Source: Natrinema salinisoli
GTDB lineage: Archaea; Halobacteriota; Halobacteria; Halobacteriales; Natrialbaceae
DNA: 64,000 nt
Direction of reading: 5' to 3'
NCBI RefSeq assembly: GCF_020405205.1
Contig: NZ_CP084469.1
Coordinates: 62,001 to 126,000 of the forward strand
The position numbers were made by a program, and so were the translations under genes. The notes under the pieces were generated by a model. The model was not told the DNA's origin. It made no database searches and was given only the letters and a program-made list of their open reading frames with translations. This document shows, one piece after another, positions 1 through 64,000 of this stretch (position 1 is the first letter of the stretch; each line of letters starts with the position of its first letter).

Positions 1-703
1 CTGTGTCGGCCGTCGCCCAGTCGAACCCGCCGGCGGCGGTCAGCGCCGTCGCGATGTCGTAGGCACTCCCGTCCGGTTTCGTGATCCACTCGTCGCTCGA
101 CCCGGTAGCGACGACGTGCTTCGACTCGCCCGATCCCGCGACGCTCGCTCGATCGGCGTTCGTCCCGTGACCGAGGGCGAGGTCCGCCGCCACGTAGAGG
201 TCGTACTCGCTCGAGGCGTCGAACGTGACGTCCGCGAGGAGGGCCTCACCGGCTCGATCGGCGATGTATTCGACGGTGAGCGTCCAGTCGTGGTCCGGAT
301 TGACGCCGTCCGTGATCGTCCCTTCGAACACGAGCGCATCGTCCTCGACCATCGTCGCTCGCCGGTCGACCGGGTCCGTGCCGGTTCCGTCGTCCGTTCC
401 GTCGACGTCGTACGTCCGGGCCGCGTATCCGTCGCCGTCGGTGACGACGAACTCTATCGCGGTCGTGTTGACCAGATCGAGCCGCGGGAATCTGATCTCG
501 GTGATCGCCCCCGCCGTGATCGTGTACCAGACCCGCGGGAGGTCCGACATCGCGACGTCGTGGTCGTATGCCGTTACGAATCCCTTTCTTCGTCCGTGCG
601 GCCAGTACGACGACTCCGCTGCCGTGAGAGCCCCCTCCGCAACGCCGGTGAGCGACAGCCCGCCGGCGGCGGTGAGTCCCGTCATGAATTTTCGTCGTTG
701 CAT
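1..703 (-). CDS. GH15 glucoamylase/glucodextranase-type enzyme, N-terminal part (truncated by window edge)
   Basis: The reverse strand is open from an ATG at 703 to the window edge, giving about 234 residues. It starts with a twin-arginine signal (MQRRKFM followed by a Gly/Ala-rich hydrophobic stretch), so Tat export is likely. The mature start reads YWPHGRRKGFVTAYDHD, then beta-rich sequence with TDGVNPDHDWTLTVEY and DLALGHGTNAD. This resembles the N-terminal beta-sandwich domain of GH15 glucan 1,4-alpha-glucosidases and glucodextranases. The catalytic (alpha/alpha)6 barrel lies outside the window. Host gene, very GC-rich, unlike the element to the right. The overlapping plus-strand frames are shadows. 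Confidence 0.75.
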   Translation of the reverse strand, partial: MQRRKFMTGLTAAGGLSLTGVAEGALTAAESSYWPHGRRKGFVTAYDHDVAMSDLPRVWYTITAGAITEIRFPRLDLVNTTAIEFVVTDGDGYAARTYDVDGTDDGTGTDPVDRRATMVEDDALVFEGTITDGVNPDHDWTLTVEYIADRAGEALLADVTFDASSEYDLYVAADLALGHGTNADRASVAGSGESKHVVATGSSDEWITKPDGSAYDIATALTAAGGFDWATADT

Positions 704-898
704 CCGAACGGATCTGCCAGACGCGTTTTATTATATATGCTGAACGTTTTCATCAAATTTTATCCGCCGAATAAGTTAACTTCTTTGACCGCGTTGCTCG
801 GGTGCATATATGTCCAGAGAAGTCGCTCAGGATAGTGGGACCGGTCGGAAGCCGACGAATAGGCGATCGCGCTCGGACGAGGACGAACGAACGAGGTC

Positions 899-1750
899 TC
901 AGAGCCCGGGCATCTCGAGCGCGCCGCGTCCGACGATGAACGCCAGCGCGGCGAGAAACATCCCGTACTTGAGACGCGACTGACTGGCGGTCGGATCGTC
1001 GAAGCTCTCGTAGGCGGCGAAAAGCATGACGGCGTCAGCGGGGGCGACGATCAGCAGATACGGGACGCCGAAGTAGCCCCGGAGGAACGGAACGGGGCTC
1101 GCGAGGACGGCTATCACGAGCAGGACGGCGGCGACGACCAGCGCCCGGCGTTCGCCGATCGCGATCGGGAGCGTGTTTAATCCCTCCTCGCGATCGCCCT
1201 CGATGTCCTCGACGTCCTTGATGATCTCCCGCGTCAGGGTCGCAACCGCCGCGAGGACGAAGAGCACGACCGCGGGGCCGATCTCCTCGACCGCGGCAGC
1301 CCCGAAGAGGAACGTGCTGCCGACGAGGTAGGCGACGAGCGCGTTGCCGAGCCCGGGGAGTCCCTTGAAGAACTCCGTGTAGGCGATCAGCGCCAGGAGG
1401 TTCACCGTCGCGATGGCGATCGCCAGCGGGGGCAGCGTGAGCGCCAGGACGACCGCACCGGCGAAGAGAACGATACTGAACGCGAGCGCACCGCGCGGGC
1501 TCACCGCCCCGCGGGGAATCGCCCGCTCGGGTTGGTTGATCCGGTCGATCTCCCGATCGAAGTAGTCGTTGATCGCGTTCCCCGCACCGACCGCCAGCGC
1601 CGTGGCCCCGACCGCTGCAGCGACTGCGACGGGCGCCTCGGTCACGCCACCCGCGACGAACGCGCCGATAAACGTCAGCACGCTCGCCGCGACCACGTTC
1701 ACCGGCCGCGTCAACTCGAGCAACCCGCGACCCGTCTCCCCGGCTGTCAT
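899..1750 (-). CDS. UbiA-family geranylgeranylglycerol-phosphate geranylgeranyltransferase
   Basis: A 283-residue polytopic membrane protein. It carries the two aspartate-rich motifs of UbiA prenyltransferases: NDYFDREIDRINQPERAIPR near residues 61-80 and DVEDIEGDREEGLNTLP near 179-195. The membrane segments between them are Ala/Val/Leu-rich. Enzymes of this archaeal subgroup add the second geranylgeranyl chain to geranylgeranylglyceryl phosphate, forming the di-ether core of membrane lipids. Length and motif spacing are normal. The first ATG at 1750 gives a short polar N-terminus before the first helix. This is a housekeeping chromosomal gene and marks the host side of the integration site. 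Confidence 0.9.
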   Translation of the reverse strand: MTAGETGRGLLELTRPVNVVAASVLTFIGAFVAGGVTEAPVAVAAAVGATALAVGAGNAINDYFDREIDRINQPERAIPRGAVSPRGALAFSIVLFAGAVVLALTLPPLAIAIATVNLLALIAYTEFFKGLPGLGNALVAYLVGSTFLFGAAAVEEIGPAVVLFVLAAVATLTREIIKDVEDIEGDREEGLNTLPIAIGERRALVVAAVLLVIAVLASPVPFLRGYFGVPYLLIVAPADAVMLFAAYESFDDPTASQSRLKYGMFLAALAFIVGRGALEMPGL

Positions 1751-1874
1751 ACGCGGGAGTGCTCATGCGGGCTGGTTAAACGGTACGGTCCACCGCCGAT
1801 CGGGCGGGGATCACCGAGAATCGCAGGGCGTCGAGGCACGGACCGACGCCGTCACTGTCACATCGGCCGCGGTT

Positions 1875-2057
1875 TCAGCGCCACTCCTCGAGATCACAGA
1901 GGACGTCGTCCTCGATCTCGAGCCACTTGCTCACCCGGTCGTCACCGCTCGCATCCACCGGCACGGCGGTCCAGCTCCGATCGTCCTCGGAGAGTAACTC
2001 GAGGGGCGTCGTGCTGGATCGTGCCTCGTCCGGAGTGGAGGTCTCGGGGTCAGTCAT
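1875..2057 (-). CDS. Small acidic haloarchaeal protein (DUF7511-like)
   Basis: A 60-residue protein read from the ATG at 2057; a longer in-frame start exists at 2111 but adds an atypical Cys/hydrophobic leader. The sequence has TTPLELLSEDDRSWTAVP, then DDRVSKWLEIEDDVLCDLEEWR at the C-terminus. I recall this pattern from a family of roughly 60-residue haloarchaeal proteins of unknown function annotated as DUF7511; the name is from memory. An AT-rich promoter-like stretch (TATATA) lies just upstream at about 2075. It sits between the lipid gene and the tRNA and is probably host. Confidence 0.7.
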   Translation of the reverse strand: MTDPETSTPDEARSSTTPLELLSEDDRSWTAVPVDASGDDRVSKWLEIEDDVLCDLEEWR

Positions 2058-2200
2058 GACACGTATAGATGATGGAACTATATAACAAAGACCCCCGCAG
2101 GTGATTGTCACCGGGTGAGAATTCCTGGTGAGTGTTGGTGTCTACCGAAACCGGCTCGAATCGAGTGACTTATACGGACTCATCCGAAATGTAGCGACGC

Positions 2201-2275
2201 GGGCGCTTAGCTCAGCCTGGACAGAGTACTTGGCTTCGGACCAAGCTGCCGCGGGTTCAAATCCTGCAGCGCCCA
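2201..2275 (+). tRNA. tRNA-Arg (anticodon TCG)
   Basis: The cloverleaf can be drawn by eye. The acceptor stem GGGCGCT (2201-2207) pairs with AGCGCCC (2268-2274), followed by discriminator A at 2275. The D arm is TTAGCTCAGCC. The anticodon stem CTTGG/CCAAG closes loop CTTCGGA with anticodon TCG. The T arm contains GGGTTCAAATCC. No intron and no encoded CCA. Mobile-element sequence begins immediately 3' of it, which makes the tRNA 3' half the likely attachment site. Confidence 0.95.
2238..2275 (+). other. Probable attL (tRNA 3' half used by the element's integrase)
   Basis: Inferred from context: the 3' half of an intact tRNA-Arg gene is followed within about 315 bases by a convergently oriented tyrosine recombinase and lower-GC element genes. 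This is the usual layout for archaeal integrated elements that regenerate the tRNA on insertion. The exact core boundaries are a guess, because I could not find the matching attR repeat of the tRNA 3' end anywhere to the right in this window. Confidence 0.45.
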
Positions 2276-2589
2276 TCCGTTTTCCGAACGGTCCACATCC
2301 GACAGCCAGCGGCGGCTTCCTTATAAACAGCCGCCGCACAGCGCACGTGATTTCGTTCGATCACCGAACGCGGGTCTGCTCCGTCCTGCGATTCCGTACA
2401 TCCAAACACACCGTTCTCCCCCATAAGACCCCGGACGCGTCCAATCACTTCCACCACACCGTCCGAAAAAATCCCGAAGACGGCGTCTACCCCGGACTGC
2501 ACGCATACTACTCCCTCGTCCACGACCATATTAAGAGAGGAGAACCGGTTGGACAGGCAACCTCTCAGATACTACTGGAAAGAATTGGG
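2276..2589. other. Non-coding att-proximal region with inverted repeats
   Basis: I see no convincing gene between the tRNA and the integrase stop codon. The region holds a strong hairpin: GCGGCGGCT (2309-2317) and AGCCGCCGC (2329-2337) flank an 11-base loop containing the TATA-like string TTATAAAC. A second inverted repeat is CGTTCG (2354-2359) with CGAACG (2365-2370). These could be recombinase or excision-factor arm sites, or a tRNA transcription stop region. Function is not shown by the sequence alone. Confidence 0.4.
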
Positions 2590-3714
2590 CTAAAGATAGC
2601 CGGTGGCCTCGTCATCCTGCTGCTCGCGGAGCTGGTCGAACAGGTCGCGCTGGAGTTCACGCCGATCCGCCGCCGACCGCTCATCGTAATGCTTGTCGAT
2701 AATCTTCTCGCTGACATCACATCGATCACTGATCACTGACTTTGGCAATCCCAGACGCCGTAAATGGGTGATGTGGCCGTGCCGCGCCGAATAACAGGAG
2801 TGGCTGGACGGACACTTACTCGCATCGTCCATCGACTTCGCCGCCCGGCACGTCTCAACTGATTCTCCGTGTGGACACTCGTTGTTGATCGCGCACGGCC
2901 GACTCCATTTGTAGAACTGGCGGCGCATCACCGACTTCGACAAGCGGCCCTGCGATGACGTCAGTAACGGTTCCCGTCCGTATTCGTCGATGACCGGTTC
3001 CCGTTGGACGGTGATGTAGTTCTCAAGGACGGCAGCGACCGCGTCTGTAATCGGGACGTCTCCCTCTCCCTTTGATCCGTTCTTGAGCCGTGTCCCTGTC
3101 TCAGGCCGATGCCGGAACGACAGGTACGGGTCTTCTCCGATATGGACATCGGTGACATCGAGTGAGTGGATCGCGCCCGACCGCCGCCCGGTCCGGCAGT
3201 GCAGCAGCCACACAACGTGCTCGCAGCTGGCGTACTGGTACGTCTCCAAGTAGTCCAAGATCTCCGCCACGCGGTCCGGCTCTAATTCCACGTCTCGGAC
3301 GCCGTCGTCAGTCCCCAACTCTGGGATGAGAACGTTCTCACCCAGACCGGGCCGTACCGCCTCAATCGACTCCAAGTACCAGAGGAACGCCCGGAACAAC
3401 AGCATCTCATCCCGCATCGTCTTCGCGCTCAACGCATCACCCGCCGTCGCATCATCCCGCCGCCACACCCGGTAATCGTCCACGAAACGGCCGTCCAGTT
3501 CGTTCAAGTTCTCCACATCCCTTAGCTCACAGAACTCGAGGAAATACTGGAGTTTCCGCCGGTACTCATCCGCCGTGTTTTCCGTGATCTCCCCCTCCCG
3601 ACGCTTCAGATACCGTTCCACCCCCTCATCAGGAGATAACGGCTGTACCGACGGAGATACATCCTGCAACAGCTCCTGCAGTTCCGCGATGGTCATATCG
3701 TCGATCCCTTTCAT
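2590..3714 (-). CDS. Tyrosine recombinase / integrase (element integrase 1)
   Basis: A 374-residue site-specific recombinase, read towards the tRNA. Residues about 25-125 form an N-terminal SAM-like DNA-binding domain (YRRKLQYFLEFC). The catalytic domain begins near 145. The box I arginine is in LHCRTGRRSGAIHSLD (R178). Box II appears as SARHGHITHLRRLG (about 309-322), where the first His of the canonical HxxR is not obvious. The nucleophile tyrosine is in DKHYDE (Y343). Four cysteines near 274-307 (CPHGESVETC and CPSSHSC) form a zinc-binding-like insert before box II, seen in some haloarchaeal integrases. The ATG at 3714 begins MKGIDDM; M7 is an alternative. It carries one copy of the recurrent TGAGAACGTTCTCA palindrome, encoding ENVL. 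Confidence 0.88.
   Translation of the reverse strand: MKGIDDMTIAELQELLQDVSPSVQPLSPDEGVERYLKRREGEITENTADEYRRKLQYFLEFCELRDVENLNELDGRFVDDYRVWRRDDATAGDALSAKTMRDEMLLFRAFLWYLESIEAVRPGLGENVLIPELGTDDGVRDVELEPDRVAEILDYLETYQYASCEHVVWLLHCRTGRRSGAIHSLDVTDVHIGEDPYLSFRHRPETGTRLKNGSKGEGDVPITDAVAAVLENYITVQREPVIDEYGREPLLTSSQGRLSKSVMRRQFYKWSRPCAINNECPHGESVETCRAAKSMDDASKCPSSHSCYSARHGHITHLRRLGLPKSVISDRCDVSEKIIDKHYDERSAADRRELQRDLFDQLREQQDDEATGYL
3327..3340. repeat. TGAGAACGTTCTCA palindrome, copy 1
   Basis: A 14-base perfect palindrome inside the integrase gene (encodes ENVL). Identical copies occur at 19259, 24672, 46402 and 48566. Confidence 0.8.
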
Positions 3715-3899
3715 CTACCGCGTACGTACGTATTACACCGAGAAAAACGCGGTTTGAGCCATCACACCTCTCCGTGTCCACCGTACTTGTGGCGGACCAT
3801 CGCCTCCCTCGTGACTCACCGACAAATCTGTGAAAACACGGGGCTGTGACGGCCCACGAATTCGTTAATCTGGTACCGGTCTAAGCAAAGCTTGCAGCG

Positions 3900-4118
3900 A
3901 TGACCGATAACGAATTCACGTCCTCCGGCAACCCCGACATGTCGGAGTACGGCAAAACCATGACTGAACTGCCCGACTGGAAACAACCCGCCCCCCGCGG
4001 CACCCGATCGATGACCGTGGACCAGCTGAAACAGTACGGGGTGGAAGACCACATCGACCTTGACGAGACCGTGCTCATCCCGTCACAGCAGAACCTGCCT
4101 GAAGAGAAGTGGTACTAA
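3900..4118 (+). CDS. Small hypothetical protein
   Basis: A 72-residue acidic, hydrophilic protein beginning MTDNEFTSSGNPDMSEYGK and ending in SQQNLPEEKWY. No membrane segment, no cysteines and no recognisable motif. It lies divergent to the integrase with about 185 bases between the two starts and opens a run of closely spaced plus-strand genes. The reading frame has haloarchaeal codon bias (acidic residues, C/G third positions), which supports coding. Unknown role; a small regulator of the integrase or a control protein is possible but not shown. Confidence 0.55.
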   Translation: MTDNEFTSSGNPDMSEYGKTMTELPDWKQPAPRGTRSMTVDQLKQYGVEDHIDLDETVLIPSQQNLPEEKWY

Positions 4119-4173
4119 CGTAGGGCACCGCGAAACGTCCCACGGCCTTCCTTTTCGCTGAGACACCTGACAC

Positions 4174-4668
4174 ATGGACCTGACCTGGCTTATCCTCGAA
4201 GAAGAGTTCGTGATCGTGGCCGTGATCTGGGTCCCGATCCTCGTGTTCGCCCCGATCCATCACGCACGCGACTTCTGGCTCGGTGGTGCCCTTTGGCTGA
4301 TTGCCTCTGCCGGCGCAGCCATCACCGAATACGGTTCCAGCAGCGACACCCTGCTGATGGTCGGCGGCCAACTCCTCGTGTACACTCTGCTCTCCTCAAT
4401 CATCTTCGCCCGCGACTACACAGAGCCGGACAGCGACCTCGGTGCCGCCAACCGCCTCATCGGCATCGCCGCATACCTCGGTAAACTCACCAGCGACAAC
4501 ACCGGTCCACGACGCCCACAGCGCCAACCCCGCCAACCGGGACACCGCCAAAACAACCCGAACCAGCAGGACCAGGAACACTACGGCGCAACACCACCTC
4601 CCGACGAAATCCCGCAGAACGGGAACTTCGAAGACTTGGTGGACGAGATCGACGACTTCCGCGACTAG
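4174..4668 (+). CDS. Membrane protein with disordered linker and acidic C-terminal tail motif
   Basis: A 164-residue protein. Residues 5-100 carry about three membrane helices. Then comes a Pro/Gln/Asn-rich flexible stretch (RRPQRQPRQPGHRQNN) and a conserved-looking acidic tail NFEDLVDEIDDFRD. Almost the same tail ends the membrane protein at 21075-21593, and a related one lies near the end of the E1 protein at 21600-23096. The overall plan (helices, Q/P-rich linker, acidic tail) is the same as in the 21075 protein, so the two are probably functional paralogues. The tail would lie on the cytoplasmic side if it docks a soluble partner. Not recognised as a named family. Confidence 0.75.
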   Translation: MDLTWLILEEEFVIVAVIWVPILVFAPIHHARDFWLGGALWLIASAGAAITEYGSSSDTLLMVGGQLLVYTLLSSIIFARDYTEPDSDLGAANRLIGIAAYLGKLTSDNTGPRRPQRQPRQPGHRQNNPNQQDQEHYGATPPPDEIPQNGNFEDLVDEIDDFRD

Positions 4669-4749
4669 CTGCCGATTCACCGCGACCGTGGTGACCCACT
4701 GATCCTGCCACAAACCACCAGAGAAACCGGCTGCCTCGGAATTTGAAAC

Positions 4750-5019
4750 ATGGGACATACCGTATACCACGATATGGTTCAGGACCCGACCGCCATCAGG
4801 CTCCGCGACTGCGGCCACGTCGGCTACTATACCGGCGTCTGTCAGTACAAGGGCTGCGCATACAGCCTGTGCATGACCTGTAACTGGAGCTGTGAGGCGT
4901 GCGGCCGCACTCTTTGCCCGTTCCACCAGGACTGGATCGATGGCTGCGTGCTCTGCCCGGAAGACGCCAAAACGTACCGCATCCGACGACTGCTCCGCAC
5001 ACTCATCCCTTGGACCTGA
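4750..5019 (+). CDS. Cysteine-rich treble-clef/B-box-like zinc protein
   Basis: An 89-residue protein with twelve Cys/His residues in close pairs: C21, H23, C31, C36, C41, C44, C48, C51, C56, H59, C66 and C69. The segment CEACGRTLCPFHQDWIDGCV has the spacing C-x2-C-x4-C-x2-H-x6-C-x2-C, a cross-brace pattern like B-box, IBR or RING folds. The C-terminus is basic and hydrophobic (IRRLLRTLIPWT). Its stop codon at 5019 is three bases before the next gene, whose protein shares the same zinc pattern, so the two are co-transcribed and probably work together. A role in protein-protein contacts or in the element's ubiquitin-like pathway is inference only. Confidence 0.7.
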   Translation: MGHTVYHDMVQDPTAIRLRDCGHVGYYTGVCQYKGCAYSLCMTCNWSCEACGRTLCPFHQDWIDGCVLCPEDAKTYRIRRLLRTLIPWT

Positions 5020-5022
5020 ACG

Positions 5023-5622
5023 ATGGTTGACGACGACACCACACCCGGGCTCGACATCGGGACCGGATTCGAAAAGGAAGAGACCGAACACTTCGCCGAA
5101 CGCGGCACCGACATCGTCTACCACAAGGAGAAGACGGTGGACCCGGCGACCGGCCGCATCGAAATCAAATCGAAGTCACATCCGATCTGCACCTGCGGCA
5201 CTCCCCACGTCAAGGTCGATGAGGACACGTACTATGCGTACCGCTGCGCCGAATGCGACAATCTGTCCTGCCCCGAGTGCATTATCAAGCTACAGCGCCG
5301 CCGCTACTGCCCGCAGTGCGTGGAAACCGCGTACAGCATGGATCGCCGCGTCTTCTGGTTCCTGCTCTACATCAACCACGACCAGCTGGACGCCGACGAC
5401 CTCATTCAGGTCGACGCGGTCGAGGACGGCACCGATGTTGTCGTGGACCGTGCCGCGTCCACGCTCAGCGACCACGGCTACATCACCGACGACGGCCATG
5501 ACCTGAGTCCGGCCGGGACGGAGGCACTGGCCGCTGGCAAGAAACTGTACGAGGACGATCCTGACGTCAAATCCACCTTGGAAACGCTCCGCGTCCAGGA
5601 GGTCGCCAACCCCGACATCTGA
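5023..5622 (+). CDS. RING/IBR-like zinc protein with C-terminal winged-helix-like region
   Basis: A 199-residue protein. The zinc region spans residues 56-99: C56, C58 and H62, then CAECDNLSCPECI (C75, C78, C83, C86) and YCPQC (C96, C99). The C-x2-C-x4-C-x2-C-x9-C-x2-C spacing matches the upstream protein at 4750-5019. Residues about 105-180 look like a winged helix: STLSDHGYITDDGHDLSPAG resembles a recognition helix plus wing. The pair could be regulators, or zinc adaptors in the E1/E2 pathway encoded at 21.6-24 kb; no ligase activity can be claimed from sequence. Stop-to-start spacing of three bases implies tight coupling with the upstream gene. Confidence 0.7.
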   Translation: MVDDDTTPGLDIGTGFEKEETEHFAERGTDIVYHKEKTVDPATGRIEIKSKSHPICTCGTPHVKVDEDTYYAYRCAECDNLSCPECIIKLQRRRYCPQCVETAYSMDRRVFWFLLYINHDQLDADDLIQVDAVEDGTDVVVDRAASTLSDHGYITDDGHDLSPAGTEALAAGKKLYEDDPDVKSTLETLRVQEVANPDI

Positions 5623-5702
5623 AACTCGTTCCACCCATGCTCCAGACCGGAACCACCGAATCACAGTATAAAACTTGACACCCATGACGGCCCCACTCCA
5701 CG

Positions 5703-6596
5703 ATGATCCACACGGACACGATCCCTGACGCACTGAAAGCCCGCGACCAGTGGATTTGCTGGAAAGAAGAACAGCGCGACGGGAAACCGACCAAAGTCCC
5801 CATTGACCCAGTGAACGACGGCTACGCTTCCGTCAGTGATCCGAACACGTGGGCAACCTACAGCGCCGCGGAGACCTACTACGACCTCAACGAGGACGTG
5901 GACGGCCTCGGATACGTCTTCACCGCGAACGGACCGTACACCGGTGTCGATATCGACGATGCCCGTAACCAGGTCAGTGCGATGTTGGAGGAATGGGTGG
6001 TCGACGTACTGATGACGCTCCAGTCGTACACGGAACGCAGTCCGAGCGGCACCGGCTACCACGTCATCGTCGAAGGCGCGGTGCCGGGGGGTGGGAACCG
6101 ACGCGACCAACTCGAGATGTATGACGACTCCCGGTTCTTCACGGTGACTGGCGATCACGTCGACGGCACACCCGGAACGATCGAGGACCGCAGTGAGGAA
6201 CTGCAGGAATTGCACGCTGAGTATATCGCGGACGACACAGGGCAGTCCGACTACTCGGAACCGGACACCATTGAGATCACCCTTTCCGACGCAGAACTCC
6301 TCAAGAAAGCGGTCAACGCCTCGAACGGCGACAAATTCCGGACACTGTGGAACGGCGACATCTCCGGCTATCCCAGCCACAGTGAAGCCGACCTGGCGCT
6401 CTGTAACCTGTTAGCGTACTGGACCGGCGGCGACCAGCAACGCATGGAGCGGCTATTCTCCAAGAGCGGATTGGTGCGGGAGAAATGGCAGGAGCGGCCG
6501 GACTACCGGGAACGGACCATCAAGAAGGCGATCCGCGACGTGACTAACTACTACGAGCCTCAGTCTGAACGATCGGACTCTGCCTCTACCGATTGA
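5703..6596 (+). CDS. NrS-1-family primase-polymerase (prim-pol)
   Basis: A 297-residue replication protein. The N-terminus LKARDQWICWKEEQRDGKPT and the acidic metal-binding motif YTGVDIDDA (about residues 79-87) are typical of archaeo-eukaryotic prim-pol domains of phage NrS-1 type. SGTGYHVIVEG (about 116-126) and YDDSRFFTVTGDHVDG (about 140-155) supply the remaining catalytic elements. The C-terminal part (RMERLFSKSGLVREKWQERP) is the helical PriCT-like module characteristic of this family. A helicase domain, present in long versions, is absent. A TATA-like GTATAAAAC at 5665-5673 precedes the start. It probably primes replication of the excised element together with Orc1/Cdc6. Confidence 0.82.
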   Translation: MIHTDTIPDALKARDQWICWKEEQRDGKPTKVPIDPVNDGYASVSDPNTWATYSAAETYYDLNEDVDGLGYVFTANGPYTGVDIDDARNQVSAMLEEWVVDVLMTLQSYTERSPSGTGYHVIVEGAVPGGGNRRDQLEMYDDSRFFTVTGDHVDGTPGTIEDRSEELQELHAEYIADDTGQSDYSEPDTIEITLSDAELLKKAVNASNGDKFRTLWNGDISGYPSHSEADLALCNLLAYWTGGDQQRMERLFSKSGLVREKWQERPDYRERTIKKAIRDVTNYYEPQSERSDSASTD

Positions 6597-6975
6597 CTGC
6601 CTGTTCCAGCAATTGTTCTGCCTCGCACAGTTCCGCCAGCTCCGCCTCCAGTTCCAGTACTGCGTCCTCCAATCGCTGCATATCGTCCGCGAACCGTTCC
6701 CGCGTCTCCCGCAGATCGCTGCACAGCCGTTCCCGCCGCCGCTTCAACTGCTGCTTCCGATCCCGCGTCGGACTACTCCGCGTCAACTGATGCTCGACAT
6801 CCTGGAGTTCGTCCTGCAACATCTGTACGGCTGACTCGTACGTCTCTGTGCGGCGTCGGATCTGTACCTGTTTCGCTTCAAGCTGCCGTTGCAGGCGGTC
6901 CTTTTCGGCTTCCGTCGTTTCGACAATGTAGCCCTGCCAGTCGAACGAGGCGTCCGGCCCCCCACTCCGTTGCAT
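6586..6975 (-). CDS. Coiled-coil protein
   Basis: A 129-residue protein that is almost entirely heptad-like coiled coil: KDRLQRQLEAKQVQIRRR near residues 26-43 and FADDMQRLEDAVLELEAELA near 94-113, with Lys/Arg/Glu-rich helices between. No enzymatic motif. It converges on the primase gene and overlaps its 3' end by 11 bases. The short globular N-terminus (FDWQGYIVETTEAE) may be a small beta hairpin. Function unknown; such proteins often dimerise or scaffold DNA-protein complexes. Confidence 0.65.
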   Translation of the reverse strand: MQRSGGPDASFDWQGYIVETTEAEKDRLQRQLEAKQVQIRRRTETYESAVQMLQDELQDVEHQLTRSSPTRDRKQQLKRRRERLCSDLRETRERFADDMQRLEDAVLELEAELAELCEAEQLLEQAVNR

Positions 6976-7046
6976 ACCTGCACAGTGTGTGGACAGGAAT
7001 TAACAGATAGTATGGAAATCAGGGAGCAACCGGAACCGGAACAAAT

Positions 7047-7418
7047 CTACTCAGAACCGGAGGCATCGAAATACTCTACACCGGAAGCAAACTCGTGAAC
7101 GTGGTCCTCACCATCGACCACAATCTCATCACAGTCAGGAGCCTCGCAGACGTGGTGCTGTTCCAGTGCGGTGCGTCCCTGTTCCGTCGTTTTATATCCG
7201 ATCACCAGGTCGCGGTTGAGGGTATCAGGGCTGAGGATACAGGATACAAGCAGCCCATCGTCCTGCAGATCGTTGACGCGGCGGCCGATCGTCTGGATCG
7301 ATTTCTTCCCGAGGGTGTTGTGTAGCGCTGTTTTCCATAACGGGTTCTGCGTGAGAATGGCGAGGATTTCGAGGTCGAGTTCGTCTAATTTCCGTACCTG
7401 CGTCGATGTGTTACTCAT
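7047..7418 (-). CDS. Winged-helix transcriptional regulator
   Basis: A 123-residue protein. Residues 12-65 form a winged helix: LDELDLEILAILTQNPLWKT, then KSIQTIGRRVNDLQDDGLL as recognition helix and wing. The C-terminal part has C-x4-C and His residues (HHVCEAPDCDE, then DHVHEF), possibly a small zinc site. This layout resembles repressor-type haloarchaeal virus regulators. It stands between the coiled-coil gene and Orc1/Cdc6 on the minus strand. An A+T-rich stretch with TTAATCTTAAAA lies just upstream at 7438. It is a candidate copy-number or lysogeny-type regulator; target sites unknown. Confidence 0.7.
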   Translation of the reverse strand: MSNTSTQVRKLDELDLEILAILTQNPLWKTALHNTLGKKSIQTIGRRVNDLQDDGLLVSCILSPDTLNRDLVIGYKTTEQGRTALEQHHVCEAPDCDEIVVDGEDHVHEFASGVEYFDASGSE

Positions 7419-7494
7419 AGATAGTGACTAAACAGATGTTAATCTTAAAAAATCACAGGCGCACTTCCGCTGGAAAACACCGTGTGGCACGCGC

Positions 7495-8697
7495 CTACAG
7501 CTCATATTCCTCCTCAATAAATTCCTGCAACTCGTTGACTGTCCGTTCCTCGAGATTAACTCTGATCTGGCTTGTCCGACCGTACTTCCCCTGAGACGTG
7601 ATCGTTGCCTGGATCACACCAAGCATATCGAGTTCGGTGATGAGATCGCGTACGCGCCGTTGAGAGATCGGATCTTTATCCGACTGTGCACATACCTCTC
7701 GATACTCAGAATAACAGTCACCAGTCGTGATCGGTGTCTGCCCCTCTTCGAACAGCGATAATACGGCATAGACCACTATGTGAGACTGCATACTCAACGA
7801 CCGGACCGTATCCACGATCTTGTCGGCCTCTATCAGTTGCCGTGCCCGATCCACGTGCCCACCGTTCGTCACCTTCGACGCTCCATCGTCCAACGCCAGC
7901 TCACCTGCTTTCCGCAAGACCTGGATTGCCTCCCGAGCGTCTCCACCGTTCTGTGCAACGACCGCTGCGATCTTGGATATTACACCGTCATCAATTGTAC
8001 CGGGCCGGAATGCCTTCTCACAGCGTGACTCCAGAATCTTCCGGAGCTCTATCGCATCGTACTTGGGAAAATGAACGGTCTCATGCCCGAACCTGCTGGT
8101 CACCTTCGTGTTCATGTATTCACCCAGCCGTGCGTTGTTCGAGATACCGATCACAAGCAGTGTTCCGTCCGTATCCGCGTTCACGACCTGTTTTCGAGCT
8201 TCAAGCAGTTTCTTGAGAAAGGAGTTACCGTGGCTCTTCCCGCTCTGGGCGAGGAACAGTTTCTCCAGTTCGTCCAAGACGAGGATCAGCTTCAGATCTT
8301 CTGCGATCAGTTTCTCCGCCAACCGGTCGTAATACTCATTCAGGTCGGTGCCGCGGTATCCGAGGTTGATCGATGGGTGGGTGGAGAGTTTCCGCAGTGT
8401 TCGTAGTTCGTTCTCAAGGTCGGTGAGGTAGACGGACCGGATGTTTCCGTCAAGGTAGTCTTCGAGGTCGCGGAGGATGATCTTCACTGCCATGGTTTTA
8501 CCGACACCGGAGGGGCCGGTGACGAGGAAGTTGCTGGCGCCACCCATCTCGATGAATCGGAGGATGGAGATGATCTCCTGCATTTCATCGTCCCGTTCGA
8601 CGAATTCCTCTTTGGCCGGAGTGCGGTCTGGGTCGAGCGCTTGTATGTTTTTGAATATCTGGTTGTCGGGTTGGTTGTCGAAGACGTTGCCGTTCAT
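7495..8697 (-). CDS. Orc1/Cdc6 replication initiator
   Basis: A 400-residue AAA+ protein of normal family length. Walker A is GPSGVGKT (residues 61-68), Walker B LILVLDELEKL (about 137-147), sensor I GISNNARL (about 188-195) and the sensor II-like GGDAREAIQVLRKA (about 250). A C-terminal winged helix follows (about 310-400, with RRVRDLITELDMLGVI). The protein binds origin repeats and loads the replicative helicase. The gene reads away from the AT-rich repeat region at 8698-9261, the usual arrangement for an initiator beside its own origin. A second ORB-like string, TTCCGCTGGAAAACA, lies at 7475-7489 just past its 3' end. Confidence 0.92.
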   Translation of the reverse strand: MNGNVFDNQPDNQIFKNIQALDPDRTPAKEEFVERDDEMQEIISILRFIEMGGASNFLVTGPSGVGKTMAVKIILRDLEDYLDGNIRSVYLTDLENELRTLRKLSTHPSINLGYRGTDLNEYYDRLAEKLIAEDLKLILVLDELEKLFLAQSGKSHGNSFLKKLLEARKQVVNADTDGTLLVIGISNNARLGEYMNTKVTSRFGHETVHFPKYDAIELRKILESRCEKAFRPGTIDDGVISKIAAVVAQNGGDAREAIQVLRKAGELALDDGASKVTNGGHVDRARQLIEADKIVDTVRSLSMQSHIVVYAVLSLFEEGQTPITTGDCYSEYREVCAQSDKDPISQRRVRDLITELDMLGVIQATITSQGKYGRTSQIRVNLEERTVNELQEFIEEEYEL

Positions 8698-8857
8698 CGG
8701 CTGTACCTCTGGTTTTCCTACTGCCCGTAACTCGTTTATATATTTATTGTTTCCAATAATTCCAGTGCATCACGTTCTTCTGTGAGTTATAAAGAATCCA
8801 ATCCCATCCAATCGTGTTCTCACTCAGAAGAAGTGAAAATCCGTTTCCAGTGGAATG

Positions 8858-8882
8858 CATACCCATATGCATTTCGAGTGCA
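8858..8882 (+). repeat. Origin long inverted repeat, left copy
   Basis: Begins CATACCCATATG and ends GTGCA. It pairs as an inverted copy with 9075-9099 (ends CATATGGGTATG), with two mismatches in 25 bases. TTCCAGTGGAA lies immediately to its left. Probable initiator binding site. Confidence 0.8.
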
Positions 8883-8908
8883 GACCGAAATCGACAGCCG
8901 ATCTCTCT

Positions 8909-8923
8909 TATAACCCTGTTATA
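8909..8923 (+). repeat. Origin palindrome TATAAC-CCT-GTTATA
   Basis: A perfect 6+3+6 inverted repeat. The same half-sites recur at 9035-9049 (spacer ACT) and, with one mismatch, at 9098-9112 (spacer ACC). Confidence 0.75.
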
Positions 8924-9034
8924 CCCTCTATGTTCTCATCTCTCAGGAGTAACAAACCGAGGGTCGAATTTTTAGACGAAACAATAAGGGGTAAACATAC
9001 ATATCGAAAACAAAAGTATACTAAATACATATAT

Positions 9035-9049
9035 TATAACACTGTTATA
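9035..9049 (+). repeat. Origin palindrome TATAAC-ACT-GTTATA
   Basis: A perfect copy of the 6+3+6 palindrome found at 8909-8923, lying inside the most AT-rich part of the origin. It may bind a regulator or the initiator. Confidence 0.75.
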
Positions 9050-9074
9050 GGTACTAGATATAGATGTAGGGGGT

Positions 9075-9099
9075 TGCACACGAAATCCATATGGGTATG
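9075..9099 (-). repeat. Origin long inverted repeat, right copy
   Basis: The reverse complement matches 8858-8882 at 23 of 25 positions, in opposite orientation. The two copies face each other across the AT-rich core, as is usual for origin recognition boxes. Confidence 0.8.
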
Positions 9100-9112
9100 T
9101 AACACCGTTATA
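9098..9112 (+). repeat. Origin palindrome, imperfect third copy
   Basis: TGTAAC-ACC-GTTATA, one mismatch from the two perfect copies, directly abutting the right long inverted repeat. Confidence 0.65.
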
Positions 9113-9261
9113 TCGCGTTACCACAACGGAGTGAATACCGCACCGGAAACGCATAAGGAAGTGATCCACCGCATCTCATATCCTAAACCGGTCTCATCCC
9201 TCTATCATCGAAAACTGGTAAAAAAGAACTTTCTCATAGATAGTTCATAGAGGTTGTCGCG

Positions 9262-9957
9262 GTGAGTTTGGCGGGACTGGCAAAACTGGTAGCAACATTA
9301 TCGTGGCTCTTGTCGATATCACGGTCAGCAGCCGGTGGATTGCTGGGGCGGCTGTGGGCTGTCACGTCGCAGGACCGGATGTTCGCAGTGATGGCGCTGT
9401 ATTATATCGGCTACGAGAACTGGGGTGTATTCCGGACCGGTGACCCGATCCAGATCATGCTGGAGATCGGGAAGACGATCTTCTCGGTTGACGTCGCGAT
9501 CGAGGAGAACACGGTGGCCGTAGTCACCGGAGAGGTAACCGGGATCGCAGCGCTATTGGCGGTGATCTCGATTGTGTCGGCGCTGGCAACGTTGAGTATG
9601 TGGTTGCGGGCCGGTGCGTTCATCCTGATGCGGTGGAACCGGAACTACAGTGTCATCGATGCATGGGGCTGGCCGTTCGTCGTCTACGGATTCCTGGCGT
9701 TTGCCGCATCGGTAGTACAGAGTGATCCCCGCGTACCGTTCGCCGGGGTGGCGACGCTGGTGATGAACTTCGACCAAGTGTTCGATCCAGAGATGCTGCG
9801 GACGGCGTGGATGGAGAATTCGTCTGTTGGCCGTGTGCGGGACGTGCCGTACGTGATGGACAATTTACCGGACTGGGTATCGGAAGCAGCCAATGAGACC
9901 GGAGTAGACGAGTATCCGATGAACAACTCAATGGATGTAGGCGGTGATCCCCAGTGA
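9262..9957 (+). CDS. Polytopic membrane protein
   Basis: A 231-residue protein with a GTG start at 9262. About four hydrophobic segments are visible: around residues 40-55 (MFAVMALYYIGYENWGVF), 93-115 (GIAALLAVISIVSALATLSM), 133-152 (WGWPFVVYGFLAFAASVV) and a weaker one near 160-172. The C-terminal 55 residues are hydrophilic and acidic. It is the first gene of the long plus-strand block that starts at the origin. No family recognised; by position it may be part of the element's membrane apparatus. Confidence 0.7.
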   Translation: MSLAGLAKLVATLSWLLSISRSAAGGLLGRLWAVTSQDRMFAVMALYYIGYENWGVFRTGDPIQIMLEIGKTIFSVDVAIEENTVAVVTGEVTGIAALLAVISIVSALATLSMWLRAGAFILMRWNRNYSVIDAWGWPFVVYGFLAFAASVVQSDPRVPFAGVATLVMNFDQVFDPEMLRTAWMENSSVGRVRDVPYVMDNLPDWVSEAANETGVDEYPMNNSMDVGGDPQ

Positions 9958-9958
9958 T

Positions 9959-9971
9959 ACTTATTTAAACG
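9959..9971 (+). promoter_or_regulatory. TATA-box promoter ACTTATTTAAACG
   Basis: The string CTTATTTAAAC matches the archaeal TATA box used elsewhere in this element (24833, 25699, 27731, 60937). It lies 36-48 bases upstream of the GTG at 10007 and right after the previous stop codon, so it probably drives the operon that begins there. Confidence 0.65.
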
Positions 9972-10006
9972 GTTCTTGCACACGTATTCTGTAACGGGGA
10001 GTCGTT

Positions 10007-10159
10007 GTGAGTCAAACCGAGGAGTGGGAGAACGTATCGCTGCCTAAAGAACTGCATGATGGCATTGTCGAGGATTTAGCGCCCGGACAATCGAAGTGGG
10101 GGAAGATCCAGGAGTACCGTGATTACTATAAGCAGAATCATCCGGGTGATTCCGAGTGA
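10007..10159 (+). CDS. Small hydrophilic protein
   Basis: A 50-residue protein starting at GTG 10007 and ending at TGA 10157-10159. It contains TEEWENVSLPKELHDGIVED and KWGKIQEYRDYYKQNH, which look like two short helices. A clear TATA box precedes it, and its stop overlaps the GTG of the next gene (GAGTGA). Such small basic/acidic proteins are often DNA-binding or regulatory; not recognised. Confidence 0.65.
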   Translation: MSQTEEWENVSLPKELHDGIVEDLAPGQSKWGKIQEYRDYYKQNHPGDSE

Positions 10160-10374
10160 AGCTGATCCCGGAGAAATATCTGGAGCATATTGTGCTGTTC
10201 GCGGTCAGTATCGTGTTACTCCTGGGTGCGGTGTGGATGATCCAGTCCGAATACGGTCCGATCGCGTTGGTATTGGCTGGGATGTTGATGATCGGTGGTA
10301 GCGGCCTCTGCCTGTCACTGCAGCGCCTGTCCCGTGATCTACGAGGAGGTGGTCCCGATACGACTGAAGCATAG
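10156..10374 (+). CDS. Small two-helix membrane protein
   Basis: A 72-residue protein with GTG start overlapping the upstream stop. Two membrane helices are evident, about residues 10-29 (HIVLFAVSIVLLLGAVWMI) and 34-53 (GPIALVLAGMLMIGGSGLCL). A short basic C-terminus (RLSRDLRGGG) follows. Its 3' end overlaps the start of the secreted protein gene in another frame. Probably a component of the element's membrane complex. Confidence 0.65.
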   Translation: MKLIPEKYLEHIVLFAVSIVLLLGAVWMIQSEYGPIALVLAGMLMIGGSGLCLSLQRLSRDLRGGGPDTTEA

Positions 10375-12112
10375 TCTCACCCTGGTTTCGGTGTTCGTCC
10401 TCGTTCTCGGTCTGGGAACAGCGACAGACGTTCGCGTCACATCAACGACTGTATCTGATACCGTCTATCCGGGGGAGAACACGACGGTCGCCGAGTACAA
10501 CGTCGGTGTCCGGAACGGAACGGTCAACGTGACGGATATCGCTGTGTCGCAGTTGCCCTTCGATACCGTGATTTCGCCGGATGTGAGGACAGTGAACGCG
10601 TCGTGTGGTCCGGCCGACCAGAATACGGCGGGGAACTGTCCCTGGCGGAATGAAACCGTGGCGGTGAACGTGTCGGTGCCAGACCGGGAGATCTCGGATA
10701 CGTACACCGGTGAGGTTGCGTTCGTGTTCGACAAGCAGGAGACACAGGCGGAATCGATCACTGTTACTGTGCCGGAGGTTGCGAACTGGACACTCACCGA
10801 TCACGCGTTTACTGCATCGGTTGACATCGGCTCTGACGGTGTATTAGGGCGTTTTGACTTGCAGAATACTGGAAACGTCCGAACAAGCGTCGACGTAAAC
10901 GTATCCGGAAACCTGTCTGAGTACGTTGTAACGAACGAAATCGTTGACCTCTACCGGAACCGCAGCCGTTCTGTTCCGGTCGAATACCGTATTCCGTCCG
11001 ATACGCCGTTTGGGACATATACCGGTCAGCTCGTGCTGCCAGGTGACGGAAACCGGAGCGACACGGTGAACCTGTCCGTCGAGTTTGTGGATAAGCGTCC
11101 ACCGGAGCTCGAGGACGTGACGCTGAATGATGAGATCGAGGCCACGCTGTCTGATGACTGGACGGTGACAGCCACGGATAATCTCGAGGTTGCGTCGGTC
11201 ACCGCTCAGGTCGTCCGCGAGTCCACGATCACGGCCGGTAATACGACGCAGGTGGTGAACGAGTCCGTGGCGAACGTCTCGTTCGATCCGGTGGAGCATA
11301 CGGATTCGTGGAAGACTTCGTTCACGGAGACGGATAACCGTGGAACGCATTACGCCACCGTTGTTGTGAAGGATGCGGCTGGGAACACGGTGAACCGGAC
11401 GGAGAGGTTTGAGGTCGTGTCGCTGGATGCGGTAACGGTACTGGAGGAGGACGTGGAATTTGATGGGACACCGCCTGACGAACAGCTCACTGTCGACGTG
11501 TTCGAACTGGACGAGGAGATACCGGTCACGGTGGAGCTGAGTTCGTTCCGGGAACTGGATACAAATGGTTCGATGCTGGTCGGGATTCGTGAAACCGGTT
11601 CAGCGTCACCGGACACGATCAGTCCCGGTAAAAGCATAACCGTCTCTGAGCCAGAAACCTACGAACTGGTCGTCGAGACAAGCGAGGGAGGACGATTCCG
11701 TGGAGAACTCGTATACAACGTGGAGAAGCATGTCGAACTGGCAACCACCGGGTTTGCTGGCGAGTTCATTGATTCGGATTGTCCGCCAGAAGATGACTAT
11801 GAGAGCGGTGAGTACCGGTACGAGTACCGATACACGGAGCAGGACTGTCTAGATGGTGACCTCAGATTTATCGCGACAGTGCCGGGTGAGAACTGCTTAG
11901 GCTATGATCATCCCGATGATTGTACCGATATAAAGGGCGCAGACCTTGGACGGATCGAGGCTGTTGAAGAACGTGCTGGCCGGTATTGGACATGGCTCTG
12001 GGTCGTTGTGATCGGTGGAGTACTGGCGACTGGCCTATCAGCAGGAGCGGCACTGTATTTCCTGAAACTGTATCCGGGCGACTACCGCGTCCGGCTCAAA
12101 GATACTGACTGA
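10334..12112 (+). CDS. Secreted/anchored Ig-like surface protein with C-terminal membrane helix
   Basis: About 590 residues. A signal peptide (RLKHSLTLVSVFVLVLGLGT) is followed by beta-rich repeats with many N-x-S/T sites, typical of haloarchaeal surface glycoproteins. These include an NEW/CARDB-like segment (FDLQNTGNVRTSVDVNVSG) and an Ig-like segment (TDNLEVASVTAQVV, later VVVKDAAGNTVNRTE). Six cysteines cluster near the membrane. A single helix (YWTWLWVVVIGGVLATGLSA) lies about 35 residues from the C-terminus, with a short basic cytoplasmic tail. The start is uncertain: GTG 10334 or GTG 10349, the latter abutting GAGGAG. Likely an exposed receptor, spike or adhesin. Confidence 0.75.
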   Translation: MIYEEVVPIRLKHSLTLVSVFVLVLGLGTATDVRVTSTTVSDTVYPGENTTVAEYNVGVRNGTVNVTDIAVSQLPFDTVISPDVRTVNASCGPADQNTAGNCPWRNETVAVNVSVPDREISDTYTGEVAFVFDKQETQAESITVTVPEVANWTLTDHAFTASVDIGSDGVLGRFDLQNTGNVRTSVDVNVSGNLSEYVVTNEIVDLYRNRSRSVPVEYRIPSDTPFGTYTGQLVLPGDGNRSDTVNLSVEFVDKRPPELEDVTLNDEIEATLSDDWTVTATDNLEVASVTAQVVRESTITAGNTTQVVNESVANVSFDPVEHTDSWKTSFTETDNRGTHYATVVVKDAAGNTVNRTERFEVVSLDAVTVLEEDVEFDGTPPDEQLTVDVFELDEEIPVTVELSSFRELDTNGSMLVGIRETGSASPDTISPGKSITVSEPETYELVVETSEGGRFRGELVYNVEKHVELATTGFAGEFIDSDCPPEDDYESGEYRYEYRYTEQDCLDGDLRFIATVPGENCLGYDHPDDCTDIKGADLGRIEAVEERAGRYWTWLWVVVIGGVLATGLSAGAALYFLKLYPGDYRVRLKDTD

Positions 12113-12140
12113 TCGGAGTAGCATAAGGTGAGATGAGACG

Positions 12141-12722
12141 ATGGCATCGGAAGATTTTGTGTATGACCTGATCACGGGGAAGTGGCACGGCGCTTTTCTC
12201 GATGAGTATGAGCCAGACCAAACGCATGGCGGACAACGACCGAAGATCCGGCCAGTAAGAAAGGCCGTACCGAAACTACGCGGGGATCTGTTTCCGCATC
12301 CGCTCGATATAGAGACGAATATCAAACAAATTCCGGTGGTGAACGGACCGGATTTACGTATCTTAGTACCGTCGAAGAATATTCCTGGACTGGATTATCA
12401 GTCGACGCCGTGGGCAAAGTTACAGGCCGATGAACGGCAGACGATCGAGAAGCTCCGGGAACAGCTGGAGACGGTGGAAAAGGAGAAAGGGAAACTGAAG
12501 AAGGAGAACCGGCGGCTGCGTGAAGAGCAGGAAGAGCGAGAGAAACGGGAAGCCAGCCAGTCCGCAGACAAGGTCGCCTGCAAGTACTGTGGCGCAAAGC
12601 AGACACCGCAGAAGTGGACCAGTAACGATGGTCGGTGCGAGAGCTGTGGTGAGACCATGGACAAGTACACCTCAAACAACAGGCAGAACCGGAACGGCGG
12701 TTCGAGGAAGGGTGGCAAGTAA
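12141..12722 (+). CDS. Coiled-coil protein with C-terminal zinc ribbon
   Basis: A 193-residue protein. The N-terminus (about 1-90) is globular and mixed. Residues 95-140 are a charged coiled coil (ETVEKEKGKLKKENRRLREE). Then a zinc ribbon follows, CKYCGAKQTP and CESCGETMD, and a basic Asn/Gly-rich tail. The stop codon TAA is followed directly by the GTG of the next gene, so the two are translated together. It may be a cytoplasmic adaptor that links nucleic acid to the ATPase encoded downstream; that is inference. Confidence 0.7.
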   Translation: MASEDFVYDLITGKWHGAFLDEYEPDQTHGGQRPKIRPVRKAVPKLRGDLFPHPLDIETNIKQIPVVNGPDLRILVPSKNIPGLDYQSTPWAKLQADERQTIEKLREQLETVEKEKGKLKKENRRLREEQEEREKREASQSADKVACKYCGAKQTPQKWTSNDGRCESCGETMDKYTSNNRQNRNGGSRKGGK

Positions 12723-13640
12723 GTGCAGCGCGGTGAGGAACGGTATGCACCGGACTTTCTGCAGCGGGTCCTGTCCGAATTCGAGTTACAGGAGGCAGAT
12801 GTGCAGCGGCAGCAGTCGGTCGAGCAGATGGAGTCAGACGGACGGCTGAAACCACAGCAACTGGACAAGCAATTGGCCCGCCGCAAATCCGAGATCGACA
12901 GCCTGGAGCGGGAGTCAGATACGCTGCTGGATAAGGCACTCCCGATCCGGACCCGGATCGAAGAGCGGCGCGAAGAAGACGATTTCAAGGACAATAAACG
13001 GGATAACGCGATCGATACCGCGGACTGGGAGCGGGCGATGACGCTGCTGGATCGATACGAGGAGATCATCGTAAAACTGGGGCTGGAGAAGGAAGCGACG
13101 CTGGTGACGATGATGGATCTCGAAGACCTGGTAGATGAGCAGCAGCGGATACAGGCCGGGAAAGAGTATCTGGATCAGGCGAAGGAGATGGTGAATCTGC
13201 AGCAGGATTTCAATCAGCAGCAGACGGAACTGCTCCGTGAATTCATTAAGCAGCAGACGGAGCGGACGGTTGACGCGGTCGAATCGGTCAGTGAACAGCA
13301 GGTCCATGTCAACGAACTGCTGGAGATTGTGACGGACATCCAGGAGCACGTTGCGGAAGATGCTGAGTCGTCGCTCATGGATGCGCTGGAAGATCTTCAG
13401 GAGCAACTGGAGGACGTAGAGGAGGGTATCTCTGCTGTGGATCCGGAAGACCAGATTTCCGAGTCGTTGTCGGATACGGAGCGGCGTATCGTGGCGTTGC
13501 TCGAGGAGGATCCGGAGCTGTCGGATACCGATCTGGCGCAGAAGGTGTCGGTGAAGAAGAACCGGGCGGAGGAACTCCGCGACGGGCTGGAAGAGAAGGG
13601 AATCGTTCCGCCACGACCAGGTCCGGAGGACGGAGGTTAG
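12723..13640 (+). CDS. Long coiled-coil protein with C-terminal winged helix
   Basis: A 305-residue protein starting at GTG 12723, immediately after the previous stop. Residues 20-240 are mostly Gln/Glu/Lys-rich coiled coil (LDQAKEMVNLQQDFNQQQTE). Residues about 250-295 form a winged helix: SDTERRIVALLEEDPELSDT, DLAQKVSVKKNRAEELRDGL. The plan resembles a rod with a DNA- or protein-binding head. It lies upstream of the HerA-type ATPase and could bridge DNA and the membrane apparatus. No named family recognised. Confidence 0.7.
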   Translation: MQRGEERYAPDFLQRVLSEFELQEADVQRQQSVEQMESDGRLKPQQLDKQLARRKSEIDSLERESDTLLDKALPIRTRIEERREEDDFKDNKRDNAIDTADWERAMTLLDRYEEIIVKLGLEKEATLVTMMDLEDLVDEQQRIQAGKEYLDQAKEMVNLQQDFNQQQTELLREFIKQQTERTVDAVESVSEQQVHVNELLEIVTDIQEHVAEDAESSLMDALEDLQEQLEDVEEGISAVDPEDQISESLSDTERRIVALLEEDPELSDTDLAQKVSVKKNRAEELRDGLEEKGIVPPRPGPEDGG

Positions 13641-13693
13641 CTGTCTCTGTCGTGTATCAGGGTGTTACCTAACCGGATGAGAGGGGGTGTAAA

Positions 13694-14089
13694 ATGGCTG
13701 TAATTATAGAGCAACTATGGGACACAGATTTGCGGAGACCTGTCCGAGTCTCAGATGTTGACAGCCGGTCACTGAATATTGATCGGGTACTCACTGTGAC
13801 GGACGACGACGGGGTACCCCACCGGTACAAACTGTACCGCCATGAACGGGGTGAAACCCCCTACGACAAGGACTCCGCTCTCTTTAAAAAACAATACAAC
13901 AGCGACAAACCCCCATTCCGCCTCTACACCACCAAAAACGGCGTTCAAACACCCGATATCGCCCACCTCACACACCAATTCCACACCCGGTGGGGAGACG
14001 GCTACTTCACCGGGTTCTTCATCGGAGGCTACCCACCGATCGAGTACTTCTGGAAACGCCGCTGGATCACCAAACAGGAGGGACACTGA
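13694..14089 (+). CDS. Hypothetical protein
   Basis: A 131-residue soluble-looking protein rich in aromatic and basic residues for a haloarchaeon. It starts MAVIIEQLWDTDLRRPVRV and ends KRRWITKQEGH; the middle has GDGYFTGFFIGGYPPIEYFW. No membrane helix, cysteine motif or known domain. It is three bases upstream of the next gene and belongs to the ATPase operon. Confidence 0.6.
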   Translation: MAVIIEQLWDTDLRRPVRVSDVDSRSLNIDRVLTVTDDDGVPHRYKLYRHERGETPYDKDSALFKKQYNSDKPPFRLYTTKNGVQTPDIAHLTHQFHTRWGDGYFTGFFIGGYPPIEYFWKRRWITKQEGH

Positions 14090-14092
14090 CCA

Positions 14093-14302
14093 ATGCCGAT
14101 CGCCGCTACCATCACCTACCTCACGGTCGCACTCACCACAACATTCCTCATCCAACTCGTTATCCTCGCCCGCGCAGTCAAATCCAGTACCACCCCCGGT
14201 AGCATCCTCACCTACTTCATCTTCTCCTGCGCCATCGGCTACCTCGTCTTCTACGGTACACTGCTCCTCCTCCCCGAACTCTGGCCTGCCGGAGGTGGAT
14301 AA
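14093..14302 (+). CDS. Small two-helix membrane protein
   Basis: A 69-residue protein with helices at about residues 5-27 (ATITYLTVALTTTFLIQLVI) and 38-62 (ILTYFIFSCAIGYLVFYGTL). It ends in a Gly-rich tail. It sits five bases upstream of a second membrane-protein gene and two genes before the HerA ATPase, as expected for part of a transenvelope machine. Confidence 0.65.
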   Translation: MPIAATITYLTVALTTTFLIQLVILARAVKSSTTPGSILTYFIFSCAIGYLVFYGTLLLLPELWPAGGG

Positions 14303-14307
14303 CCCCC

Positions 14308-14907
14308 ATGAAACTCATCCACTTCGGTACGTTCACCGTCTTCCTCGCCGGGACCCTCCTCGTCAACCTCCGCTACCCGATCCCCGCGGTCCTCACGTAC
14401 GGATTCATCGTCATCCTCGGCGCCACCGCAGTCGCCTGGTACTGGATCCACGCCGACCCGCTTACCCGAGACCAGTCAAAATCTGGTAGGACACGACTCC
14501 GTACATCGCTCTCCCCACAGGATGCACCGGAGCGGGTGAACAGGTATCTCCGGGAAACACCTGGCCGCCGTCCAATCGACTACACCAACCGCCGGAAACT
14601 CCATGACGACACCAAGGAGGTGAAACTGGATGGAGAAAAGAAGAAAGCGTACGCCGTGATCGGCAAGGAACAGGATCTCAAAAACGACAAAGACGTCGAA
14701 ACCGTTCGCGTGATCTGGAACCTGACCGACGACGAGTTCGTCACATACGATGGCTGGGTGCCCGGCAAGCACCGGACGGATCCCTGGTTCAACAAGGACG
14801 AGTGGCAGCACCGTGAAGGCTACCGCGCCGACCAGAACGAACAGTCCACCCGCGGAAACCAGGTATTCGTCAACACCGGGCCACCGAATCACGATGGTGA
14901 TGCATGA
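14308..14907 (+). CDS. Membrane protein with cytoplasmic C-terminal domain
   Basis: A 199-residue protein. Two helices occupy about residues 4-22 and 26-48 (TYGFIVILGATAVAWYWI). Residues 55-199 are hydrophilic and Asp/Lys-rich (KEVKLDGEKKKAYAVIGKEQ). This resembles a short membrane anchor with a cytosolic domain, like coupling or anchoring partners of secretion ATPases, though no family was recognised. Its TGA overlaps the ATG of the ATPase gene (ATGATGAGT), a strong sign of translational coupling. Confidence 0.7.
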   Translation: MKLIHFGTFTVFLAGTLLVNLRYPIPAVLTYGFIVILGATAVAWYWIHADPLTRDQSKSGRTRLRTSLSPQDAPERVNRYLRETPGRRPIDYTNRRKLHDDTKEVKLDGEKKKAYAVIGKEQDLKNDKDVETVRVIWNLTDDEFVTYDGWVPGKHRTDPWFNKDEWQHREGYRADQNEQSTRGNQVFVNTGPPNHDGDA

Positions 14908-16160
14908 TGAGTTCCGAGATCTACCGTGGAAACCGCCGGTTCATGGACTTAGCGGACCGGACACACCGCCGTTATCTTGAACCAGGTGACACCCAGTCCG
15001 AGCCGCCCGACTACAATCAGCGCGTTCCAATCGGCCGCGACAAACACACCGGTGAACTCGTCGAATACGATGTAGCGGATCACGACCGGATCGGCATCTT
15101 CGGTACCACCGGAGCTGGGAAGACCACGTTAGCCAAGGCCATCCTCTCCCGGCTGTTCAAAGGCGGTGTCAAAGTCCTGCACGCATCGGATATCAAGAAC
15201 GACTTCCACGATATCGATAACGAGCCCGGTGTCTCGAAGGAACTGATCGACGAGGCCGGGTTCGCGCCCGGCGAGCAACGAACCCCGATCCCGGTCGAAC
15301 TGTTCATGCCGCGATTCCTCTACAACGAGTACCCGAACAATCCACCGTACTACCTGACACCGTTTACCCTGGGATTTCAGGATATCTCCGATGCCGATCT
15401 CAAATACCTGATTCCGACGAACTCGACACGGCAGAAGGTCGTCCTGAATAATGTGCTGGACGCAGTACCGCCGAAGGCTCGATCATTTCCACATCTGAAA
15501 CAGGTGATCGATGAGCAGGAGGAGGCTCCGAAGAACGTGCGGCGGGCGTTGAAAAGCAATCTCAGGTCGCTGAAGCAGGAGCAGATTCTGAGTACGCGGT
15601 ACCAGAAGGATCCACTGGAGAAGTTGGATGAGCAGGTCGTGGTACTGGCATTAGAGAACTGGGATCGGTACAAGCGGCAGGGGTTGGAACTGGTCGAGAT
15701 CTACGTCGCGTTGACGCTGCGCCGGTTGAAAGAGCAGCTCCGTGACGGAGACCTCGAGGGGCCGGTGATGGTGTTCGCGGATGAGGCGCACGCGTTCTGC
15801 CCGGCCGGAGACGACAGCATCTCGAAACGGGAGTTCGTCGATCTCGTGGACCTGGGCCGGGCGTACAAAGTGCCCATGATGTTTGCTTCACAGCATCCGG
15901 CACAGATTCCGAACGAAGAGAACTCGGACCGGTACGACGTCCTCGGATCGATCAACCACTTCTTCCTGGCACCGAACCTGCCAGAGAAAGACTGGAAACA
16001 ATGTCTGAAAGCGTCCGGGTTGTGGCGGCAGTACGGCAACCGCGATATTTGGCGGGACCGCTTCGCCTCCATGGACCAGTATGAATTCATGTACCTCAAC
16101 AAGGAACGCGGGACGCATCAGGTAGTGCAGCCGTTGGCACCGCTTTGTGCCCACTCCTGA
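14904..16160 (+). CDS. HerA/VirB4-type ATPase
   Basis: A 418-residue P-loop ATPase of the FtsK-HerA superfamily. Walker A is GIFGTTGAGKTTLAKAIL (GTTGAGKT at residues 66-73). Walker B is GPVMVFADEAHAFCP (about 284-298), followed by the HerA-type GRAYKVPMMFASQHPAQIP and a C-terminal segment ending QPLAPLCAHS. PIGRDKHTGELVEYDV upstream is the HAS-barrel-like entry strand. Such enzymes pump DNA or energise secretion. Placed after small membrane proteins, it is the best candidate for the element's first transfer motor. It is overlapped by four bases by the upstream membrane gene. Confidence 0.85.
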   Translation: MMSSEIYRGNRRFMDLADRTHRRYLEPGDTQSEPPDYNQRVPIGRDKHTGELVEYDVADHDRIGIFGTTGAGKTTLAKAILSRLFKGGVKVLHASDIKNDFHDIDNEPGVSKELIDEAGFAPGEQRTPIPVELFMPRFLYNEYPNNPPYYLTPFTLGFQDISDADLKYLIPTNSTRQKVVLNNVLDAVPPKARSFPHLKQVIDEQEEAPKNVRRALKSNLRSLKQEQILSTRYQKDPLEKLDEQVVVLALENWDRYKRQGLELVEIYVALTLRRLKEQLRDGDLEGPVMVFADEAHAFCPAGDDSISKREFVDLVDLGRAYKVPMMFASQHPAQIPNEENSDRYDVLGSINHFFLAPNLPEKDWKQCLKASGLWRQYGNRDIWRDRFASMDQYEFMYLNKERGTHQVVQPLAPLCAHS

Positions 16161-16219
16161 CACTCCAGTTGTGGTGAATCCTGTTAGTATTATATCCCCT
16201 GCTTCTCGTAGGTCGCAGT

Positions 16220-16261
16220 ATGGTATACATTAACACACCGGTGATATGGCATGACCGCTGA
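16220..16261 (+). promoter_or_regulatory. Short leader ORF overlapping the next start codon
   Basis: ATG 16220 opens a 13-codon frame (MVYINTPVIWHDR) whose TGA lies inside the next gene's fourth codon. A TATA-like ATTATATCC at about 16191-16199 is positioned for a transcript starting near this ATG. It could couple ribosome loading to the gene at 16251 or simply be chance. Confidence 0.3.
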
Positions 16262-16943
16262 TTCAGCGGACCGGAGAGAGTACGATGTCAGAACCGGAGA
16301 CACGTTCTGTTCGATGGTGCTTCGGGAGAATGAGCGCGACGACGGCTCAGTCAGTTACCGGGTGACATTCCCGGAGGCTCTCGAGTACGCAAGAATTATC
16401 CGACGCAAGAACACGGTGAACTGGTTCTGTGACTTGGAGCAGAAACGTGTCATGGTTGCAGACCCGCAGAAGCCGTGGGAGGACACAGACCGGTTCCACT
16501 GGGTGAACGCATCAAAAGTGGATGGTGGGAAAGTCACTACGATCCCGAAACCGCTGTTCACCGGCGGCATCTTCAATGTCGATTCCCCCGGTGATTTTCT
16601 ATACGCGGAACTGGCGGAGCTGGACGAACGTGACTTCTGTCTACGGGCAGACCACCTGTACCTGGCCGTGTCGCCGTGGGACTGTCTTGCCGGTGATGCC
16701 GCGTTCCTGGTGGCGATTGAGGACTACATCGACATGTTTGACGAGGCCGCACAGGCAGGGGGCATGGCCGGTGGCCGGGAGCTGGCAGAAAATTTCGTTG
16801 ACGAGGACGATCTGTTGGAGGATCACAGCCTCAGTATCGAGAAGTGCCTGGAGAATGCGGAGACCGCGCCGAACTACTGGCCGGATTCTGCTACCGCGGA
16901 GGATGATTCAGATAACGCGGATGAAGCAATGGGGGTGGACTAA
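16251..16943 (+). CDS. Hypothetical acidic protein
   Basis: A 230-residue soluble protein. The start TADSADRREYDVRTGDTFCS and the central VNWFCDLEQKRVMVADPQ, TTIPKPLFTGGIFN look like a compact alpha/beta fold. The C-terminal 50 residues are strongly acidic (TAEDDSDNADEAMGVD). Two genes upstream of the DUF932-like gene, it may be an element-specific accessory protein. Its stop is one base before the next gene's ATG. No family recognised. Confidence 0.6.
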   Translation: MTADSADRREYDVRTGDTFCSMVLRENERDDGSVSYRVTFPEALEYARIIRRKNTVNWFCDLEQKRVMVADPQKPWEDTDRFHWVNASKVDGGKVTTIPKPLFTGGIFNVDSPGDFLYAELAELDERDFCLRADHLYLAVSPWDCLAGDAAFLVAIEDYIDMFDEAAQAGGMAGGRELAENFVDEDDLLEDHSLSIEKCLENAETAPNYWPDSATAEDDSDNADEAMGVD

Positions 16944-16944
16944 T

Positions 16945-17508
16945 ATGGTGCCTGATATAGAACCCAGGACAGGAGAATGGGACGCACAGGAGATCAAGCC
17001 ACCGCGAGAGGTAAATCCTGACCGGGATAAGACGGTGTTTGATTCGGAGACAGGAGAATGGAAAACGATTACTGAGGCAAAGCAACAGGCGGAGGAGCGT
17101 GCTGAGAACCAGTACTTGCATCGTGCGTCTCGCTTTGACCTGCCACCTACTGAAAAGCCGCTTCCTCCGTCGCACCTCAGTGATCAGAACGCTTCCGTAT
17201 TTGATTCGGAGAGGGGTGAGTGGATAACGGTGGAGGAATCACGGCGTCAAATGGTTCTGAATACTGTTCAAACTGCTGAGGACGATACAGATTACGTCTA
17301 CTCTGAAGATGCAACAGGAGTTATTGAGGAGGACGTAGGGAAGCAGGTGCGGGGTCTAAATGATGAGGAAGTGGGAGAACTTGTTCGCGTTGATTCAGAA
17401 AAGATACATATTAAACCTGTTTTCCGTAAAGAGGTTATCTTCTGGGGGCGTGCCGCAGTTCAGGTTACCGATGACTATGTGAAGGTATCCGCCGAATTCA
17501 ACCGATAG
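16945..17508 (+). CDS. Protein with repeated TGEW motifs
   Basis: A 187-residue protein beginning at ATG 16945, one base after the upstream stop. It contains three copies of a short repeat: EPRTGEWDAQEI (start), VFDSETGEWKTITEA (about residues 33-47) and VFDSERGEWITVEES (about 86-100). Basic/acidic linkers separate them. The C-terminal 50 residues (EKIHIKPVFRKEVIFWGRAA) may form a small beta domain. The repeats resemble short linear binding motifs on a flexible chain. The codon use is more AT-rich than its neighbours. Function unknown. Confidence 0.65.
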   Translation: MVPDIEPRTGEWDAQEIKPPREVNPDRDKTVFDSETGEWKTITEAKQQAEERAENQYLHRASRFDLPPTEKPLPPSHLSDQNASVFDSERGEWITVEESRRQMVLNTVQTAEDDTDYVYSEDATGVIEEDVGKQVRGLNDEEVGELVRVDSEKIHIKPVFRKEVIFWGRAAVQVTDDYVKVSAEFNR

Positions 17509-17630
17509 CACCAGCATCAGTCGATGAACCCACTATGATCCGGCGTGTTATGTTGGAATTATCATCCCTGCTTTAAATTCTGTACCGCTGTGTATCTGTA
17601 CGGACAACAAAAATAGGTGAAGCCCTAGCG

Positions 17631-18647
17631 ATGCTTGAGCAGCAGCTCTACACGTTTGACGGCCTCAACGAACTCTACGAAACAGCGGAAGCCCTCCCAG
17701 ACGCGGAACGGTTCGACGTGTACGCTCATCGGCCCACAAATGATCCGGACGGTGACGACCCCGGTGACTGGGAGCAACTCGGGTACCGGGACTCGCTCTG
17801 GCTCGAGGAGAACGCCGTGGGTGACGTCTCCAGCAATCGTGATTTCTATCATGTCCACGATTATGGTGATATCGTTGAAGGGGTCGGCTCTGCCTTGGAA
17901 CCGTACGAGGACACGGTGCAGCCGAAGGGTCACGTTCGACTATCCGAATCTGGGCATAAGATGAGCGCCTACGTTGACCTTGAGGGCGTCGAGGCGGAAC
18001 CGGTGGATGGTGACGTGATCGATATGGGTGTGAAGGTCCGGTCCGCGCACACCGGGTTCCACGGCACGAAATACGACATCGGGGCGGAACGGATGATCTG
18101 TTCGAATGGGATGATGGCGTTCGTTTCCGATCTCCAGTTCGACCAGACCCACGGCGAACCGTTGAACTACGGACTCGCACAGCACGCGGTCGACTCCATC
18201 ATTGAGGGGACAGACGTCGTGGAAGATCGGCTGGAGCAGGCGACCGAGTACACGTTTCTGAGCGACGAGGAAGCAATGCTGGTCCTGTTCGACCTCGGAC
18301 TCGACGCCTACCTCGAAGATCCCGTGGAACTGGCTGAGGACGCACTGAACGCCGAGAAAGACCATGACGACCAGCCGCCGACCCTGTACGATGCGTACAA
18401 TGTGGCGACCCGGTTGATCACGCATGAGGCTGAATTGACTGGTGATGACCGGGATTACGCCCTCGAGCAGGTAGGGAACCTGCTGGATCGTCACGGGTCA
18501 TTGCCGGATACGGCGGATCTCGGGCAGACCGCGGTTGAGAACCGGGTGTCGGAGCATGCGGGCACTGACGATGATGGCGTGGAACTATACTGGGAGAACG
18601 AGGAGGAAACGCTGCACAGCCTGATTGAGATGTACAGCGACCGCTGA
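17631..18647 (+). CDS. DUF932-like plasmid/phage protein
   Basis: A 338-residue protein. The block DMGVKVRSAHTGFHGTKYD then IGAERMICSNGMMAF (about residues 136-166) matches the core of DUF932 phage/plasmid proteins, where R-x-x-C-x-N-G-M/L is the conserved signature. The C-terminus is helical and acidic (about 190-330). These proteins are common on mobile elements and some have been discussed as anti-restriction or replication-linked; the function is not settled. A TATA-like CTTTAAATTC at 17570-17579 gives it its own promoter. Its stop is three bases before the next start. Confidence 0.7.
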   Translation: MLEQQLYTFDGLNELYETAEALPDAERFDVYAHRPTNDPDGDDPGDWEQLGYRDSLWLEENAVGDVSSNRDFYHVHDYGDIVEGVGSALEPYEDTVQPKGHVRLSESGHKMSAYVDLEGVEAEPVDGDVIDMGVKVRSAHTGFHGTKYDIGAERMICSNGMMAFVSDLQFDQTHGEPLNYGLAQHAVDSIIEGTDVVEDRLEQATEYTFLSDEEAMLVLFDLGLDAYLEDPVELAEDALNAEKDHDDQPPTLYDAYNVATRLITHEAELTGDDRDYALEQVGNLLDRHGSLPDTADLGQTAVENRVSEHAGTDDDGVELYWENEEETLHSLIEMYSDR

Positions 18648-18650
18648 ACC

Positions 18651-18920
18651 ATGGAATACTTTGAGGACAACCCGCCGGACCTGTCGGACGCGTATGCACG
18701 GTTGGAACGGACCCAGACATACGATGACCCCGATACGTATGAGTGCATCCAGTGCGGTGGTCCGGTCAATTTCGTCCGGAACGATATCCGTGACCACATC
18801 GAGGTGGAATACTACCGGTGCCAGGATGAACAGGGGTGTCGGCAAGGTGGTGAACGCGTCTACGACCGGGCAGGTGAATTGATCCGGACGGCAGGACCGG
18901 TATTCGACGACGTTTGCTAG
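18651..18920 (+). CDS. Zinc-ribbon protein
   Basis: An 89-residue protein with CIQCGGPVNF (about residues 32-41) and CQDEQGC (about 57-63), a four-cysteine zinc site. FVRNDIRDHIEVEYYRC links the two. It is coupled to the DUF932-like gene. It could be a DNA- or protein-binding partner. Confidence 0.65.
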   Translation: MEYFEDNPPDLSDAYARLERTQTYDDPDTYECIQCGGPVNFVRNDIRDHIEVEYYRCQDEQGCRQGGERVYDRAGELIRTAGPVFDDVC

Positions 18921-19016
18921 TCTGTTACATCTGCGATCGGGGTGAGAACATGGAGGTGAGCGACAGTTACGCGTGATGCGAAGAGAACACCTGATGTAAC
19001 GCGGCTCCGTCGGTTT

Positions 19017-21026
19017 GTGGAGCAGGCTGGGATCGCGGACAACGACCGGGTACAGAACCTGTTAGCGGTTGCGGCGGCCTCACCGAACGAGACCGTGACG
19101 CGACAGGTTCATCGTGTTCTGCAGGTGGCGGCGTCTCAGCATTCGCAGTATCCGTTCAAGACTCCAAACGTTCGAAGTCTGGCGACGGTGCCCGGTGACT
19201 GCCTGTACGAACTCAACCTTGGCCACATCCTCAACTCGTCTTCCGCGTTCACGCTTGGTGAGAACGTTCTCACCCGGCATATGCTCATCACCGGTGAAAC
19301 CGGCGCCGGCAAGACCACCTTGATCTACAACCTGATGAACGAACTCTCAACCCCGTTCTGGGCGTTCGATCTCAAAACGGATTACCGCCACCGCCTCCAA
19401 GCCGATCCTGCTCTCGTTGTCCTCCCCTGGGACAGGCTCCAGTTCAACCCGCTCCATCCGCCGCCCAGCGTTTCGCCGCGACGATGGGCGCAAGTCTTCC
19501 ACGAAGTATTCGGCGATGCCTACGATCTACTCGGACCGTCACAGCACTACCTACTACCGCATCTGCTTGACCTATATCGCGACTACGATGTCCTCGAGGA
19601 CACACCAGACCCAGAGACTGCGTTCCCGACGATGCAGGATCTATACGAATACCTGCGAAAGCATGGAGAGACCGGTCGGATCACATCAAATTACAAGGAC
19701 CGGCTGACCAGTCGGCTCCGTGCTACACTCGCAGCGACCAATCACCTATTCGACGCACAGACCGGTGAACCGTTCCCAGAGCTGCTCAAGGAGGGCCTTG
19801 ATGTCGTGTTCGAATTGGACGGCTTGGCCGCCGACCACCAGGACTTCATCATGGAGTGGCTGCTGGTATGGCTGTACACGTATCAGGCAGCACAGCAGGA
19901 CCGTGGTGACGGCCTCGAACACGTCCTTATCATGGACGAAGGTAAACGCGCCTTCAGCGTCTACAAGGAACGATCCGATGCCAAGGGCTTGCCGACGATC
20001 GACACGGTACTCGCTAAACTCCGCGAATTCCAGATCGGTGTTGTGGTTGCGGACCAGGAGCCGTCGAAGCTGACAGACTCGTTGCTCGCAAACACGCATA
20101 CCAAGGTCCTGTTCCGTATCGGGGATCATGACCAGTTCCGGCGGATGGCGGAATCCATGGATCTGGATCGGCGGCAACGTGAGTTTGCGACCGATCTCGG
20201 TGTCGGTCATGCCGTGATCCGGAGTGGAGTCGATGCACCCGTCCCAGTTGATCTCCATGATACCGCGATAACGAAGACGGTGACCGATACCGAACTCAAG
20301 AGCCAGATGCAGGAGACGTGGACACAGCTTATCCCTGGTTCTTCTCCCGTAACTGGTAGTAGCAAGCAGGCCATCGAACAAGCATCGTTCAGCCCTGAAC
20401 AGGCTGGTTCCCGCGAGAAACCAGTTGAAGAAGCAGTATCTGATAATGCGAAGGAACTGCTGCGGGATATTGCCCATCATCCATTCAAAACCCACCTTGA
20501 GCGGTACGAATTATTCTCTGAATCGAGCCCATCACAGGGGATTACAGCGAAGAATGCGTTAGAAGACGCGGGCCTCATCCGCGAACATACGACGGTGGAC
20601 GAATCCGGGAAACGGAAGCTACTGGAACTGACGGATCATGGCCGTCAGTACCTCGAGGAACAGGATGTCGATATCTCCTATCGTGGGCGTGGCGGTGTCG
20701 TCCATCGATATTGGCAACACCGGATCCGTGACCTGTTTGAAGAGAACGGGTATGAGGCCCGGATCGAATCGGATGATGCGGATGTCGCAGTCAAGGCAAA
20801 CGGTGGCCGGATTGCGGTCGAAGTAGCAATGCGTGACCGCGACCGGGAGATTCAGCATGTGGCAGATCGCCTTGATACCGGGTTTGATGGTGTGATTACC
20901 GCGTGTCGGAATCCGAACGTTCAGACCGGGTTACAGGAGAAACTCACTGATTCAGCCATCCCTGAAGATCGGGTACAGCTTCGGCTGTTCCGTGACTTCT
21001 TCAGCCACGATACTCTGCTCTCGTAG
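19017..21026 (+). CDS. TraD/HerA-like ATPase with C-terminal winged helix and nuclease-like domain
   Basis: A 669-residue protein. Walker A is ITGETGAGKTTLIYNLMN (GETGAGKT at 93-100) and Walker B LEHVLIMDEGKRAF (about 300-314). Between them lies an all-alpha insertion like the VirD4/TraD coupling-protein family. Later, VVVADQEPSKL resembles the motif III region of HerA-type enzymes. Residues about 480-540 form a winged helix (AKNALEDAGLIREHTTVDES). The last 130 residues (RHRIRDLFEENGYEA analogue, DADVAV, then GRIAVEVAM) look like a PD-(D/E)XK fold with an imperfect active site. It probably handles or gates DNA transfer. The GTG at 19017 is the only start in the open frame after 18959. Confidence 0.8.
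   Translation: MEQAGIADNDRVQNLLAVAAASPNETVTRQVHRVLQVAASQHSQYPFKTPNVRSLATVPGDCLYELNLGHILNSSSAFTLGENVLTRHMLITGETGAGKTTLIYNLMNELSTPFWAFDLKTDYRHRLQADPALVVLPWDRLQFNPLHPPPSVSPRRWAQVFHEVFGDAYDLLGPSQHYLLPHLLDLYRDYDVLEDTPDPETAFPTMQDLYEYLRKHGETGRITSNYKDRLTSRLRATLAATNHLFDAQTGEPFPELLKEGLDVVFELDGLAADHQDFIMEWLLVWLYTYQAAQQDRGDGLEHVLIMDEGKRAFSVYKERSDAKGLPTIDTVLAKLREFQIGVVVADQEPSKLTDSLLANTHTKVLFRIGDHDQFRRMAESMDLDRRQREFATDLGVGHAVIRSGVDAPVPVDLHDTAITKTVTDTELKSQMQETWTQLIPGSSPVTGSSKQAIEQASFSPEQAGSREKPVEEAVSDNAKELLRDIAHHPFKTHLERYELFSESSPSQGITAKNALEDAGLIREHTTVDESGKRKLLELTDHGRQYLEEQDVDISYRGRGGVVHRYWQHRIRDLFEENGYEARIESDDADVAVKANGGRIAVEVAMRDRDREIQHVADRLDTGFDGVITACRNPNVQTGLQEKLTDSAIPEDRVQLRLFRDFFSHDTLLS
19259..19272. 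repeat. TGAGAACGTTCTCA palindrome, copy 2
   Basis: Inside the TraD/HerA-like ATPase gene, just upstream of the Walker A codons (encodes ENVL). Confidence 0.8.
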
Positions 21027-21074
21027 CTGGTTCGACTGGTTTTCTGGTTCGCCAAAACAAGAAACGAACAGAAC

Positions 21075-21593
21075 TTACTCCCTGTGCTCGTCAATCTCGT
21101 TCACCAGATCCTCAATACTCTCACCATCCGGTGCCGCATCAGCGTCAACCTGCTCCGGATCCGGGACCACCGTGTAACCCCCACCCGATTGCTGCTGGCC
21201 GCCACCGCCGTGTTGCTGCCCCTGCGGTTCCTGCACCGGTTCCTGCGGCGTGGCCTGTGGCTGGTCCGCAGTTCCCGGGTCAATGCCACTGACCGGGCTG
21301 AGTAAGCTAGCTATCTGGAACACAACATGTGGACGATCATCCTTCTCGAAAAACCCGCGAACAAGATAGATACCGGCAGGTATCAACGGAAACAGGACCT
21401 GACTATTGATCAGGGCCAGCCCCGCTTCATCGCTATAGGGGATGACGGATGCTGCGGACACCGCGAAACCCATGAGCGCGGTGAACAGGTATGGCGCTAC
21501 CACCCGTTTCGGGGCGATAACCGTCACGATGATGGTGAACGCCAGCACCTGCCAGAACACGTCCATCGGCAGGACAAGCGGTGACGCGGCCAT
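21075..21593 (-). CDS. Membrane protein with Q/G-rich linker and acidic tail, linked to the ubiquitin-like cassette
   Basis: A 172-residue protein. About three membrane helices lie in residues 8-85 (VFWQVLAFTIIVTVIAP, LFTALMGFAVSAAS, LFPLIPAGIYLVRG). Residues 105-150 are Gln/Gly/Pro-rich and presumably disordered. The C-terminus is SIEDLVNEIDEHRE, closely matching NFEDLVDEIDDFRD at the end of the 4174-4668 protein. It is downstream of the E1 gene by six bases, so it is co-expressed with the cassette. It may be the membrane target or dock of that system; inference. Confidence 0.72.
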   Translation of the reverse strand: MAASPLVLPMDVFWQVLAFTIIVTVIAPKRVVAPYLFTALMGFAVSAASVIPYSDEAGLALINSQVLFPLIPAGIYLVRGFFEKDDRPHVVFQIASLLSPVSGIDPGTADQPQATPQEPVQEPQGQQHGGGGQQQSGGGYTVVPDPEQVDADAAPDGESIEDLVNEIDEHRE

Positions 21594-21599
21594 ACCTAG

Positions 21600-23096
21600 T
21601 TATTCGCTGTTCTGTGCAAAGAAACTGGTCACAGTCTCGGGAATGACGTACTCCTGTGTCGCCGTCTCCTGCTCATCGGGTACTGGAGCGATATCATCCA
21701 CAAGCTCCTCGATATCGTTGTCGTCAATCCCGGTGTCTCCAACCGATCCTGTGTCGCCAGTTCCGACGAATCGACTGCAGGTATAGCACTGGTCACTCTG
21801 CCGCGTGTCCGCCGCCACCAAGTCCTTCGAGACTGCGTCGTATATCACGGACCCGGTCACCGATTTGTATCCGGTGACGATACGGACCATTTGGTCAATG
21901 GCTTCGGCCGCCGCGACCGCATTCAGGTAGTTCACGGCCGGTTCCGGCGTTAACGCAGATTCAGGGATGTACCCCTCGTCAACTTCGGTTTCGAGTACGC
22001 CGTCTGGCAGTCCTTCCCGCCGCAACTGCTCACGGTCGATCCGGCCCACACACTCGAAGCAACCGGTGTTCGTCCCCGGAACGATGGATTGGACCGTAGT
22101 CCCCATCACCTGTATCCGGGTATCGTCGTCGACATCGATCCGGCTCCCAGCGTCGACGTACGGGATGAGATGCCGGGCAGCGTATTCGTTCAGCCAGACG
22201 CGTGGCGCTATCCGGTCTAGTCCGGCGACGATGATGTCCACATCGAGGTCTGTCAGGTACTGTGCGGTCTCCTCGACCGGGAGCGTGATGATCGTGGTCT
22301 CTGCTCCCGGAACGTTTCGGACGTACCACTGCTGCATGACAGCGGCCTTGTACTGATCGACATCCTGCAGGGTGGCCTGCGGTATCCGCGGCAGGTTGCT
22401 TTCCTCGATCCGATCCATATCGATGAGCGTCACCTGCCGAACGCCGAGTCCGGCCAACCCTTTCACGAGCTCGCTGCCGATCCCACCGCACCCGACTACC
22501 GCGACATGCGTCTCCCGCAATTCCTGTAACGTGTCGGCGCCGTAGACGCGGCGTGTCCGGTCATGCAGATCGTCATCACCCGGTTCTACCGACTTCTGTC
22601 CGGTTTCTGCTGTGGCCGGTTCCACCCGATCCTGTTCGTCGAGCGTCCAACTGCCGACGATCGTAGTGTCTACCGACGTCCGTGAAGAATCACCGTAGAC
22701 CTCGGTGACACGGAGTTCGTCTTGAGTGAGGACACCGAATAGGACACGACGATCGTGCAACGCGTGTATCCACGTACTCCCGGTCATCACAGCGTCATCG
22801 TCCGTGGAGAACCAGGCGTCAGCGGTGAACGGATGACTATGGATGATCAACGGGTGCCGGCTGTGGGCGACGCACTCATCGACGAATGCAGTCTCGTAGT
22901 CGTGGCTGATCTGGCATTCGGTTTCGCCGATCGCCGCCAACTTGTTGTCCGGAACAACGGTACAGTCCGCGACCACGAGGTCGTAACCGCTCTCGGCACA
23001 CTCGAGAACGGCCGCCCGTTCCAGTCCGTCATCCTGCAGCAGGTCTGTGGTCAACTGGTCGATGACGGTGGCCGGAATACGGAGTTCGGAAGTCAT
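21600..23096 (-). CDS. JAMM peptidase-E1 (ThiF) adenylation fusion
   Basis: A 498-residue fusion. The N-terminal 145 residues are a JAB/MPN domain: E26, then H86-S-H88 in IIHSHPFTADAWFSTDD with S97 and D99/D100; the His-to-Ser spacing is eight, one more than the classical seven. Residues about 178-430 are a ThiF/E1 domain: VGCGGIGSELVKGL (201-214), LIDMDRIEESNLPR with D226, D228, N234 and R237, K250, and AGLDR. Zinc cysteines are C346/C349 and C437/C440. Beyond the nucleotide site the only cysteines are these pairs, so no separate catalytic cysteine is evident. Residues 460-470 (DIEELVDDIAP) resemble the tail motif of two membrane proteins. It would activate the small protein encoded upstream and trim or remove it. 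Confidence 0.85.
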   Translation of the reverse strand: MTSELRIPATVIDQLTTDLLQDDGLERAAVLECAESGYDLVVADCTVVPDNKLAAIGETECQISHDYETAFVDECVAHSRHPLIIHSHPFTADAWFSTDDDAVMTGSTWIHALHDRRVLFGVLTQDELRVTEVYGDSSRTSVDTTIVGSWTLDEQDRVEPATAETGQKSVEPGDDDLHDRTRRVYGADTLQELRETHVAVVGCGGIGSELVKGLAGLGVRQVTLIDMDRIEESNLPRIPQATLQDVDQYKAAVMQQWYVRNVPGAETTIITLPVEETAQYLTDLDVDIIVAGLDRIAPRVWLNEYAARHLIPYVDAGSRIDVDDDTRIQVMGTTVQSIVPGTNTGCFECVGRIDREQLRREGLPDGVLETEVDEGYIPESALTPEPAVNYLNAVAAAEAIDQMVRIVTGYKSVTGSVIYDAVSKDLVAADTRQSDQCYTCSRFVGTGDTGSVGDTGIDDNDIEELVDDIAPVPDEQETATQEYVIPETVTSFFAQNSE

Positions 23097-23102
23097 AGTC
23101 GG

Positions 23103-23594
23103 TCAGGTGGCGTTGTAGACGTACCGGAGCGGTTCGTCCTTGTCCGGGTAGCTGAACGATGCCATGATCAGTTTCAGGAACCCAGGGATGCTGGATTCCT
23201 TCTTCCGTGGATCGAGTCCGAGGTCGTGGGCGCACCACAGGGCGTACCCCTCCGGACATTTTTCGGCTGCCTCTTTTCCAACCCCCTCTCGAATCCGTTT
23301 GCGTGGAATCTTGTGCTCTACTCGTCCGTGCCGGTAGTCCATGTCTTCGGGGATGTAGACGTACGGCTGACTCTGCGGCCAGTTGGTAGGGAACTGGACG
23401 ATGAGTGGTGCCAGGTGGTTCGGACCGTTTGGAACACCTTTGTGGCGGCTCTGCCACTGCCGCCGATTCTTCAGCACCCAGCCGGTTGGGTAGTTGAAGT
23501 TGTGGATGACGATTCCATGGTACTTGTCGGTCCCCGTAACATGGTATCGCTGCTTGAGCTTGGCGACGTCCTGTTTGAAGCGTTGTGTATCCAT
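23103..23594 (-). CDS. E2 (UBC)-like protein
   Basis: A 163-residue protein with the layout of prokaryotic E2-fold proteins. The N-terminal helix is followed by beta strands (GIVIHNFNYPTGWVLKN), then LIVQFPTNWPQSQPYVYIPE, where the spaced prolines match the UBC beta-hairpin/PxxYP region. A His-rich turn (DYRHGRVEHKIPR) and EKCPEGYALWCAHDLG follow, with C113 and C121 as candidate thioester cysteines, then two C-terminal helices. The gene is 6 bases upstream of E1 and 27 downstream of the ubiquitin-like gene. It would carry the activated protein to targets. Assignment rests on pattern and context, not on a search. Confidence 0.7.
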   Translation of the reverse strand: MDTQRFKQDVAKLKQRYHVTGTDKYHGIVIHNFNYPTGWVLKNRRQWQSRHKGVPNGPNHLAPLIVQFPTNWPQSQPYVYIPEDMDYRHGRVEHKIPRKRIREGVGKEAAEKCPEGYALWCAHDLGLDPRKKESSIPGFLKLIMASFSYPDKDEPLRYVYNAT

Positions 23595-23621
23595 GGTATG
23601 GAGAGGGTAGCTACAGTGTGG

Positions 23622-23951
23622 TTATCCGAAAGGGGCGTTCGGTTTCAGAGCCAGCGTTTCACCGTCTCCAACGTATTCGGTGATCACGTCGTCATCGTTC
23701 AGGGTGATGGTGCGGCCGGTGGCATCGGTATAGACGGCGAACGTGTCCTCCGCGTTGAGTTCGTCCTTCAGTACGCCGACTTGCGTCCCGTTGGACCCGG
23801 AGACGATCTCGTACCGGTAGGTGTCACCCTTGTACGTAACCGTGACGCCCTGGATCATGTGGTCGGGCGTGTCCGGCGGGATCGGTCCCGAGCGGTAGTT
23901 CGTGTCATCCTGTGGAATGACGATCTCGTCGTCTTTCAGGCTCTTCCCCAT
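23622..23951 (-). CDS. Ubiquitin-like (beta-grasp) protein ending in glycine
   Basis: A 109-residue acidic protein, first gene of the E2/E1 cassette. After a flexible 27-residue N-terminus, MIQGVTVTYKGDTYRYEIVS, QVGVLKDELN, AVYTDATGRTITLNDDDVI and ETLALKPNAPFG give the strand-strand-helix-strand order of a beta-grasp fold. The chain ends in Phe-Gly with no residues to be removed, as expected of a modifier activated at its C-terminus by the E1. It contains no cysteine. Promoter-like AGTTAATC and GGTTAATATG lie 28-45 bases upstream, and an ArsR-type gene with a palindromic operator is divergent. The fold is inferred from pattern and operon partners. Confidence 0.68.
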   Translation of the reverse strand: MGKSLKDDEIVIPQDDTNYRSGPIPPDTPDHMIQGVTVTYKGDTYRYEIVSGSNGTQVGVLKDELNAEDTFAVYTDATGRTITLNDDDVITEYVGDGETLALKPNAPFG

Positions 23952-24099
23952 GTGAGCAGCTAACGTGGCGCAGTAGATTAACTATTTCGGTCATATTAAC
24001 CTAGTAGTGTAGTGGATCAACGCGGGCATGGTGATCTGCCATGGTCGTGGTGGATGGACCGTCATGGCGAAGTGACCGCACTGCTCGGTGTGAACCATT

Positions 24100-24114
24100 C
24101 AGTAATGTTTACTG
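24100..24114. promoter_or_regulatory. Perfect palindrome CAGTAA-TGT-TTACTG (operator)
   Basis: A 15-base perfect inverted repeat ending 22 bases before the start of the ArsR-like gene and overlapping the expected TATA position (TTTACTGTTTAGA). It lies in the 185-base intergenic region shared with the divergent ubiquitin-like cassette. Likely the binding site of the ArsR-like protein, for autoregulation and perhaps control of the cassette. Confidence 0.7.
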
Positions 24115-24136
24115 TTTAGAACACTTATCGCCGGAT

Positions 24137-24631
24137 ATGGCTGATGACGGGGTGGACGCAGACCCAGAAGACGGCGATGTTGATCGGTGGGAGACGGTCG
24201 CTGATCTGTTCACGGCAATGGCGCATCCGGTCCGGGTAGCGATCCTCGAGTCGCTGGTCGGTGATGAGGATCGGCCGTTGACTGAGGTTGCAGACGCATT
24301 TGGGTATTCGCGGTCGGCGATCCAGAAGCATGTGGAGACGTTGGAGCGGGCGGAGGCCGTGTACCGGCCGGAGGAATCCGGAACAACGTATGCGTTGACG
24401 CCGTTCGGGCAGTACTTGGGAATGCTGCTGGTGCGTGATAGTGGTGTTCTTCACTCTGCGATGCTCCAGGCTGATGAGGCGGAGGAGGACGCGGAAGAGG
24501 AGTTCGCGGACGTACCGTTGGGAGAGAAGGCGATGAAGAAGGCGGTGGCCGAGCGGAAATGGGAGTTGGTCGGTGACGAGCTCGAGGAGGAGCTGGCCGA
24601 GTTGTTCCCTGCCATTGACGAACAGGACTAG
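24137..24631 (+). CDS. ArsR-family winged-helix regulator
   Basis: A 164-residue regulator starting at ATG 24137; the upstream in-frame start at 24041 would place the palindrome inside the gene and is unlikely. The winged helix is clear: LFTAMAHPVRVAILESLVGD, EVADAFGYSRSAIQKHVETL and AVYRPEESGTTYALTPFGQY (residues about 20-105). The C-terminus is acidic and helical (EEDAEEEFADVPLGEKAMKK). No metal-binding cysteines are present, so metal sensing is unlikely. The transcript is probably leaderless. The stop overlaps the convergent small gene. Confidence 0.8.
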   Translation: MADDGVDADPEDGDVDRWETVADLFTAMAHPVRVAILESLVGDEDRPLTEVADAFGYSRSAIQKHVETLERAEAVYRPEESGTTYALTPFGQYLGMLLVRDSGVLHSAMLQADEAEEDAEEEFADVPLGEKAMKKAVAERKWELVGDELEEELAELFPAIDEQD

Positions 24632-24780
24632 CAGTACCGCCATTCCCGGTATTTCTTCTCAAGACGCGGGATGAGAACGTTCTCAATCTGTATTTTCATG
24701 TAGAGCAGGCAGAGAGCCAGAAAGAAGAACACTACCGTGAGTACGGTGTCCACGGCAGAGGTGTGGATCTTCTCAGGCAC
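24628..24780 (-). CDS. Small single-helix membrane protein
   Basis: A 50-residue frame from GTG 24780 to TAG 24628, convergent with and overlapping the ArsR stop by three bases. One hydrophobic helix (TVLTVVFFFLALCLLYM, residues 12-28) is followed by a basic tail ending LEKKYREWRYC. It contains one TGAGAACGTTCTCA copy (encoding ENVL). An upstream extension without ATG/GTG is also open. The TATA box at 24833-24842 is palindrome-like and may serve this gene as well. Confidence 0.5.
   Translation of the reverse strand: MPEKIHTSAVDTVLTVVFFFLALCLLYMKIQIENVLIPRLEKKYREWRYC
24672..24685. repeat. TGAGAACGTTCTCA palindrome, copy 3
   Basis: Inside the small membrane-protein gene at 24628-24780, close to the ArsR stop codon (encodes ENVL). 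Confidence 0.8.
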
Positions 24781-24832
24781 TATCAACGCCTCTACACCGT
24801 GTTTCTCTCGACTATTTACATAACAATAGCTA

Positions 24833-24842
24833 CTTATTTAAA
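24833..24842. promoter_or_regulatory. TATA box CTTATTTAAA
   Basis: Located 28-37 bases before ATG 24870, the position expected for a leaderless haloarchaeal transcript. The near-symmetric TTTAAATAAG on the other strand may drive the small minus-strand gene at 24628-24780. Confidence 0.65.
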
Positions 24843-24869
24843 CTGGCTTTTCCCGTACGTGAAACAGGT

Positions 24870-25172
24870 ATGTTGTCCAGTGTTGCTGCGGAAATCGTCG
24901 CATGGATGACGATGTTCCGCGTGGAAATCTTCGCAGTAGGCATCACTGTTTCTCTCATTTTGATCTTGAACTGGGTGTACGAGATAGTTCCATCCCCGTT
25001 TTCCTGGGTTCAGCCGGTGGCTGCTGCCGTTATCCTGTTCTCAATCTCGTTTATTTGGACGTACACGGACGGAGGCTGGGCGTTGTTCTTTGACCGTGTC
25101 TCATATATTACACTGGGTGCCGCGTTTGGCAGTATCATCGCCCCGGTCCTGAAGAAGTTCGAGGTGATTTAG
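24870..25172 (+). CDS. Three-helix membrane protein
   Basis: A 100-residue protein with three hydrophobic segments: about residues 16-38 (VEIFAVGITVSLILILNWVY), 45-66 (WVQPVAAAVILFSISFIW) and 74-94 (YITLGAAFGSIIAPVL). It opens the surface-protein block and is preceded by a strong TATA box. Unknown function; it may belong to the envelope apparatus together with the similar 25338-25640 protein. Confidence 0.65.
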   Translation: MLSSVAAEIVAWMTMFRVEIFAVGITVSLILILNWVYEIVPSPFSWVQPVAAAVILFSISFIWTYTDGGWALFFDRVSYITLGAAFGSIIAPVLKKFEVI

Positions 25173-25173
25173 C

Positions 25174-25389
25174 GTGGCTTCGACTGGAGATATGAATATT
25201 GGCGGCGTCCGCAGCCGCTCTATCGTGTTGCGTACCTCCATGGTTGGGTACCCGTTGAGAGGTACGCGGACAACTGATACCTGTTCGGCGTCCGGCCGGG
25301 GTGCCGAGAAAATCCCCGTCGCTGGAGGTGATAGTGTATGGCACTACGTGATACAGCGGAGTCTATGGTCGGCTGGAAACTCTCTCTAG
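25174..25389 (+). CDS. Doubtful small ORF between two membrane genes
   Basis: A GTG one base after the previous stop opens a 71-codon frame (starts MASTGDMNIGGVRSRSIVLR). The tight spacing fits the operon style, but the product has no recognisable features and its 3' part overlaps the well-supported gene at 25338. An alternative is that 25173-25337 is simply an untranslated spacer. Low confidence. Confidence 0.25.
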   Translation: MASTGDMNIGGVRSRSIVLRTSMVGYPLRGTRTTDTCSASGRGAEKIPVAGGDSVWHYVIQRSLWSAGNSL

Positions 25390-25640
25390 CGTCGGCGCTG
25401 GCGATGCTGGTGTCCGGATTGGTGCTTCTAAGTGCCGGTCTCCGCCATATCTTCAGTCCGGCAGAAGCGCTGCTGGCGGACCTCCTGGACATGATCAACT
25501 TGGCTGTTGCAGCTTCGCCAGAACTCAGTCTGACCGGATTCCTGTGGCTGCTCTCTGTCCTGGTCGGAACCTCCGTCGCAGTGACCGGGATCTACCTGCT
25601 CTGGGCGTTCGGTCAGATGGTCTGGAACCTGATGGAGTAG
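25338..25640 (+). CDS. Two-helix membrane protein
   Basis: A 100-residue protein with helices at about residues 14-35 (LSLASALAMLVSGLVLLSAG) and 66-90 (LSLTGFLWLLSVLVGTSVAV). Residues 40-60 (SPAEALLADLLDMINLAVAA) may form an amphipathic helix. GGAGGTGATAG directly upstream is an excellent Shine-Dalgarno site. Similar in size and layout to the 24870 protein. Confidence 0.68.
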   Translation: MALRDTAESMVGWKLSLASALAMLVSGLVLLSAGLRHIFSPAEALLADLLDMINLAVAASPELSLTGFLWLLSVLVGTSVAVTGIYLLWAFGQMVWNLME

Positions 25641-25698
25641 TACTGGCCACCAGTTTCCCTTCTTTTCTTTTCTCTTCTCCCTCGCACCATCGAGATTA

Positions 25699-25708
25699 CT
25701 TATATAAA
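25699..25708 (+). promoter_or_regulatory. TATA box CTTATATAAA
   Basis: This perfect archaeal TATA box is 27-36 bases before ATG 25735. It therefore probably gives a transcript that covers the small ORF at 25735 and the beta-rich surface protein at 26027. Confidence 0.65.
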
Positions 25709-25734
25709 CCATCTTTATTGAATACGAATATAGT

Positions 25735-26043
25735 ATGTGCATCCTCAAGCCACGATATCTGTGGTTCACGGGTGCAGTCAAACACTACTGCAGGAGGGGG
25801 AATGATCTGTACGCGACGACCGAGGACGGCCGACCCGGTCAAAGGTCCGGCCTGCTGACGAACGGTGCAGCTGTCCGCGTCCACAGGCAGCGGCCCAGGA
25901 CTACATATCGGCCGGTTGGAAGCGACAGCCCTCATCGTACTTTTCCAGACGTAGATCACAGCCCCGGCTCTCTGCAGAAACCTACGACAATGCTCGGGTG
26001 TGCCCCGAGGGAGGTGAAAATCACGAATGGGACTCTCAAGTAA
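25735..26043 (+). CDS. Possible leader protein of the surface operon
   Basis: A 102-codon frame that begins with an ATG placed exactly where a leaderless transcript from the 25699 TATA box would start. It ends inside the next gene, overlapping its start by 17 bases. The product begins MCILKPRYLWFTGAVKHYC and is basic and Cys-containing, unusual for a haloarchaeal protein, so the frame may be a translated leader rather than a functional protein. Alternatively the 290 bases are a 5' untranslated region of the structural gene. Confidence 0.35.
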   Translation: MCILKPRYLWFTGAVKHYCRRGNDLYATTEDGRPGQRSGLLTNGAAVRVHRQRPRTTYRPVGSDSPHRTFPDVDHSPGSLQKPTTMLGCAPREVKITNGTLK

Positions 26044-26998
26044 GCAGTTCTACATCGTGCTCGGACTGATCGCACTGATCATGGTCGGAACCGGTCTGGC
26101 AGCGTTCAGTCTGAGTGTCGGCGATACCGGAGACGACACCAGTGACGCTGACGACGGTGATCTGAAAACGATCGAGGAATCCACCGTCAAGCTGAAGGCC
26201 GGTGCCAGCGGTGCTGACACCGTCTACTTCTTCAGCGAGGAACCAGACAGTGAGTACCCGGTGTACCACGGTGACCACGTGGACTTCGACGCTACAGAGG
26301 CAACGGACGGCCTGCAGGAGGGTGTCGACTACTACTCGGTCAGCCTGGACAACGACACAGCAACCACAACCAGCAACCATCCAGTCATGGAACCAGGCGA
26401 GTACCACTACGTAGTGGTTGACGGCCAGGATCAGGTCCACCCAGCGTTCGGTAGCGTTGAGATCGATGGTGAAGTTGCTGAGTACAAGCTTGATCGCGAC
26501 TACCAGCAGCTGGTCAACCTGCCACTCGACGAGAAGACCACCGCTGATTCCAGCGATGTTTCCACGCAGACACAGGTAGAGTCGGGAGACAACGTTTACT
26601 CACCGGCCACCTCACTGCGCGGAAACAGTCAGGATGGCTTCGAGACTGTGCAGACGGTGACGCACACGATCGAAGTTGACAGCGGTGCGATGTACCTCGG
26701 TGACATCAACTTGGGCAGCGTCGACAGCAACGCAAACGTCTCCGAAGCAGAGCTCGCCTCTGCAACGGTTGACGGAGAATCTGTTGACGCCCTGTCCGAC
26801 GTCGATCTGACCGATCACGATCTCGAGAGGGACGTGTTCGGTAGCAGTGACGATCCTCGGAAGGCGACTGACGAGGTCGTGCTGACGTTCCGCTTCGAAG
26901 CGGAATCAGACCTGGCTGACAGTGAAAGTGTTGTCTCTGGCATCAGTGTCAGCGACATCTACGACGCATCCACATCAAGCCTCTCTATCACAGGATAA
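26027..26998 (+). CDS. Membrane-anchored beta-rich surface protein (candidate major structural subunit)
   Basis: A 323-residue protein. One N-terminal hydrophobic segment (YIVLGLIALIMVGTGLAAFS, residues 9-28) follows a short basic start. It is not a typical PibD-processed pilin signal. The remainder is very acidic and beta-rich, for example AGASGADTVYFFSEEPDSEY and EVVLTFRFEAESDLADSE, with no cysteines and a smooth repeat-free composition. GGGAGGTGAAAATC is a strong ribosome-binding site, and a stem-loop terminator with a T-run follows the stop; both suggest high expression. It may be a fibre or pilus-like subunit, or a spike base. Function is not assigned. Confidence 0.7.
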   Translation: MGLSSKQFYIVLGLIALIMVGTGLAAFSLSVGDTGDDTSDADDGDLKTIEESTVKLKAGASGADTVYFFSEEPDSEYPVYHGDHVDFDATEATDGLQEGVDYYSVSLDNDTATTTSNHPVMEPGEYHYVVVDGQDQVHPAFGSVEIDGEVAEYKLDRDYQQLVNLPLDEKTTADSSDVSTQTQVESGDNVYSPATSLRGNSQDGFETVQTVTHTIEVDSGAMYLGDINLGSVDSNANVSEAELASATVDGESVDALSDVDLTDHDLERDVFGSSDDPRKATDEVVLTFRFEAESDLADSESVVSGISVSDIYDASTSSLSITG

Positions 26999-27015
26999 GC
27001 TCTGTGATAGCACGC

Positions 27016-27054
27016 GGAGCGGTCACGGGGTAAGCCCCCGGCTCCGCCTTTTCC
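27016..27054 (+). terminator. Stem-loop with T-run after the surface subunit gene
   Basis: GCGGAGC (27016-27022) pairs with GCTCCGC (27043-27049), with an inner CGGGG/CCCCG pairing, followed by CTTTTCCC. This GC hairpin plus T-run lies 18 bases after the stop of the 26027 gene. It resembles an intrinsic terminator or a transcript-stabilising structure. Confidence 0.6.
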
Positions 27055-27087
27055 CTTACTGTAGACAATTGTGGAGGAGAGGTACCG

Positions 27088-27705
27088 ATGCCCAAAGTCT
27101 GTGAAATCCGTATAGGGAGTCGCCGGATAGCAGCGATTTCCATGATGGTCCTTGTCGCTGTCGTCCTCCTGTTTTCGTTCACAGATGCAGGGATGTACGT
27201 CCGGTTCGCATTGAACAACCCGACCGGGTCCCTGTCGATTGCTGAGACAACGGGAAACGAGACAGATGTCGATCTCGTTCTCCATAGAGAGGATGCAGAG
27301 TTCCTCTCCCGGTCGTCAGCACCGAGTATTGGATTTAATTTTTTTGCTCACGAGAAGCTGTACTGCCTCGAACTCCGGGATAACGAGATAGTGGATGTTC
27401 GTTGGGCGGACCAGATCAATTACTCCGATTACGATGAGGTGTCCGGGACGTGCCGGCAGGAACTCCCAGAGTCGTTGCGAACTGAGATGGGGATCGCTCA
27501 TACACATCCACGGTATAGTGACGAACTTTCTGAAACTGACAGGGAGGTTTCACCGCCATTCACAGTCACATGCTTGATCTTCGACGAGGTGACAGAGATC
27601 CGTGGCAAGGTTCACGGGATGCGCTGTTGGTCAGTTCCTGAGGAAGAAGGTGGTGCAGAACAGGAACTCGAGGAACTTGAGTTGGCGATCGTCGACGGAG
27701 AGTAG
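27088..27705 (+). CDS. Membrane-anchored JAMM-motif (JAB/MPN) metallopeptidase-like protein
   Basis: A 205-residue protein. The N-terminus has a basic flank and one helix (ISMMVLVAVVLLFSF, residues 17-31). Residues about 80-185 read as a JAB/MPN domain: SIGFNFFAHEKLYCLELRD with possible catalytic E89, then GIAHTHPRYSDELSETD, which matches the H-x-H-x7-S-x2-D zinc motif exactly (H138, H140, S148, D151). FTVTCLIFDEVTEIRGKVHG would be the following strands. If the helix is a type II anchor, the active domain lies outside the cell. It is directly upstream of the probable fusexin operon, after the structural subunit gene. It could process surface proteins or cleave the element's ubiquitin-like protein; neither is shown. 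Confidence 0.72.
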   Translation: MPKVCEIRIGSRRIAAISMMVLVAVVLLFSFTDAGMYVRFALNNPTGSLSIAETTGNETDVDLVLHREDAEFLSRSSAPSIGFNFFAHEKLYCLELRDNEIVDVRWADQINYSDYDEVSGTCRQELPESLRTEMGIAHTHPRYSDELSETDREVSPPFTVTCLIFDEVTEIRGKVHGMRCWSVPEEEGGAEQELEELELAIVDGE

Positions 27706-27730
27706 GTTCCGAACGTTCAGATCACGGATT

Positions 27731-27742
27731 AGATATATAAAC
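27731..27742 (+). promoter_or_regulatory. TATA box GATATATAAACC
   Basis: The AGATATATAAACCG element lies about 40-50 bases before the TTG start at 27781. It matches the other promoters of this block and probably drives the fusexin operon. Confidence 0.6.
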
Positions 27743-27780
27743 CGTTCTTCAAGAATACTTGTGTAGAGGGGAGCATAGTT

Positions 27781-28074
27781 TTGGCCGTCGACCGGCGTGT
27801 ACTGATAGCAATTATACTTGTTGTAGTCGCTGGTCTCGCGTTCTTCGCCAGTGGTTCGTTGAACGTAATCGACCCCGGCGATAGCTGTGAGTGGCAGGAC
27901 GTAGAAATCGAGGGACAGCAGTTCGATTCCCTCGAGGATTTCCGTGATGCAGCCGAGACACAGGGCGTCAACTTTGACGATACGTTCGGGGACGTTGCCT
28001 TCCGTGAACGCGATGGCACACTCCAGTTCAGGCCGGATCAGTGCGGTGTCAAGGAGGTGCCTACTGACCAATGA
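27781..28074 (+). CDS. Small membrane-anchored extracytoplasmic protein
   Basis: A 97-residue protein with a TTG start; no ATG or GTG is available in frame. Residues 6-25 are a hydrophobic anchor (VLIAIILVVVAGLAFFASGS). The rest is a small acidic domain with two cysteines (GDSCEWQDVEIEG and RPDQCGV). Its stop overlaps the ATG of the probable fusexin gene (CCAATGA), so the two proteins are made together. It might be a fusexin partner or chaperone; not recognised. Confidence 0.65.
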   Translation: MAVDRRVLIAIILVVVAGLAFFASGSLNVIDPGDSCEWQDVEIEGQQFDSLEDFRDAAETQGVNFDDTFGDVAFRERDGTLQFRPDQCGVKEVPTDQ

Positions 28075-30026
28075 ACTCGGAGAACAGATCGTGGCGTGAC
28101 CAGTACCCTGTGAAGCGGACTGGACTCGTTGCCGTCTTCGCTGTTCTGCTCATTGTGGCCGGGACCGCAGCAGTAACCTCGGTCGACCGTGTCGACTTCC
28201 AGAGTAATAGTGCGTTCTTTGACGGAGAGACGTTTGTAATAAGCTATCTGTCCGACTTCTCGACCGACCAGATCGACGTGTTCCTTGATCAGGATGACCT
28301 GTCGGATGCGGCGGACGGCGAAGTCGATCAAGACCTCTCGATCTCCGTTGAGTCACAGAACACATTTGCCGAATACAGTATCAGCGATTCCGTGGAGCAG
28401 GACCTGGTGAACCTGGAACCGATCAAATCAGACCGGTTTTCATCAAGTGATGAAGCGGACGACTGGGCTGTCCAGAACTGTTACGATATCGGGCAGAACG
28501 GTAATATACAGTATGTGGTCCAGTCCACACTAACGTTTACCGGGACCAAGTATGAGGTGTACTGCGCCCGGTACAACGGTGAGTGGGGGCCGATCGGGAA
28601 CATCCAGACACCGCGGGAACTGTTCGAGACCTCGTGGCGAGTGGAAACGGACGGCGAATCTGCACAAACTGCGACCCTGTCGAACGCGGATATCGGTGAA
28701 GGACGGACCACACGGATCGGTGACCACGTAATTGTCGAATGGAACGGAAACGCCGACCTTGGCCGGAACCCGCCAAACCCGGGTGACGAGGGAGCGGCCG
28801 CGTTGTATATCCGTACCGCGAATGACTGGCGTATTATCTCCGAATCCCGGTACGATAACTGGGATAACTACGTCCGTGACACACTGCCGACCCGGTACGA
28901 TGACTGGGCGAAAGGAAGTATCGATCAGGACGAACTGCGGAGAGAGATTCAGAGTCGGGCAGAAACCGCGTCCAGCGAATACTCAAGCAGCGACCTCGCC
29001 ATGGCGTCAACGTCCGGTGATGCATCGTCTGGTCATCTCCGGTTGAACATGGATGGGGAACTGGCGTGGCCGCAGTTCTCAGTATACGTTGACGCCTGTG
29101 AAGACGATGGTCAGGACGAATGTGACGCATATATTCGAGTCAACAAGCCAGTCGGGACGCCGGAGATCGTGTCCACAGATGGTGACCGGTTCGGTGAGAT
29201 GGAGTCTGGAACCGTGTCGATGACCGTGGAGAACGTTGGTGACGGTGATGGCAGTTTTTCGGCACGGATCCGTTCTTGTTCGTCCGGGTTCGGGTTTGAT
29301 GATTCGCAGAAAACACGGTCCGTATCGGAAGGTGGCACTGTAGATTACCAGTTTGATGTGTCGTTCCAGACGGATGCGGACTCGGAGGTGACCGGGCAGT
29401 GTACGCTCGAGGTCGCGAACCAGGAAGGGTTCGCCGTCACGGATACGGTCGAAGTGGTTGGTATTCCGGAGGAGACGTGCCAGCCCGGGGAACGGTTCCA
29501 TCGGGTCGATGACCGTGGCAGGTACACGATATACCAGTGTTCGGAGGACGGTATGGACATTTCCGTAGTGGAGGAATGTAGCTTGGACGAGATTGCCCAG
29601 ATCGTCGACGGCAAACTGCAGTGTGTCGAAGAGGAGGTTCCGCCTCCCGATGGTGAGGGTCTCTGGGATCAACTGACCAGCAGTGTCTCCAGCACCGTCT
29701 CAAATATCGTGGACACGGTAACGAGCCCGTTTGAAAATCTGCTGCGGACGGTCGGACTGATCGCGGCGATCGTCGCGTTTGGATTGGCGTTCAATGTAGT
29801 AACGCATCCACGGATGGAGGCAGTTATATCGGTGATAGCAGCTGCGGTACCGGTATCCGAGGAGGTGATCCGAGCCGTTCTGGGAGTGGCAGTCGGTGTA
29901 CTGGCCGCGTATCTCGTGTTCGATGTCCTCACGAGCTGGTGGTTCTATCTTCTGTTGATCGTTGGTGGAGCAGCGTACCTGTATCTCCGTGGTCCGATCC
30001 GAGCAGTCAGTTCGCTGGCGACATAG
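28071..30026 (+). CDS. Probable fusexin (Fsx1/HAP2-like cell-cell fusion protein)
   Basis: A 651-residue surface protein. An N-terminal signal/anchor (GLVAVFAVLLIVAGTAAVTS, residues 18-37) is followed by a 500-residue beta-rich ectodomain. The part NCYDIGQNGNIQYVVQS ... YEVYCARYNGEWGPIG and IGDHVIVEWNGNADLG resembles fusexin domain I/II strands. GTVSMTVENVGDGDGSFSAR, RSCSSGFGF and VTGQCTLEVAN match the Ig-like domain III pattern of HAP2 with paired cysteines, followed by a cysteine-rich domain. Three hydrophobic segments close the protein (about 557-580, 582-620, 621-645), like the multi-helix C-termini of archaeal Fsx1. This is a pattern-level assignment; a spike protein of another type is the alternative. 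Confidence 0.6.
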   Translation: MNSENRSWRDQYPVKRTGLVAVFAVLLIVAGTAAVTSVDRVDFQSNSAFFDGETFVISYLSDFSTDQIDVFLDQDDLSDAADGEVDQDLSISVESQNTFAEYSISDSVEQDLVNLEPIKSDRFSSSDEADDWAVQNCYDIGQNGNIQYVVQSTLTFTGTKYEVYCARYNGEWGPIGNIQTPRELFETSWRVETDGESAQTATLSNADIGEGRTTRIGDHVIVEWNGNADLGRNPPNPGDEGAAALYIRTANDWRIISESRYDNWDNYVRDTLPTRYDDWAKGSIDQDELRREIQSRAETASSEYSSSDLAMASTSGDASSGHLRLNMDGELAWPQFSVYVDACEDDGQDECDAYIRVNKPVGTPEIVSTDGDRFGEMESGTVSMTVENVGDGDGSFSARIRSCSSGFGFDDSQKTRSVSEGGTVDYQFDVSFQTDADSEVTGQCTLEVANQEGFAVTDTVEVVGIPEETCQPGERFHRVDDRGRYTIYQCSEDGMDISVVEECSLDEIAQIVDGKLQCVEEEVPPPDGEGLWDQLTSSVSSTVSNIVDTVTSPFENLLRTVGLIAAIVAFGLAFNVVTHPRMEAVISVIAAAVPVSEEVIRAVLGVAVGVLAAYLVFDVLTSWWFYLLLIVGGAAYLYLRGPIRAVSSLAT

Positions 30027-30039
30027 CCAGTTTTTACGT

Positions 30040-33000
30040 GTGTTATTTAAAGAAATTTCACTCATCTATTTATATACTGGTAAGTGGGAGGGGATCACGA
30101 TACGACGGACACGGACAAAACTCGTACTGGTGCTGATACTGCTTCTGCTGTTTATCGGTGCTGCATCAGCGCAGACGGTTGGTATCTCCGGCTCCGTCAC
30201 GACGAACAGTCCATACAACTATGAAGACAGTAACGGCGCAACTATCGATGTGGAGTTTTCTATCTCTTCAGACATCGACGTAGACTACGATGTGTATGTA
30301 CGAGGATTCCAGCGAGCAACTGGCAGCCATACCGGGGACACGACCCAGTCAACAACGTATACGGAAAGCATCGACATTGATGGAGGTGCGGACATCCCAA
30401 TCAAGGTCGAGATATACGATGATACGCAATCATACGACAGTGACTCGGTGGCAATTGATTTCAACCAGCCTAGTGCGCCGAGCATCACTGTCAACAGTGC
30501 ACCGAGCGATGAGACGGTGAGTTCCGGTGGGTCTGCTACGAAGTCGTGGGACTGGGGGGTAACACCGGATATTGACCACAGTATAGATGGGACAACCAGG
30601 CTTGACGTAGATGGTTCTCTGGCGTACGAAAGCGTATATAACGGTGATGAAGGATCTCAATCGTACAGCCACAGCGATTCCTACGACGGTGGAACCTATC
30701 CCTGGGAGATCACCGCAGAACAAGAATACTACTACGACGGCACGCAGACAGAGAGTACCACTGAGTCTGGCAGTTTCACGATCACCGAGGAATCCCCAGC
30801 GAACTTCGATGTCACGATCGACAGTACGAACAGTCCCGTCACCGCAGGAAACAATCTCGAGGTTACCGGTACCATCCATAACACTGGCGACGAATCCGAT
30901 ACACAGACAATCACACTTTCCTGGGGCGGTGCAAGCTGTGACAGTGCTAGTATCTCGTTAAGCGGTGGACAGAGTACGACCGAAACGCTGTCCTGTTCAA
31001 CCGGTAGCGGTGATGCCGGCGATTATACAGCCGAACTCTCCAGCAGTGATAACAGTGACTCCACGTCGATCACGATTGAACCCGATATCACGTTCAATAG
31101 TTTCACTCCGTCAGACAGTGCAACGGGCGTCTCGAGAGATACCAGTCTCGCCACAGATATCACCGAGGGGAACGGGAACGATGTCGCGGTCACGTTTTAC
31201 TGGGGAAACGACACCGAAATCGGGCGAGTACCGCCCTCCGGATACACTGGTGACGGTGAGTTCACCAAAGGTCTTGACAGCGATCTAGAGTACGGAACGA
31301 CGTATAACTGGTATACGGTGGCGGAGAATGAGCATGGCGGGACGAAAACCAGCGGGACGAAGTCGTTCACCACGGAGAGTGCGCCGCCGGACCCAGCCAA
31401 TTTTCAGGTCTCTATCACCGGGACAAACAGTCCGGTCACCGAGGGGGAGACACTCGAGGTCACTGCCAGCATCGACAACACAGGCGATGAATCCGACACG
31501 CAGACGATCAGCTTGGACGTGTTGGGCGAGGCGTGTGATTCTACGTCCGTCTCGTTGAACGGTGGTGCCTCGACCTCGGAGACCTTGACATGCGGGACGT
31601 CCGACGGCGATGCCGGAACACATACCGCAACGGTCTCCAGCAGCGACGACAGTGACAGTACCTCGATAACCGTTGAAGAGTACACTGCACCTGCCAACTT
31701 CTCCGTGGACATCACGAGTTTCGACTGGGAGGTAACGGAAGGTGACACAGCCACGTTCACGGCCGATATCGAAAACACCGGTGACGAGTCCGGGACGCAG
31801 ACCGTGGAACTGTACTACGAAGACGAATCCACGGTCGACGACAGTACATCCGTGTCGCTGAACGGCGGTCAATCCACGACAGAGACCTTTTCGTACACCA
31901 CGCAGGACGGGGATGCCGGGACACGGCAGTTCACCGTTCAGTCCGAAAACGACAGTGATACCGTCGGCGTCACAGTCAACGCACCGGCCGAGTTCAACGT
32001 ATCCATCTTATCCACGAATGATCCGGTGACAGAAGGCGAACAGCTTGTTGTCGAAACCCAGGTGGAGAACGTAGGGGACGAACCCGGTGAGCAAGACGTC
32101 GACCTCGAGTTCAATACCCAGGTCGTGGACACCGCGGCGATCACGCTTGACAGCGGCGGATCCACGACAGAGAACTTGACGTACACAACACAGTCCGGGG
32201 ATGCTGGCAGCCAGTCTATCACGGTCCAGTCAGAGGATGACACTGCTTCGTCGACGGTCACCGTTGAGGAACTGAGATCGGATGAAGCCTCGTTCGCGTT
32301 ACGGAGTCCGTTCAACGGTGCAACCTTCGAAGAAGACAACACCGTCACGTTTGATGTCGGTGTGACCGCTGACTTTGCGGGAGACGTACACATCGTGGTG
32401 GACGGGAATAGCGCGTTCAACGACACATACAACGGATCAGGGATAACGGCAGACTATACCTACAGCTCTACGTTCTCCCCGGACACCCACACATGGTACG
32501 CCCAACTTGTGGAAAGTGACGGGACCATCCACAATTCGTCCGAACAGGGGTTCTCAGTCGTAAGTAGTACCTCAAATGACGACAGCGGCAGTACCGGTGG
32601 TTTACCGTCCTCATCATCAGACGACGATGATGACGAGGAGATCTTGGTCCGGTTCGCCGACACACAGCTTTCCGCACCGTACGAATCCAAGATCGAACGG
32701 TCGTTCGTGATCGAGAACTACGGTCGGGAATCTACGACCGTAACACTGGAGCGGAACGATGAGTCTCCCGGCTGTGAGTACGTCATGATCCAGGAGTCGG
32801 TAGACGGTGATGCGTTCGGTTCAGGAGGTGAGTACACGTTACGGCCATCAACCGATGTCATCACGGATGCATACGTTGAACGAGTTGCTGTCCGCATCGA
32901 TATGCCGAACGCCGACACGTTCGCGGATACAGCGGAGGACGGCAAACTGCGGTGCGGGTTTGAGACGAGTGCGACGAACGGCGGTATCGAAGATCTGACC

Positions 33001-33249
33001 GTCACGGTGGAACCGGGTCGGGATGTGTTCGCTGTGATCGATGAGTGGGTTTCAGCCCGGACGGACATCGTGTTATTTAAAGAACGGACACAATGTTTAG
33101 ATGTAGAGACATTGCTGCAGGATGGCCCCGAGGCGTGCCCGGACGACGAGGTACTGACGCATCGGTGGCCGACACGGTTCACGTGGTCCGTCCTGTTCCT
33201 GCTCCTGCTTGTCGCAGGCGGTAGCTGGATGGTTCGACGCTACTACTAA
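30040..33249 (+). CDS. CARDB-repeat surface adhesin
   Basis: About 1070 residues. The signal peptide RRTRTKLVLVLILLLLFIGA-ASAQ starts near 30100, but no ATG/GTG/TTG is in frame between GTG 30040 and it; an ATA at 30100 with GGGAGGGG six bases upstream is a possible non-standard start. Four CARDB-type Ig repeats follow, each with a signature like TNSPVTAGNNLEVTGTIHNT and ending in SSDDSDSTSIT. Cysteine pairs are seen in the first two. A Ser/Asp-rich linker and an unrelated domain lead to a C-terminal helix (WSVLFLLLLVAGGSWMV) and MVRRYY. It is probably an adhesin for partner cells, co-transcribed with the fusexin. Confidence 0.78.
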   Translation: MLFKEISLIYLYTGKWEGITIRRTRTKLVLVLILLLLFIGAASAQTVGISGSVTTNSPYNYEDSNGATIDVEFSISSDIDVDYDVYVRGFQRATGSHTGDTTQSTTYTESIDIDGGADIPIKVEIYDDTQSYDSDSVAIDFNQPSAPSITVNSAPSDETVSSGGSATKSWDWGVTPDIDHSIDGTTRLDVDGSLAYESVYNGDEGSQSYSHSDSYDGGTYPWEITAEQEYYYDGTQTESTTESGSFTITEESPANFDVTIDSTNSPVTAGNNLEVTGTIHNTGDESDTQTITLSWGGASCDSASISLSGGQSTTETLSCSTGSGDAGDYTAELSSSDNSDSTSITIEPDITFNSFTPSDSATGVSRDTSLATDITEGNGNDVAVTFYWGNDTEIGRVPPSGYTGDGEFTKGLDSDLEYGTTYNWYTVAENEHGGTKTSGTKSFTTESAPPDPANFQVSITGTNSPVTEGETLEVTASIDNTGDESDTQTISLDVLGEACDSTSVSLNGGASTSETLTCGTSDGDAGTHTATVSSSDDSDSTSITVEEYTAPANFSVDITSFDWEVTEGDTATFTADIENTGDESGTQTVELYYEDESTVDDSTSVSLNGGQSTTETFSYTTQDGDAGTRQFTVQSENDSDTVGVTVNAPAEFNVSILSTNDPVTEGEQLVVETQVENVGDEPGEQDVDLEFNTQVVDTAAITLDSGGSTTENLTYTTQSGDAGSQSITVQSEDDTASSTVTVEELRSDEASFALRSPFNGATFEEDNTVTFDVGVTADFAGDVHIVVDGNSAFNDTYNGSGITADYTYSSTFSPDTHTWYAQLVESDGTIHNSSEQGFSVVSSTSNDDSGSTGGLPSSSSDDDDDEEILVRFADTQLSAPYESKIERSFVIENYGRESTTVTLERNDESPGCEYVMIQESVDGDAFGSGGEYTLRPSTDVITDAYVERVAVRIDMPNADTFADTAEDGKLRCGFETSATNGGIEDLTVTVEPGRDVFAVIDEWVSARTDIVLFKERTQCLDVETLLQDGPEACPDDEVLTHRWPTRFTWSVLFLLLLVAGGSWMVRRYY

Positions 33250-33253
33250 GAGG

Positions 33254-34117
33254 GTGAGAAGGCTGGGCGAGAACTCGTTGATACCGGAGGAGGAAACCCC
33301 GTTCAACCTGTTCATGGTAGCGATTTTGCTGGTCGCAGCCTTTGCTACGGCCGCATTGACCTTCTTCGGGATTCAGGAGCAGAACATGAACTTTATCGCG
33401 ATCGGGCTCTCGTTCGGATTCTTTCTCCTACTCGGGGTTGCGTTCACTCGGGGAGAAGTACTGACCGGTCCAGGCACGTTTTCACAGGTTTCAGCCGCGT
33501 ACTGGCTTGGTCACCTGCCGTTCCTGGTGTCGATGCCGATCGGAGGAAGTCTCAGCCTGTTCTCGGCACCGACCGATGCACATCTGTCGATGGTGCAGCA
33601 GGCACCGATCTACATCCAGCACAAGGTGAACCTGTGGATGGCACCGATCATTGAAACCGTGACATTGCTCGGGTTTGTGGCCGTCCTGTTTATCGCGATC
33701 AGACGCGGTACACGACTCGAGACATCTGGTGCGTTATCTGTCGCAATCACCCTGATCGGCACCGGATTCGCACTGCTTCACGGCGCACGTACCCCGGCGT
33801 TCTTCTTGTTCGCGTTCGCCTCGTTCACCGTCTGGACTGTCATCGTGTTCGGTCACGACCTCGGTTGGTGGGAGACATCGTTGATCCCCGCTGGCACCGC
33901 ATTAGCGGTTGCTATGCATAAGGGGAACAACCACGCGGACCAGCAGATCGGCGTGCTTGAGTCGTGGCAGGTGATCTTGTCTGCTCCTGAGCCAATCGTC
34001 TATATTTCGGCCGGGATTGTCTTATTCGAAGTACTGGCTGTGTTCGGCACGATGTGGCTGATTGTGTCGTACACGGTTCCATGGATCAAGCCAGCTGTCG
34101 AGAAAGCACGGAGATAA
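33254..34117 (+). CDS. Polytopic membrane protein
   Basis: A 287-residue protein from GTG 33254, four bases after the upstream stop (the TTG at 33209 is less likely). Seven or eight hydrophobic segments are visible, including LFMVAILLVAAFATAALTF, FIAIGLSFGFFLLLGVAF, TVTLLGFVAVLFIAI and FLFAFASFTVWTVIVFGH. Conserved-looking polar spots are VNLWMAPIIET, FALLHGART and AMHKGNNHAD, which faintly recall the Glu and His motifs of CPBP/PrsW-type membrane proteases, but the EExxxR motif is missing. It ends the fusexin operon. Confidence 0.65.
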   Translation: MRRLGENSLIPEEETPFNLFMVAILLVAAFATAALTFFGIQEQNMNFIAIGLSFGFFLLLGVAFTRGEVLTGPGTFSQVSAAYWLGHLPFLVSMPIGGSLSLFSAPTDAHLSMVQQAPIYIQHKVNLWMAPIIETVTLLGFVAVLFIAIRRGTRLETSGALSVAITLIGTGFALLHGARTPAFFLFAFASFTVWTVIVFGHDLGWWETSLIPAGTALAVAMHKGNNHADQQIGVLESWQVILSAPEPIVYISAGIVLFEVLAVFGTMWLIVSYTVPWIKPAVEKARR

Positions 34118-34120
34118 CGG

Positions 34121-35128
34121 CTATTCGTCCAGCATCGACTTTTTCACACCGATCAGTTCCTCGTAGAGCTGGATTCCCTGTTCTAAGACGCCATCTTCTA
34201 CGATTGAACTGGAATGGTTTTCGTGATATCCCTCCACGTTGTGAGCGTAGGAATTTCGCTCATCCCTGATCTGGTCAATCACCTGGTAGTCTCGGTCTTC
34301 GAGGGTCCCGAAGAACCGGGACGCATCCAACGATGGTTTGAATCGCCAGTCTGAATAGAATGCTCCTGCGGCCTCGTTCTGCTGGAGTTCGGTCATCGTC
34401 TTGGTCCGAAGATCCTTCACGTAACCTTCAAAGAACACGGATAAGAGGATCACAAGCATCTGAACCCGATCATTCCGGTAGGCGCTGAGCACCTCATTGA
34501 AGTGAAACACTTCCGGGTCAAACGATTCGACAACGTCTGTATAGCTGATTTCTCCTTGTCTCGATTGTTCGGCGTAATCTTCTGCAAGACGAACGATCTC
34601 GGTTACGAGGGGGGCGTCCACGAGTTCATCTACGTGCTGAATAACGGCTACGTCCTCATCGGAGGTGTCCACCTCTTCAATGGACTCATCACTATCCTCG
34701 AGGAGGAGCACTCGCCCAGCTTTGAACGGCATCCCCGCCTCAGTGATGTTTTGATCTCGTCCGATCTTGACGAGAGTGTTCATATAATCCTGTCTAACAC
34801 CTAGAACGGTGCGGCTGACCCTGACATCGATTGATGCGATCGGCAGCTGTATTTGTGTGTCAGGAAACCACCGATCAAGATTCTCGATGTGATCCAGTTC
34901 CGGAATCGGATGTTGTGGTGAGAACGCGATCAGAATATCTGATGTGCCAGACTCGGGTTTTGAGCCTTTGATGATCATCGACTCAATTGAGGAGGAGAGT
35001 GGTCGCTTATTGGCTTCGACAACAACCTCATCCAGCCCAGCATCCTCGAAAATTCGCTCAAGTTCTTCTGCGACTTTTTTGACGACAGGCTGCTGACCGA
35101 GAGCGGCTGTAGCTGTAAGCGGTCCCAT
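34121..35128 (-). CDS. HEPN-like domain protein (possible defence or RNase)
   Basis: A 335-residue protein convergent with the upstream operon (three bases apart). The first 200 residues are mixed alpha/beta with acidic loops. The C-terminal 110 residues form a helical bundle with LLSVFFEGYVKDLRT and IRDERNSYAHNVEGY; RNSYAH fits the R-x4-H motif of HEPN RNases. Such proteins act in toxin-antitoxin and abortive-infection systems. No partner nucleotidyltransferase lies beside it. It interrupts the plus-strand surface genes, so it may be cargo. Confidence 0.55.
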   Translation of the reverse strand: MGPLTATAALGQQPVVKKVAEELERIFEDAGLDEVVVEANKRPLSSSIESMIIKGSKPESGTSDILIAFSPQHPIPELDHIENLDRWFPDTQIQLPIASIDVRVSRTVLGVRQDYMNTLVKIGRDQNITEAGMPFKAGRVLLLEDSDESIEEVDTSDEDVAVIQHVDELVDAPLVTEIVRLAEDYAEQSRQGEISYTDVVESFDPEVFHFNEVLSAYRNDRVQMLVILLSVFFEGYVKDLRTKTMTELQQNEAAGAFYSDWRFKPSLDASRFFGTLEDRDYQVIDQIRDERNSYAHNVEGYHENHSSSIVEDGVLEQGIQLYEELIGVKKSMLDE

Positions 35129-35284
35129 TCCCTGATAAAGTCGTGTACTGTCAAATCAAGACTCTGGTTTCAGAAGAGAAATTCCGTTTGATAGTGGTGT
35201 GTTCGTCGATATGAGCAGGAACCGACCCATACCTATTTAATTCAATTTTGATAGTATTTAAACAAGTTCGGTCTGGAACCGAGC

Positions 35285-35482
35285 GTGAGTCCCAGGTTCC
35301 GAAGGAGAAACTGGACACCTTATCGTGATACCATGAATGACGGCACAAAACATTCGATGTGTAGTGCTCATCATCCTCAAGAGATGTCAACTATTGAAAA
35401 ACCGTTTGCCGTAGTTATAGCGGCTCCCGGATTTCTGTACGGTGCGTGTCGGAAGTACTGGGATGTGATACGTGGAAGATGA
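35285..35482 (+). CDS. Possible small leader protein before the giant adhesin
   Basis: A 65-codon frame from GTG 35285 whose stop overlaps the adhesin start as ATGA. A TATA-like AGTATTTAAACA at 35248-35259 is correctly spaced for a leaderless start here. The product (SPRFRRRNWTPYRD start, VVIAAPGFLYGACRKYW end) is basic and not haloarchaeal-like, so it may act by coupled translation only. Compare the similar arrangement at 25735. Confidence 0.35.
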   Translation: MSPRFRRRNWTPYRDTMNDGTKHSMCSAHHPQEMSTIEKPFAVVIAAPGFLYGACRKYWDVIRGR

Positions 35483-38400
35483 ACCGCTACCTGCTGGTGA
35501 GCATAGTTGTTGTTCTGCTAATTCCGGGAGTGTCAGCTGTGTTCTCCCCGCAGACTGAGACAACTACTGACTGGCAGTATACTGACACGATACAAGAGCG
35601 GGTGAACGTCACCGACTATCAAATGACGTGTGACACGTTTGATAACGGGACAAAAACCAACTGTTCAATGGCGAAGAACGGCTGGCATTATGAACCCGGA
35701 CAGAACACAGAGAAATTTGGTATCGGCGGGTACTGGACGGACTATACATACCACTATGATGGAACGGTGAAAGATGTCGAGATCACGGTGGAACTGGTTC
35801 CGACGAATACAACAAAAGTACTGCAAGGAGTTGACCCGTTCAATCAGTGTAAAAACGATGGAAAGTATCCCGATATGGGGGACTGTTTAAACGGAGCGGT
35901 CAACGGGTATCACGGCATCTACTACAACACATCTGACAACAGTTCCACGATTTCAAACAGTACCTCCTCCACTTTTTCTAATCATCTGGATAACATCCCG
36001 ATTAAGGTTAATAGCGAAACGGTGAAGACGACCAGTATAACAGATAAGCCGAAAAACATTACCGGGAAAGTCAAACTCCGGAATCAGACGGGAATTATTG
36101 GCACTATGACAGTAGGCCGTCACTCGGTAAGTTTCTCAGTTAGCAGTCAATCAAACTGGGAGAGCGATGGAACATTCTTCGATACGTCAAGTTACGGTGG
36201 AGTCCTTCAGTTAGCGCAATGGCAGGACGATACAAATTGTAAGGTTGGGTTCCATATGAATGGATCAGCCACCAGTGGTGAAACGGATTTCTGTGGGAAT
36301 GAAGATTTCTCTGTAGATGGTTCACCTGGATCGGTTGATGGCGCACTCGGGTTTAACGATGAGGACAGTGCCCGATCATTTGGTGACAGTAGTGGTGACA
36401 GCCTGGACAATAGTAACCCAGACCTGTTCCCGAGCGGCGACGTTACCATCAGTTTCTGGATGAACGCGGATGACTTCGACAGCAACAACGATATTGTCTG
36501 GTTGTCGGGTGGCGGCTGCTGTGCCTCCAAACATGTCGTGGAAAACCTTCAGACGGACACGTTATCGTTCACTGTTGAGGAAACCAGTATCGGCAGTGTC
36601 ACCCCGAGCACAAACCCGAACATCGATGTAGGGGAATGGACGCACGTTGCCATCCGGTATGACACATCGGAAGATAATGCCTCCGTCTTCCTGAACGGCT
36701 CGCTTGAACTGAGCGCTACCGTGTCAACAAGTAGTTTGACAGATGAAATGAACACCCGGATCGGGGAGAACCCAAACAACGGCGGTGACAATTTCGAAGG
36801 CGACGTTGACGAGTTCTTCACCTATGACGGGTACCTCTCCGAATCACAGATCAATAACTTGGCATCGAACGCTAACTCACCATTTACTGACGGGAACTGG
36901 ACTGGTGACACACAGGCGTGTACTGACGGGGATACCTGTCAAACGGACTGGTTTCAGGTGGATATGGCCGGTCTGGATGCGAACAAGACGAATGTAATCT
37001 TTGAGGAGAAGGATGGGACGAACACGACCACCGCCACTCACGTTCTGGACGTGACGCAGACTGGCAAGCAGAACTTGTCTGTCAGCGGTATCGGCACGTT
37101 CCAGAACTACCGGGTATCGGTGAACATGAGCAGTGGCAGCACCGACGAAATGGACAGTTTCAAAGTGTCCACAAGCAGTAGCGGTGATTCCACGCCGCCG
37201 ACCATCACGATCCACCATCCGCCGAACACAACAATCAGCGATTCCTCGCCGTGGCTGAACGTGACGGCGGACGAGGCGGTAGATGTCTGGCAGTACTCTG
37301 TCGACGGCGGATCCAACGAAACGTTCCAACCGAATACAACGATTTCCGGTCTGTCGGACGGGACGCACACTGTCACGGTGTACGCGAACGACTCCGAGGA
37401 GAATATCGGGAATAGATCGGTGACGTTCACGGTGGATACGCCACCGGATTGGCGGAACCTGCAGGACAATAGCAGCGGCGAGATTTTACAAGGAACCCTC
37501 GTAAATATTACGTCTGAATGGTACGATAACAGATCTGGTATGGATCAAGCGGTACTGTCCACGAACGAATCCGGAGAATGGGTGAACTGGACCGGGACTG
37601 ACGGGTTCGAGGATGGGAACTACAATGAAAGCCCAGAATGGATTGAGGAAGATACGACCGGGGGCACGATACAGGTACAGCAGGCGACCGTGAAAAATGG
37701 GGGCTATGCGCTCCACATGAACCCGGACGGAAGCGGATCCAGCGGGTCTACCGGACTAGAATTGGAATCATCTATTGACGGTGTACCGGATAAACCGTAC
37801 ACCGTTCAGACCTGGTTCCGGAAAGAATCCAGTGCTTTGGGGAACACGCATTACGGTTTGACAGGAGGGAACGACGACTTTGCATCTCTTATCAAAGCAG
37901 TTGACGACGGGTTCTTCGAGTTATCTATTTCCGGGACTGTAGACGATCAATTTAGTTCACCGGTCAATACGGATACGTGGTACCGGTGGAAGATGACGGT
38001 GGATGGGGAAAATGTAACTGCTGAAATCTTCTATGAGAACGGCACCAAACTGGATACGGCAACCGGGTACTTCACGTTCACACCAGAATTCGACGCCGTA
38101 CAACTGTTTACTTCGGGACAGCGTGACTACGATGTATACTGGGATGGGTCCTCCTATACTCCGAACGTATACGGTTCAACGCACCTGTTTGATGGTCAAA
38201 GAGATGAATGGGTGTTATCTGAGTTCACTTGGGCTAATACAGAGTTCACAGGCAGACTCGGATACAAGGTATATGGCCGTGACACAGCAGGGAACTGGAA
38301 CGTCACCGACACACTCCATTTTGACGTTAACGCGTCTGTGCCGCCGTCCATCGATTCACTGACGGTTACGCCTGACCCGGCCGGGATTGGACAAACCGTG

Positions 38401-41400
38401 AACGCCACCGCAGACATCAGCGACGTTGACGACAACCTCGATGGGGCATTGTGTACGTTCAAGGATTCGGACGGTAACATCGAAGTGGACAACGCGTCCA
38501 TGTTCGGATCCGGGGAAGGGACCCGGTGGTGTACCGCAACGGTTAGTGACGAGGCCAGTGATGACGGGACGTGGACGGTCGACATTTTCGCCAACGACAC
38601 CGTGGGCGAGTCGTCCACGGATTCGACCACGTTCACCGGTGATACCACCCCGCCCAGCATTACGTACCAGTCCTCCACCACGGACAGCGGGACATTGAGT
38701 CAGGACTGGATCTTCCTCAACGTCTCCGCTTCGGATACGCGGTTGGACCGTGTCCGCGAAACGTTTGACGGCACTAACTCGACGTTCACGAACACGGCTG
38801 GTACGTATTATTGGGAGAACCATACCGCGCTTTCGGATGGATCATATACGATCCGGGCATGGGCGAACGACACCACTTCCAACTACAATTTCACCGAAGA
38901 ACGCAGCATCACACTGGACACCGGATCACCCGTTTTGACGATCTACAACCCGCAAAATCAGGCCTACTCATCGGACACCGTCAGCTTGGATGTGACGGCC
39001 ACCGAGACCATCGACACATGGACGTATTCTGTGGATGGTGCCACGAACCAGACGTTTACACCGAACACGAGTATATCGGGTTTGAGTGACGGTCAACACC
39101 GTCTGCAGGTCTACGCGGAGGATATGGCCGGGAATACTGGGATGAGCGATGTCTACTTTACGGTCGATACGACCCCACCAGAGACGACCGACACTTCACC
39201 TGGTGACTGGCAGACCAGTAGCCCGATCGAGTTCTTCCTGAATGCCACCGATAACGTGGTCGGCGTCGATCTCACAGGGCATCAGGTCGATGGCAGCGGC
39301 TACAACTGGGCTGCACCGAACAAGACTGTCTCCATTAGCTCCGAGGGCAACCATACCGTGGACTACCGGTCGAACGACACGCAGGGCAACATGGAATCGG
39401 TGCAGACGACGTACGTGGCGATCGACACGGTCGCCCCGTCCACGTCCAATGACTGGAGTAAGTCCGGGTGGCAGGCACAAGACAGTGCAGATGTCACGAT
39501 CTCTCCCAGCGATGCCACGTCCGGCCCGGATAAAACCAGTTACCGGGTTGACGGCGGAGACTGGACCACTGTATCCGCGAGTACGACGGTTACGATCAGT
39601 GGTGACGGCAACCACACACTGGAATACAACTCGACTGATGTTGCGGGCAACGTGGAAACCACACAGACCGAGTACGTCGCCTTGGATAATACTGCGCCGT
39701 CTACCACAGATAACTGGACCGTCTCCGGGTGGCTGGATCAGGACTCAGCCACACTCGAGTTCACCTGCAGCGATGGGATCAGCGAGTGTAAAGCGATAAG
39801 TTACCGGGTAGATGGCGGTGACTGGACAACAGTCACTGGAACAACGGCCGAGGTAACCGTCTCCGGCGACGGCAACCACACACTGGAATACAATAGTACG
39901 GACACCGCTGGCAACCAGGAAATTACCCGTACCGAGTATGTGGCTCTCGATACGGCATCACCGAAAGTTGATTACACAGATAGTAGCACAACGTCTGGAT
40001 CGTACGGACAAGACTGGATTTTCATCAACCTCTCATCAACAGATACCTACAGTGGGATCGAGCAGGTGCGCGAAACCTTCGACGGCACTAACTCGACGTT
40101 CACGAACACGGCTGGCACATATTACTGGGAGAACCACACCAGTCTCAGCGACGGGACGTACACATTCAGGGCATGGGCGAACGACACCGCTGGCAACTAT
40201 AACACCACCACGGAACAGACCGTCACGCTGGACACGACTGCTCCAACCGTCACATTACATGAACCGCGGAACACCACCTACAACAGTACCAATATCCCAC
40301 TGAATACGACCGTTGATGAATCCGTGGACGCATGGCGGTACAGTGTGGACGGCGGCCCCAACGAGACGTTCACGCCGAATACGACATTGACGGATCTAAG
40401 TTTGGAGCAGCACACGGTAACGGTGTGGGCGAACGACACAGCAGGGAACTGGGGCAGTGAATCTGTCACGCTTACCGTGGCCGAACCATCGTCCGTCACG
40501 AACGTAGCGCCCTCGAACACGTCAGAGTTCACCGTGGCGGAAGATGAGACACGAGAGATACCGATTAACTGGACGGTGGATGCCGGGAACTACAGTGGGC
40601 AGACATCACTGATCATAAATGATACCGTTACCTGGACAGGAGGGTATCTAGCAGATGTTACAGGTCAAGAGTATATCTTCTACGATTCGTACGGAGTAGG
40701 AACCTACCAGTGGTACGTGAATGCATCTGACGACCGGACTGGGACTGTCACTTCTGATATGTGGCAGTTCACCGTCAGCGAACTCCGTATCACTCCGAAC
40801 AGCCCTGCGGATGGTACCACGTACGACATCGGGTTCGGAGAAACGCAAGACGTGACGATGAACTGGACGGGCGACAGCCCCAGTGCGGGTACGACCACAC
40901 TCCAGTTCGACGGCCAGAACGTGACCACAGACTCGTTCACTAACGGGACAACGCAGTTCAGCCATGAGGAAACCGGACTCGGTAACGGGACATACACGTG
41001 GAAGGCATTTGCCGAGGCAGACAATGTAACCACTGCGACCGACACACAGTCATTTACAGTAAATGTGAGCTCCGAACCGAGTAACATCACTGTCACAGTC
41101 TACAGTCCAGAGGATACGACGTACGACAGCGATACGGTCGATCTCCAAGTCACTGCTGATACAACGGTCGATACCTGGACGTACAGTCTCAACGGCGGAA
41201 GCAATACCACCTTCACACCGAACACCACCATCTCCAGTCTTTCAGACGGAACACATACTGTTGATGTGTACGCGAATGGGACGACCGGCGACATCGACAG
41301 CGAGTCAGTAACGTTCACGGTGGATACGTCTGACTCCGGTGGAGACCCTGGATCTGATCCTGACCCGGCCTTTTTCGATGTGAACATTACCGGGACGAAC

Positions 41401-42243
41401 AGTCCGGTCATGGAAGGCGAGATACTGAATGTTACTGCTGAGATCGAGAATACTGGGGATGAATCCGCGACACAGAATGTGACTCTCGAGTTCGATAGTG
41501 AGCAGGTGGACTCGACGTCGGGATCGCTGAGCGGTGGGCAGAGTACGTCTGTCACGTTCACATATGTAACCGCGGACGGTGACAGTGGGAATCGAACCGC
41601 GACCGTTGCCAGTGACGACGACACCGATTCAACGACCGTTACCATTGAAACAGCGAATAACGCCAGTGACGGAGATAATGATAGTGATGGAGAATCTGAT
41701 ACCGGATCCAGCGGCGGGTCTTCATCGTCTTCGCCGTCCGACGGCGGTTTGCAAAATATCACGGTGGGGTCAGCACTGGAAGAACTGCCAGTTGGTACTG
41801 CGGTGTCAGGATCGATCTTGGCGGAGAACCCGCACGATGAGAATGTCACCTTGGAGATTGTGTCAGCGATGGATGCCAGCTGCGACTACATCGCGCTGAT
41901 AGACGAGGACAAGTGGGGGATGGCCGAGTACAATCTGCCGGCGAATACGACGCGATCGATCGGGTACGAGATCGACTTGACCGGGATTGACGCGGATGTA
42001 CTCCAGCCTGGTGAGACGATCACCTGTGAATACGATGTGGGCGTTCCGGAGGGTGAGGATACCACGTTTGAGGTGACAGCTGAGATCCGGTCACCTGGTC
42101 TATTCTCTGGATTGCCGATCACTGGACCGACCGGCGGGATCGGTGTTTCGCGTAAATCAGTAGTCGGTGGACTGGCAGTGATCTTGGCGCTCCTGATCAG
42201 TGTCTGGTGGTTCCGGTCAGCGTCTCCCTCTGAAGGCCGGTAA
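35479..42243 (+). CDS. Giant modular surface adhesin
   Basis: A 2254-residue exported protein. The start at ATG 35479 gives a good signal peptide (MNRYLLVSIVVVLLIPGVSA). Around residues 220-450 is a LamG/concanavalin-like domain (WTHVAIRYDTSEDNASVFLN, then NFEGDVDEFFTYDGYLS). A second such module lies near 720-900. Many Ig-like/OmpL47-type repeats follow, marked by DTTPPS, YSVDGGSNETF and GNHTLEYNSTD. One CARDB repeat near 1960-2050 matches those of the 30040 adhesin. A Ser/Gly-rich linker and a C-terminal helix (KSVVGGLAVILALLISVWWF) anchor it. Dozens of N-x-S/T sites suggest heavy glycosylation. It is probably a long-reach adhesin for target cells. Confidence 0.8.
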   Translation: MNRYLLVSIVVVLLIPGVSAVFSPQTETTTDWQYTDTIQERVNVTDYQMTCDTFDNGTKTNCSMAKNGWHYEPGQNTEKFGIGGYWTDYTYHYDGTVKDVEITVELVPTNTTKVLQGVDPFNQCKNDGKYPDMGDCLNGAVNGYHGIYYNTSDNSSTISNSTSSTFSNHLDNIPIKVNSETVKTTSITDKPKNITGKVKLRNQTGIIGTMTVGRHSVSFSVSSQSNWESDGTFFDTSSYGGVLQLAQWQDDTNCKVGFHMNGSATSGETDFCGNEDFSVDGSPGSVDGALGFNDEDSARSFGDSSGDSLDNSNPDLFPSGDVTISFWMNADDFDSNNDIVWLSGGGCCASKHVVENLQTDTLSFTVEETSIGSVTPSTNPNIDVGEWTHVAIRYDTSEDNASVFLNGSLELSATVSTSSLTDEMNTRIGENPNNGGDNFEGDVDEFFTYDGYLSESQINNLASNANSPFTDGNWTGDTQACTDGDTCQTDWFQVDMAGLDANKTNVIFEEKDGTNTTTATHVLDVTQTGKQNLSVSGIGTFQNYRVSVNMSSGSTDEMDSFKVSTSSSGDSTPPTITIHHPPNTTISDSSPWLNVTADEAVDVWQYSVDGGSNETFQPNTTISGLSDGTHTVTVYANDSEENIGNRSVTFTVDTPPDWRNLQDNSSGEILQGTLVNITSEWYDNRSGMDQAVLSTNESGEWVNWTGTDGFEDGNYNESPEWIEEDTTGGTIQVQQATVKNGGYALHMNPDGSGSSGSTGLELESSIDGVPDKPYTVQTWFRKESSALGNTHYGLTGGNDDFASLIKAVDDGFFELSISGTVDDQFSSPVNTDTWYRWKMTVDGENVTAEIFYENGTKLDTATGYFTFTPEFDAVQLFTSGQRDYDVYWDGSSYTPNVYGSTHLFDGQRDEWVLSEFTWANTEFTGRLGYKVYGRDTAGNWNVTDTLHFDVNASVPPSIDSLTVTPDPAGIGQTVNATADISDVDDNLDGALCTFKDSDGNIEVDNASMFGSGEGTRWCTATVSDEASDDGTWTVDIFANDTVGESSTDSTTFTGDTTPPSITYQSSTTDSGTLSQDWIFLNVSASDTRLDRVRETFDGTNSTFTNTAGTYYWENHTALSDGSYTIRAWANDTTSNYNFTEERSITLDTGSPVLTIYNPQNQAYSSDTVSLDVTATETIDTWTYSVDGATNQTFTPNTSISGLSDGQHRLQVYAEDMAGNTGMSDVYFTVDTTPPETTDTSPGDWQTSSPIEFFLNATDNVVGVDLTGHQVDGSGYNWAAPNKTVSISSEGNHTVDYRSNDTQGNMESVQTTYVAIDTVAPSTSNDWSKSGWQAQDSADVTISPSDATSGPDKTSYRVDGGDWTTVSASTTVTISGDGNHTLEYNSTDVAGNVETTQTEYVALDNTAPSTTDNWTVSGWLDQDSATLEFTCSDGISECKAISYRVDGGDWTTVTGTTAEVTVSGDGNHTLEYNSTDTAGNQEITRTEYVALDTASPKVDYTDSSTTSGSYGQDWIFINLSSTDTYSGIEQVRETFDGTNSTFTNTAGTYYWENHTSLSDGTYTFRAWANDTAGNYNTTTEQTVTLDTTAPTVTLHEPRNTTYNSTNIPLNTTVDESVDAWRYSVDGGPNETFTPNTTLTDLSLEQHTVTVWANDTAGNWGSESVTLTVAEPSSVTNVAPSNTSEFTVAEDETREIPINWTVDAGNYSGQTSLIINDTVTWTGGYLADVTGQEYIFYDSYGVGTYQWYVNASDDRTGTVTSDMWQFTVSELRITPNSPADGTTYDIGFGETQDVTMNWTGDSPSAGTTTLQFDGQNVTTDSFTNGTTQFSHEETGLGNGTYTWKAFAEADNVTTATDTQSFTVNVSSEPSNITVTVYSPEDTTYDSDTVDLQVTADTTVDTWTYSLNGGSNTTFTPNTTISSLSDGTHTVDVYANGTTGDIDSESVTFTVDTSDSGGDPGSDPDPAFFDVNITGTNSPVMEGEILNVTAEIENTGDESATQNVTLEFDSEQVDSTSGSLSGGQSTSVTFTYVTADGDSGNRTATVASDDDTDSTTVTIETANNASDGDNDSDGESDTGSSGGSSSSSPSDGGLQNITVGSALEELPVGTAVSGSILAENPHDENVTLEIVSAMDASCDYIALIDEDKWGMAEYNLPANTTRSIGYEIDLTGIDADVLQPGETITCEYDVGVPEGEDTTFEVTAEIRSPGLFSGLPITGPTGGIGVSRKSVVGGLAVILALLISVWWFRSASPSEGR
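38767..38801 (+). repeat. 35-base exact direct repeat, copy 1
   Basis: Identical to 40081-40115 over 35 bases inside two related Ig-like modules (encoding DGTNSTFTNTAG). The exact DNA match suggests recent module duplication or gene conversion. Confidence 0.75.
40081..40115 (+). repeat. 35-base exact direct repeat, copy 2
   Basis: Second copy of 38767-38801, 1314 bases downstream and in frame. Confidence 0.75.
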
Positions 42244-42397
42244 ATCTCCTCGGGTGGGACTTGCTCGTTCTCTGTATCGGCGGAGCGTTGGATCTCCTAG
42301 AGCAGTATGGCTGTGTGTATCGATTAGAGAAGAATCCTTGAGATGCAACCTGATGCGTTCCAATCCTTTTTACCAGTAGGTTCAGTAGTTCTACAGT

Positions 42398-42799
42398 ATG
42401 GCCTCTGATACACCTCCCGGTACGACGGTCGATACGCCATCCACTGATAAGAGTGGGTCCAGTACCGCGATCAATGCATTGATCGGAGCGGCTGCCGGTG
42501 TCATCCTCTCGTTCGTTCCGTTTTCTACGTTGCTCGGTGGGGCGATTGCAGGCTACCTCGAGGGCGGTGAAACAGGTGATGGACTGAGAGTCGGGGCTAT
42601 CGCAGGGGTCATCATGCTCATTCCGATGGTACTCATGGGGATGTTCTTCATGATGTTCTTCGTTGGCTTCGGGACTGGTGGTGCTCCCCTCGCATTCGGT
42701 ATGATGGCGATCTTTATGCTGATGTTGGGTGCCCTGTATACCGTCGGTTTGAGTGCTGCTGGTGGGTACCTTGGTATCTACCTCAAACACGAACTCTAA
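42398..42799 (+). CDS. DUF5518-like membrane protein
   Basis: A 133-residue protein. A Ser/Thr/Asp-rich N-terminus is followed by four hydrophobic segments: AINALIGAAAGVILSFVPFS, GGAIAGYL, MLIPMVLMGMFFMMFFVGF and MLMLGALYTVGLSAAGGYL. The AGVILSF-PFS-LLGGAIAGYL pattern is typical of the haloarchaeal DUF5518 family. It stands alone with its own promoter region and is likely cargo or a chromosome-derived gene. Function unknown. Confidence 0.7.
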   Translation: MASDTPPGTTVDTPSTDKSGSSTAINALIGAAAGVILSFVPFSTLLGGAIAGYLEGGETGDGLRVGAIAGVIMLIPMVLMGMFFMMFFVGFGTGGAPLAFGMMAIFMLMLGALYTVGLSAAGGYLGIYLKHEL

Positions 42800-43058
42800 C
42801 ACAGTGTACCTCAGCTGTGGAACCGAGCCGTTGTCTGTATGGGCAGAGCGTTGCCTTTCCCAGAGAAGGAAGCCACGGGCTATCGTTTAGGTGGGAATCT
42901 TCGGGATAGGATGTGACGGTCTCATGTTCCGTCTATTTTCAGTTTCACCGCGGTTGGATCGCCTATATACAGATCTGGGTACTATACTGGGAGTAGAGGG
43001 ATCACCCCTTCCACCCTGTCACAGTCACACGCTCCCTCTCTGTCACCTTCACAAATCC

Positions 43059-43211
43059 ATGTCCACGACGAACCCTCCGGATCTCGGTACGTGCCCGTTC
43101 TGCCATGCCGAGATCACGACGCTCAACGTGATCCTCAAGTACGAGACAGATATGGGACCGGCCGTATACGCTGAGTGCCCGGAGTGTCGTGACGTCGTAA
43201 ATCCGGAGTGA
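43059..43211 (+). CDS. Small zinc-finger protein
   Basis: A 50-residue protein from ATG 43059 (an upstream in-frame start at 42891 adds a Cys/His/Pro-rich leader that does not look coding). Two knuckles, CPFCHAEITT and CPECRDVVNPE, frame a short beta region (VILKYETDMGPAVYAE). This is one of the haloarchaeal CxxC micro-protein families (I recall the name DUF7837). Confidence 0.65.
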   Translation: MSTTNPPDLGTCPFCHAEITTLNVILKYETDMGPAVYAECPECRDVVNPE

Positions 43212-43222
43212 TCCTTGTATCC

Positions 43223-43375
43223 ATGGTATTCGACGGTGTCGACAGGCTGCTGTCCCGGACAAACCAAGAGGTGATCGTGTACGAGTGCCGGCGCTGCGGA
43301 ACTACCGTCGACGAAGATATCGATACCTGTCCTGAATGCAGCGCCGAAGCGATCGTCCAACACCGGATCTCCTGA
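43223..43375 (+). CDS. Small double-CxxC zinc-ribbon protein
   Basis: A 50-residue protein: MVFDGVDRLLSRTNQEVIVY leads into CRRCGTTV and CPECSAEA, then QHRIS. The motif order is that of a rubredoxin-like zinc ribbon. Its TGA is three bases before the next gene's start, so it is probably co-expressed with the winged-helix protein at 43379. Confidence 0.65.
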   Translation: MVFDGVDRLLSRTNQEVIVYECRRCGTTVDEDIDTCPECSAEAIVQHRIS

Positions 43376-43378
43376 CCG

Positions 43379-43606
43379 ATGGAAGAACAATACGACCAGA
43401 TCCTGGAGGTCGTGGCGGAGAACCCGGGAGCCACTGTCAAGGAAATCACGGACCTAGCAGCTGATCACGGCATCCCCGATACGAATATCTCGGACCTGCT
43501 TTCGGAGGCGGTCAACAACGATGATCTTCTCGAGTTCGATGACCGGTATTGGGTGATGCGGAAGGGTAAGTACCGGTTCCACCGGTACGATCACCCGGAA
43601 ACCTGA
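43379..43606 (+). CDS. Winged-helix DNA-binding protein
   Basis: A 75-residue protein. Residues 5-60 read as a winged helix (QILEVVAENPGATVKEITDL, then ISDLLSEAVNNDDLLEFDDR as helix and wing), followed by a basic C-terminus (YRFHRYDHPET). With the upstream zinc ribbon it may form a small regulatory unit. Confidence 0.65.
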   Translation: MEEQYDQILEVVAENPGATVKEITDLAADHGIPDTNISDLLSEAVNNDDLLEFDDRYWVMRKGKYRFHRYDHPET

Positions 43607-43704
43607 TTTGCAGAGCTGTTTCTGTCGCTGTGATATCGTTCGGGAGGGTATCCCTTGCATAGTTGGGTGATACACAGATACCGGTCTCTGCCTCCATTTG
43701 CCGT

Positions 43705-43860
43705 ATGAAATTCGAAGATGCCGCGAACCGGACCGTTGCTGTCTGTCTGGAGTGCCAATCACCATATGCTGCACGGGTTTGGCCAGATGGTGAGATCAGA
43801 CTCATCGGTACTGGCCATGGGTGTCCGTGCGGGGGAACAGCGTTTCGTACGCTAGAGTGA
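43705..43860 (+). CDS. Small CxxC zinc protein
   Basis: A 51-residue protein from ATG 43705. VCLECQSPYAARVWPDGEIR and GHGCPCGGTAF contribute four cysteines and a His for zinc. It belongs to the haloarchaeal short zinc-finger protein group. The upstream extension to 43663 is less probable. Confidence 0.6.
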   Translation: MKFEDAANRTVAVCLECQSPYAARVWPDGEIRLIGTGHGCPCGGTAFRTLE

Positions 43861-43884
43861 GGTGGTTACCTCTAATTGGGATTT

Positions 43885-44160
43885 TCAACGGTTAGAGGTG
43901 ACTGGTTGCTTGCCAAGGCTGATCTGGCCATCGCCTCGAACAGTTACGGTGTATCCTGCGTACTGAAAGGTTACTTCTACATCCTGGTCCGCAGTTCTGA
44001 GCAGACTATCGAGGGCATCGCCGTCAACTGTGTCGTAGAGGGGTTCAAGGTCAACGATATCGACTCCTTTTGCCCGACTAACTTTCTGAACAATCTTCAT
44101 AGCTGGTTCGCTCCACTCGTCTGCGCTTTCAGTATCAGTTATACGGCAGGTGCCTTCCAT
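43885..44160 (-). CDS. HalOD1-type output-domain protein
   Basis: A 91-residue protein. IVQKVSRAKGVDIVDLEPLY, DTVDGDALDSLL and VEVTFQYAGYTVTVRGDGQI match the haloarchaeal output domain HalOD1, often linked to signal transduction. A second HalOD1 protein lies at 48210-48518. Stand-alone HalOD1 genes are common in haloarchaeal genomes. Confidence 0.75.
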   Translation of the reverse strand: MEGTCRITDTESADEWSEPAMKIVQKVSRAKGVDIVDLEPLYDTVDGDALDSLLRTADQDVEVTFQYAGYTVTVRGDGQISLGKQPVTSNR

Positions 44161-44350
44161 AGCCTCTCGTCCAATGTTTCCATGTAAAGAGGTGTCTTCT
44201 GTTTATCATTGTTCAATTTCCCAGACAGCGTAGAGATCCATTGCTATGCCAAAAATACGCAAGAACTGGCGTCTAACGTCCGTCTGACGCTAATATGGCG
44301 GATCAGTAAAATTATTCTATTGTAGCTTAGGCATGTACGTTTCGAGAGGG

Positions 44351-44767
44351 TCAGTTAGCGGTCTTGACCTCAATATCTGTCCCAGTATTCTCTTTAAGGA
44401 ATGGCGCGATATCTGGATCGTTCCGGAGCAGCATATTAATTGCGCGGCGCCATAACGGGTTCTGCTTCTCACCGATCACGATCGCGTCGATGTTCCGTTG
44501 CTGGGCTTCCTCTAAAATGACTTCCTCAATCAGGAAACCTTGGCGGATAGATACGGAAAACGGGACATCATCGAGTACCGGTGTAACTGCCTGACGGATC
44601 TCTGCTTCTTTCACGTTTTCGTTGTATTGGAAGAGATTGACATGGAAGATTATCAACTGTGCGTTATTATAGTCGTGTGCGATGCGTTCGGCACTGGTGA
44701 GAGTCTGTGTGCTTTTTGCTGTTAGCGGGTACCGGATAGGAACCAGAACAGTATGTCCGTTTGCCAT
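44351..44767 (-). CDS. UspA-family universal stress protein
   Basis: A 138-residue protein. The N-terminal strand HTVLVPIRYPLT, helix AERIAHDYNNAQLIIFHVNL, and the later IDAIVIGEKQNPLWRRAINM with NDPDIAPFL match the UspA alpha/beta fold. The canonical G-x2-G-x9-G-S/T ATP-binding motif is degenerate here (GEKQNPLWRR), so nucleotide binding is doubtful. Likely chromosome-like cargo. Confidence 0.7.
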   Translation of the reverse strand: MANGHTVLVPIRYPLTAKSTQTLTSAERIAHDYNNAQLIIFHVNLFQYNENVKEAEIRQAVTPVLDDVPFSVSIRQGFLIEEVILEEAQQRNIDAIVIGEKQNPLWRRAINMLLRNDPDIAPFLKENTGTDIEVKTAN

Positions 44768-44979
44768 TATCTCATCAACCCTCTTTGCTGGTAGCGGATC
44801 AGTTTCGCGGATAGTATGAAATAGGTGGTGAGGGGCTATAGCTATGACTCACTCATATTGTTGAAGGAGATCCTCATAGAGAGTGGTATTATCACAGGAG
44901 AAGGAGCCGTGACTATCTGCTGGAGAACAGATAATACTCCCCGAAAGTAATTTTTGCTTTGGTATGGTAATCGGGGTAA

Positions 44980-46404
44980 ATGAGTCTCTCCCGTCGCCAA
45001 CTTCTTTCAGCCTCTACCACGGGCGCGATCTCTCTATCTCTGGCAGGAACAGTACAGGCCGCTGCAGGCAGTGCCTCCTCTGATGACGCTCGATCGGATC
45101 TGCCTACATCTGACAGCCCTGTCGACTCAGTGATTACAGAGACCCAGCAGGAATTTGATCTTTCAGAAGATGATCCGTACAAGGCCTATACCTTTCCGCG
45201 GTTCGATGAAACTGCTGTCATTGAGTACGAGATTCGGCCGGAAGAGTCGGGAGCGGAACCTGACGTTCTCGTCCTGGATCATTATGGGTTTAGTGAGTAC
45301 GAGGTGCAGGTCGGTTCATACCCCGTTCTAGGCTCCAAAATGGTTAATCTTGGAAGATTCGGCACCCATCAGTTCCCTACTATTCATATGGATAATATAG
45401 GGAAATGGTGGCAGCAACGGCAGAAGTGGGATGTCGAAAGCATTGTGAACATCAAGGCTCTGGACTGTCTAACCGAGGAACGGGCAACGCAAGCCGCTCA
45501 TCGTATCGGGGAAGGAACGTACAATATTGTGTTTGACTGGAGCAGTAAGGTCCTCGCCGAACCAGCGGATGACAGTACAACAGTAGACGTGTTGATCCGT
45601 GCCCGGTACAGGGAGGAAGAAACTGCCGTCGACGAGGCGACAGACGAGATCGCATCCTTCTACACCTTGCTTCCAGGATCCGAATCGTTGGCACAGACAA
45701 TGGTGCAGATTGCGGATGAGATCTGCAGTCAGGTACCTGCAGAGATGGATGGTCTCACCGCCGACGACATCGATGATGACGTATCCGGAGCGGAACGTAC
45801 GGCATCGGTTCTCCAGTCGGTGCTTGAGGTGATCGAGAACAAAACCGGGTATAGTGCACCACTGGCTGAGGCCCTGTTAGAAGAGACAGCGAGGTGGACA
45901 CGGTGGACTGGCCAGGTACTCCCTGTCGTATCTACCGTGGAGGAGCTGCTGGATGATTCCTGTGCCGTATCTCAATCCGACCCGGACACGGTCACCGGTG
46001 ACGTGGAGAATATGTTGATGAGTATGGGGATACTCGTCGCGGAGATTGTGATGATCAAATACGGTTTGGTCAGTCGCGCTGCATCTTTTGCCGTGCGGAA
46101 ACTAGACACGTATTTGCTCGGTGTCGTACGGGAAGTTCTGGGATTGAAGACCTATCTTGTGCTACTGCGGGAACTGTATATGACGTTGGAGTACGGGATC
46201 GAGGAGATTCTCGGTATGATTGAGGATATTACCCGGGATGTCGTCAAGACACAGAGATTCCTCTCTGACAGAGACGTTGACGACGTAAGTGTAGTGGAGG
46301 ATATGGACGATGAAGACGACCTCAAGGAGCTCAGTTTCGAACGTAATTGGCATCTCGGCCCGTTTGATCCCAGTCCTGAGTGCCACCCAGATTCACTCTT
46401 CTGA
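44980..46404 (+). CDS. Tat-exported protein of unknown function
   Basis: A 474-residue protein with a clear twin-arginine signal (SLSRRQLLSASTTGAISLSL) and AQAAAG-like cleavage region. The mature part has an acidic N-terminal third with beta strands (FPRFDETAVIEYEIRPEESG) and a long C-terminal helical region with hydrophobic stretches (MLMSMGILVAEIVMIKYGLV). It may associate with the membrane outside. The start is leaderless-like, with AGTAATTTTTGCTTT upstream. Its stop codon lies inside a TGAGAACGTTCTCA palindrome. No family recognised. Confidence 0.7.
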   Translation: MSLSRRQLLSASTTGAISLSLAGTVQAAAGSASSDDARSDLPTSDSPVDSVITETQQEFDLSEDDPYKAYTFPRFDETAVIEYEIRPEESGAEPDVLVLDHYGFSEYEVQVGSYPVLGSKMVNLGRFGTHQFPTIHMDNIGKWWQQRQKWDVESIVNIKALDCLTEERATQAAHRIGEGTYNIVFDWSSKVLAEPADDSTTVDVLIRARYREEETAVDEATDEIASFYTLLPGSESLAQTMVQIADEICSQVPAEMDGLTADDIDDDVSGAERTASVLQSVLEVIENKTGYSAPLAEALLEETARWTRWTGQVLPVVSTVEELLDDSCAVSQSDPDTVTGDVENMLMSMGILVAEIVMIKYGLVSRAASFAVRKLDTYLLGVVREVLGLKTYLVLLRELYMTLEYGIEEILGMIEDITRDVVKTQRFLSDRDVDDVSVVEDMDDEDDLKELSFERNWHLGPFDPSPECHPDSLF

Positions 46405-46415
46405 GAACGTTCTCA
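46402..46415. repeat. TGAGAACGTTCTCA palindrome, copy 4
   Basis: Covers the stop codon of the Tat-exported protein, between two convergent genes. Confidence 0.8.
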
Positions 46416-46435
46416 CTGAAGCAGGAAGAGAAAGA

Positions 46436-46804
46436 TCAGCCGTCCTTCCGCCAACGGTGACCACACGCGGTACACCGGTACAGCCGCGTAACCGGTTCGT
46501 CGACAGACCGTATCTGCTGTTGCTTGAACTCAGCCTCGCTGTTCCCACATTCCGGACAGTTCGCGGTCGTGGTCGGCAGGAACTTGGCATCCTCGGGCAC
46601 GTACCGCGACGGCTCGTTACGTTGTGGCGTAGTCGTCGTGAAATCGAAATCGGTAGCGGGTTGTCCGCAGCCGCGGCGGCACCGCCACCCGTCGTGGCCG
46701 GGCAGTCGGTAGCTGCCGCAGGTGCAGAACATTGGTTCGATCGTATGCTGGGCGCTGTGCCGTTCGGCGAATCGGTCGGCGCAGTCGTGAACGATCATCG
46801 GCAC
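46436..46804 (-). CDS. TFS-like transcription factor (TFIIS C-terminal zinc ribbon)
   Basis: A 122-residue protein; the true start may be ATG 46732, which gives a TFS-like N-terminal zinc site (MFCTCGSYRLPGHDGWRC). The C-terminal ribbon CPECGNSEAEFKQQQIRSVDEP followed by YRCTACGHRWRKD carries the conserved DE pair and Q-x-R-S-x-D-E-P-x-T pattern of archaeal TFS and RNA polymerase subunit M. TFS stimulates RNA cleavage by stalled polymerase. A copy inside a mobile element suggests modulation of host transcription, perhaps like the viral TFS paralogues; that is inference. Confidence 0.8.
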   Translation of the reverse strand: MPMIVHDCADRFAERHSAQHTIEPMFCTCGSYRLPGHDGWRCRRGCGQPATDFDFTTTTPQRNEPSRYVPEDAKFLPTTTANCPECGNSEAEFKQQQIRSVDEPVTRLYRCTACGHRWRKDG

Positions 46805-46961
46805 CGCAGACTACACGACACATACCCAACCATATTATCAGTGTGTCCACACTTCTGGTGGTTTGCCGTGTCCGTGGTGGACCGGTGTTTCCGTGGGAGT
46901 CCGAACGTTCGGGTAGCGGATTGAGGAAGAGGGAGAAAAACGATTTTGCCGTCTTGACCGA

Positions 46962-47690
46962 TCAGACAAGTTCCTCGTCAAGAACGCGCTTGATCACCTT
47001 TGTCTTCGATTGCTTTTCAACTTCTTCCTCAAGGTTTTCAGACAGTTCGAAACAGTCACTGATCGTTCTATCCGGGTCTTGGGCGACCTCACCCCACCAC
47101 TTGTCCTCATCATCTGCCAGCACAAAAAGAAAGGTTCTCACCCGATCCTTGTCCGTCTCCTCGTCCAGAATCCGGTTATACTTGTAGACTTGTCCCAGCA
47201 CATCGTTTTTCGACAGGTTTCCTGCGATCTTTGTCTCGATCAGATAACACCGCTTGGTAGGGATGTGCTCGACGTAGAGATCGAACTGTGTCCGGGTATG
47301 GTCGTGGACGCTATGTTCGCGATAGACCCTGTAGTCATCCCCGAACTCGTTGCGAAGAGCACCGTACATCTGCATTGACACCATGACTTCACGTGGTCGT
47401 TCATCACCGCAGATCGAGGTATCCATGAGAACATGTTTGATCCGGGTTTCCGGCAGATAGGGACCTTCACGAAGAACCTCGGAATGGATCTGCCTGACGA
47501 TTTGATCAAATGAGTAATCACCGTCCTCCACGGAACTTCGCACAGAATCGCGGATCCGCTTTGAAAAGGATGTTTTCGCTTTTCCCGGTGATTCGACCTC
47601 ACACCAGTCACACCGGCGGCGAATCGCCCGTAACTCGCTTTCATCCAGTGTATCAAGAACCTTATACAATCCGTTCCATGGACTTGCCAT
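46962..47690 (-). CDS. PD-(D/E)XK nuclease-like protein
   Basis: A 242-residue protein. Residues about 120-160 carry a nuclease core: TQFDLYVEHIP then CYLIETKIAG, the D...E-x-K catalytic triad. Helices before (RIKHVLMDTSICG) and after (VLGQVYKYNRILDEETDKDR) complete the fold. The N-terminal 90 residues with paired cysteine (CDWCEVE) look like a helical adaptor domain. Such proteins occur in defence islands. It lies alone on the minus strand between the TFS and PadR genes. Confidence 0.7.
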   Translation of the reverse strand: MASPWNGLYKVLDTLDESELRAIRRRCDWCEVESPGKAKTSFSKRIRDSVRSSVEDGDYSFDQIVRQIHSEVLREGPYLPETRIKHVLMDTSICGDERPREVMVSMQMYGALRNEFGDDYRVYREHSVHDHTRTQFDLYVEHIPTKRCYLIETKIAGNLSKNDVLGQVYKYNRILDEETDKDRVRTFLFVLADDEDKWWGEVAQDPDRTISDCFELSENLEEEVEKQSKTKVIKRVLDEELV

Positions 47691-47794
47691 GTAACTCTCG
47701 CGCTCACCGCAAAAATATAGCTCTGTGGGAATTATCGCGGTACTGTCGTACAGTTTCCTATCCTGCCCGTTTCAAAGCTGGGAGAGGATAGTGG

Positions 47795-48109
47795 TTATTC
47801 GGAAAAGAGGTCTTCCACGTATTGTTGTTCCCAGTCACGCCGGGCTTCGATCTCCCGCGTCCCTCGCCGCGTGACTGAGTACACGTTTGTACGCTGATCG
47901 GCCTCTCCTTTCTCGATCAATCCTTTGTCGACGAGGGTGTCGAGGTTCGGGTAGAGCCGGCCGTGGTGGATCTCTTTCTCGTAGTAGTCCTCGAGTTCTT
48001 CCTTGATCGCCAGGCCATGTGGTTCGTCCTGTCCCGCAGCCACGTAGAGCAGGTCGCGCTGGAAGCCGGTGAGGTCGTACATATCAGACCTCATGGTAGT
48101 CAGCGACAT
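47795..48109 (-). CDS. PadR-family transcriptional regulator
   Basis: A 104-residue protein. LTGFQRDLLYVAAGQDEPHG, LAIKEELEDYYEKEIHHGRL, YPNLDTLVDKGLIEKGEADQ and TNVYSVTRRG match the PadR winged helix (residues about 11-85). The start could be the ATG nine codons later (MYDLTGFQ), which is the usual family start. Probably regulates a nearby gene or its own. Confidence 0.85.
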   Translation of the reverse strand: MSLTTMRSDMYDLTGFQRDLLYVAAGQDEPHGLAIKEELEDYYEKEIHHGRLYPNLDTLVDKGLIEKGEADQRTNVYSVTRRGTREIEARRDWEQQYVEDLFSE

Positions 48110-48209
48110 AAGAATAGGGATGATAGCGTCCCGTCAAACATGAAAGACCGTGTCTTATTCAACAGAATTTGGCAATCCTTTTATAGCGGAGTATTGGAGT
48201 TCAGGGTCC

Positions 48210-48518
48210 ATGGGAGAGATGGGCACACCGGTTAATACGGATGACTCTTCAGCTGAATTGACTCCGTCTACTACTGCCGAATGGGAGCAGGATACCGAGA
48301 ATACTCCTGTCTATGCGGTTGTCTCCGCCGTTGCCGAGGCGGAAGGTGTTGATCATGTTGATCTGCCACCGCTCTACAACGTGATCGATCCGGAAGCGTT
48401 GAACGCTCTCTTTACGTCTGATTCTGGTGGCGTTTCCACCGTCGAGTTCGAGTACGCTGGATACGCTGTCGTTGTCCGCGGCGAGGGTACGGTCGAGGTC
48501 TGTCCGGTCAACGTTTAG
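48210..48518 (+). CDS. HalOD1-type output-domain protein
   Basis: A 102-residue protein from ATG 48210. VYAVVSAVAEAEGVDHVDLP then PPLYNVIDPEALNALF and VEFEYAGYAVVVRGEGTVEV match HalOD1. The first 35 residues are a Ser/Thr/Glu-rich linker. Compared with the copy at 43885 it has a longer N-terminus. A TATA-like element lies near 48180. Confidence 0.75.
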   Translation: MGEMGTPVNTDDSSAELTPSTTAEWEQDTENTPVYAVVSAVAEAEGVDHVDLPPLYNVIDPEALNALFTSDSGGVSTVEFEYAGYAVVVRGEGTVEVCPVNV

Positions 48519-48565
48519 TCAGCTTTCTCGGAGGAGAGGGAATCCTGGGGGTTTGACCACCGCAG

Positions 48566-48579
48566 TGAGAACGTTCTCA
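48566..48579. repeat. TGAGAACGTTCTCA palindrome, copy 5
   Basis: Intergenic, between the HalOD1 gene at 48210 and the nuclease gene at 48685. Confidence 0.8.
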
Positions 48580-48684
48580 CTCCGAATTAGGGTTTTAGTT
48601 CAAACGCAGACCGTTGCGCTTCCGGCCCCACCAAAGACTGGTAATTAGAATGGTTTTATACTGTGAACCTTCCTCGATAATCGT

Positions 48685-49899
48685 ATGTCACGGTCGGTCA
48701 ATCATCTGTTCTGCGACAAACGGTTCTCTGAGTACCGGAGGAATCAGCAGGATGTGATGGAAGACGAGATCTCTCAGCTAACATCTGACGAATTGAAAAA
48801 CAGTACAGACTCGCTTTCCCTCATTTTCGCCTCCAAATACACACCCGCTCAGATCACGCTCCACGACCCTATCAAAGAGGACGGTGGCGAGGTAGAACGG
48901 GATGTCAGCCACCGACAGGATCTGATGATTCTCGACCGGAGTACCCCCACATACAAGACCTACAAACGGATCAAGGTCCGTCTCCCATTCGATGGTGACA
49001 GAGACCTACTGAAGATACGGCCAGGAAAGCACAATTTGAACCCGCCTACGTATGCCTCGCTAAAATCCAACGAGATCGTTTACTATGCCGAGTATTCTGC
49101 AGACAAGGATCCGGACGAAATTGCGGACAAGATACAGAACGAGATCGAGAACTGGGTGGAGGACGTCGAGTGGTATATTGAACAGCTGAATACCAGTATC
49201 CGGAAGATGGAATCTCGGATGGAGCAAAAAGCGCGAAGAGCGATTGAACGGCGGCGAGATACCGAGGATACCCATCAGCAGGTGATGGAGGTACTGGATG
49301 TTGACGACGGTAGCACCACTGACGTTGGATATGTCTCTCCAGAGAAGAAGCGAAATATTGAGCTGCCATCACAGGACGAAGATAGTTCGATAGAGGTGAT
49401 GCCAGATCAGACGTTCACTGAGGTCTTGGAAGTGATCAATGATCTTGGCGTCAATCTCCAGCGATCGGCGGACCGGGTCCGAGATCTGGACGAGGAATCC
49501 CTACGAGATATCTTTTTGATGGGTATCAATTCGCATTACGCTGGACTGGCGACCGGAGAAACCTTCAACCGCGGCGGGAAAACCGATATCCTGCTCCGAT
49601 ATGAGAACAGGAACCTATTCGTCGCCGAGTGCAAGTTCTGGAAAGGCCAGTCCGTCTACACGGATGCGATTGGCCAGTTGCTTGGGAATCTGACCGCTCG
49701 AGACACCCATGCTGCACTGCTGGTATTCTCTAATCGGACGAACATCAACACGGTTCGAGACCGTGTAGGAACAGCGACAGACCACCATGATCAGTACGTA
49801 ACGGAACTTCCTGATTTCACTGACCACAATGTATACCGGTTTGAGCTTGAAAACGGGACGCCGGTGAAGATCGCTGTCAAAGTCTTCGATCTGCAATAA
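48685..49899 (+). CDS. PD-(D/E)XK endonuclease-like protein
   Basis: A 404-residue protein. The N-terminal half is a mixed domain with a long charged helix (KMESRMEQKARRAIERRRD). Residues about 290-340 hold a nuclease core: GKTDILLRYENRNLFVAECK, giving D...E-C-K, with the QLLGNLTARDTHAALLVFSN helix/strand pair after it. This resembles the restriction-endonuclease-like domains found in single-gene defence proteins. It is monocistronic with its own TATA (GGTTTTATACTG at 48652). The product is likely a DNA nuclease; the trigger is unknown. Confidence 0.72.
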   Translation: MSRSVNHLFCDKRFSEYRRNQQDVMEDEISQLTSDELKNSTDSLSLIFASKYTPAQITLHDPIKEDGGEVERDVSHRQDLMILDRSTPTYKTYKRIKVRLPFDGDRDLLKIRPGKHNLNPPTYASLKSNEIVYYAEYSADKDPDEIADKIQNEIENWVEDVEWYIEQLNTSIRKMESRMEQKARRAIERRRDTEDTHQQVMEVLDVDDGSTTDVGYVSPEKKRNIELPSQDEDSSIEVMPDQTFTEVLEVINDLGVNLQRSADRVRDLDEESLRDIFLMGINSHYAGLATGETFNRGGKTDILLRYENRNLFVAECKFWKGQSVYTDAIGQLLGNLTARDTHAALLVFSNRTNINTVRDRVGTATDHHDQYVTELPDFTDHNVYRFELENGTPVKIAVKVFDLQ

Positions 49900-49970
49900 C
49901 ACTCTGTTTTCAGATCTTCTAGAACTACACGTAGTGAACCTCGATCAGTCGTAATTCAAACGTGGTACTG

Positions 49971-50492
49971 TTAACTGATGACGGGAACGTAGGCGAGGAG
50001 GAATCCTGCGAGGAGTACTGGTAACTCGTTTAGCGCCTTCCAGTTCTGGATCTCGATGTGGATCAATGCATAGCCCAGCAGGATGACAGCGCCCCCGGTC
50101 TGGATTACCACGTACTCGGCGTACGTTTCGACAATCGATGGGATCACCAATCCGATCACGACCCCGACCAGCGTCATCACCCCTATCTTCACGAGAAACG
50201 CGGTCTCTTTCGTATCGAAGCTGCTGGTACCTACGGCAAAATACGTGTCACCCTGACTGAACAGCTTCCAGCCGAATATCCCGACAATGATTCCCTGCAG
50301 GGCTGCGATGAATATCTCTCCCAGCCGCATCCCGTACGCGAACGTTGTCGTATCCAGACTTCGCAGCATCCCTGTGATCAGTCGGATTTCTGCGTAGATA
50401 CAGAGACTGATGAACGCAGCCCAGATTAGAAAGTAGACCTCCCAGTTATCGTACTGGCTGTCATCAATCCACTGCTGTATCTCCTCTAACAT
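49971..50492 (-). CDS. Polytopic membrane protein
   Basis: A 173-residue protein with about five hydrophobic segments: VYFLIWAAFISLCIYAEIRL, IFIAALQGIIVGIFGWKLFS, VKIGVMTLVGVVIGLVIP, VVIQTGGAVILLGYALIH and LPVLLAGFLLAYVPVIS. The N-terminus is acidic (MLEEIQQWIDDSQYDN). No family recognised; it may be an effector or accessory to the preceding nuclease, with which it converges. Confidence 0.65.
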   Translation of the reverse strand: MLEEIQQWIDDSQYDNWEVYFLIWAAFISLCIYAEIRLITGMLRSLDTTTFAYGMRLGEIFIAALQGIIVGIFGWKLFSQGDTYFAVGTSSFDTKETAFLVKIGVMTLVGVVIGLVIPSIVETYAEYVVIQTGGAVILLGYALIHIEIQNWKALNELPVLLAGFLLAYVPVIS

Positions 50493-50563
50493 CTACTGCG
50501 GACACTATCGTGAGAAACAATCAACTTTCCTAAAGGAGCTGTCGTGGTGGCTGTGGGAGGAGT

Positions 50564-50848
50564 TTAGTCCTCGATCTTTATCGTGGTGAAACCGAGTTCT
50601 TCCACGAGTTTGACGCCGCGATTGGTGTGAGGTTCTCGTCGTTCGGTGCCGGTTGCATGGGCGATCGCTCGGCCGACGATATGCTTCAATGGGTAGTCGT
50701 GACCGCCGTAGGACACGTACCAGTGTTTCGTACCGTGGTTCTCGTTCGGATCAGTCTCGGCCATCGCAGCAAGAACGTCGATATTAGTGACCTCGATCGG
50801 TTCATCGATGCTCTTCCAACTGATCGTACTGGTAGTGATATCTACCAT
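50564..50848 (-). CDS. Small protein, McrA N-domain-like
   Basis: A 94-residue protein from ATG 50848 (an earlier in-frame start at 50875 adds nine atypical residues). The order W-Y-V-S-Y-G-G-H-D-Y-P-L-K-H-I-V-G-R-A and the ending GVKLVEELGFTTIKI resemble the small DNA-recognition domain that precedes the HNH nuclease in ScoMcrA-like proteins. No nuclease domain is present. The weak match makes this a suggestion. Confidence 0.55.
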   Translation of the reverse strand: MVDITTSTISWKSIDEPIEVTNIDVLAAMAETDPNENHGTKHWYVSYGGHDYPLKHIVGRAIAHATGTERREPHTNRGVKLVEELGFTTIKIED

Positions 50849-50955
50849 ACACCAGTACCTTGGTGATGGAAGCACAAAAGTATTAAATATTTTATAAATT
50901 TAGATTTTTAGATTTCTAGATCCCGTGGAGCTGGTGGAGAACACTTTCCCGCAGT

Positions 50956-51123
50956 CTATCGCGTGTTCTCGGCATGTTCGTAGGCGGCAGCGGTCGCTTC
51001 AAGATCTGATTCGAACTCATTAAGGGCGTGTTCGCCTTCGGCCCGATCTTCATATAGGGCGTAGACTGCGTTGAGGAGGTGATTCCGGTCTACGTTTTCG
51101 AACTCGTCGTCCACCTTCGACAT
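50956..51123 (-). CDS. Small acidic protein downstream of the RelE-like toxin
   Basis: A 55-residue protein (MSKVDDEFENVDRNHLLNAV start, TAAAYEHAENTR end), acidic and probably helical. It follows the RelE-like gene by 71 bases on the same strand and may be its antitoxin or a separate regulator. Not recognised; included because codon bias and composition fit a real gene. Confidence 0.55.
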   Translation of the reverse strand: MSKVDDEFENVDRNHLLNAVYALYEDRAEGEHALNEFESDLEATAAAYEHAENTR

Positions 51124-51194
51124 TGCTCACTTGCGCTTACTTTGAACGAAGCGATCGGTCTGGGCAGGTGCCGGATCCGGCCCTGATCACCAAC

Positions 51195-51572
51195 TCATCT
51201 CTCACTTGTTCCATTGAATGCTTCCGCGATCTTCAGTTCGGCATCCCGGATGACCTGTTCCCGGTTCTGCTCTAGACTCCGGAACAGGGCGTGCTGCTTC
51301 TCCTTCCGTTTCTTGATGACGTCATAGAATACGGTACCGTGGCCGGTGATGATGTAGATGGCGCGGAAACTTCGGCCACCAGGATTCAGATAGCGCTCAC
51401 CGATGAAGTTCCGCCAGACCGTGTTCATCCGTTTCCGGACGTGCTTCTTCCGAGTGAATCCGTCTATCTGCTGCTCGAGTTCCGCGAGATCATCTTGCAG
51501 TGCTTCCGCTACCTGCTCGTCGAATGTTTGCTCCACGTCGGCGATATCGTCGTCAGTCCAGACTAGTTTCAC
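51195..51572 (-). CDS. RelE-like toxin-type protein
   Basis: A 125-residue protein. The C-terminal half has FRAIYIITGHGTVFYDVIKK then RKEKQHALF, the strand pattern of cytotoxic translational repressor (RelE/ParE-superfamily) proteins. The N-terminus (DVEQTFDEQVAEALQDDLAE) is helical and acidic. The family usually cleaves mRNA at the ribosome; catalytic residues are not certain here. The 55-residue protein at 50956 may be the antitoxin. Confidence 0.6.
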   Translation of the reverse strand: MKLVWTDDDIADVEQTFDEQVAEALQDDLAELEQQIDGFTRKKHVRKRMNTVWRNFIGERYLNPGGRSFRAIYIITGHGTVFYDVIKKRKEKQHALFRSLEQNREQVIRDAELKIAEAFNGTSER

Positions 51573-51635
51573 GTTCGATTTCCCCCCTATACCCAGGCTT
51601 CTGTCCTTGAATCGGTAACCCGCTGATATGGCCTG

Positions 51636-52298
51636 TTATGGCTCCTCCATCATGGTTTCCAGTACGTCACGGTACGCCGGCCAGGGCTGATTTCCCATGA
51701 TCGTCATTGTCTCGTTTGACACCGTGTCGTGGATGATGAAGAACGGTACGCCCCGCATGTCGAACTGTAAGCCCTCCGCCACGTCCTGTTCTATGCGCTC
51801 TTTCAGCTGTTCACGGTCGCAGATCATCTGCGCTCCTGTCTCGTGTTTCAGCATCTCCACATCGTCCGTTTCCGATTCTAAGGCGTCTTTCCACCACTTC
51901 CTGTACTTCCCCGGTTCAGTCTGCCAGACGCACTGTGACAACAGTGCCATCTCTTTTGAATCTCCTCCAAGAATGGGCGCTTCCCGGTGCACTACCTGGA
52001 CTGTTCCAGGTTCGATATACTCCTCGTACAGCTTCGGATACACGTCTTTTGACCATCTCCGGCAGTATGGACAGCGGAAATCCGCGAAATAGTGGACTTT
52101 GATTTCAGCAGTGTCGTTCCCAATCCGCGGCCGATTCTCCCACGTCAATGTCTCACCGCTCGTATTTGCCGGTTGAACCCAGTCCTGCTGAGAAGATTCT
52201 GTGTCGTTGGGTTCGCCGGATCGGTCTACGGGACCGTCTCCTGAGAGATCGGGAAGCGTCGGTGCTATCAGGAAAACCGCGAGTACTACGGCGATCAC
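51636..52298 (-). CDS. DsbA-like thiol oxidoreductase, exported
   Basis: A 220-residue protein with an N-terminal helix (MIAVVLAVFLIAPTLP) and a thioredoxin-fold domain. The active site is ADFRCPYCRRW (CPYC), preceded by VHYFADF. The family cis-proline region appears as RGVPFFIIHD (about 180). VHREAPILG marks the helix-strand after the active site. It would form or isomerise disulfides outside the cell, a plausible helper for the many cysteine-containing surface proteins of this element. Confidence 0.85.
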   Translation of the reverse strand: MIAVVLAVFLIAPTLPDLSGDGPVDRSGEPNDTESSQQDWVQPANTSGETLTWENRPRIGNDTAEIKVHYFADFRCPYCRRWSKDVYPKLYEEYIEPGTVQVVHREAPILGGDSKEMALLSQCVWQTEPGKYRKWWKDALESETDDVEMLKHETGAQMICDREQLKERIEQDVAEGLQFDMRGVPFFIIHDTVSNETMTIMGNQPWPAYRDVLETMMEEP

Positions 52299-52357
52299 CC
52301 ATCCGCTGTAAACGATAAAGTGGTTTGTCTGTGTGTGAGCATCGTCGTGTTGGTTGG

Positions 52358-52600
52358 TTAGTTCGATTGTGTATCACCGTCTTCTGTGGGTCTTCGGACC
52401 ATGTACCGTGTTTGTCGCCGGTACTCGTACTCCTCGTCGCATCCGTAGCATTTGCAGTGGGTGCCGTCCGGCGATGGCTGCATTGGACTACCGCACTCGG
52501 GGCACTGTGGATCACCCTGTTCTGCATCAACCTCTGTCCAGTCACTCACTGCTATTGCCTCCAACGTTCTTCCCGCTCTCTGAGACCGTGTACCGTTCAT
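52358..52600 (-). CDS. Zinc-ribbon protein
   Basis: An 80-residue protein with CPECGSPMQPSPDGTHCKCY and CDEEYEYRRQ forming a four-cysteine zinc site. It ends in DGDTQSN, an ending also found in the 53007-53702 protein (KGDTQSN), because the ribosome-binding string GGTGAT is embedded in the 3' end of both genes. Part of the minus-strand operon of small proteins. Confidence 0.65.
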   Translation of the reverse strand: MNGTRSQRAGRTLEAIAVSDWTEVDAEQGDPQCPECGSPMQPSPDGTHCKCYGCDEEYEYRRQTRYMVRRPTEDGDTQSN

Positions 52601-52793
52601 AGAGATTATTCAGGAACAGAAAGGCCCCAGCTAGTATCGCGGACCAGTACAGGATGTCGAAGAGGATGTGGTCCCAAAATATCGATGCTGTAGCGAGGCC
52701 GATACCAATGATTCCGCCGACTATCCCAAGGATCGGAAACTGCAACGCCTCGAAATCCTCCTTGATCTGTTCGCGGTCAATTGCCAGCAGCAT
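52542..52793 (-). CDS. Two-helix membrane protein
   Basis: An 83-residue protein starting at ATG 52793, overlapping the upstream gene's end by 17 bases. Helices lie at about residues 19-42 (FPILGIVGGIIGIGLATASI) and 46-65 (ILFDILYWSAILAGAFLFL). The C-terminus is polar (ERYTVSESGKNVGG) and overlaps the zinc-ribbon gene start. Confidence 0.6.
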   Translation of the reverse strand: MLLAIDREQIKEDFEALQFPILGIVGGIIGIGLATASIFWDHILFDILYWSAILAGAFLFLNNLYERYTVSESGKNVGGNSSE

Positions 52794-53010
52794 CACCCTC
52801 GCCGTGTTTCTTGCTATCTGTAAATAGGATGATAAACGCTGCAAATGCCGCGTTCACCCCGACTAGAAAGATGGCTGTAGATTTGAAGAACAGCCAGCTA
52901 AATATGAGTGGATCTGCTTGCTGACTCCAAAATATCACCCTTGACGCGCCTACTACCGCACACACTACGCCGACCGACCAGAGGACCGAAACGGTCAACC
53001 ACCGTTTCAA
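52777..53010 (-). CDS. Two-helix membrane protein
   Basis: A 77-residue protein from a TTG that overlaps the upstream TGA (TTGA). Helices: LTVSVLWSVGVVCAVVGASR and FKSTAIFLVGVNAAFAAFII. The C-terminus is charged (DSKKHGEGDAAGN). It is coupled to the metallopeptidase gene upstream. Confidence 0.6.
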   Translation of the reverse strand: MKRWLTVSVLWSVGVVCAVVGASRVIFWSQQADPLIFSWLFFKSTAIFLVGVNAAFAAFIILFTDSKKHGEGDAAGN

Positions 53011-53702
53011 TTCGATTGCGTATCACCCTTTCCAGCGTTCTTTTGGTTCACTGGGATTTCGCGGGCACTCCGTTGCAACGTATCCACGGCCCACTCCTCG
53101 TTCCCACCGACCGCCGAATGGAACGGAGCTGACTTCAGGAATATCTGTGCCTTGCCGAGTAAACCTGACTGTCGGAACTTGGACCGGAACTCGTCGCGGA
53201 CCTCGTTGTATATGTCGCCGGAGCAGCTGTGGATTGCACTGTGAATTGCTTCGTGCTCGATAACTGACTCCACAGCCGAATCTACTGTCCCCACGTCCAG
53301 TTCCCGCATGGTCTGATTATCGTTTAATCCCCATGATGAGATCACTGGGAGATTTAGATGTATATCTCCAGATTTCCACACGTATCGGCCGCCACACCGA
53401 TACATATCACCGAGTTTGGTGGCGATACCGTGTGGGACGTACCATCGGCCGATCGCGGCGGTAACGAAATGCCGCCGCTTCAAATGCAGATGGATATCGG
53501 CGAATTTCGTGTTCTGCGTCCAGTCCCCGCCTGAAAGGTACCACTGTGGGAAGAATCCTGTGCTAGCCAGGAACGTAATTATAGAGAACAGCATCCCTAT
53601 ACCGAGGTTCCACGGGAGGATGGCGTCGATCGTAACACCGGTAATGGTAGCAGCTATCAGTGCCGCGAAAATCATGGATACTGCTTTGGTATCGTCGTTC
53701 AC
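53007..53702 (-). CDS. Membrane-anchored HEXXH zinc metallopeptidase-like protein
   Basis: A 231-residue protein. Two N-terminal hydrophobic segments (SMIFAALIAATITGVTIDA and MLFSIITFLASTGFFP) are followed by a soluble domain. VESVIEHEAIHSAIHSCSG carries the zinc-peptidase motif H-E-x-x-H (HEAIH, about residue 148), and EEWAVDTL near residue 207 offers the third ligand region. The fold resembles small gluzincin-like peptidases, with extra His residues nearby. It might process surface proteins. It ends KGDTQSN and is coupled to the next gene. Confidence 0.65.
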   Translation of the reverse strand: MNDDTKAVSMIFAALIAATITGVTIDAILPWNLGIGMLFSIITFLASTGFFPQWYLSGGDWTQNTKFADIHLHLKRRHFVTAAIGRWYVPHGIATKLGDMYRCGGRYVWKSGDIHLNLPVISSWGLNDNQTMRELDVGTVDSAVESVIEHEAIHSAIHSCSGDIYNEVRDEFRSKFRQSGLLGKAQIFLKSAPFHSAVGGNEEWAVDTLQRSAREIPVNQKNAGKGDTQSN

Positions 53703-54145
53703 TCCGCATCACCCGTCTGTTGGGAGCGTTCTATATAGGCGACTGCAGCCTTGACCTGTCTAAAGTTCACTGAGTCTGGAAGCCAGTCTACGATCTGGTG
53801 TGTGTACAATCCTTCCTCGTGCATGATCCGAATCTGCTCAATAGGGACTCCGCTGTCGTGCAGCCGTGGAACGTCGCCTGACGTGTCTATATGCTCATAG
53901 ATGAACCACTGAACTAGCTCGTCAATCTTCTTCTGAGCGGCAGGAGAGGGATTCGGATTCGCCCACATCTCGAAATGCTCCCACGGCAATCCTTCATCTC
54001 GGTCGTTCCTGGTTTCCGTGATCGATACGCCGTCGATCGTCACGTGGATTCCGTAGTCTTCTGCCGGGACTAGGCCAACCTCCTGGCCCTGTTTGAATGC
54101 ATACTGCAGCAGGTCATCAAGTTCGTCAACATCTGTGGCCGTCAC
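53699..54145 (-). CDS. Protein with C-terminal DUF433-like helix-turn-helix
   Basis: A 148-residue protein with a GTG start. Residues 1-85 form an alpha/beta domain (GQEVGLVPAEDYGIHVTIDG). The C-terminal 60 residues look like a small helix-turn-helix: VPIEQIRIMHEEGLYTHQIV and NFRQVKAAVAYIERSQ, as in DUF433 antitoxin-like proteins. GGAGGTGAGAGGTAGTG is a clear ribosome-binding region. It could regulate the operon. Confidence 0.6.
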   Translation of the reverse strand: MTATDVDELDDLLQYAFKQGQEVGLVPAEDYGIHVTIDGVSITETRNDRDEGLPWEHFEMWANPNPSPAAQKKIDELVQWFIYEHIDTSGDVPRLHDSGVPIEQIRIMHEEGLYTHQIVDWLPDSVNFRQVKAAVAYIERSQQTGDAE

Positions 54146-54171
54146 TACCTCTCACCTCCGTATGGTCTATC

Positions 54172-54264
54172 TCACTCATTGTTCAACCACCACAGTACTG
54201 TGAACAGCACTGATCCGACGATCAGACCGATCCACCACTCCGTCGTGTGGACCGGGATGATCAA
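54172..54264 (-). CDS. Tiny single-helix membrane protein
   Basis: A 30-residue frame from TTG 54264 overlapping the upstream stop as TTGA. It reads MIIPVHTTEWWIGLIVGSVL then FTVLWWLNNE, one clear membrane helix. Size and overlap match the style of this operon. Confidence 0.5.
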   Translation of the reverse strand: MIIPVHTTEWWIGLIVGSVLFTVLWWLNNE

Positions 54265-54548
54265 CCCGATACCGAACTTTTCCGATAATGGACGCCGATC
54301 GGAACCCCGATGAATCCGAAGCCGAGAAGCGGAGCCAGTGCGAACGCACCCATCAGCCCAGTATAGAGGCCATATTTCTTCCCGAAGCCGAGTACACCGC
54401 CCAGCAAAAGGCCGAGTGTGACGGTGAAATCCCCGAGGACGAGTCCGCCTTGTGCGCCAGCACCTTCTGCATCTTTCTCACCGGCTTCCCCACCCCCGAA
54501 CCAGAGACCGATTGACGGCCGTATCCATACGCGGCCCCAGTCGATCAG
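54261..54548 (-). CDS. Membrane protein with non-standard CTG start
   Basis: A 95-residue product with strong coding character (GGLVLGDFTVTLGLLLGG, LGFGKKYGLYTGLMGAFALA, PLLGFGFIGVPIGV) and two or three helices. No ATG, GTG or TTG exists upstream of the helices in the open frame. The first candidate is CTG 54548, which overlaps the preceding stop as CTGA and is preceded by GGTGAT, the same arrangement as its neighbours. A short internal TTG start at residue 48 is the alternative. Confidence 0.55.
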   Translation of the reverse strand: MIDWGRVWIRPSIGLWFGGGEAGEKDAEGAGAQGGLVLGDFTVTLGLLLGGVLGFGKKYGLYTGLMGAFALAPLLGFGFIGVPIGVHYRKSSVSG

Positions 54549-54769
54549 CTATCACCTTTCTCGGTATCCTGGCCTGTCAAGACGTATGAAATAGGGATCA
54601 TTAGAACCCAGAATCCGAGTGCCATCGTGCCGCTGATGTTTTGACTAGCCAGTGCGACTCCAGCGATCCCCAGGGTTGCACCGGACTGGAGTTTGAACCA
54701 GTTCTTTCCTCGTTTGGTTAAGACATAAGATTCGCGCTCAATCTGCTGCTTTTCTAATAGTCCGAACAT
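54545..54769 (-). CDS. Small membrane protein with winged-helix-like N-terminus
   Basis: A 74-residue protein. The N-terminal FGLLEKQQIERESYVLTKRG looks like the wing of a helix-turn-helix or a basic cytoplasmic segment. Two hydrophobic stretches (LGIAGVALASQNISGTMALG and FWVLMIPISYVLTG) follow. Its end GDS supplies GGTGAT for the next gene. Confidence 0.6.
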   Translation of the reverse strand: MFGLLEKQQIERESYVLTKRGKNWFKLQSGATLGIAGVALASQNISGTMALGFWVLMIPISYVLTGQDTEKGDS

Positions 54770-54777
54770 AGTATCGA

Positions 54778-55557
54778 TTATCCCCCCAGAGTTTCGTTAT
54801 CGATCGCTATCCCGGCATCCTCGAGCTGCTCTCGGACCCAGTCCCGGTTGCTTCGGATGGACACCGGACTCGTGTCGAACATGTCCGACGCCTCCTCCTG
54901 TGTCGTATCCTCGTCGAGAAAGTACAGGACGGTAGCCGCAGCTACGGACGGCCGCCGCCCCTTGGCAACTGCCGTATCCACAACGTGCTCACCCGCCGGT
55001 AACCGCTCCTTCAAGTGTTCGTACCGATCCGTCGATTCACCGCCTTTCACGAAGTATTGGATGCCGTTCCCGCCTTTCGGTCTCCGGCGGATACGGATCA
55101 CGTCACGGTCGTTCACGTACTCGATGAACGGTGTGATCTTCCGGTTCGTGACCGGGGCAGAGGATACGCTACCAGTCAGTTCTTCAAGCTCCTCGAAATC
55201 GAACCAGCCGTTCTCGGTTTTCAATGCGTCCTCCCACCGCTGGAATAACCGTTCCTCCCGTGTCAACGGCTTCTCCTGTCCGGTCCGCAGATAATACTTG
55301 GTCGGCTCAGTTTCCTGGGTCTTGTCTACGATCCCGTCATCGACGAGCGCCTCCAGGGTTTTCCGGATGAGTCCGTACAATCTGCAGTCTCTGGTCGTCC
55401 GTGGTACGGTGACGCCGAGTAGTTCCCCCATTTCGTGGATACTGACCGCAGTCTCCTGTTTCAAGATATCGCGGAACAACCGTTTCCGCTTGATACGACC
55501 CATCTCTCGGAGTTCGACGTAGCCATATTCGACCTGTGTGATTACTGTGGTAGTCAC
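54778..55557 (-). CDS. TFB-like regulator: winged helix plus cyclin-type domain
   Basis: A 259-residue protein. Residues 20-95 form a winged-helix region (IKRKRLFRDILKQETAVSIH, KTLEALVDDGIVDK). Residues about 185-255 match the second cyclin repeat of TFB: AVAKGRRPSVAAATVLYFLD, TTQEEASDMFDTSPVSIRSN and WVREQLED. The TFB zinc ribbon and first cyclin repeat are missing. It could recruit or compete in promoter opening at element genes; it heads the minus-strand operon of membrane proteins. The ATG at 55503 (MGRIKRKR) is an alternative start. Confidence 0.7.
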   Translation of the reverse strand: MTTTVITQVEYGYVELREMGRIKRKRLFRDILKQETAVSIHEMGELLGVTVPRTTRDCRLYGLIRKTLEALVDDGIVDKTQETEPTKYYLRTGQEKPLTREERLFQRWEDALKTENGWFDFEELEELTGSVSSAPVTNRKITPFIEYVNDRDVIRIRRRPKGGNGIQYFVKGGESTDRYEHLKERLPAGEHVVDTAVAKGRRPSVAAATVLYFLDEDTTQEEASDMFDTSPVSIRSNRDWVREQLEDAGIAIDNETLGG

Positions 55558-55745
55558 TGTCCGTCACTCTCTCCGGTGTTATCGTATGTTTCGAGGAGAT
55601 GGATGGTTCGGGCGACACCAATGAGTATCAGTCCGCCGATGAACCACAACAATACACGCTCGTCAGTTACTAGTCCCCATCCTGCCTGTTCTGAAATCAT
55701 GCCGATTACGCCCAGCCCAGCGTATACCACGCCGTAGACTCCCAA
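55554..55745 (-). CDS. Two-helix membrane protein
   Basis: A 63-residue protein: MGVYGVVYAGLGVIGMISEQ and VLLWFIGGLILIGVARTIHL form two helices, with an acidic C-terminus (ETYDNTGESDGQ). Its stop overlaps the start of the TFB-like gene. Operon member, not recognised. Confidence 0.6.
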   Translation of the reverse strand: MGVYGVVYAGLGVIGMISEQAGWGLVTDERVLLWFIGGLILIGVARTIHLLETYDNTGESDGQ

Positions 55746-55762
55746 GAACCATTTGAGCAGTC

Positions 55763-56107
55763 CTATTGTTGATCACCTTCCTCGCCCTGACTCCCCCGTT
55801 TGTGATCCTTGAAGACCCAGATTTTCCGTGGTGCGCCCCCGGTTCCTTCTCTTCCTCCTCGCTCGTGATCGATATCGATTATGTCCTTCTCCTCGAGTGC
55901 ATCTCGGAGTTTCGAGAGTACCTGTTTTCGTAGTGTCTCTTCTGGATAGACCTCTGGCAGTTTGTCCGCGTTTTCGACGATCTTCTGGTTGTACACCCGG
56001 TCCTGATTCGAATAGATATCCTTGATTCCGTCCCAGATCTGGTTCAGTGACTTGTCGCTGTATCGCAAGTCGGGAAAAGAGATGGTCTCATCGTCGCTTT
56101 CGGACAT
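55763..56107 (-). CDS. Small DNA-binding-like protein
   Basis: A 114-residue protein from ATG 56107 (three codons after an upstream in-frame ATG at 56116). Middle helices (SLNQIWDGIKDIYSNQDRVY, EETLRKQVLSKLRDALEEKD) and IIDIDHERGGREGTGGAPRK look like a winged-helix module with a long wing. First gene of the operon; a TATA-like ACATATAAAAACG lies upstream at 56128-56140 on the minus strand, next to an 18-base palindrome. Confidence 0.6.
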   Translation of the reverse strand: MSESDDETISFPDLRYSDKSLNQIWDGIKDIYSNQDRVYNQKIVENADKLPEVYPEETLRKQVLSKLRDALEEKDIIDIDHERGGREGTGGAPRKIWVFKDHKRGSQGEEGDQQ

Positions 56108-56154
56108 ATATATCATTGAACAGAATTCGTTTTTATATGTTTCTGTTATTACAG

Positions 56155-56172
56155 ATTCTGGTATACCAGAAT
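56155..56172. promoter_or_regulatory. 18-base perfect palindrome ATTCTGGTATACCAGAAT
   Basis: A perfect inverted repeat centred 56 bases upstream of the start codon at 56107, just upstream of the TATA-like box. A weaker CTGTTATTACAG sits beside it (56143-56154). Likely an operator or activator site for the minus-strand operon. Confidence 0.65.
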
Positions 56173-56315
56173 AGCGAACGAAGACACCACAAAAATAGAG
56201 AGTATTTCGGGAGTAGACCGCCTAAGTCCCGACGATACCTGTTTTGCAGATTACTTCCTCTAATCTACAATCAGCCGATCACCACTCCAGTGAGCTCCTC
56301 CTTCAGCGACGAAAA

Positions 56316-57317
56316 TTATCCGAACAGCAGGCCAGTCCGCTCCACCTCGTAGACCAATGCCACCGCCAACATCACCAGCATCGGCAACACATCATCGCGA
56401 AGCCCACTCACCTCCTCAAACGACGCGTTCCCATACCGGGACAAAACAAACTGGAACAGTCCCTGAAGCGGTAATGCCGACAGCCCTAACAACACCGTCA
56501 ATATCACCGTATACAACAACGTACTCCCAGTCACCCAGTACATGATCGGCACCGAGATCAACGCACCTACCACCAGCACTCCCAACGTCGCCCCGAGCAC
56601 GACGGACATGGTGAACTCTTTCGAACCCTGAACCTGCCGGTTCACTCCCTGATACTGGATCTTCCGTATTGCCGGATGCTCGTCATTGAATGCTTTTAGT
56701 GACACCTGTAGCAGGAACCGTGCACTCTCCAGCAGTCCATGGTTGAAATAGCTGCGACGATCCTTCACAGCCCGATTATGGAGCTTCACTGCCACCCAAA
56801 AGAAGAGATCGCCGAACACGAACTCATAGAGAAACAGCAGCGCATACGCGGACACGAACAATCCTATCGCCAAAACCAGGAGGACGTCCCCTGAAACGAC
56901 CGCGACAATGGACTCCGCAACGAAGACCGCCATATAGATCGCCGAGAACATGATCAGATACTGCATCCAACCCGTGGTTTTCCGCATCATCTGATCCGTG
57001 TCAATGAACGCGTTGTCCAGTATCATCTTCCGGACCAGGGTTATCCCCAGCAATAGTAGCGCAGCGATCGTCCCACCTGCTTCCAGCAGCGATGACGAGA
57101 TTGATACTGTGAGGACTGCAGTCGCGATGAGTGCTGCCAGTGCCACTTCGAACGCCACAGTCTGGTCTGGTTCCTTCCCGAATACCTCCGAGATGTTGAT
57201 CGGGTCACGTAACACGATCTGTTCGTGCAGTGTGAAGAGGTCGGGAAGATTCTCCGCCATCTGTTGCGGCTTTTCCTCGCGGCGGAGATCATCGCGGTGC
57301 TCCGATTCCAACTCCAT
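56316..57317 (-). CDS. Polytopic membrane protein
   Basis: A 333-residue protein. The N-terminal 55 residues are polar. About eight hydrophobic segments follow, including VALAALIATAVLTVSISSSL, IAALLLLGITLVRKMIL, MFSAIYMAVFVAESIVAVVS, VLLVLAIGLFVSAYALLFLY, VVLGATLGVLVVGALISVPI and LYTVILTVLLGLSALPL. A basic cytoplasmic loop (AVKLHNRAVKDRRSYFNHGL) lies mid-protein. No family recognised. It may be part of the surface or transfer machinery, or cargo. Confidence 0.65.
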   Translation of the reverse strand: MELESEHRDDLRREEKPQQMAENLPDLFTLHEQIVLRDPINISEVFGKEPDQTVAFEVALAALIATAVLTVSISSSLLEAGGTIAALLLLGITLVRKMILDNAFIDTDQMMRKTTGWMQYLIMFSAIYMAVFVAESIVAVVSGDVLLVLAIGLFVSAYALLFLYEFVFGDLFFWVAVKLHNRAVKDRRSYFNHGLLESARFLLQVSLKAFNDEHPAIRKIQYQGVNRQVQGSKEFTMSVVLGATLGVLVVGALISVPIMYWVTGSTLLYTVILTVLLGLSALPLQGLFQFVLSRYGNASFEEVSGLRDDVLPMLVMLAVALVYEVERTGLLFG

Positions 57318-57427
57318 GAATCGTTCTCGCTAGTTGATTAGAAAGGAGGCCGATAGGTCTTGTGCGTAGTCCGTGGTCCAGCACGAATCTCAATCACCTA
57401 CCCTGCCTTTTCCAACCAGAGATAGGC

Positions 57428-58393
57428 TCAGAACCAGTCCTCGGTACCGACGATGCACTGGACCTCGTCCGGATCGTAGTGCGTGTAGTGGTCGGTCATC
57501 TCCGTCGCCGCATCCTGCTTATCGTCCTGACTCCCGTGACCCATGTACTGCTGTGCCGCCTCCGATCCCTCCTCTTTCTTGATCCGGGTGTTCCGGTTAT
57601 GCCGCAGCCAGTGCGGCGTCATCTCCGTCTCACCGCTCTCCGGGTCGATGCACACACCGGCCTCGGTAAACCCTGCCTCGACATGGTTCCGATACGTGTT
57701 CGGCGACATGGGGAATACCTCGTCGTCCGCAGCCAGATTATTCTCCTCGATGTGGTTCTGAAGCAGGTCAGCGGTCTTGGGCGTCAATTCAACGGTCCGG
57801 TATCCGGCCTGCGTCTTCGGCGCCTCGATCGTGTTCTTCTCCGTCTTCTTCTTCGTGATCGACACGGCTGCCCCGACCTCCGGATGCTCGAAATCGATAT
57901 CATTGACCGTGACTGCTCGCATCTCACCGAGCCGACACCCGGTCTCGAACAGGAACCGGATCGCCCGCTCACCGCGGTCCGACGCCAGCTGGCAGGCACG
58001 ACGGACATCATCAGTCCGGATGAACTCCGGTTCCGTCTCCCCAGACTCAAACGCTTCCTCCGGCCACCGATCCTTCTCCACCTTATCCCGGATGTCCAGC
58101 AGCTGGTCTTGGGCACGGGTCGAATCCAGGTGCGACGCAACATACTCAAGGAAATCCCGGATATGCGAAAGCCGTGTACCTGACACAGTGATCCGGTCGG
58201 TCTCGAAGAAATCGCGGATCGCGTCCAACGCCTCGTACGGTTCCGTGGTGTCGATCGTTTCCTGCTCGTCGTCCAGATAGTCCGTGAGGTGGCGGACGGT
58301 GATCGCCTTCTGATCGGCCGTGGTCTCGGCCTGTTTCGCTTTCCGTCGATCGATGTAGTCATCCCTGTACGTGCTCAGCCTGATCTCGACCAT
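57428..58393 (-). CDS. Tyrosine recombinase / integrase 2
   Basis: A 321-residue recombinase. The core-binding domain covers residues 15-115 (ALDAIRDFFETDRITVSGTR). The catalytic domain has box I FLFETGCRLGEMRAVTVNDI (Arg in RLGEMR), a Lys-bearing hairpin (ITKKKTEKNTIEAPKTQAGY), box II TPHWLRHNRNTRIKKEEGS (H-x-x-R), GHGSQDD and the nucleophile in TDHYTHYD. It is unrelated in detail to integrase 1, so it may mobilise this element's right part, a nested element, or act on resolution. It lies on the minus strand with a 5' TATA-like region at about 58437. Confidence 0.88.
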   Translation of the reverse strand: MVEIRLSTYRDDYIDRRKAKQAETTADQKAITVRHLTDYLDDEQETIDTTEPYEALDAIRDFFETDRITVSGTRLSHIRDFLEYVASHLDSTRAQDQLLDIRDKVEKDRWPEEAFESGETEPEFIRTDDVRRACQLASDRGERAIRFLFETGCRLGEMRAVTVNDIDFEHPEVGAAVSITKKKTEKNTIEAPKTQAGYRTVELTPKTADLLQNHIEENNLAADDEVFPMSPNTYRNHVEAGFTEAGVCIDPESGETEMTPHWLRHNRNTRIKKEEGSEAAQQYMGHGSQDDKQDAATEMTDHYTHYDPDEVQCIVGTEDWF

Positions 58394-58530
58394 CGCCCTG
58401 CCCCCTCGGAATTCCCGTAAAGATATGCGTGAAGAGTATTTAAGTAAATTTGCAGATTAAGTCAGGCGAACCGCGAGCGGGAGACCGATTGTCCTACGAG
58501 CAGTTAGAGGCGAACCGCCGAAGAGCGGCG

Positions 58531-59016
58531 TTAGATTTCGGTCTGTTCGATGAACGTGATCGCGTCCTCGATTACGGCTTTGGCCGCTTCCCGTTCGTCG
58601 TCATCGATATCCAGCGTCTCGAGGTAGCCGTATTCGTGTACGAGGTTCTTCCGGTATCGAACCACGTCCTGCAGCGTCTCCTGGTGTTCGTCGAACAACC
58701 CGAGGACGGCCGTCATGTCCTGGTACCGGCCGAGGCTCTCCCGGCCGTACAGCTTCTCGAACTGCTCGTCGGTGATGTCGTACCGGTCCGCGATCGCCCG
58801 GCTCAGGACGCTCTCGAGGCGGGTCGACGTCATCACCAGTGCTTCAGTGATTGTACCATTCTCCAGTCTGTCTCGGATGTTGTCCGCGGAGAACCCGATC
58901 GTGACTGATGCGTTGGCGACTGCGGTCGCTTCTGCGGTGGCGGCCGGCGCGGAGACCGTGACGTTCTTCGTCGTGTCCGATGACTTGTCAGCGCTATCGG
59001 AGGGGTGATCTGTCAT
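58531..59016 (-). CDS. HEPN-like helical protein
   Basis: A 161-residue protein from ATG 59016. A Thr/Ala-rich linker (residues 1-40) precedes a helical bundle: NIRDRLENGTITEALVMTST, LSRAIADRYDITDEQFEKLY, VVRYRKNLVHEYGYLE. The last segment fits R-x4-H of HEPN domains, as does the 34121 protein. The family often gives RNase toxins or their non-catalytic relatives. Not paired with a visible antitoxin. Confidence 0.6.
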   Translation of the reverse strand: MTDHPSDSADKSSDTTKNVTVSAPAATAEATAVANASVTIGFSADNIRDRLENGTITEALVMTSTRLESVLSRAIADRYDITDEQFEKLYGRESLGRYQDMTAVLGLFDEHQETLQDVVRYRKNLVHEYGYLETLDIDDDEREAAKAVIEDAITFIEQTEI

Positions 59017-59103
59017 GATCAACCGTCCTATCCGCGTGTCCGAGATAAGCGTTTCCCTACACATGTTGCCGATTTATATGTGTCATGGTAGCGTACCGAG
59101 AGA

Positions 59104-59253
59104 TCATCCGAGATACATCGAATGCAGCAGGTACCCGCCGAGAAACAGCATCTTCAGGACGAACACGGTGCCGAAGCGTTTCAGCCACCGGGCCTGCCCG
59201 GAGGTCAGCCACCGTTCCTCGTCCCGACGCCGATTATCCACAGCACGGATCAC
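59104..59253 (-). CDS. Small single-helix membrane protein
   Basis: A 49-residue protein from GTG 59253, which overlaps the upstream stop as GTGA. A charged N-terminus (DNRRRDEERWLTSGQARWL) is followed by one helix (TVFVLKMLFLGGYLLHSM). Unknown function. Confidence 0.6.
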   Translation of the reverse strand: MIRAVDNRRRDEERWLTSGQARWLKRFGTVFVLKMLFLGGYLLHSMYLG

Positions 59254-59525
59254 CGCGTGTATAACGCGTAAATCGTCGATCGAGTGAACTTGCCGTTCGG
59301 GTATTTCTGGACGCGGACGTTCCGATACTTCTTGACTCGGTAGTTGCGGATCTCGTTGTTCGCCTTCATCCGCTCGCCCTCACGCTTCACTTCGCGCTTC
59401 GCATGGGCACCGCCCACCCGGAAGAAGTTCTCATACGTGTATCGGCGGCCCTTGTCGTCCTTGATAGTGCGGCCTACCAGGTCACTCGGCGTGTTCACCG
59501 GTCCCGAATTCCTGTGGTATCCCAT
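59250..59525 (-). CDS. Small basic protein
   Basis: A 91-residue protein from ATG 59525. Lys/Arg-rich throughout (FRVGGAHAKREVKREGERMK, NYRVKKYRNVRVQKYPNGK), which is unusual in a haloarchaeal proteome and suggests nucleic-acid binding. It overlaps or abuts both neighbours, so it is part of the minus-strand cluster with the exported proteins. Confidence 0.6.
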   Translation of the reverse strand: MGYHRNSGPVNTPSDLVGRTIKDDKGRRYTYENFFRVGGAHAKREVKREGERMKANNEIRNYRVKKYRNVRVQKYPNGKFTRSTIYALYTR

Positions 59526-59526
59526 C

Positions 59527-60066
59527 TTACCGTTCACCCCTTGCAGCTGGCGTTGGTGTTCCAGCGCTTGGCCGGTCCGAGATCTCCGGATTCGCCGGCA
59601 GATCGGTCGGCAGACGCTGCTGGGCCTGCATTACCTGGTTGATCGCCGTATCCAATCCGTCATGCGCCTCCGCTGGGACACGGTCGCGGACCTCCCGGAG
59701 CAACGTTTCGGCATCCCTGAGCTGTCGCTGTGGATTGCTCCCGTCATCATTGACACTGTGTGCGACCTGTGCGAACCGGGATGCATCCACTGCCGCTTGT
59801 TCTGCGGCCGCCGTATCACCGTCCTCTGCTGCGGCCAACGCTTCCCATGCGCGTTCCTCGACTACGCTACTGGCCCGCTTCACACCGACCGATATCCACA
59901 CGGTATCCAGTGCAACATCTAGACCATATAGTGGGCTGTCCGCATTGATGAGACCGGGCCGCGGATCCGCATCGTCATCGATTGTACTGTTGCTTGTTGT
60001 TTGGCCGGCCGCGCCAGCAGCCAAGACAAGTACCACGCCGCAAACTACGAGTATTCGTCCCATCAC
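59527..60066 (-). CDS. Exported DUF5667-like protein
   Basis: A 179-residue protein with a signal peptide (GRILVVCGVVLVLAAGAAGQ). The mature part, LINADSPLYGLDVALDTVWI then SVVEERAWEALAAAEDGDTA, resembles DUF5667, a helical extracytoplasmic domain. A Pro/Thr-rich C-terminus follows. Together with 60080-60883 it forms a small exported gene pair. Confidence 0.7.
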   Translation of the reverse strand: MMGRILVVCGVVLVLAAGAAGQTTSNSTIDDDADPRPGLINADSPLYGLDVALDTVWISVGVKRASSVVEERAWEALAAAEDGDTAAAEQAAVDASRFAQVAHSVNDDGSNPQRQLRDAETLLREVRDRVPAEAHDGLDTAINQVMQAQQRLPTDLPANPEISDRPSAGTPTPAARGER

Positions 60067-60079
60067 ACATCACGTCGTA

Positions 60080-60883
60080 TCATCGGAATACATCGGTTAT
60101 CCGCTCCCAGAGATCGAGGACCGCGTCGACCGTCCAGTGGCGCTCCTCGTCATCACCGGTATCATCTGTTTCATCGACTGTCTCATCCGTGTTGTCACCG
60201 GTATCTGTACTGTCTTCACTGTCGCTATCGTCAGAACTGGTGTCACCGTCAGTTTCGGTATCATCGGTTTCGTCGGTTCCATCGTCACTATCCGTATCGT
60301 CTGTATCATCTGTGGAGTCGTCTGTTGGCTCTGGATCAGGCGAGGTGGTTTCGACGGTGAACGTATCGTGATCTGGATCGCCGACCGAGTCGTCGTCCAG
60401 GCAGTACAGATACCCCATGGCTTCCCACTCTCCTGCGGGTGCATCATCCGGGAGCTGGATGGTGACCTCACCGGTCACGAGCTGGTCAGTCATGACTGAG
60501 CCGTCGTACTTTTGCAGCGAGTTGGATCCGCGAAGATCGGTGACGCTGCTTTCTGGTTCTCGTACCTCGACGCGGAACTCGGTGTTGTCGCAACTGGTGT
60601 GTGCGGTATCGGTGAACTCGAGGTCCACGGTGTCACCGGGTGCGTATGTATCGTCGACGGTGTCGACGACGGCCAGCGACGGCGGCTCGAGGTCAAACGG
60701 GAGAATCCGCGAGGACAGTGTCGGGTTGCTGACGGTCGTATCGATACTGATCCTGTCGTCAGTCCCTGCTACACTGGGATTGGGATCAAATCCGTCACTG
60801 CTACCAACAGAGAGTGAGCTGATTCCGGCTGCGACAACGAGTAGTCCGATCCCGAAGAGAACTGCAAGGATTCGCCGGTTCAT
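60080..60883 (-). CDS. Exported protein with long Asp/Thr-rich linker and C-terminal helix
   Basis: A 267-residue protein. Signal/anchor: RILAVLFGIGLLVVAAGISS (residues 4-23). An Ig-like domain with two cysteine pairs (HTSCDNTEFRVEVREPESSV, AMGYLYCLDDDSVGD) is followed by about 75 residues of Asp/Thr/Ser/Glu repeats (TDDTDDTDSDDGTDETDD). It ends with an amphipathic helix (AVLDLWERITDVFR). Probably wall-spanning and glycosylated. A TATA box lies 28-35 bases upstream of ATG 60883. Confidence 0.7.
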   Translation of the reverse strand: MNRRILAVLFGIGLLVVAAGISSLSVGSSDGFDPNPSVAGTDDRISIDTTVSNPTLSSRILPFDLEPPSLAVVDTVDDTYAPGDTVDLEFTDTAHTSCDNTEFRVEVREPESSVTDLRGSNSLQKYDGSVMTDQLVTGEVTIQLPDDAPAGEWEAMGYLYCLDDDSVGDPDHDTFTVETTSPDPEPTDDSTDDTDDTDSDDGTDETDDTETDGDTSSDDSDSEDSTDTGDNTDETVDETDDTGDDEERHWTVDAVLDLWERITDVFR

Positions 60884-60910
60884 GGCTGTAGATGTGTGCG
60901 CGAAAACCGT

Positions 60911-60918
60911 TTATATAA
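60911..60918 (-). promoter_or_regulatory. TATA box of the exported-protein pair
   Basis: GGTTATATAAACGG on the minus strand, about 31 bases from the start at 60883: the expected position for a leaderless transcript. It is arranged back-to-back with the plus-strand box at 60937. Confidence 0.7.
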
Positions 60919-60936
60919 CCAACACCTTGGAGGAGT

Positions 60937-60951
60937 AATTATATAAACTGG
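60937..60951 (+). promoter_or_regulatory. TATA box AATTATATAAACTGG
   Basis: Nearly the same element as at 24833 and 25699; it lies 34-48 bases upstream of ATG 60985. Confidence 0.65.
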
Positions 60952-60984
60952 CTTATAACATACCACTATCAGGTGATTCATATT

Positions 60985-61137
60985 ATGAATCGAACAGCAC
61001 TCGCACACGATGATCTGCCCCCGCATATCCAGCGTTGGGCAGAAACCTACGACGAAACCGTTGTCAAACAGGAAGAGGAGAACGGCCGGACCTCGTACGC
61101 ATTCGAGGGTGATGTCTCCGATGAGGTGACCACCTAA
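60985..61137 (+). CDS. Small acidic protein
   Basis: A 50-residue protein (MNRTALAHDDLPPHIQRWAE, YAFEGDVSDEVTT). It follows a strong divergent promoter and ends at TAA overlapping the next ATG (TAATG). Unknown. Confidence 0.6.
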   Translation: MNRTALAHDDLPPHIQRWAETYDETVVKQEEENGRTSYAFEGDVSDEVTT

Positions 61138-61274
61138 TGTCTCCACAGCAAGGACACCCCGGCATGGCGTTCATATCCGGGTACTTCGGTGGTCAGGTGG
61201 ACCGGAACGCGTCACCCGTCGAACTCGGTTCCTGGTTTGCTGGCAACCGATATCAGGACCAGCATGACCGCTAA
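61137..61274 (+). CDS. Small protein
   Basis: A 45-residue protein whose ATG overlaps the upstream stop. Gly/Ser/aromatic-rich (GMAFISGYFGGQVDRNASP, GSWFAGNRYQDQHDR). No known motif; coding supported by the overlap and promoter. Confidence 0.5.
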   Translation: MSPQQGHPGMAFISGYFGGQVDRNASPVELGSWFAGNRYQDQHDR

Positions 61275-61440
61275 GGATGCTGCATCACTGGTTCTTCTCC
61301 TTCTCTCTTTTTCTCTAGACTCTCAGTCAAACCCGTATCAGCAGTCAGAATCAGAAGGAAAGTGAGGAGAGAGCAGCCCGCCACACCCGATCGAGGTGAA
61401 CAGCACTCGCAGGTGTCGACGAATCCTCTAGGAGGAAGGA

Positions 61441-61601
61441 TGGCGACCGGCGACACCAAGTGGCGTGGCAGGCGCTCTAACTTCTACCTCTACACTGGTT
61501 CCGTGACTTCATTTTTAAAAAGATATGCTGTCTTGATCTTCAACCCGCGTATCATTATCTCGTCCGATAGTGGTCAGGAGGTTGCTATAAGGCAAGTTTA
61601 A
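61441..61601 (+). CDS. Doubtful small ORF in the 61.3-61.6 kb gap
   Basis: A 53-codon ATG frame preceded by GGAGGAAGG (61430-61438), a good ribosome-binding site. The product has a basic start (MATGDTKWRGRRSNF) and a hydrophobic middle. The rest of 61275-61628 shows no convincing gene. The codon use is not strongly haloarchaeal, so this may be chance. Confidence 0.3.
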
Positions 61602-61628
61602 TGATCAGACCGGTGGCACTCATTCGCC

Positions 61629-64000
61629 ATGGACTATGCGGATCGGCACTCAGACTTCGACCGGTTTGACCCCCAGGTACAAACACTTCTCGAGGCTATC
61701 GTAGAAAATCACCAGCGTTGGGGTGCCGATGATGCAAATCCTACTCCAGTAACAGAGGCCCTCAAATATCATTCTCAGCCAGTTCAACGCCCTGATAGGC
61801 AATCGTATGATGGAGAAGACGAATACATTGAGGAGGTACTGCATGATGTCCTTGGATTTGAAGAGTTGATTCCGTTCCAGGAAAAATGCTGGACCCGCTT
61901 GAAGGAGATGCGGCGAGCCCGGTCAGATGAAGGTGAAACTCAAGCTGCGATGTTAACCGCGCCAACTGGGTTCGGCAAGACGGAAGGATTCTCTGGACCC
62001 TTATTCCACGATCTCGCATTCAACAACGGTGAGGGATTTGGGAAAACCGCGATTGTCTATCCGCGGAACGCGTTGCTTGAAGATCAACTTGAGCGCTTCC
62101 TCGTCACGTTACATGAGATGAACGAGGAATACGACGCCAACATCTCGATCGGGATTTATAACGGCAATGTTCCGCGGGATAACAGTGATGTTGCGACAAG
62201 TTCGCTCGTTGAAGACGGTGAATTCGCGGTTGCACAGTGGACAGGAGGTGAGCATGAAGACGACCCCGTTGCACTAGAGTGGGATGACGACGCGTATGCG
62301 CTGACAGCTCCAGATGGTCCCACGTTCGGGGAAGACACACTGAAACTATCGCGTTCTGCTATGCAGCCGGATAATGGAGGAGATGTTCCCGACATTTTAC
62401 TTACGACCATCAACTCCTTAGAAAACTTTGCACTCAAACCAAATTACCATATAATCGACGAGTTCCGGACGGTCGTGTTTGATGAGGTTCATCTCTATAA
62501 CGGTATCTACGGATCGCACGCTTCACGCATTATCAAAAATACGCGTGAGTCGATCGCACGACGAGTCGATGACGATGTCGGAATGCTGTATATTGGCTCC
62601 AGTGCAACGATCGCCCAGCCCAAACAGTTCGGCAGTGATTTGTTCGGAGTAGATTCAGGCAGTACCTCCGTGATCAGGACAAGACCAGAGGATAAACGTG
62701 AGACCGACGACACGGAGCACTTCCACTTTGTGACTTCGGCAGAGGAAGTCGGAACGAGTTCCACGTTTATCCAGCAAATCCTGCTGTTTGCGCATGCGCT
62801 TCTGGACGAGCGTGATGACCGCGAGCGAAAGAAGGCGCTTGCCTTTATCGACAGTGTGAGTCAGGTCAACCAACGGTATTTCCAGATACGGGATTTCGAA
62901 AACGAAGGGCGGTGGCGTCATCACGATACTGATGAGGATGACTGGGATGCGGTCGCCAATGAGACTCCATATAGAGCCGCCAGGCCAACTGAGACACTTC
63001 CTGGACACGAGCTTATCCAAGATGACCTCAATATTGAGCGGACCACATCTGATCTCCGTCTTGGAGCAGACGAGTTCGGGAACACGGACCTAATACTGAG
63101 TACTTCCCTGCTCGAAGTAGGGATTGATATTCCAGCCATCAAGGTGATCAGCCAGTACCGGGCACCGTGGGAGATGTCCCAGTTCGTTCAACGAATCGGT
63201 CGTGCTTCGCGCCAAGAGGGGAATGACGCTCATTTCCTTGTCACATTGGAAAATGAAGGTGGTGATAGAACGCTGTTCCACCGAGCTGATCGGTTCCTTG
63301 AACCAGAAATCACCACCCCCCTGAACGTCGACAACGAGATTCTGATCTGGATTCACGATCAACTCTATCGCGCCTTTGAGATTATCTATCAACTCCGGAG
63401 CCAGCCGGGACTATCCAATAACGAGCAACGGGAAAATTTCCTTGAATCGTTCCTCAACGGTTCAGCTGAAGCCTCGTTCCAAGCATTTCTGCATCTGGTC
63501 CAGAATCCTAACACAATTTTGCAAAATACGTTTCAGCAGCAAGTCCGTGACTTGGACGGACTGGAGACCACAGATGGACTGCGACGGGCGTACCGTGAGT
63601 TGCAAGACATCCAAGACCGAGCCGTCTTCACGGAAATCGCTGGATTTGTCAATGAACCAGCGACACGCTTCACCCTCCAGCTGGAGGGGCGTGATGACCT
63701 CGATGAGTGGATAGATCAGGGATTGCGTACTCTGCGCACAGAAACTGAGGACCTGATAGACGATTCAGAGTCGGAAACTGCTGCTGCTGAACAGACGGTC
63801 GATGACATCCGTGATGACCTTGCGGACCTCACTGATCTGCTCACTGAGGATGAAATAGACCGCCGTGACCGGTATGACCGCCTCGACCGAATGCTGTACG
63901 ACATTCAGGGTGATCTGGCGTCTCTCGCGCAATCGTTGGACGGGGTACCCGATTCTTTCCCCTATAACCTGGGATACGGGGAGGCTATGGAGGCGCTGCA
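61629..64000 (+). CDS. SF2 DEAD/DEAH-box helicase, N-terminal 790 residues (truncated)
   Basis: An open frame of about 790 residues that leaves the window. Walker A/motif I is TAPTGFGKTEGFSG (about residue 110), motif II VFDEVHLYNG (about 287), motif III GSSATI, and in the second RecA domain TSLLEVGIDIPAIKVISQYR and QRIGRASR (motif VI, about 525). A long coiled-coil tail follows. The size and motif order resemble DISARM DrmA-type or other defence helicases. The rest of the system would lie to the right of the window. Confidence 0.75.
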   Translation, partial: MDYADRHSDFDRFDPQVQTLLEAIVENHQRWGADDANPTPVTEALKYHSQPVQRPDRQSYDGEDEYIEEVLHDVLGFEELIPFQEKCWTRLKEMRRARSDEGETQAAMLTAPTGFGKTEGFSGPLFHDLAFNNGEGFGKTAIVYPRNALLEDQLERFLVTLHEMNEEYDANISIGIYNGNVPRDNSDVATSSLVEDGEFAVAQWTGGEHEDDPVALEWDDDAYALTAPDGPTFGEDTLKLSRSAMQPDNGGDVPDILLTTINSLENFALKPNYHIIDEFRTVVFDEVHLYNGIYGSHASRIIKNTRESIARRVDDDVGMLYIGSSATIAQPKQFGSDLFGVDSGSTSVIRTRPEDKRETDDTEHFHFVTSAEEVGTSSTFIQQILLFAHALLDERDDRERKKALAFIDSVSQVNQRYFQIRDFENEGRWRHHDTDEDDWDAVANETPYRAARPTETLPGHELIQDDLNIERTTSDLRLGADEFGNTDLILSTSLLEVGIDIPAIKVISQYRAPWEMSQFVQRIGRASRQEGNDAHFLVTLENEGGDRTLFHRADRFLEPEITTPLNVDNEILIWIHDQLYRAFEIIYQLRSQPGLSNNEQRENFLESFLNGSAEASFQAFLHLVQNPNTILQNTFQQQVRDLDGLETTDGLRRAYRELQDIQDRAVFTEIAGFVNEPATRFTLQLEGRDDLDEWIDQGLRTLRTETEDLIDDSESETAAAEQTVDDIRDDLADLTDLLTEDEIDRRDRYDRLDRMLYDIQGDLASLAQSLDGVPDSFPYNLGYGEAMEAL

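Follow-up and report, generated by a model that had tools for sequence, protein, structure and literature searches.

A fusexin 1 gene in an integrated element of Natrinema salinisoli is preceded by a small overlapping companion gene

Main finding

Homology identifies the gene at positions 28071–30026 (+) of the window as fsx1, whose product belongs to a known family of class II (fusexin) membrane fusogens. The window is the whole stretch of 64,000 nucleotides from Natrinema salinisoli that was analysed. The fusexin and its setting in an integrated element repeat the findings of Moi et al. 2022 (PMC9259645), and the host protein is a further member of that family. The new element here is a family of small membrane-anchored proteins, called the companion below, whose gene directly precedes fsx1 and overlaps it; we found no description of this family. 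The earlier note on this DNA recognized the fusexin and overlooked the companion gene directly 5′ of it. The best explanation overall, and one we regard as probable, is a class II fusogen carried by a mobile element together with a coupled companion, acting through the mechanism proposed below.

The fsx1 gene and its product

The fsx1 reading frame starts with ATG and encodes 651 residues with no internal stops, and the frame on its complementary strand is interrupted by stops. The gene is present in a single copy in the genome searched. The protein has a signal/anchor at residues 14–32 and a β-rich ectodomain that extends to about residue 525. Within the ectodomain, the domain III segment contains GTVSMTVENVGDGDGSFSAR...SCS...GQCTLEV and domain IV is rich in cysteines (C470, C490, C503 and C518). 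Three hydrophobic segments follow at about residues 560–640, with approximate boundaries defined by hydropathy and predicted helices. The earlier note had described this layout, from the signal/anchor and domain III segment to the cysteine-rich stretch and the three C-terminal segments, and all of it is present. A terminator-like stem with a T run lies at the end of the gene at 30014–30031 (+); it is weak, and such sites occur in the region at near chance count.

The Fsx1/HAP2-like identity proposed from the letters alone is borne out by the searches. In a single-sequence phmmer search of the PDB, the protein matches Fusexin1 (PDB entry 7P4L) with an E-value of 3e-76 over residues 41–524, and the second-best PDB match has an E-value of 0.04. 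The profile search that had been suggested gives a clear result as well: the Fsx1 equivalog model of NCBIfam, NF053506, scores 844.6 bits (E 3.9e-254) against a cut-off of 650. Pfam has no convincingly matching model, and phmmer against the PDB detects no sequence similarity to HAP2. The host protein resembles the published Fsx1 (7P4L; NF053506) in homology over domains I–IV, eight cysteines and three C-terminal hydrophobic segments; Moi et al. reported the Fsx1 structure with domain IV and three TMs (PMC9259645). It is nevertheless distant from the crystallized protein, at 260 bits compared with 550 bits for the Fsx1 of genome G289, which is the closest relative of 7P4L among the Fsx1 proteins considered here (E 4e-164).

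Full-length relatives with 24–45% identity are found in seven other genomes. Three of these are Natrinema altunense AJ2 (G051), of the same GTDB genus as the host, Haloferax sp. Q22 (G241) and Halovivax sp. KZCA124 (G008); the other four are G146, G289, G304 and G113. Fsx1 is rare and patchy, with seven full-length proteins in a class-wide draw of 391 genomes. Weak profile matches in G031, G149, G205, G206, G221 and G269 (E 1e-6 to 9e-4) were rejected as fusexins: they lie in other proteins and extend over no more than domain III or the region around it. The G113 protein (L038/L039) is divergent, with 24% identity, and is encoded at a contig end.

The host protein and its seven relatives can be aligned end to end. 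Eight cysteines are invariant in the alignment and all of them are present in the host protein: C137/C165, C403/C444, C470/C490 and C503/C518. They match the disulfides C1–C2, C3–C4 and C5–C6 and the last domain IV pair of the Fsx1 crystal structure. Unlike the seven relatives, the host protein has an additional pair, C343/C351, in an insertion (DACEDDGQDECDA, residues 343–351). The putative fusion loop in domain II is TLTFTG, residues 153–158 (28527–28544, +), which is aligned with SVTSPV 143–148, the loop that Moi et al. name in Fsx1 (PMC9259645). The loop is uncharged and has two hydrophobic residues; the region is variable and the alignment approximate.

An AlphaFold2 model of the full protein from a four-sequence alignment has a mean pLDDT of 48, with poor domains I and II and good domains III and IV. 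Foldseek with this low-confidence model retrieves 7P4L chains as the top three matches (E ~1e-27), and HAP2 chains (5OW3, 6DBS and 6E18) rank below them. We discarded the full-length model as proof of domain placement, and it is homology that supports the predicted class II domain I–II–III arrangement. By homology the fold would be the same class II fold as that of HAP2/GCS1. Unlike HAP2/GCS1, with its single TM and cytoplasmic tail, the host protein has three hydrophobic segments, predicted to be TMs, without a long tail, and it has the archaeal domain IV. Because the host protein is homologous to a tested fusogen, it is likely to merge membranes.

A companion gene overlaps fsx1

The companion gene occupies 27781–28074 (+) and encodes a 97-aa protein that is membrane-anchored by hydropathy. 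It starts with TTG, and its TGA stop overlaps the ATG of fsx1 in an ATGA junction. Arginines and a hydrophobic N-terminal segment are followed by an acidic ectodomain of ~65 residues with two conserved cysteines. A strong Shine-Dalgarno-like sequence of nine bases for fsx1, AAGGAGGTG at 28051–28059 (+), falls within the companion gene at a distance of 11 nt from the fsx1 ATG downstream. The TATA-box-like sequence TATATAAA at 27734–27741 (+) stands ~40 nt before the companion start and not before fsx1, and we take it as the putative promoter of a companion–fsx1 two-gene unit. G008, G146 and G289 likewise have a TATA- or TTTTAAAA-like box 5′ of their companion genes. Judged from the sequence, the two genes are arranged for translational coupling.

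The companion is conserved with fsx1. Homologues occupy the same position in the Halovivax and Haloferax genomes and in G146, G289 and G304. Of the seven fsx1 loci whose upstream sequence is complete, six have the family. In leave-one-out HMM searches each member is recovered with E-values from 4e-7 to 2e-21 and is the sole match in the region searched. Both cysteines are kept in all six members, and the start/stop overlap, or a near-overlap, of the two genes recurs among the homologous loci. Strong matches occur in only five of the 391 haloarchaeal genomes, and all five have a full-length fsx1 directly downstream. Three marginal matches in the same set (E ~3e-4 to 5e-4) were not counted, as each covers just a short part of a larger ORF. 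No companion was found near fsx1 in N. altunense AJ2, even at an E-value of 10, and none is detectable in the genome of G113, where the contig ends at fsx1. Distances between companions track those between the Fsx1 proteins (Mantel r 0.73, p 0.036), in a small sample of six pairs.

Searches of Pfam, NCBIfam, PHROGs and the PDB gave no significant match for the companion, and a fold search with a low-confidence model of it returned nothing significant. Moi et al. do not mention a gene of this kind upstream of fsx1 in their main text (PMC9259645); it may be present but unnamed in their cluster files. The closest analogy is found in viruses, where a partner protein chaperones class II fusogens (PMC10377500). 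Like flavivirus prM, alphavirus E2 and bunyavirus Gn, the companion is a membrane-anchored protein, as judged by hydropathy, encoded immediately before the fusogen. Unlike these, it is a separate overlapping ORF of ~97 aa and not part of a polyprotein, and comparison with the known class II companions, in which its own model was of low confidence, found no sequence or fold relation.

The precedent of the class II viral fusogens, which likewise come with a companion, makes the archaeal protein a candidate chaperone or clamp of Fsx1. It is best read as an Fsx1 partner, given that the arrangement, in which a small anchored protein precedes a class II fusogen with predicted translational coupling, resembles that of class II viruses, where a chaperone protein takes part in the folding of the fusogen (PMC10377500). 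In the work of Moi et al. (PMC9259645), Fsx1 fuses mammalian cells on its own, and it is therefore more likely that the companion folds, holds or regulates Fsx1 than that it is essential for fusion as such.

The integrated element

The earlier note had placed the gene in an integrated element, and this agrees with a low-GC island that adjoins a tRNA-Arg gene, carries recombinases, Orc1/Cdc6 and HerA-like ATPases, and is missing in relatives. The GC content changes from ~65% to 50–60% after the tRNA-Arg gene at 2201–2275 (+). The attL-like 3′ end of this gene (2263–2276), CCTGCAGCGCCCAT, is 14 bp long and recurs 107 kb away at window position 109533, outside the window and 93 bp from an ORF with a tyrosine-recombinase match. 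This repeat is the best candidate for the element end, with a chance of ~0.05 by a simple count over the tested stretch. The tRNA flank is common, at least in part, to all 29 genomes searched in the genus. The shared chromosome of the host, compared with relatives, resumes only near window position 118.5–129 kb. The sequence that follows the tRNA gene differs in each of the four relatives examined in detail, which makes tRNA-Arg(tcg) a probable hot spot for integration in this genus.

One tyrosine recombinase adjoins tRNA-Arg at 2590–3714 (−), with SAM-like and integrase domains in Pfam and an NCBIfam XerC match (1.3e-6). A second is encoded at 57428–58393 (−) (PF00589, E 8e-12) and has a homologue in the fsx1 element of Halovivax (8e-110). 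As there are three recombinases in all, the island may be composite. The portion conserved with the Halovivax element runs from ~7 to 60 kb, and at its left edge lies a replication initiator, Orc1/Cdc6 (7495–8697, −; TIGR02928, E 3e-85); no Orc1/Cdc6 homologue was detected in other fsx1 regions. The element also has a primase-like gene. A relaxase of family PF03432, the one relaxase family searched for genome-wide, is not detectable. A 669-aa ATPase at 19017–21026 (+) is HerA/TrwB/CedD-like (PF01935, PF10412; CedD 1.4e-12, below the curated cut-off). Because the element carries such ATPases, a DNA-transfer apparatus may work together with fusion. An integrated haloarchaeal element with an XerC/D-like recombinase and HerA/T4SS-like ATPases is also the setting of fsx1 that Moi et al. 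give (XerC/D recombinases, HerA and T4SS-like ATPases; PMC9259645).

Several other genes were recorded. A small operon at 21075–23951 (−) includes a ThiF/E1-like protein with a weak JAB match (21600–23096), is conserved beside fsx1 in Halovivax and is perhaps a ubiquitin-like conjugation or defence module. The product of the gene at 6586–6975 (−) is coiled-coil-like and 129 aa long. Relatives of it are encoded close to fsx1 in G051, G113 and G289, and those of G146 and G304 join them when the relatives are compared among each other; the protein is highly charged and the similarity may be partly one of composition. A PadR regulator adjoins a HalOD1-domain protein at 47795–48518, and this pair is conserved in the Halovivax region. 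From 61629–64000 (+) to ~73.8 kb, a 1411-aa DEAD/DEAH helicase is followed by a TGT-type-looking protein, possibly a DNA 7-deazaguanine modification cluster.

Neighbours shared between fsx1 loci

Upstream of the companion, a 323-aa protein with an N-terminal TM and an ectodomain (26027–26998, +) has homologues near fsx1 in G008 and G241 and no Pfam or NCBIfam match. It is followed by a 187-aa membrane-anchored protein (27142–27705, +) with homologues near fsx1 in G241 and G304. Downstream of fsx1, a large surface protein of 1069 aa, anchored at its C-terminus, contains CARDB repeats (30040–33249, +; PF07705, E 1.6e-19), and analogous large anchored proteins are found near fsx1 in other loci. 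Directly after it comes a 287-aa polytopic membrane protein (33254–34117, +) with homologues in G008, G241 and G304; in the last two the homologue likewise lies directly 3′ of a large surface protein. The 2265-aa protein at 35446–42243 (+) has LamG, Ig-like and OmpL47 repeats in Pfam and NCBIfam, is adhesin-like and has a homologue next to the G008 fsx1. Between elements, the surface proteins vary in their domains.

An operon at 10334–16160 (+) encodes a secreted/TM protein (10334–12112), small proteins and a HerA-like ATPase (14904–16160; PF01935, E 1.1e-11). Most of it directly precedes companion–fsx1 in G241 and G304, where a large C-anchored surface protein and a polytopic protein of ~290 aa are found 4–10 kb downstream. 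The HerA operon, companion–fsx1 and the surface and polytopic genes are all present in the host window, spaced wider than in G241 and G304. As the neighbourhoods of G241, G304 and the host share these pieces, fusion proteins, adhesion-like surface proteins and DNA-handling ATPases travel together.

Proposed mechanism and alternatives

In the mechanism that we propose, one transcript would give the small membrane-anchored companion and then Fsx1. The companion would keep Fsx1 in the pre-fusion state or aid its folding, like the partners of class II viral fusogens, and the large C-anchored LamG/Ig/CARDB surface proteins could hold cells together. Released Fsx1 would trimerise, insert the uncharged domain II loop and merge the membranes of two cells. 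The merged membranes would open for the element a route into a new cytoplasm, perhaps with the HerA/TrwB-like ATPases. That Fsx1 fusion may serve element transfer is a hypothesis published by Moi et al. (PMC9259645). The claims of the earlier note in this direction, that the element fuses cells, produces fusion-competent vesicles or moves without a relaxase, stay conjectural. The literature searched gives no in vivo function for any Fsx1.

The main rivals concern the companion, which may be an unrelated hitchhiker or may exclude partner cells. As a hitchhiker, it would have an unrelated function and owe its place to operon inertia, with the element being shuffled slowly. Other neighbours are indeed common to related elements, and N. 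altunense AJ2 has fsx1 with no detectable companion. However, no neighbour but the companion keeps its position at six of seven loci, and the flanks vary among the three groups; in addition, its start/stop overlaps with fsx1, and it has no strong match away from fsx1. We judge this reading rather unlikely.

The companion could also be an exclusion or immunity protein that blocks Fsx1 on the same or a neighbouring cell, so that cells with the element do not fuse with each other. Mobile elements often encode exclusion proteins, and a small surface protein genetically locked to fsx1 would suit such a role; the gene order, however, is equally compatible with co-folding. In addition, published Fsx1 fuses BHK cells bilaterally and is needed in both cells (Moi et al., PMC9259645), and self-exclusion would then be odd. 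Exclusion thus appears unlikely, and a role as partner of Fsx1 is preferred.

A different reading concerns Fsx1 itself, which could mediate the entry of an enveloped virus or vesicle made by the element and not be a cell–cell fusogen. Viruses use the class II fold for entry, the pleolipoviruses of archaea take the form of membrane vesicles, and Orc1/Cdc6 and a primase-like gene are present in the element. Against this, Fsx1 has no match in 50,697 phage records, in 72,556 plasmids (PLSDB) or in five scans of IMG/VR with short peptide patterns, which are non-exhaustive, and PHROGs gives no match for Fsx1 and four scanned neighbours, making this reading improbable. That the gene is a decayed, non-functional fusexin, as the rarity of Fsx1 (7 full-length in 391 genomes) might suggest, is very unlikely: its 651-aa frame and its start signals are intact, each invariant cysteine is present and the loop is uncharged.

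Implications

Fsx1 connects archaeal mobile elements with eukaryotic gamete fusion and viral entry, and a conserved coupled partner gives a handle on how archaeal Fsx1 stays inactive and gets triggered. We suggest, tentatively and at somewhat less than even confidence, that archaeal fusexins are two-component systems in which the coupled small companion chaperones or clamps Fsx1 before fusion, like prM, E2 or Gn. If this is true, HAP2 and EFF-1 would not be the sole model for the control of archaeal fusion, and the companion principle would be common to archaeal mobile elements and viruses. The companion also bears on the origin of class II fusogens, whether as one-component cell proteins or as virus-like two-component systems.
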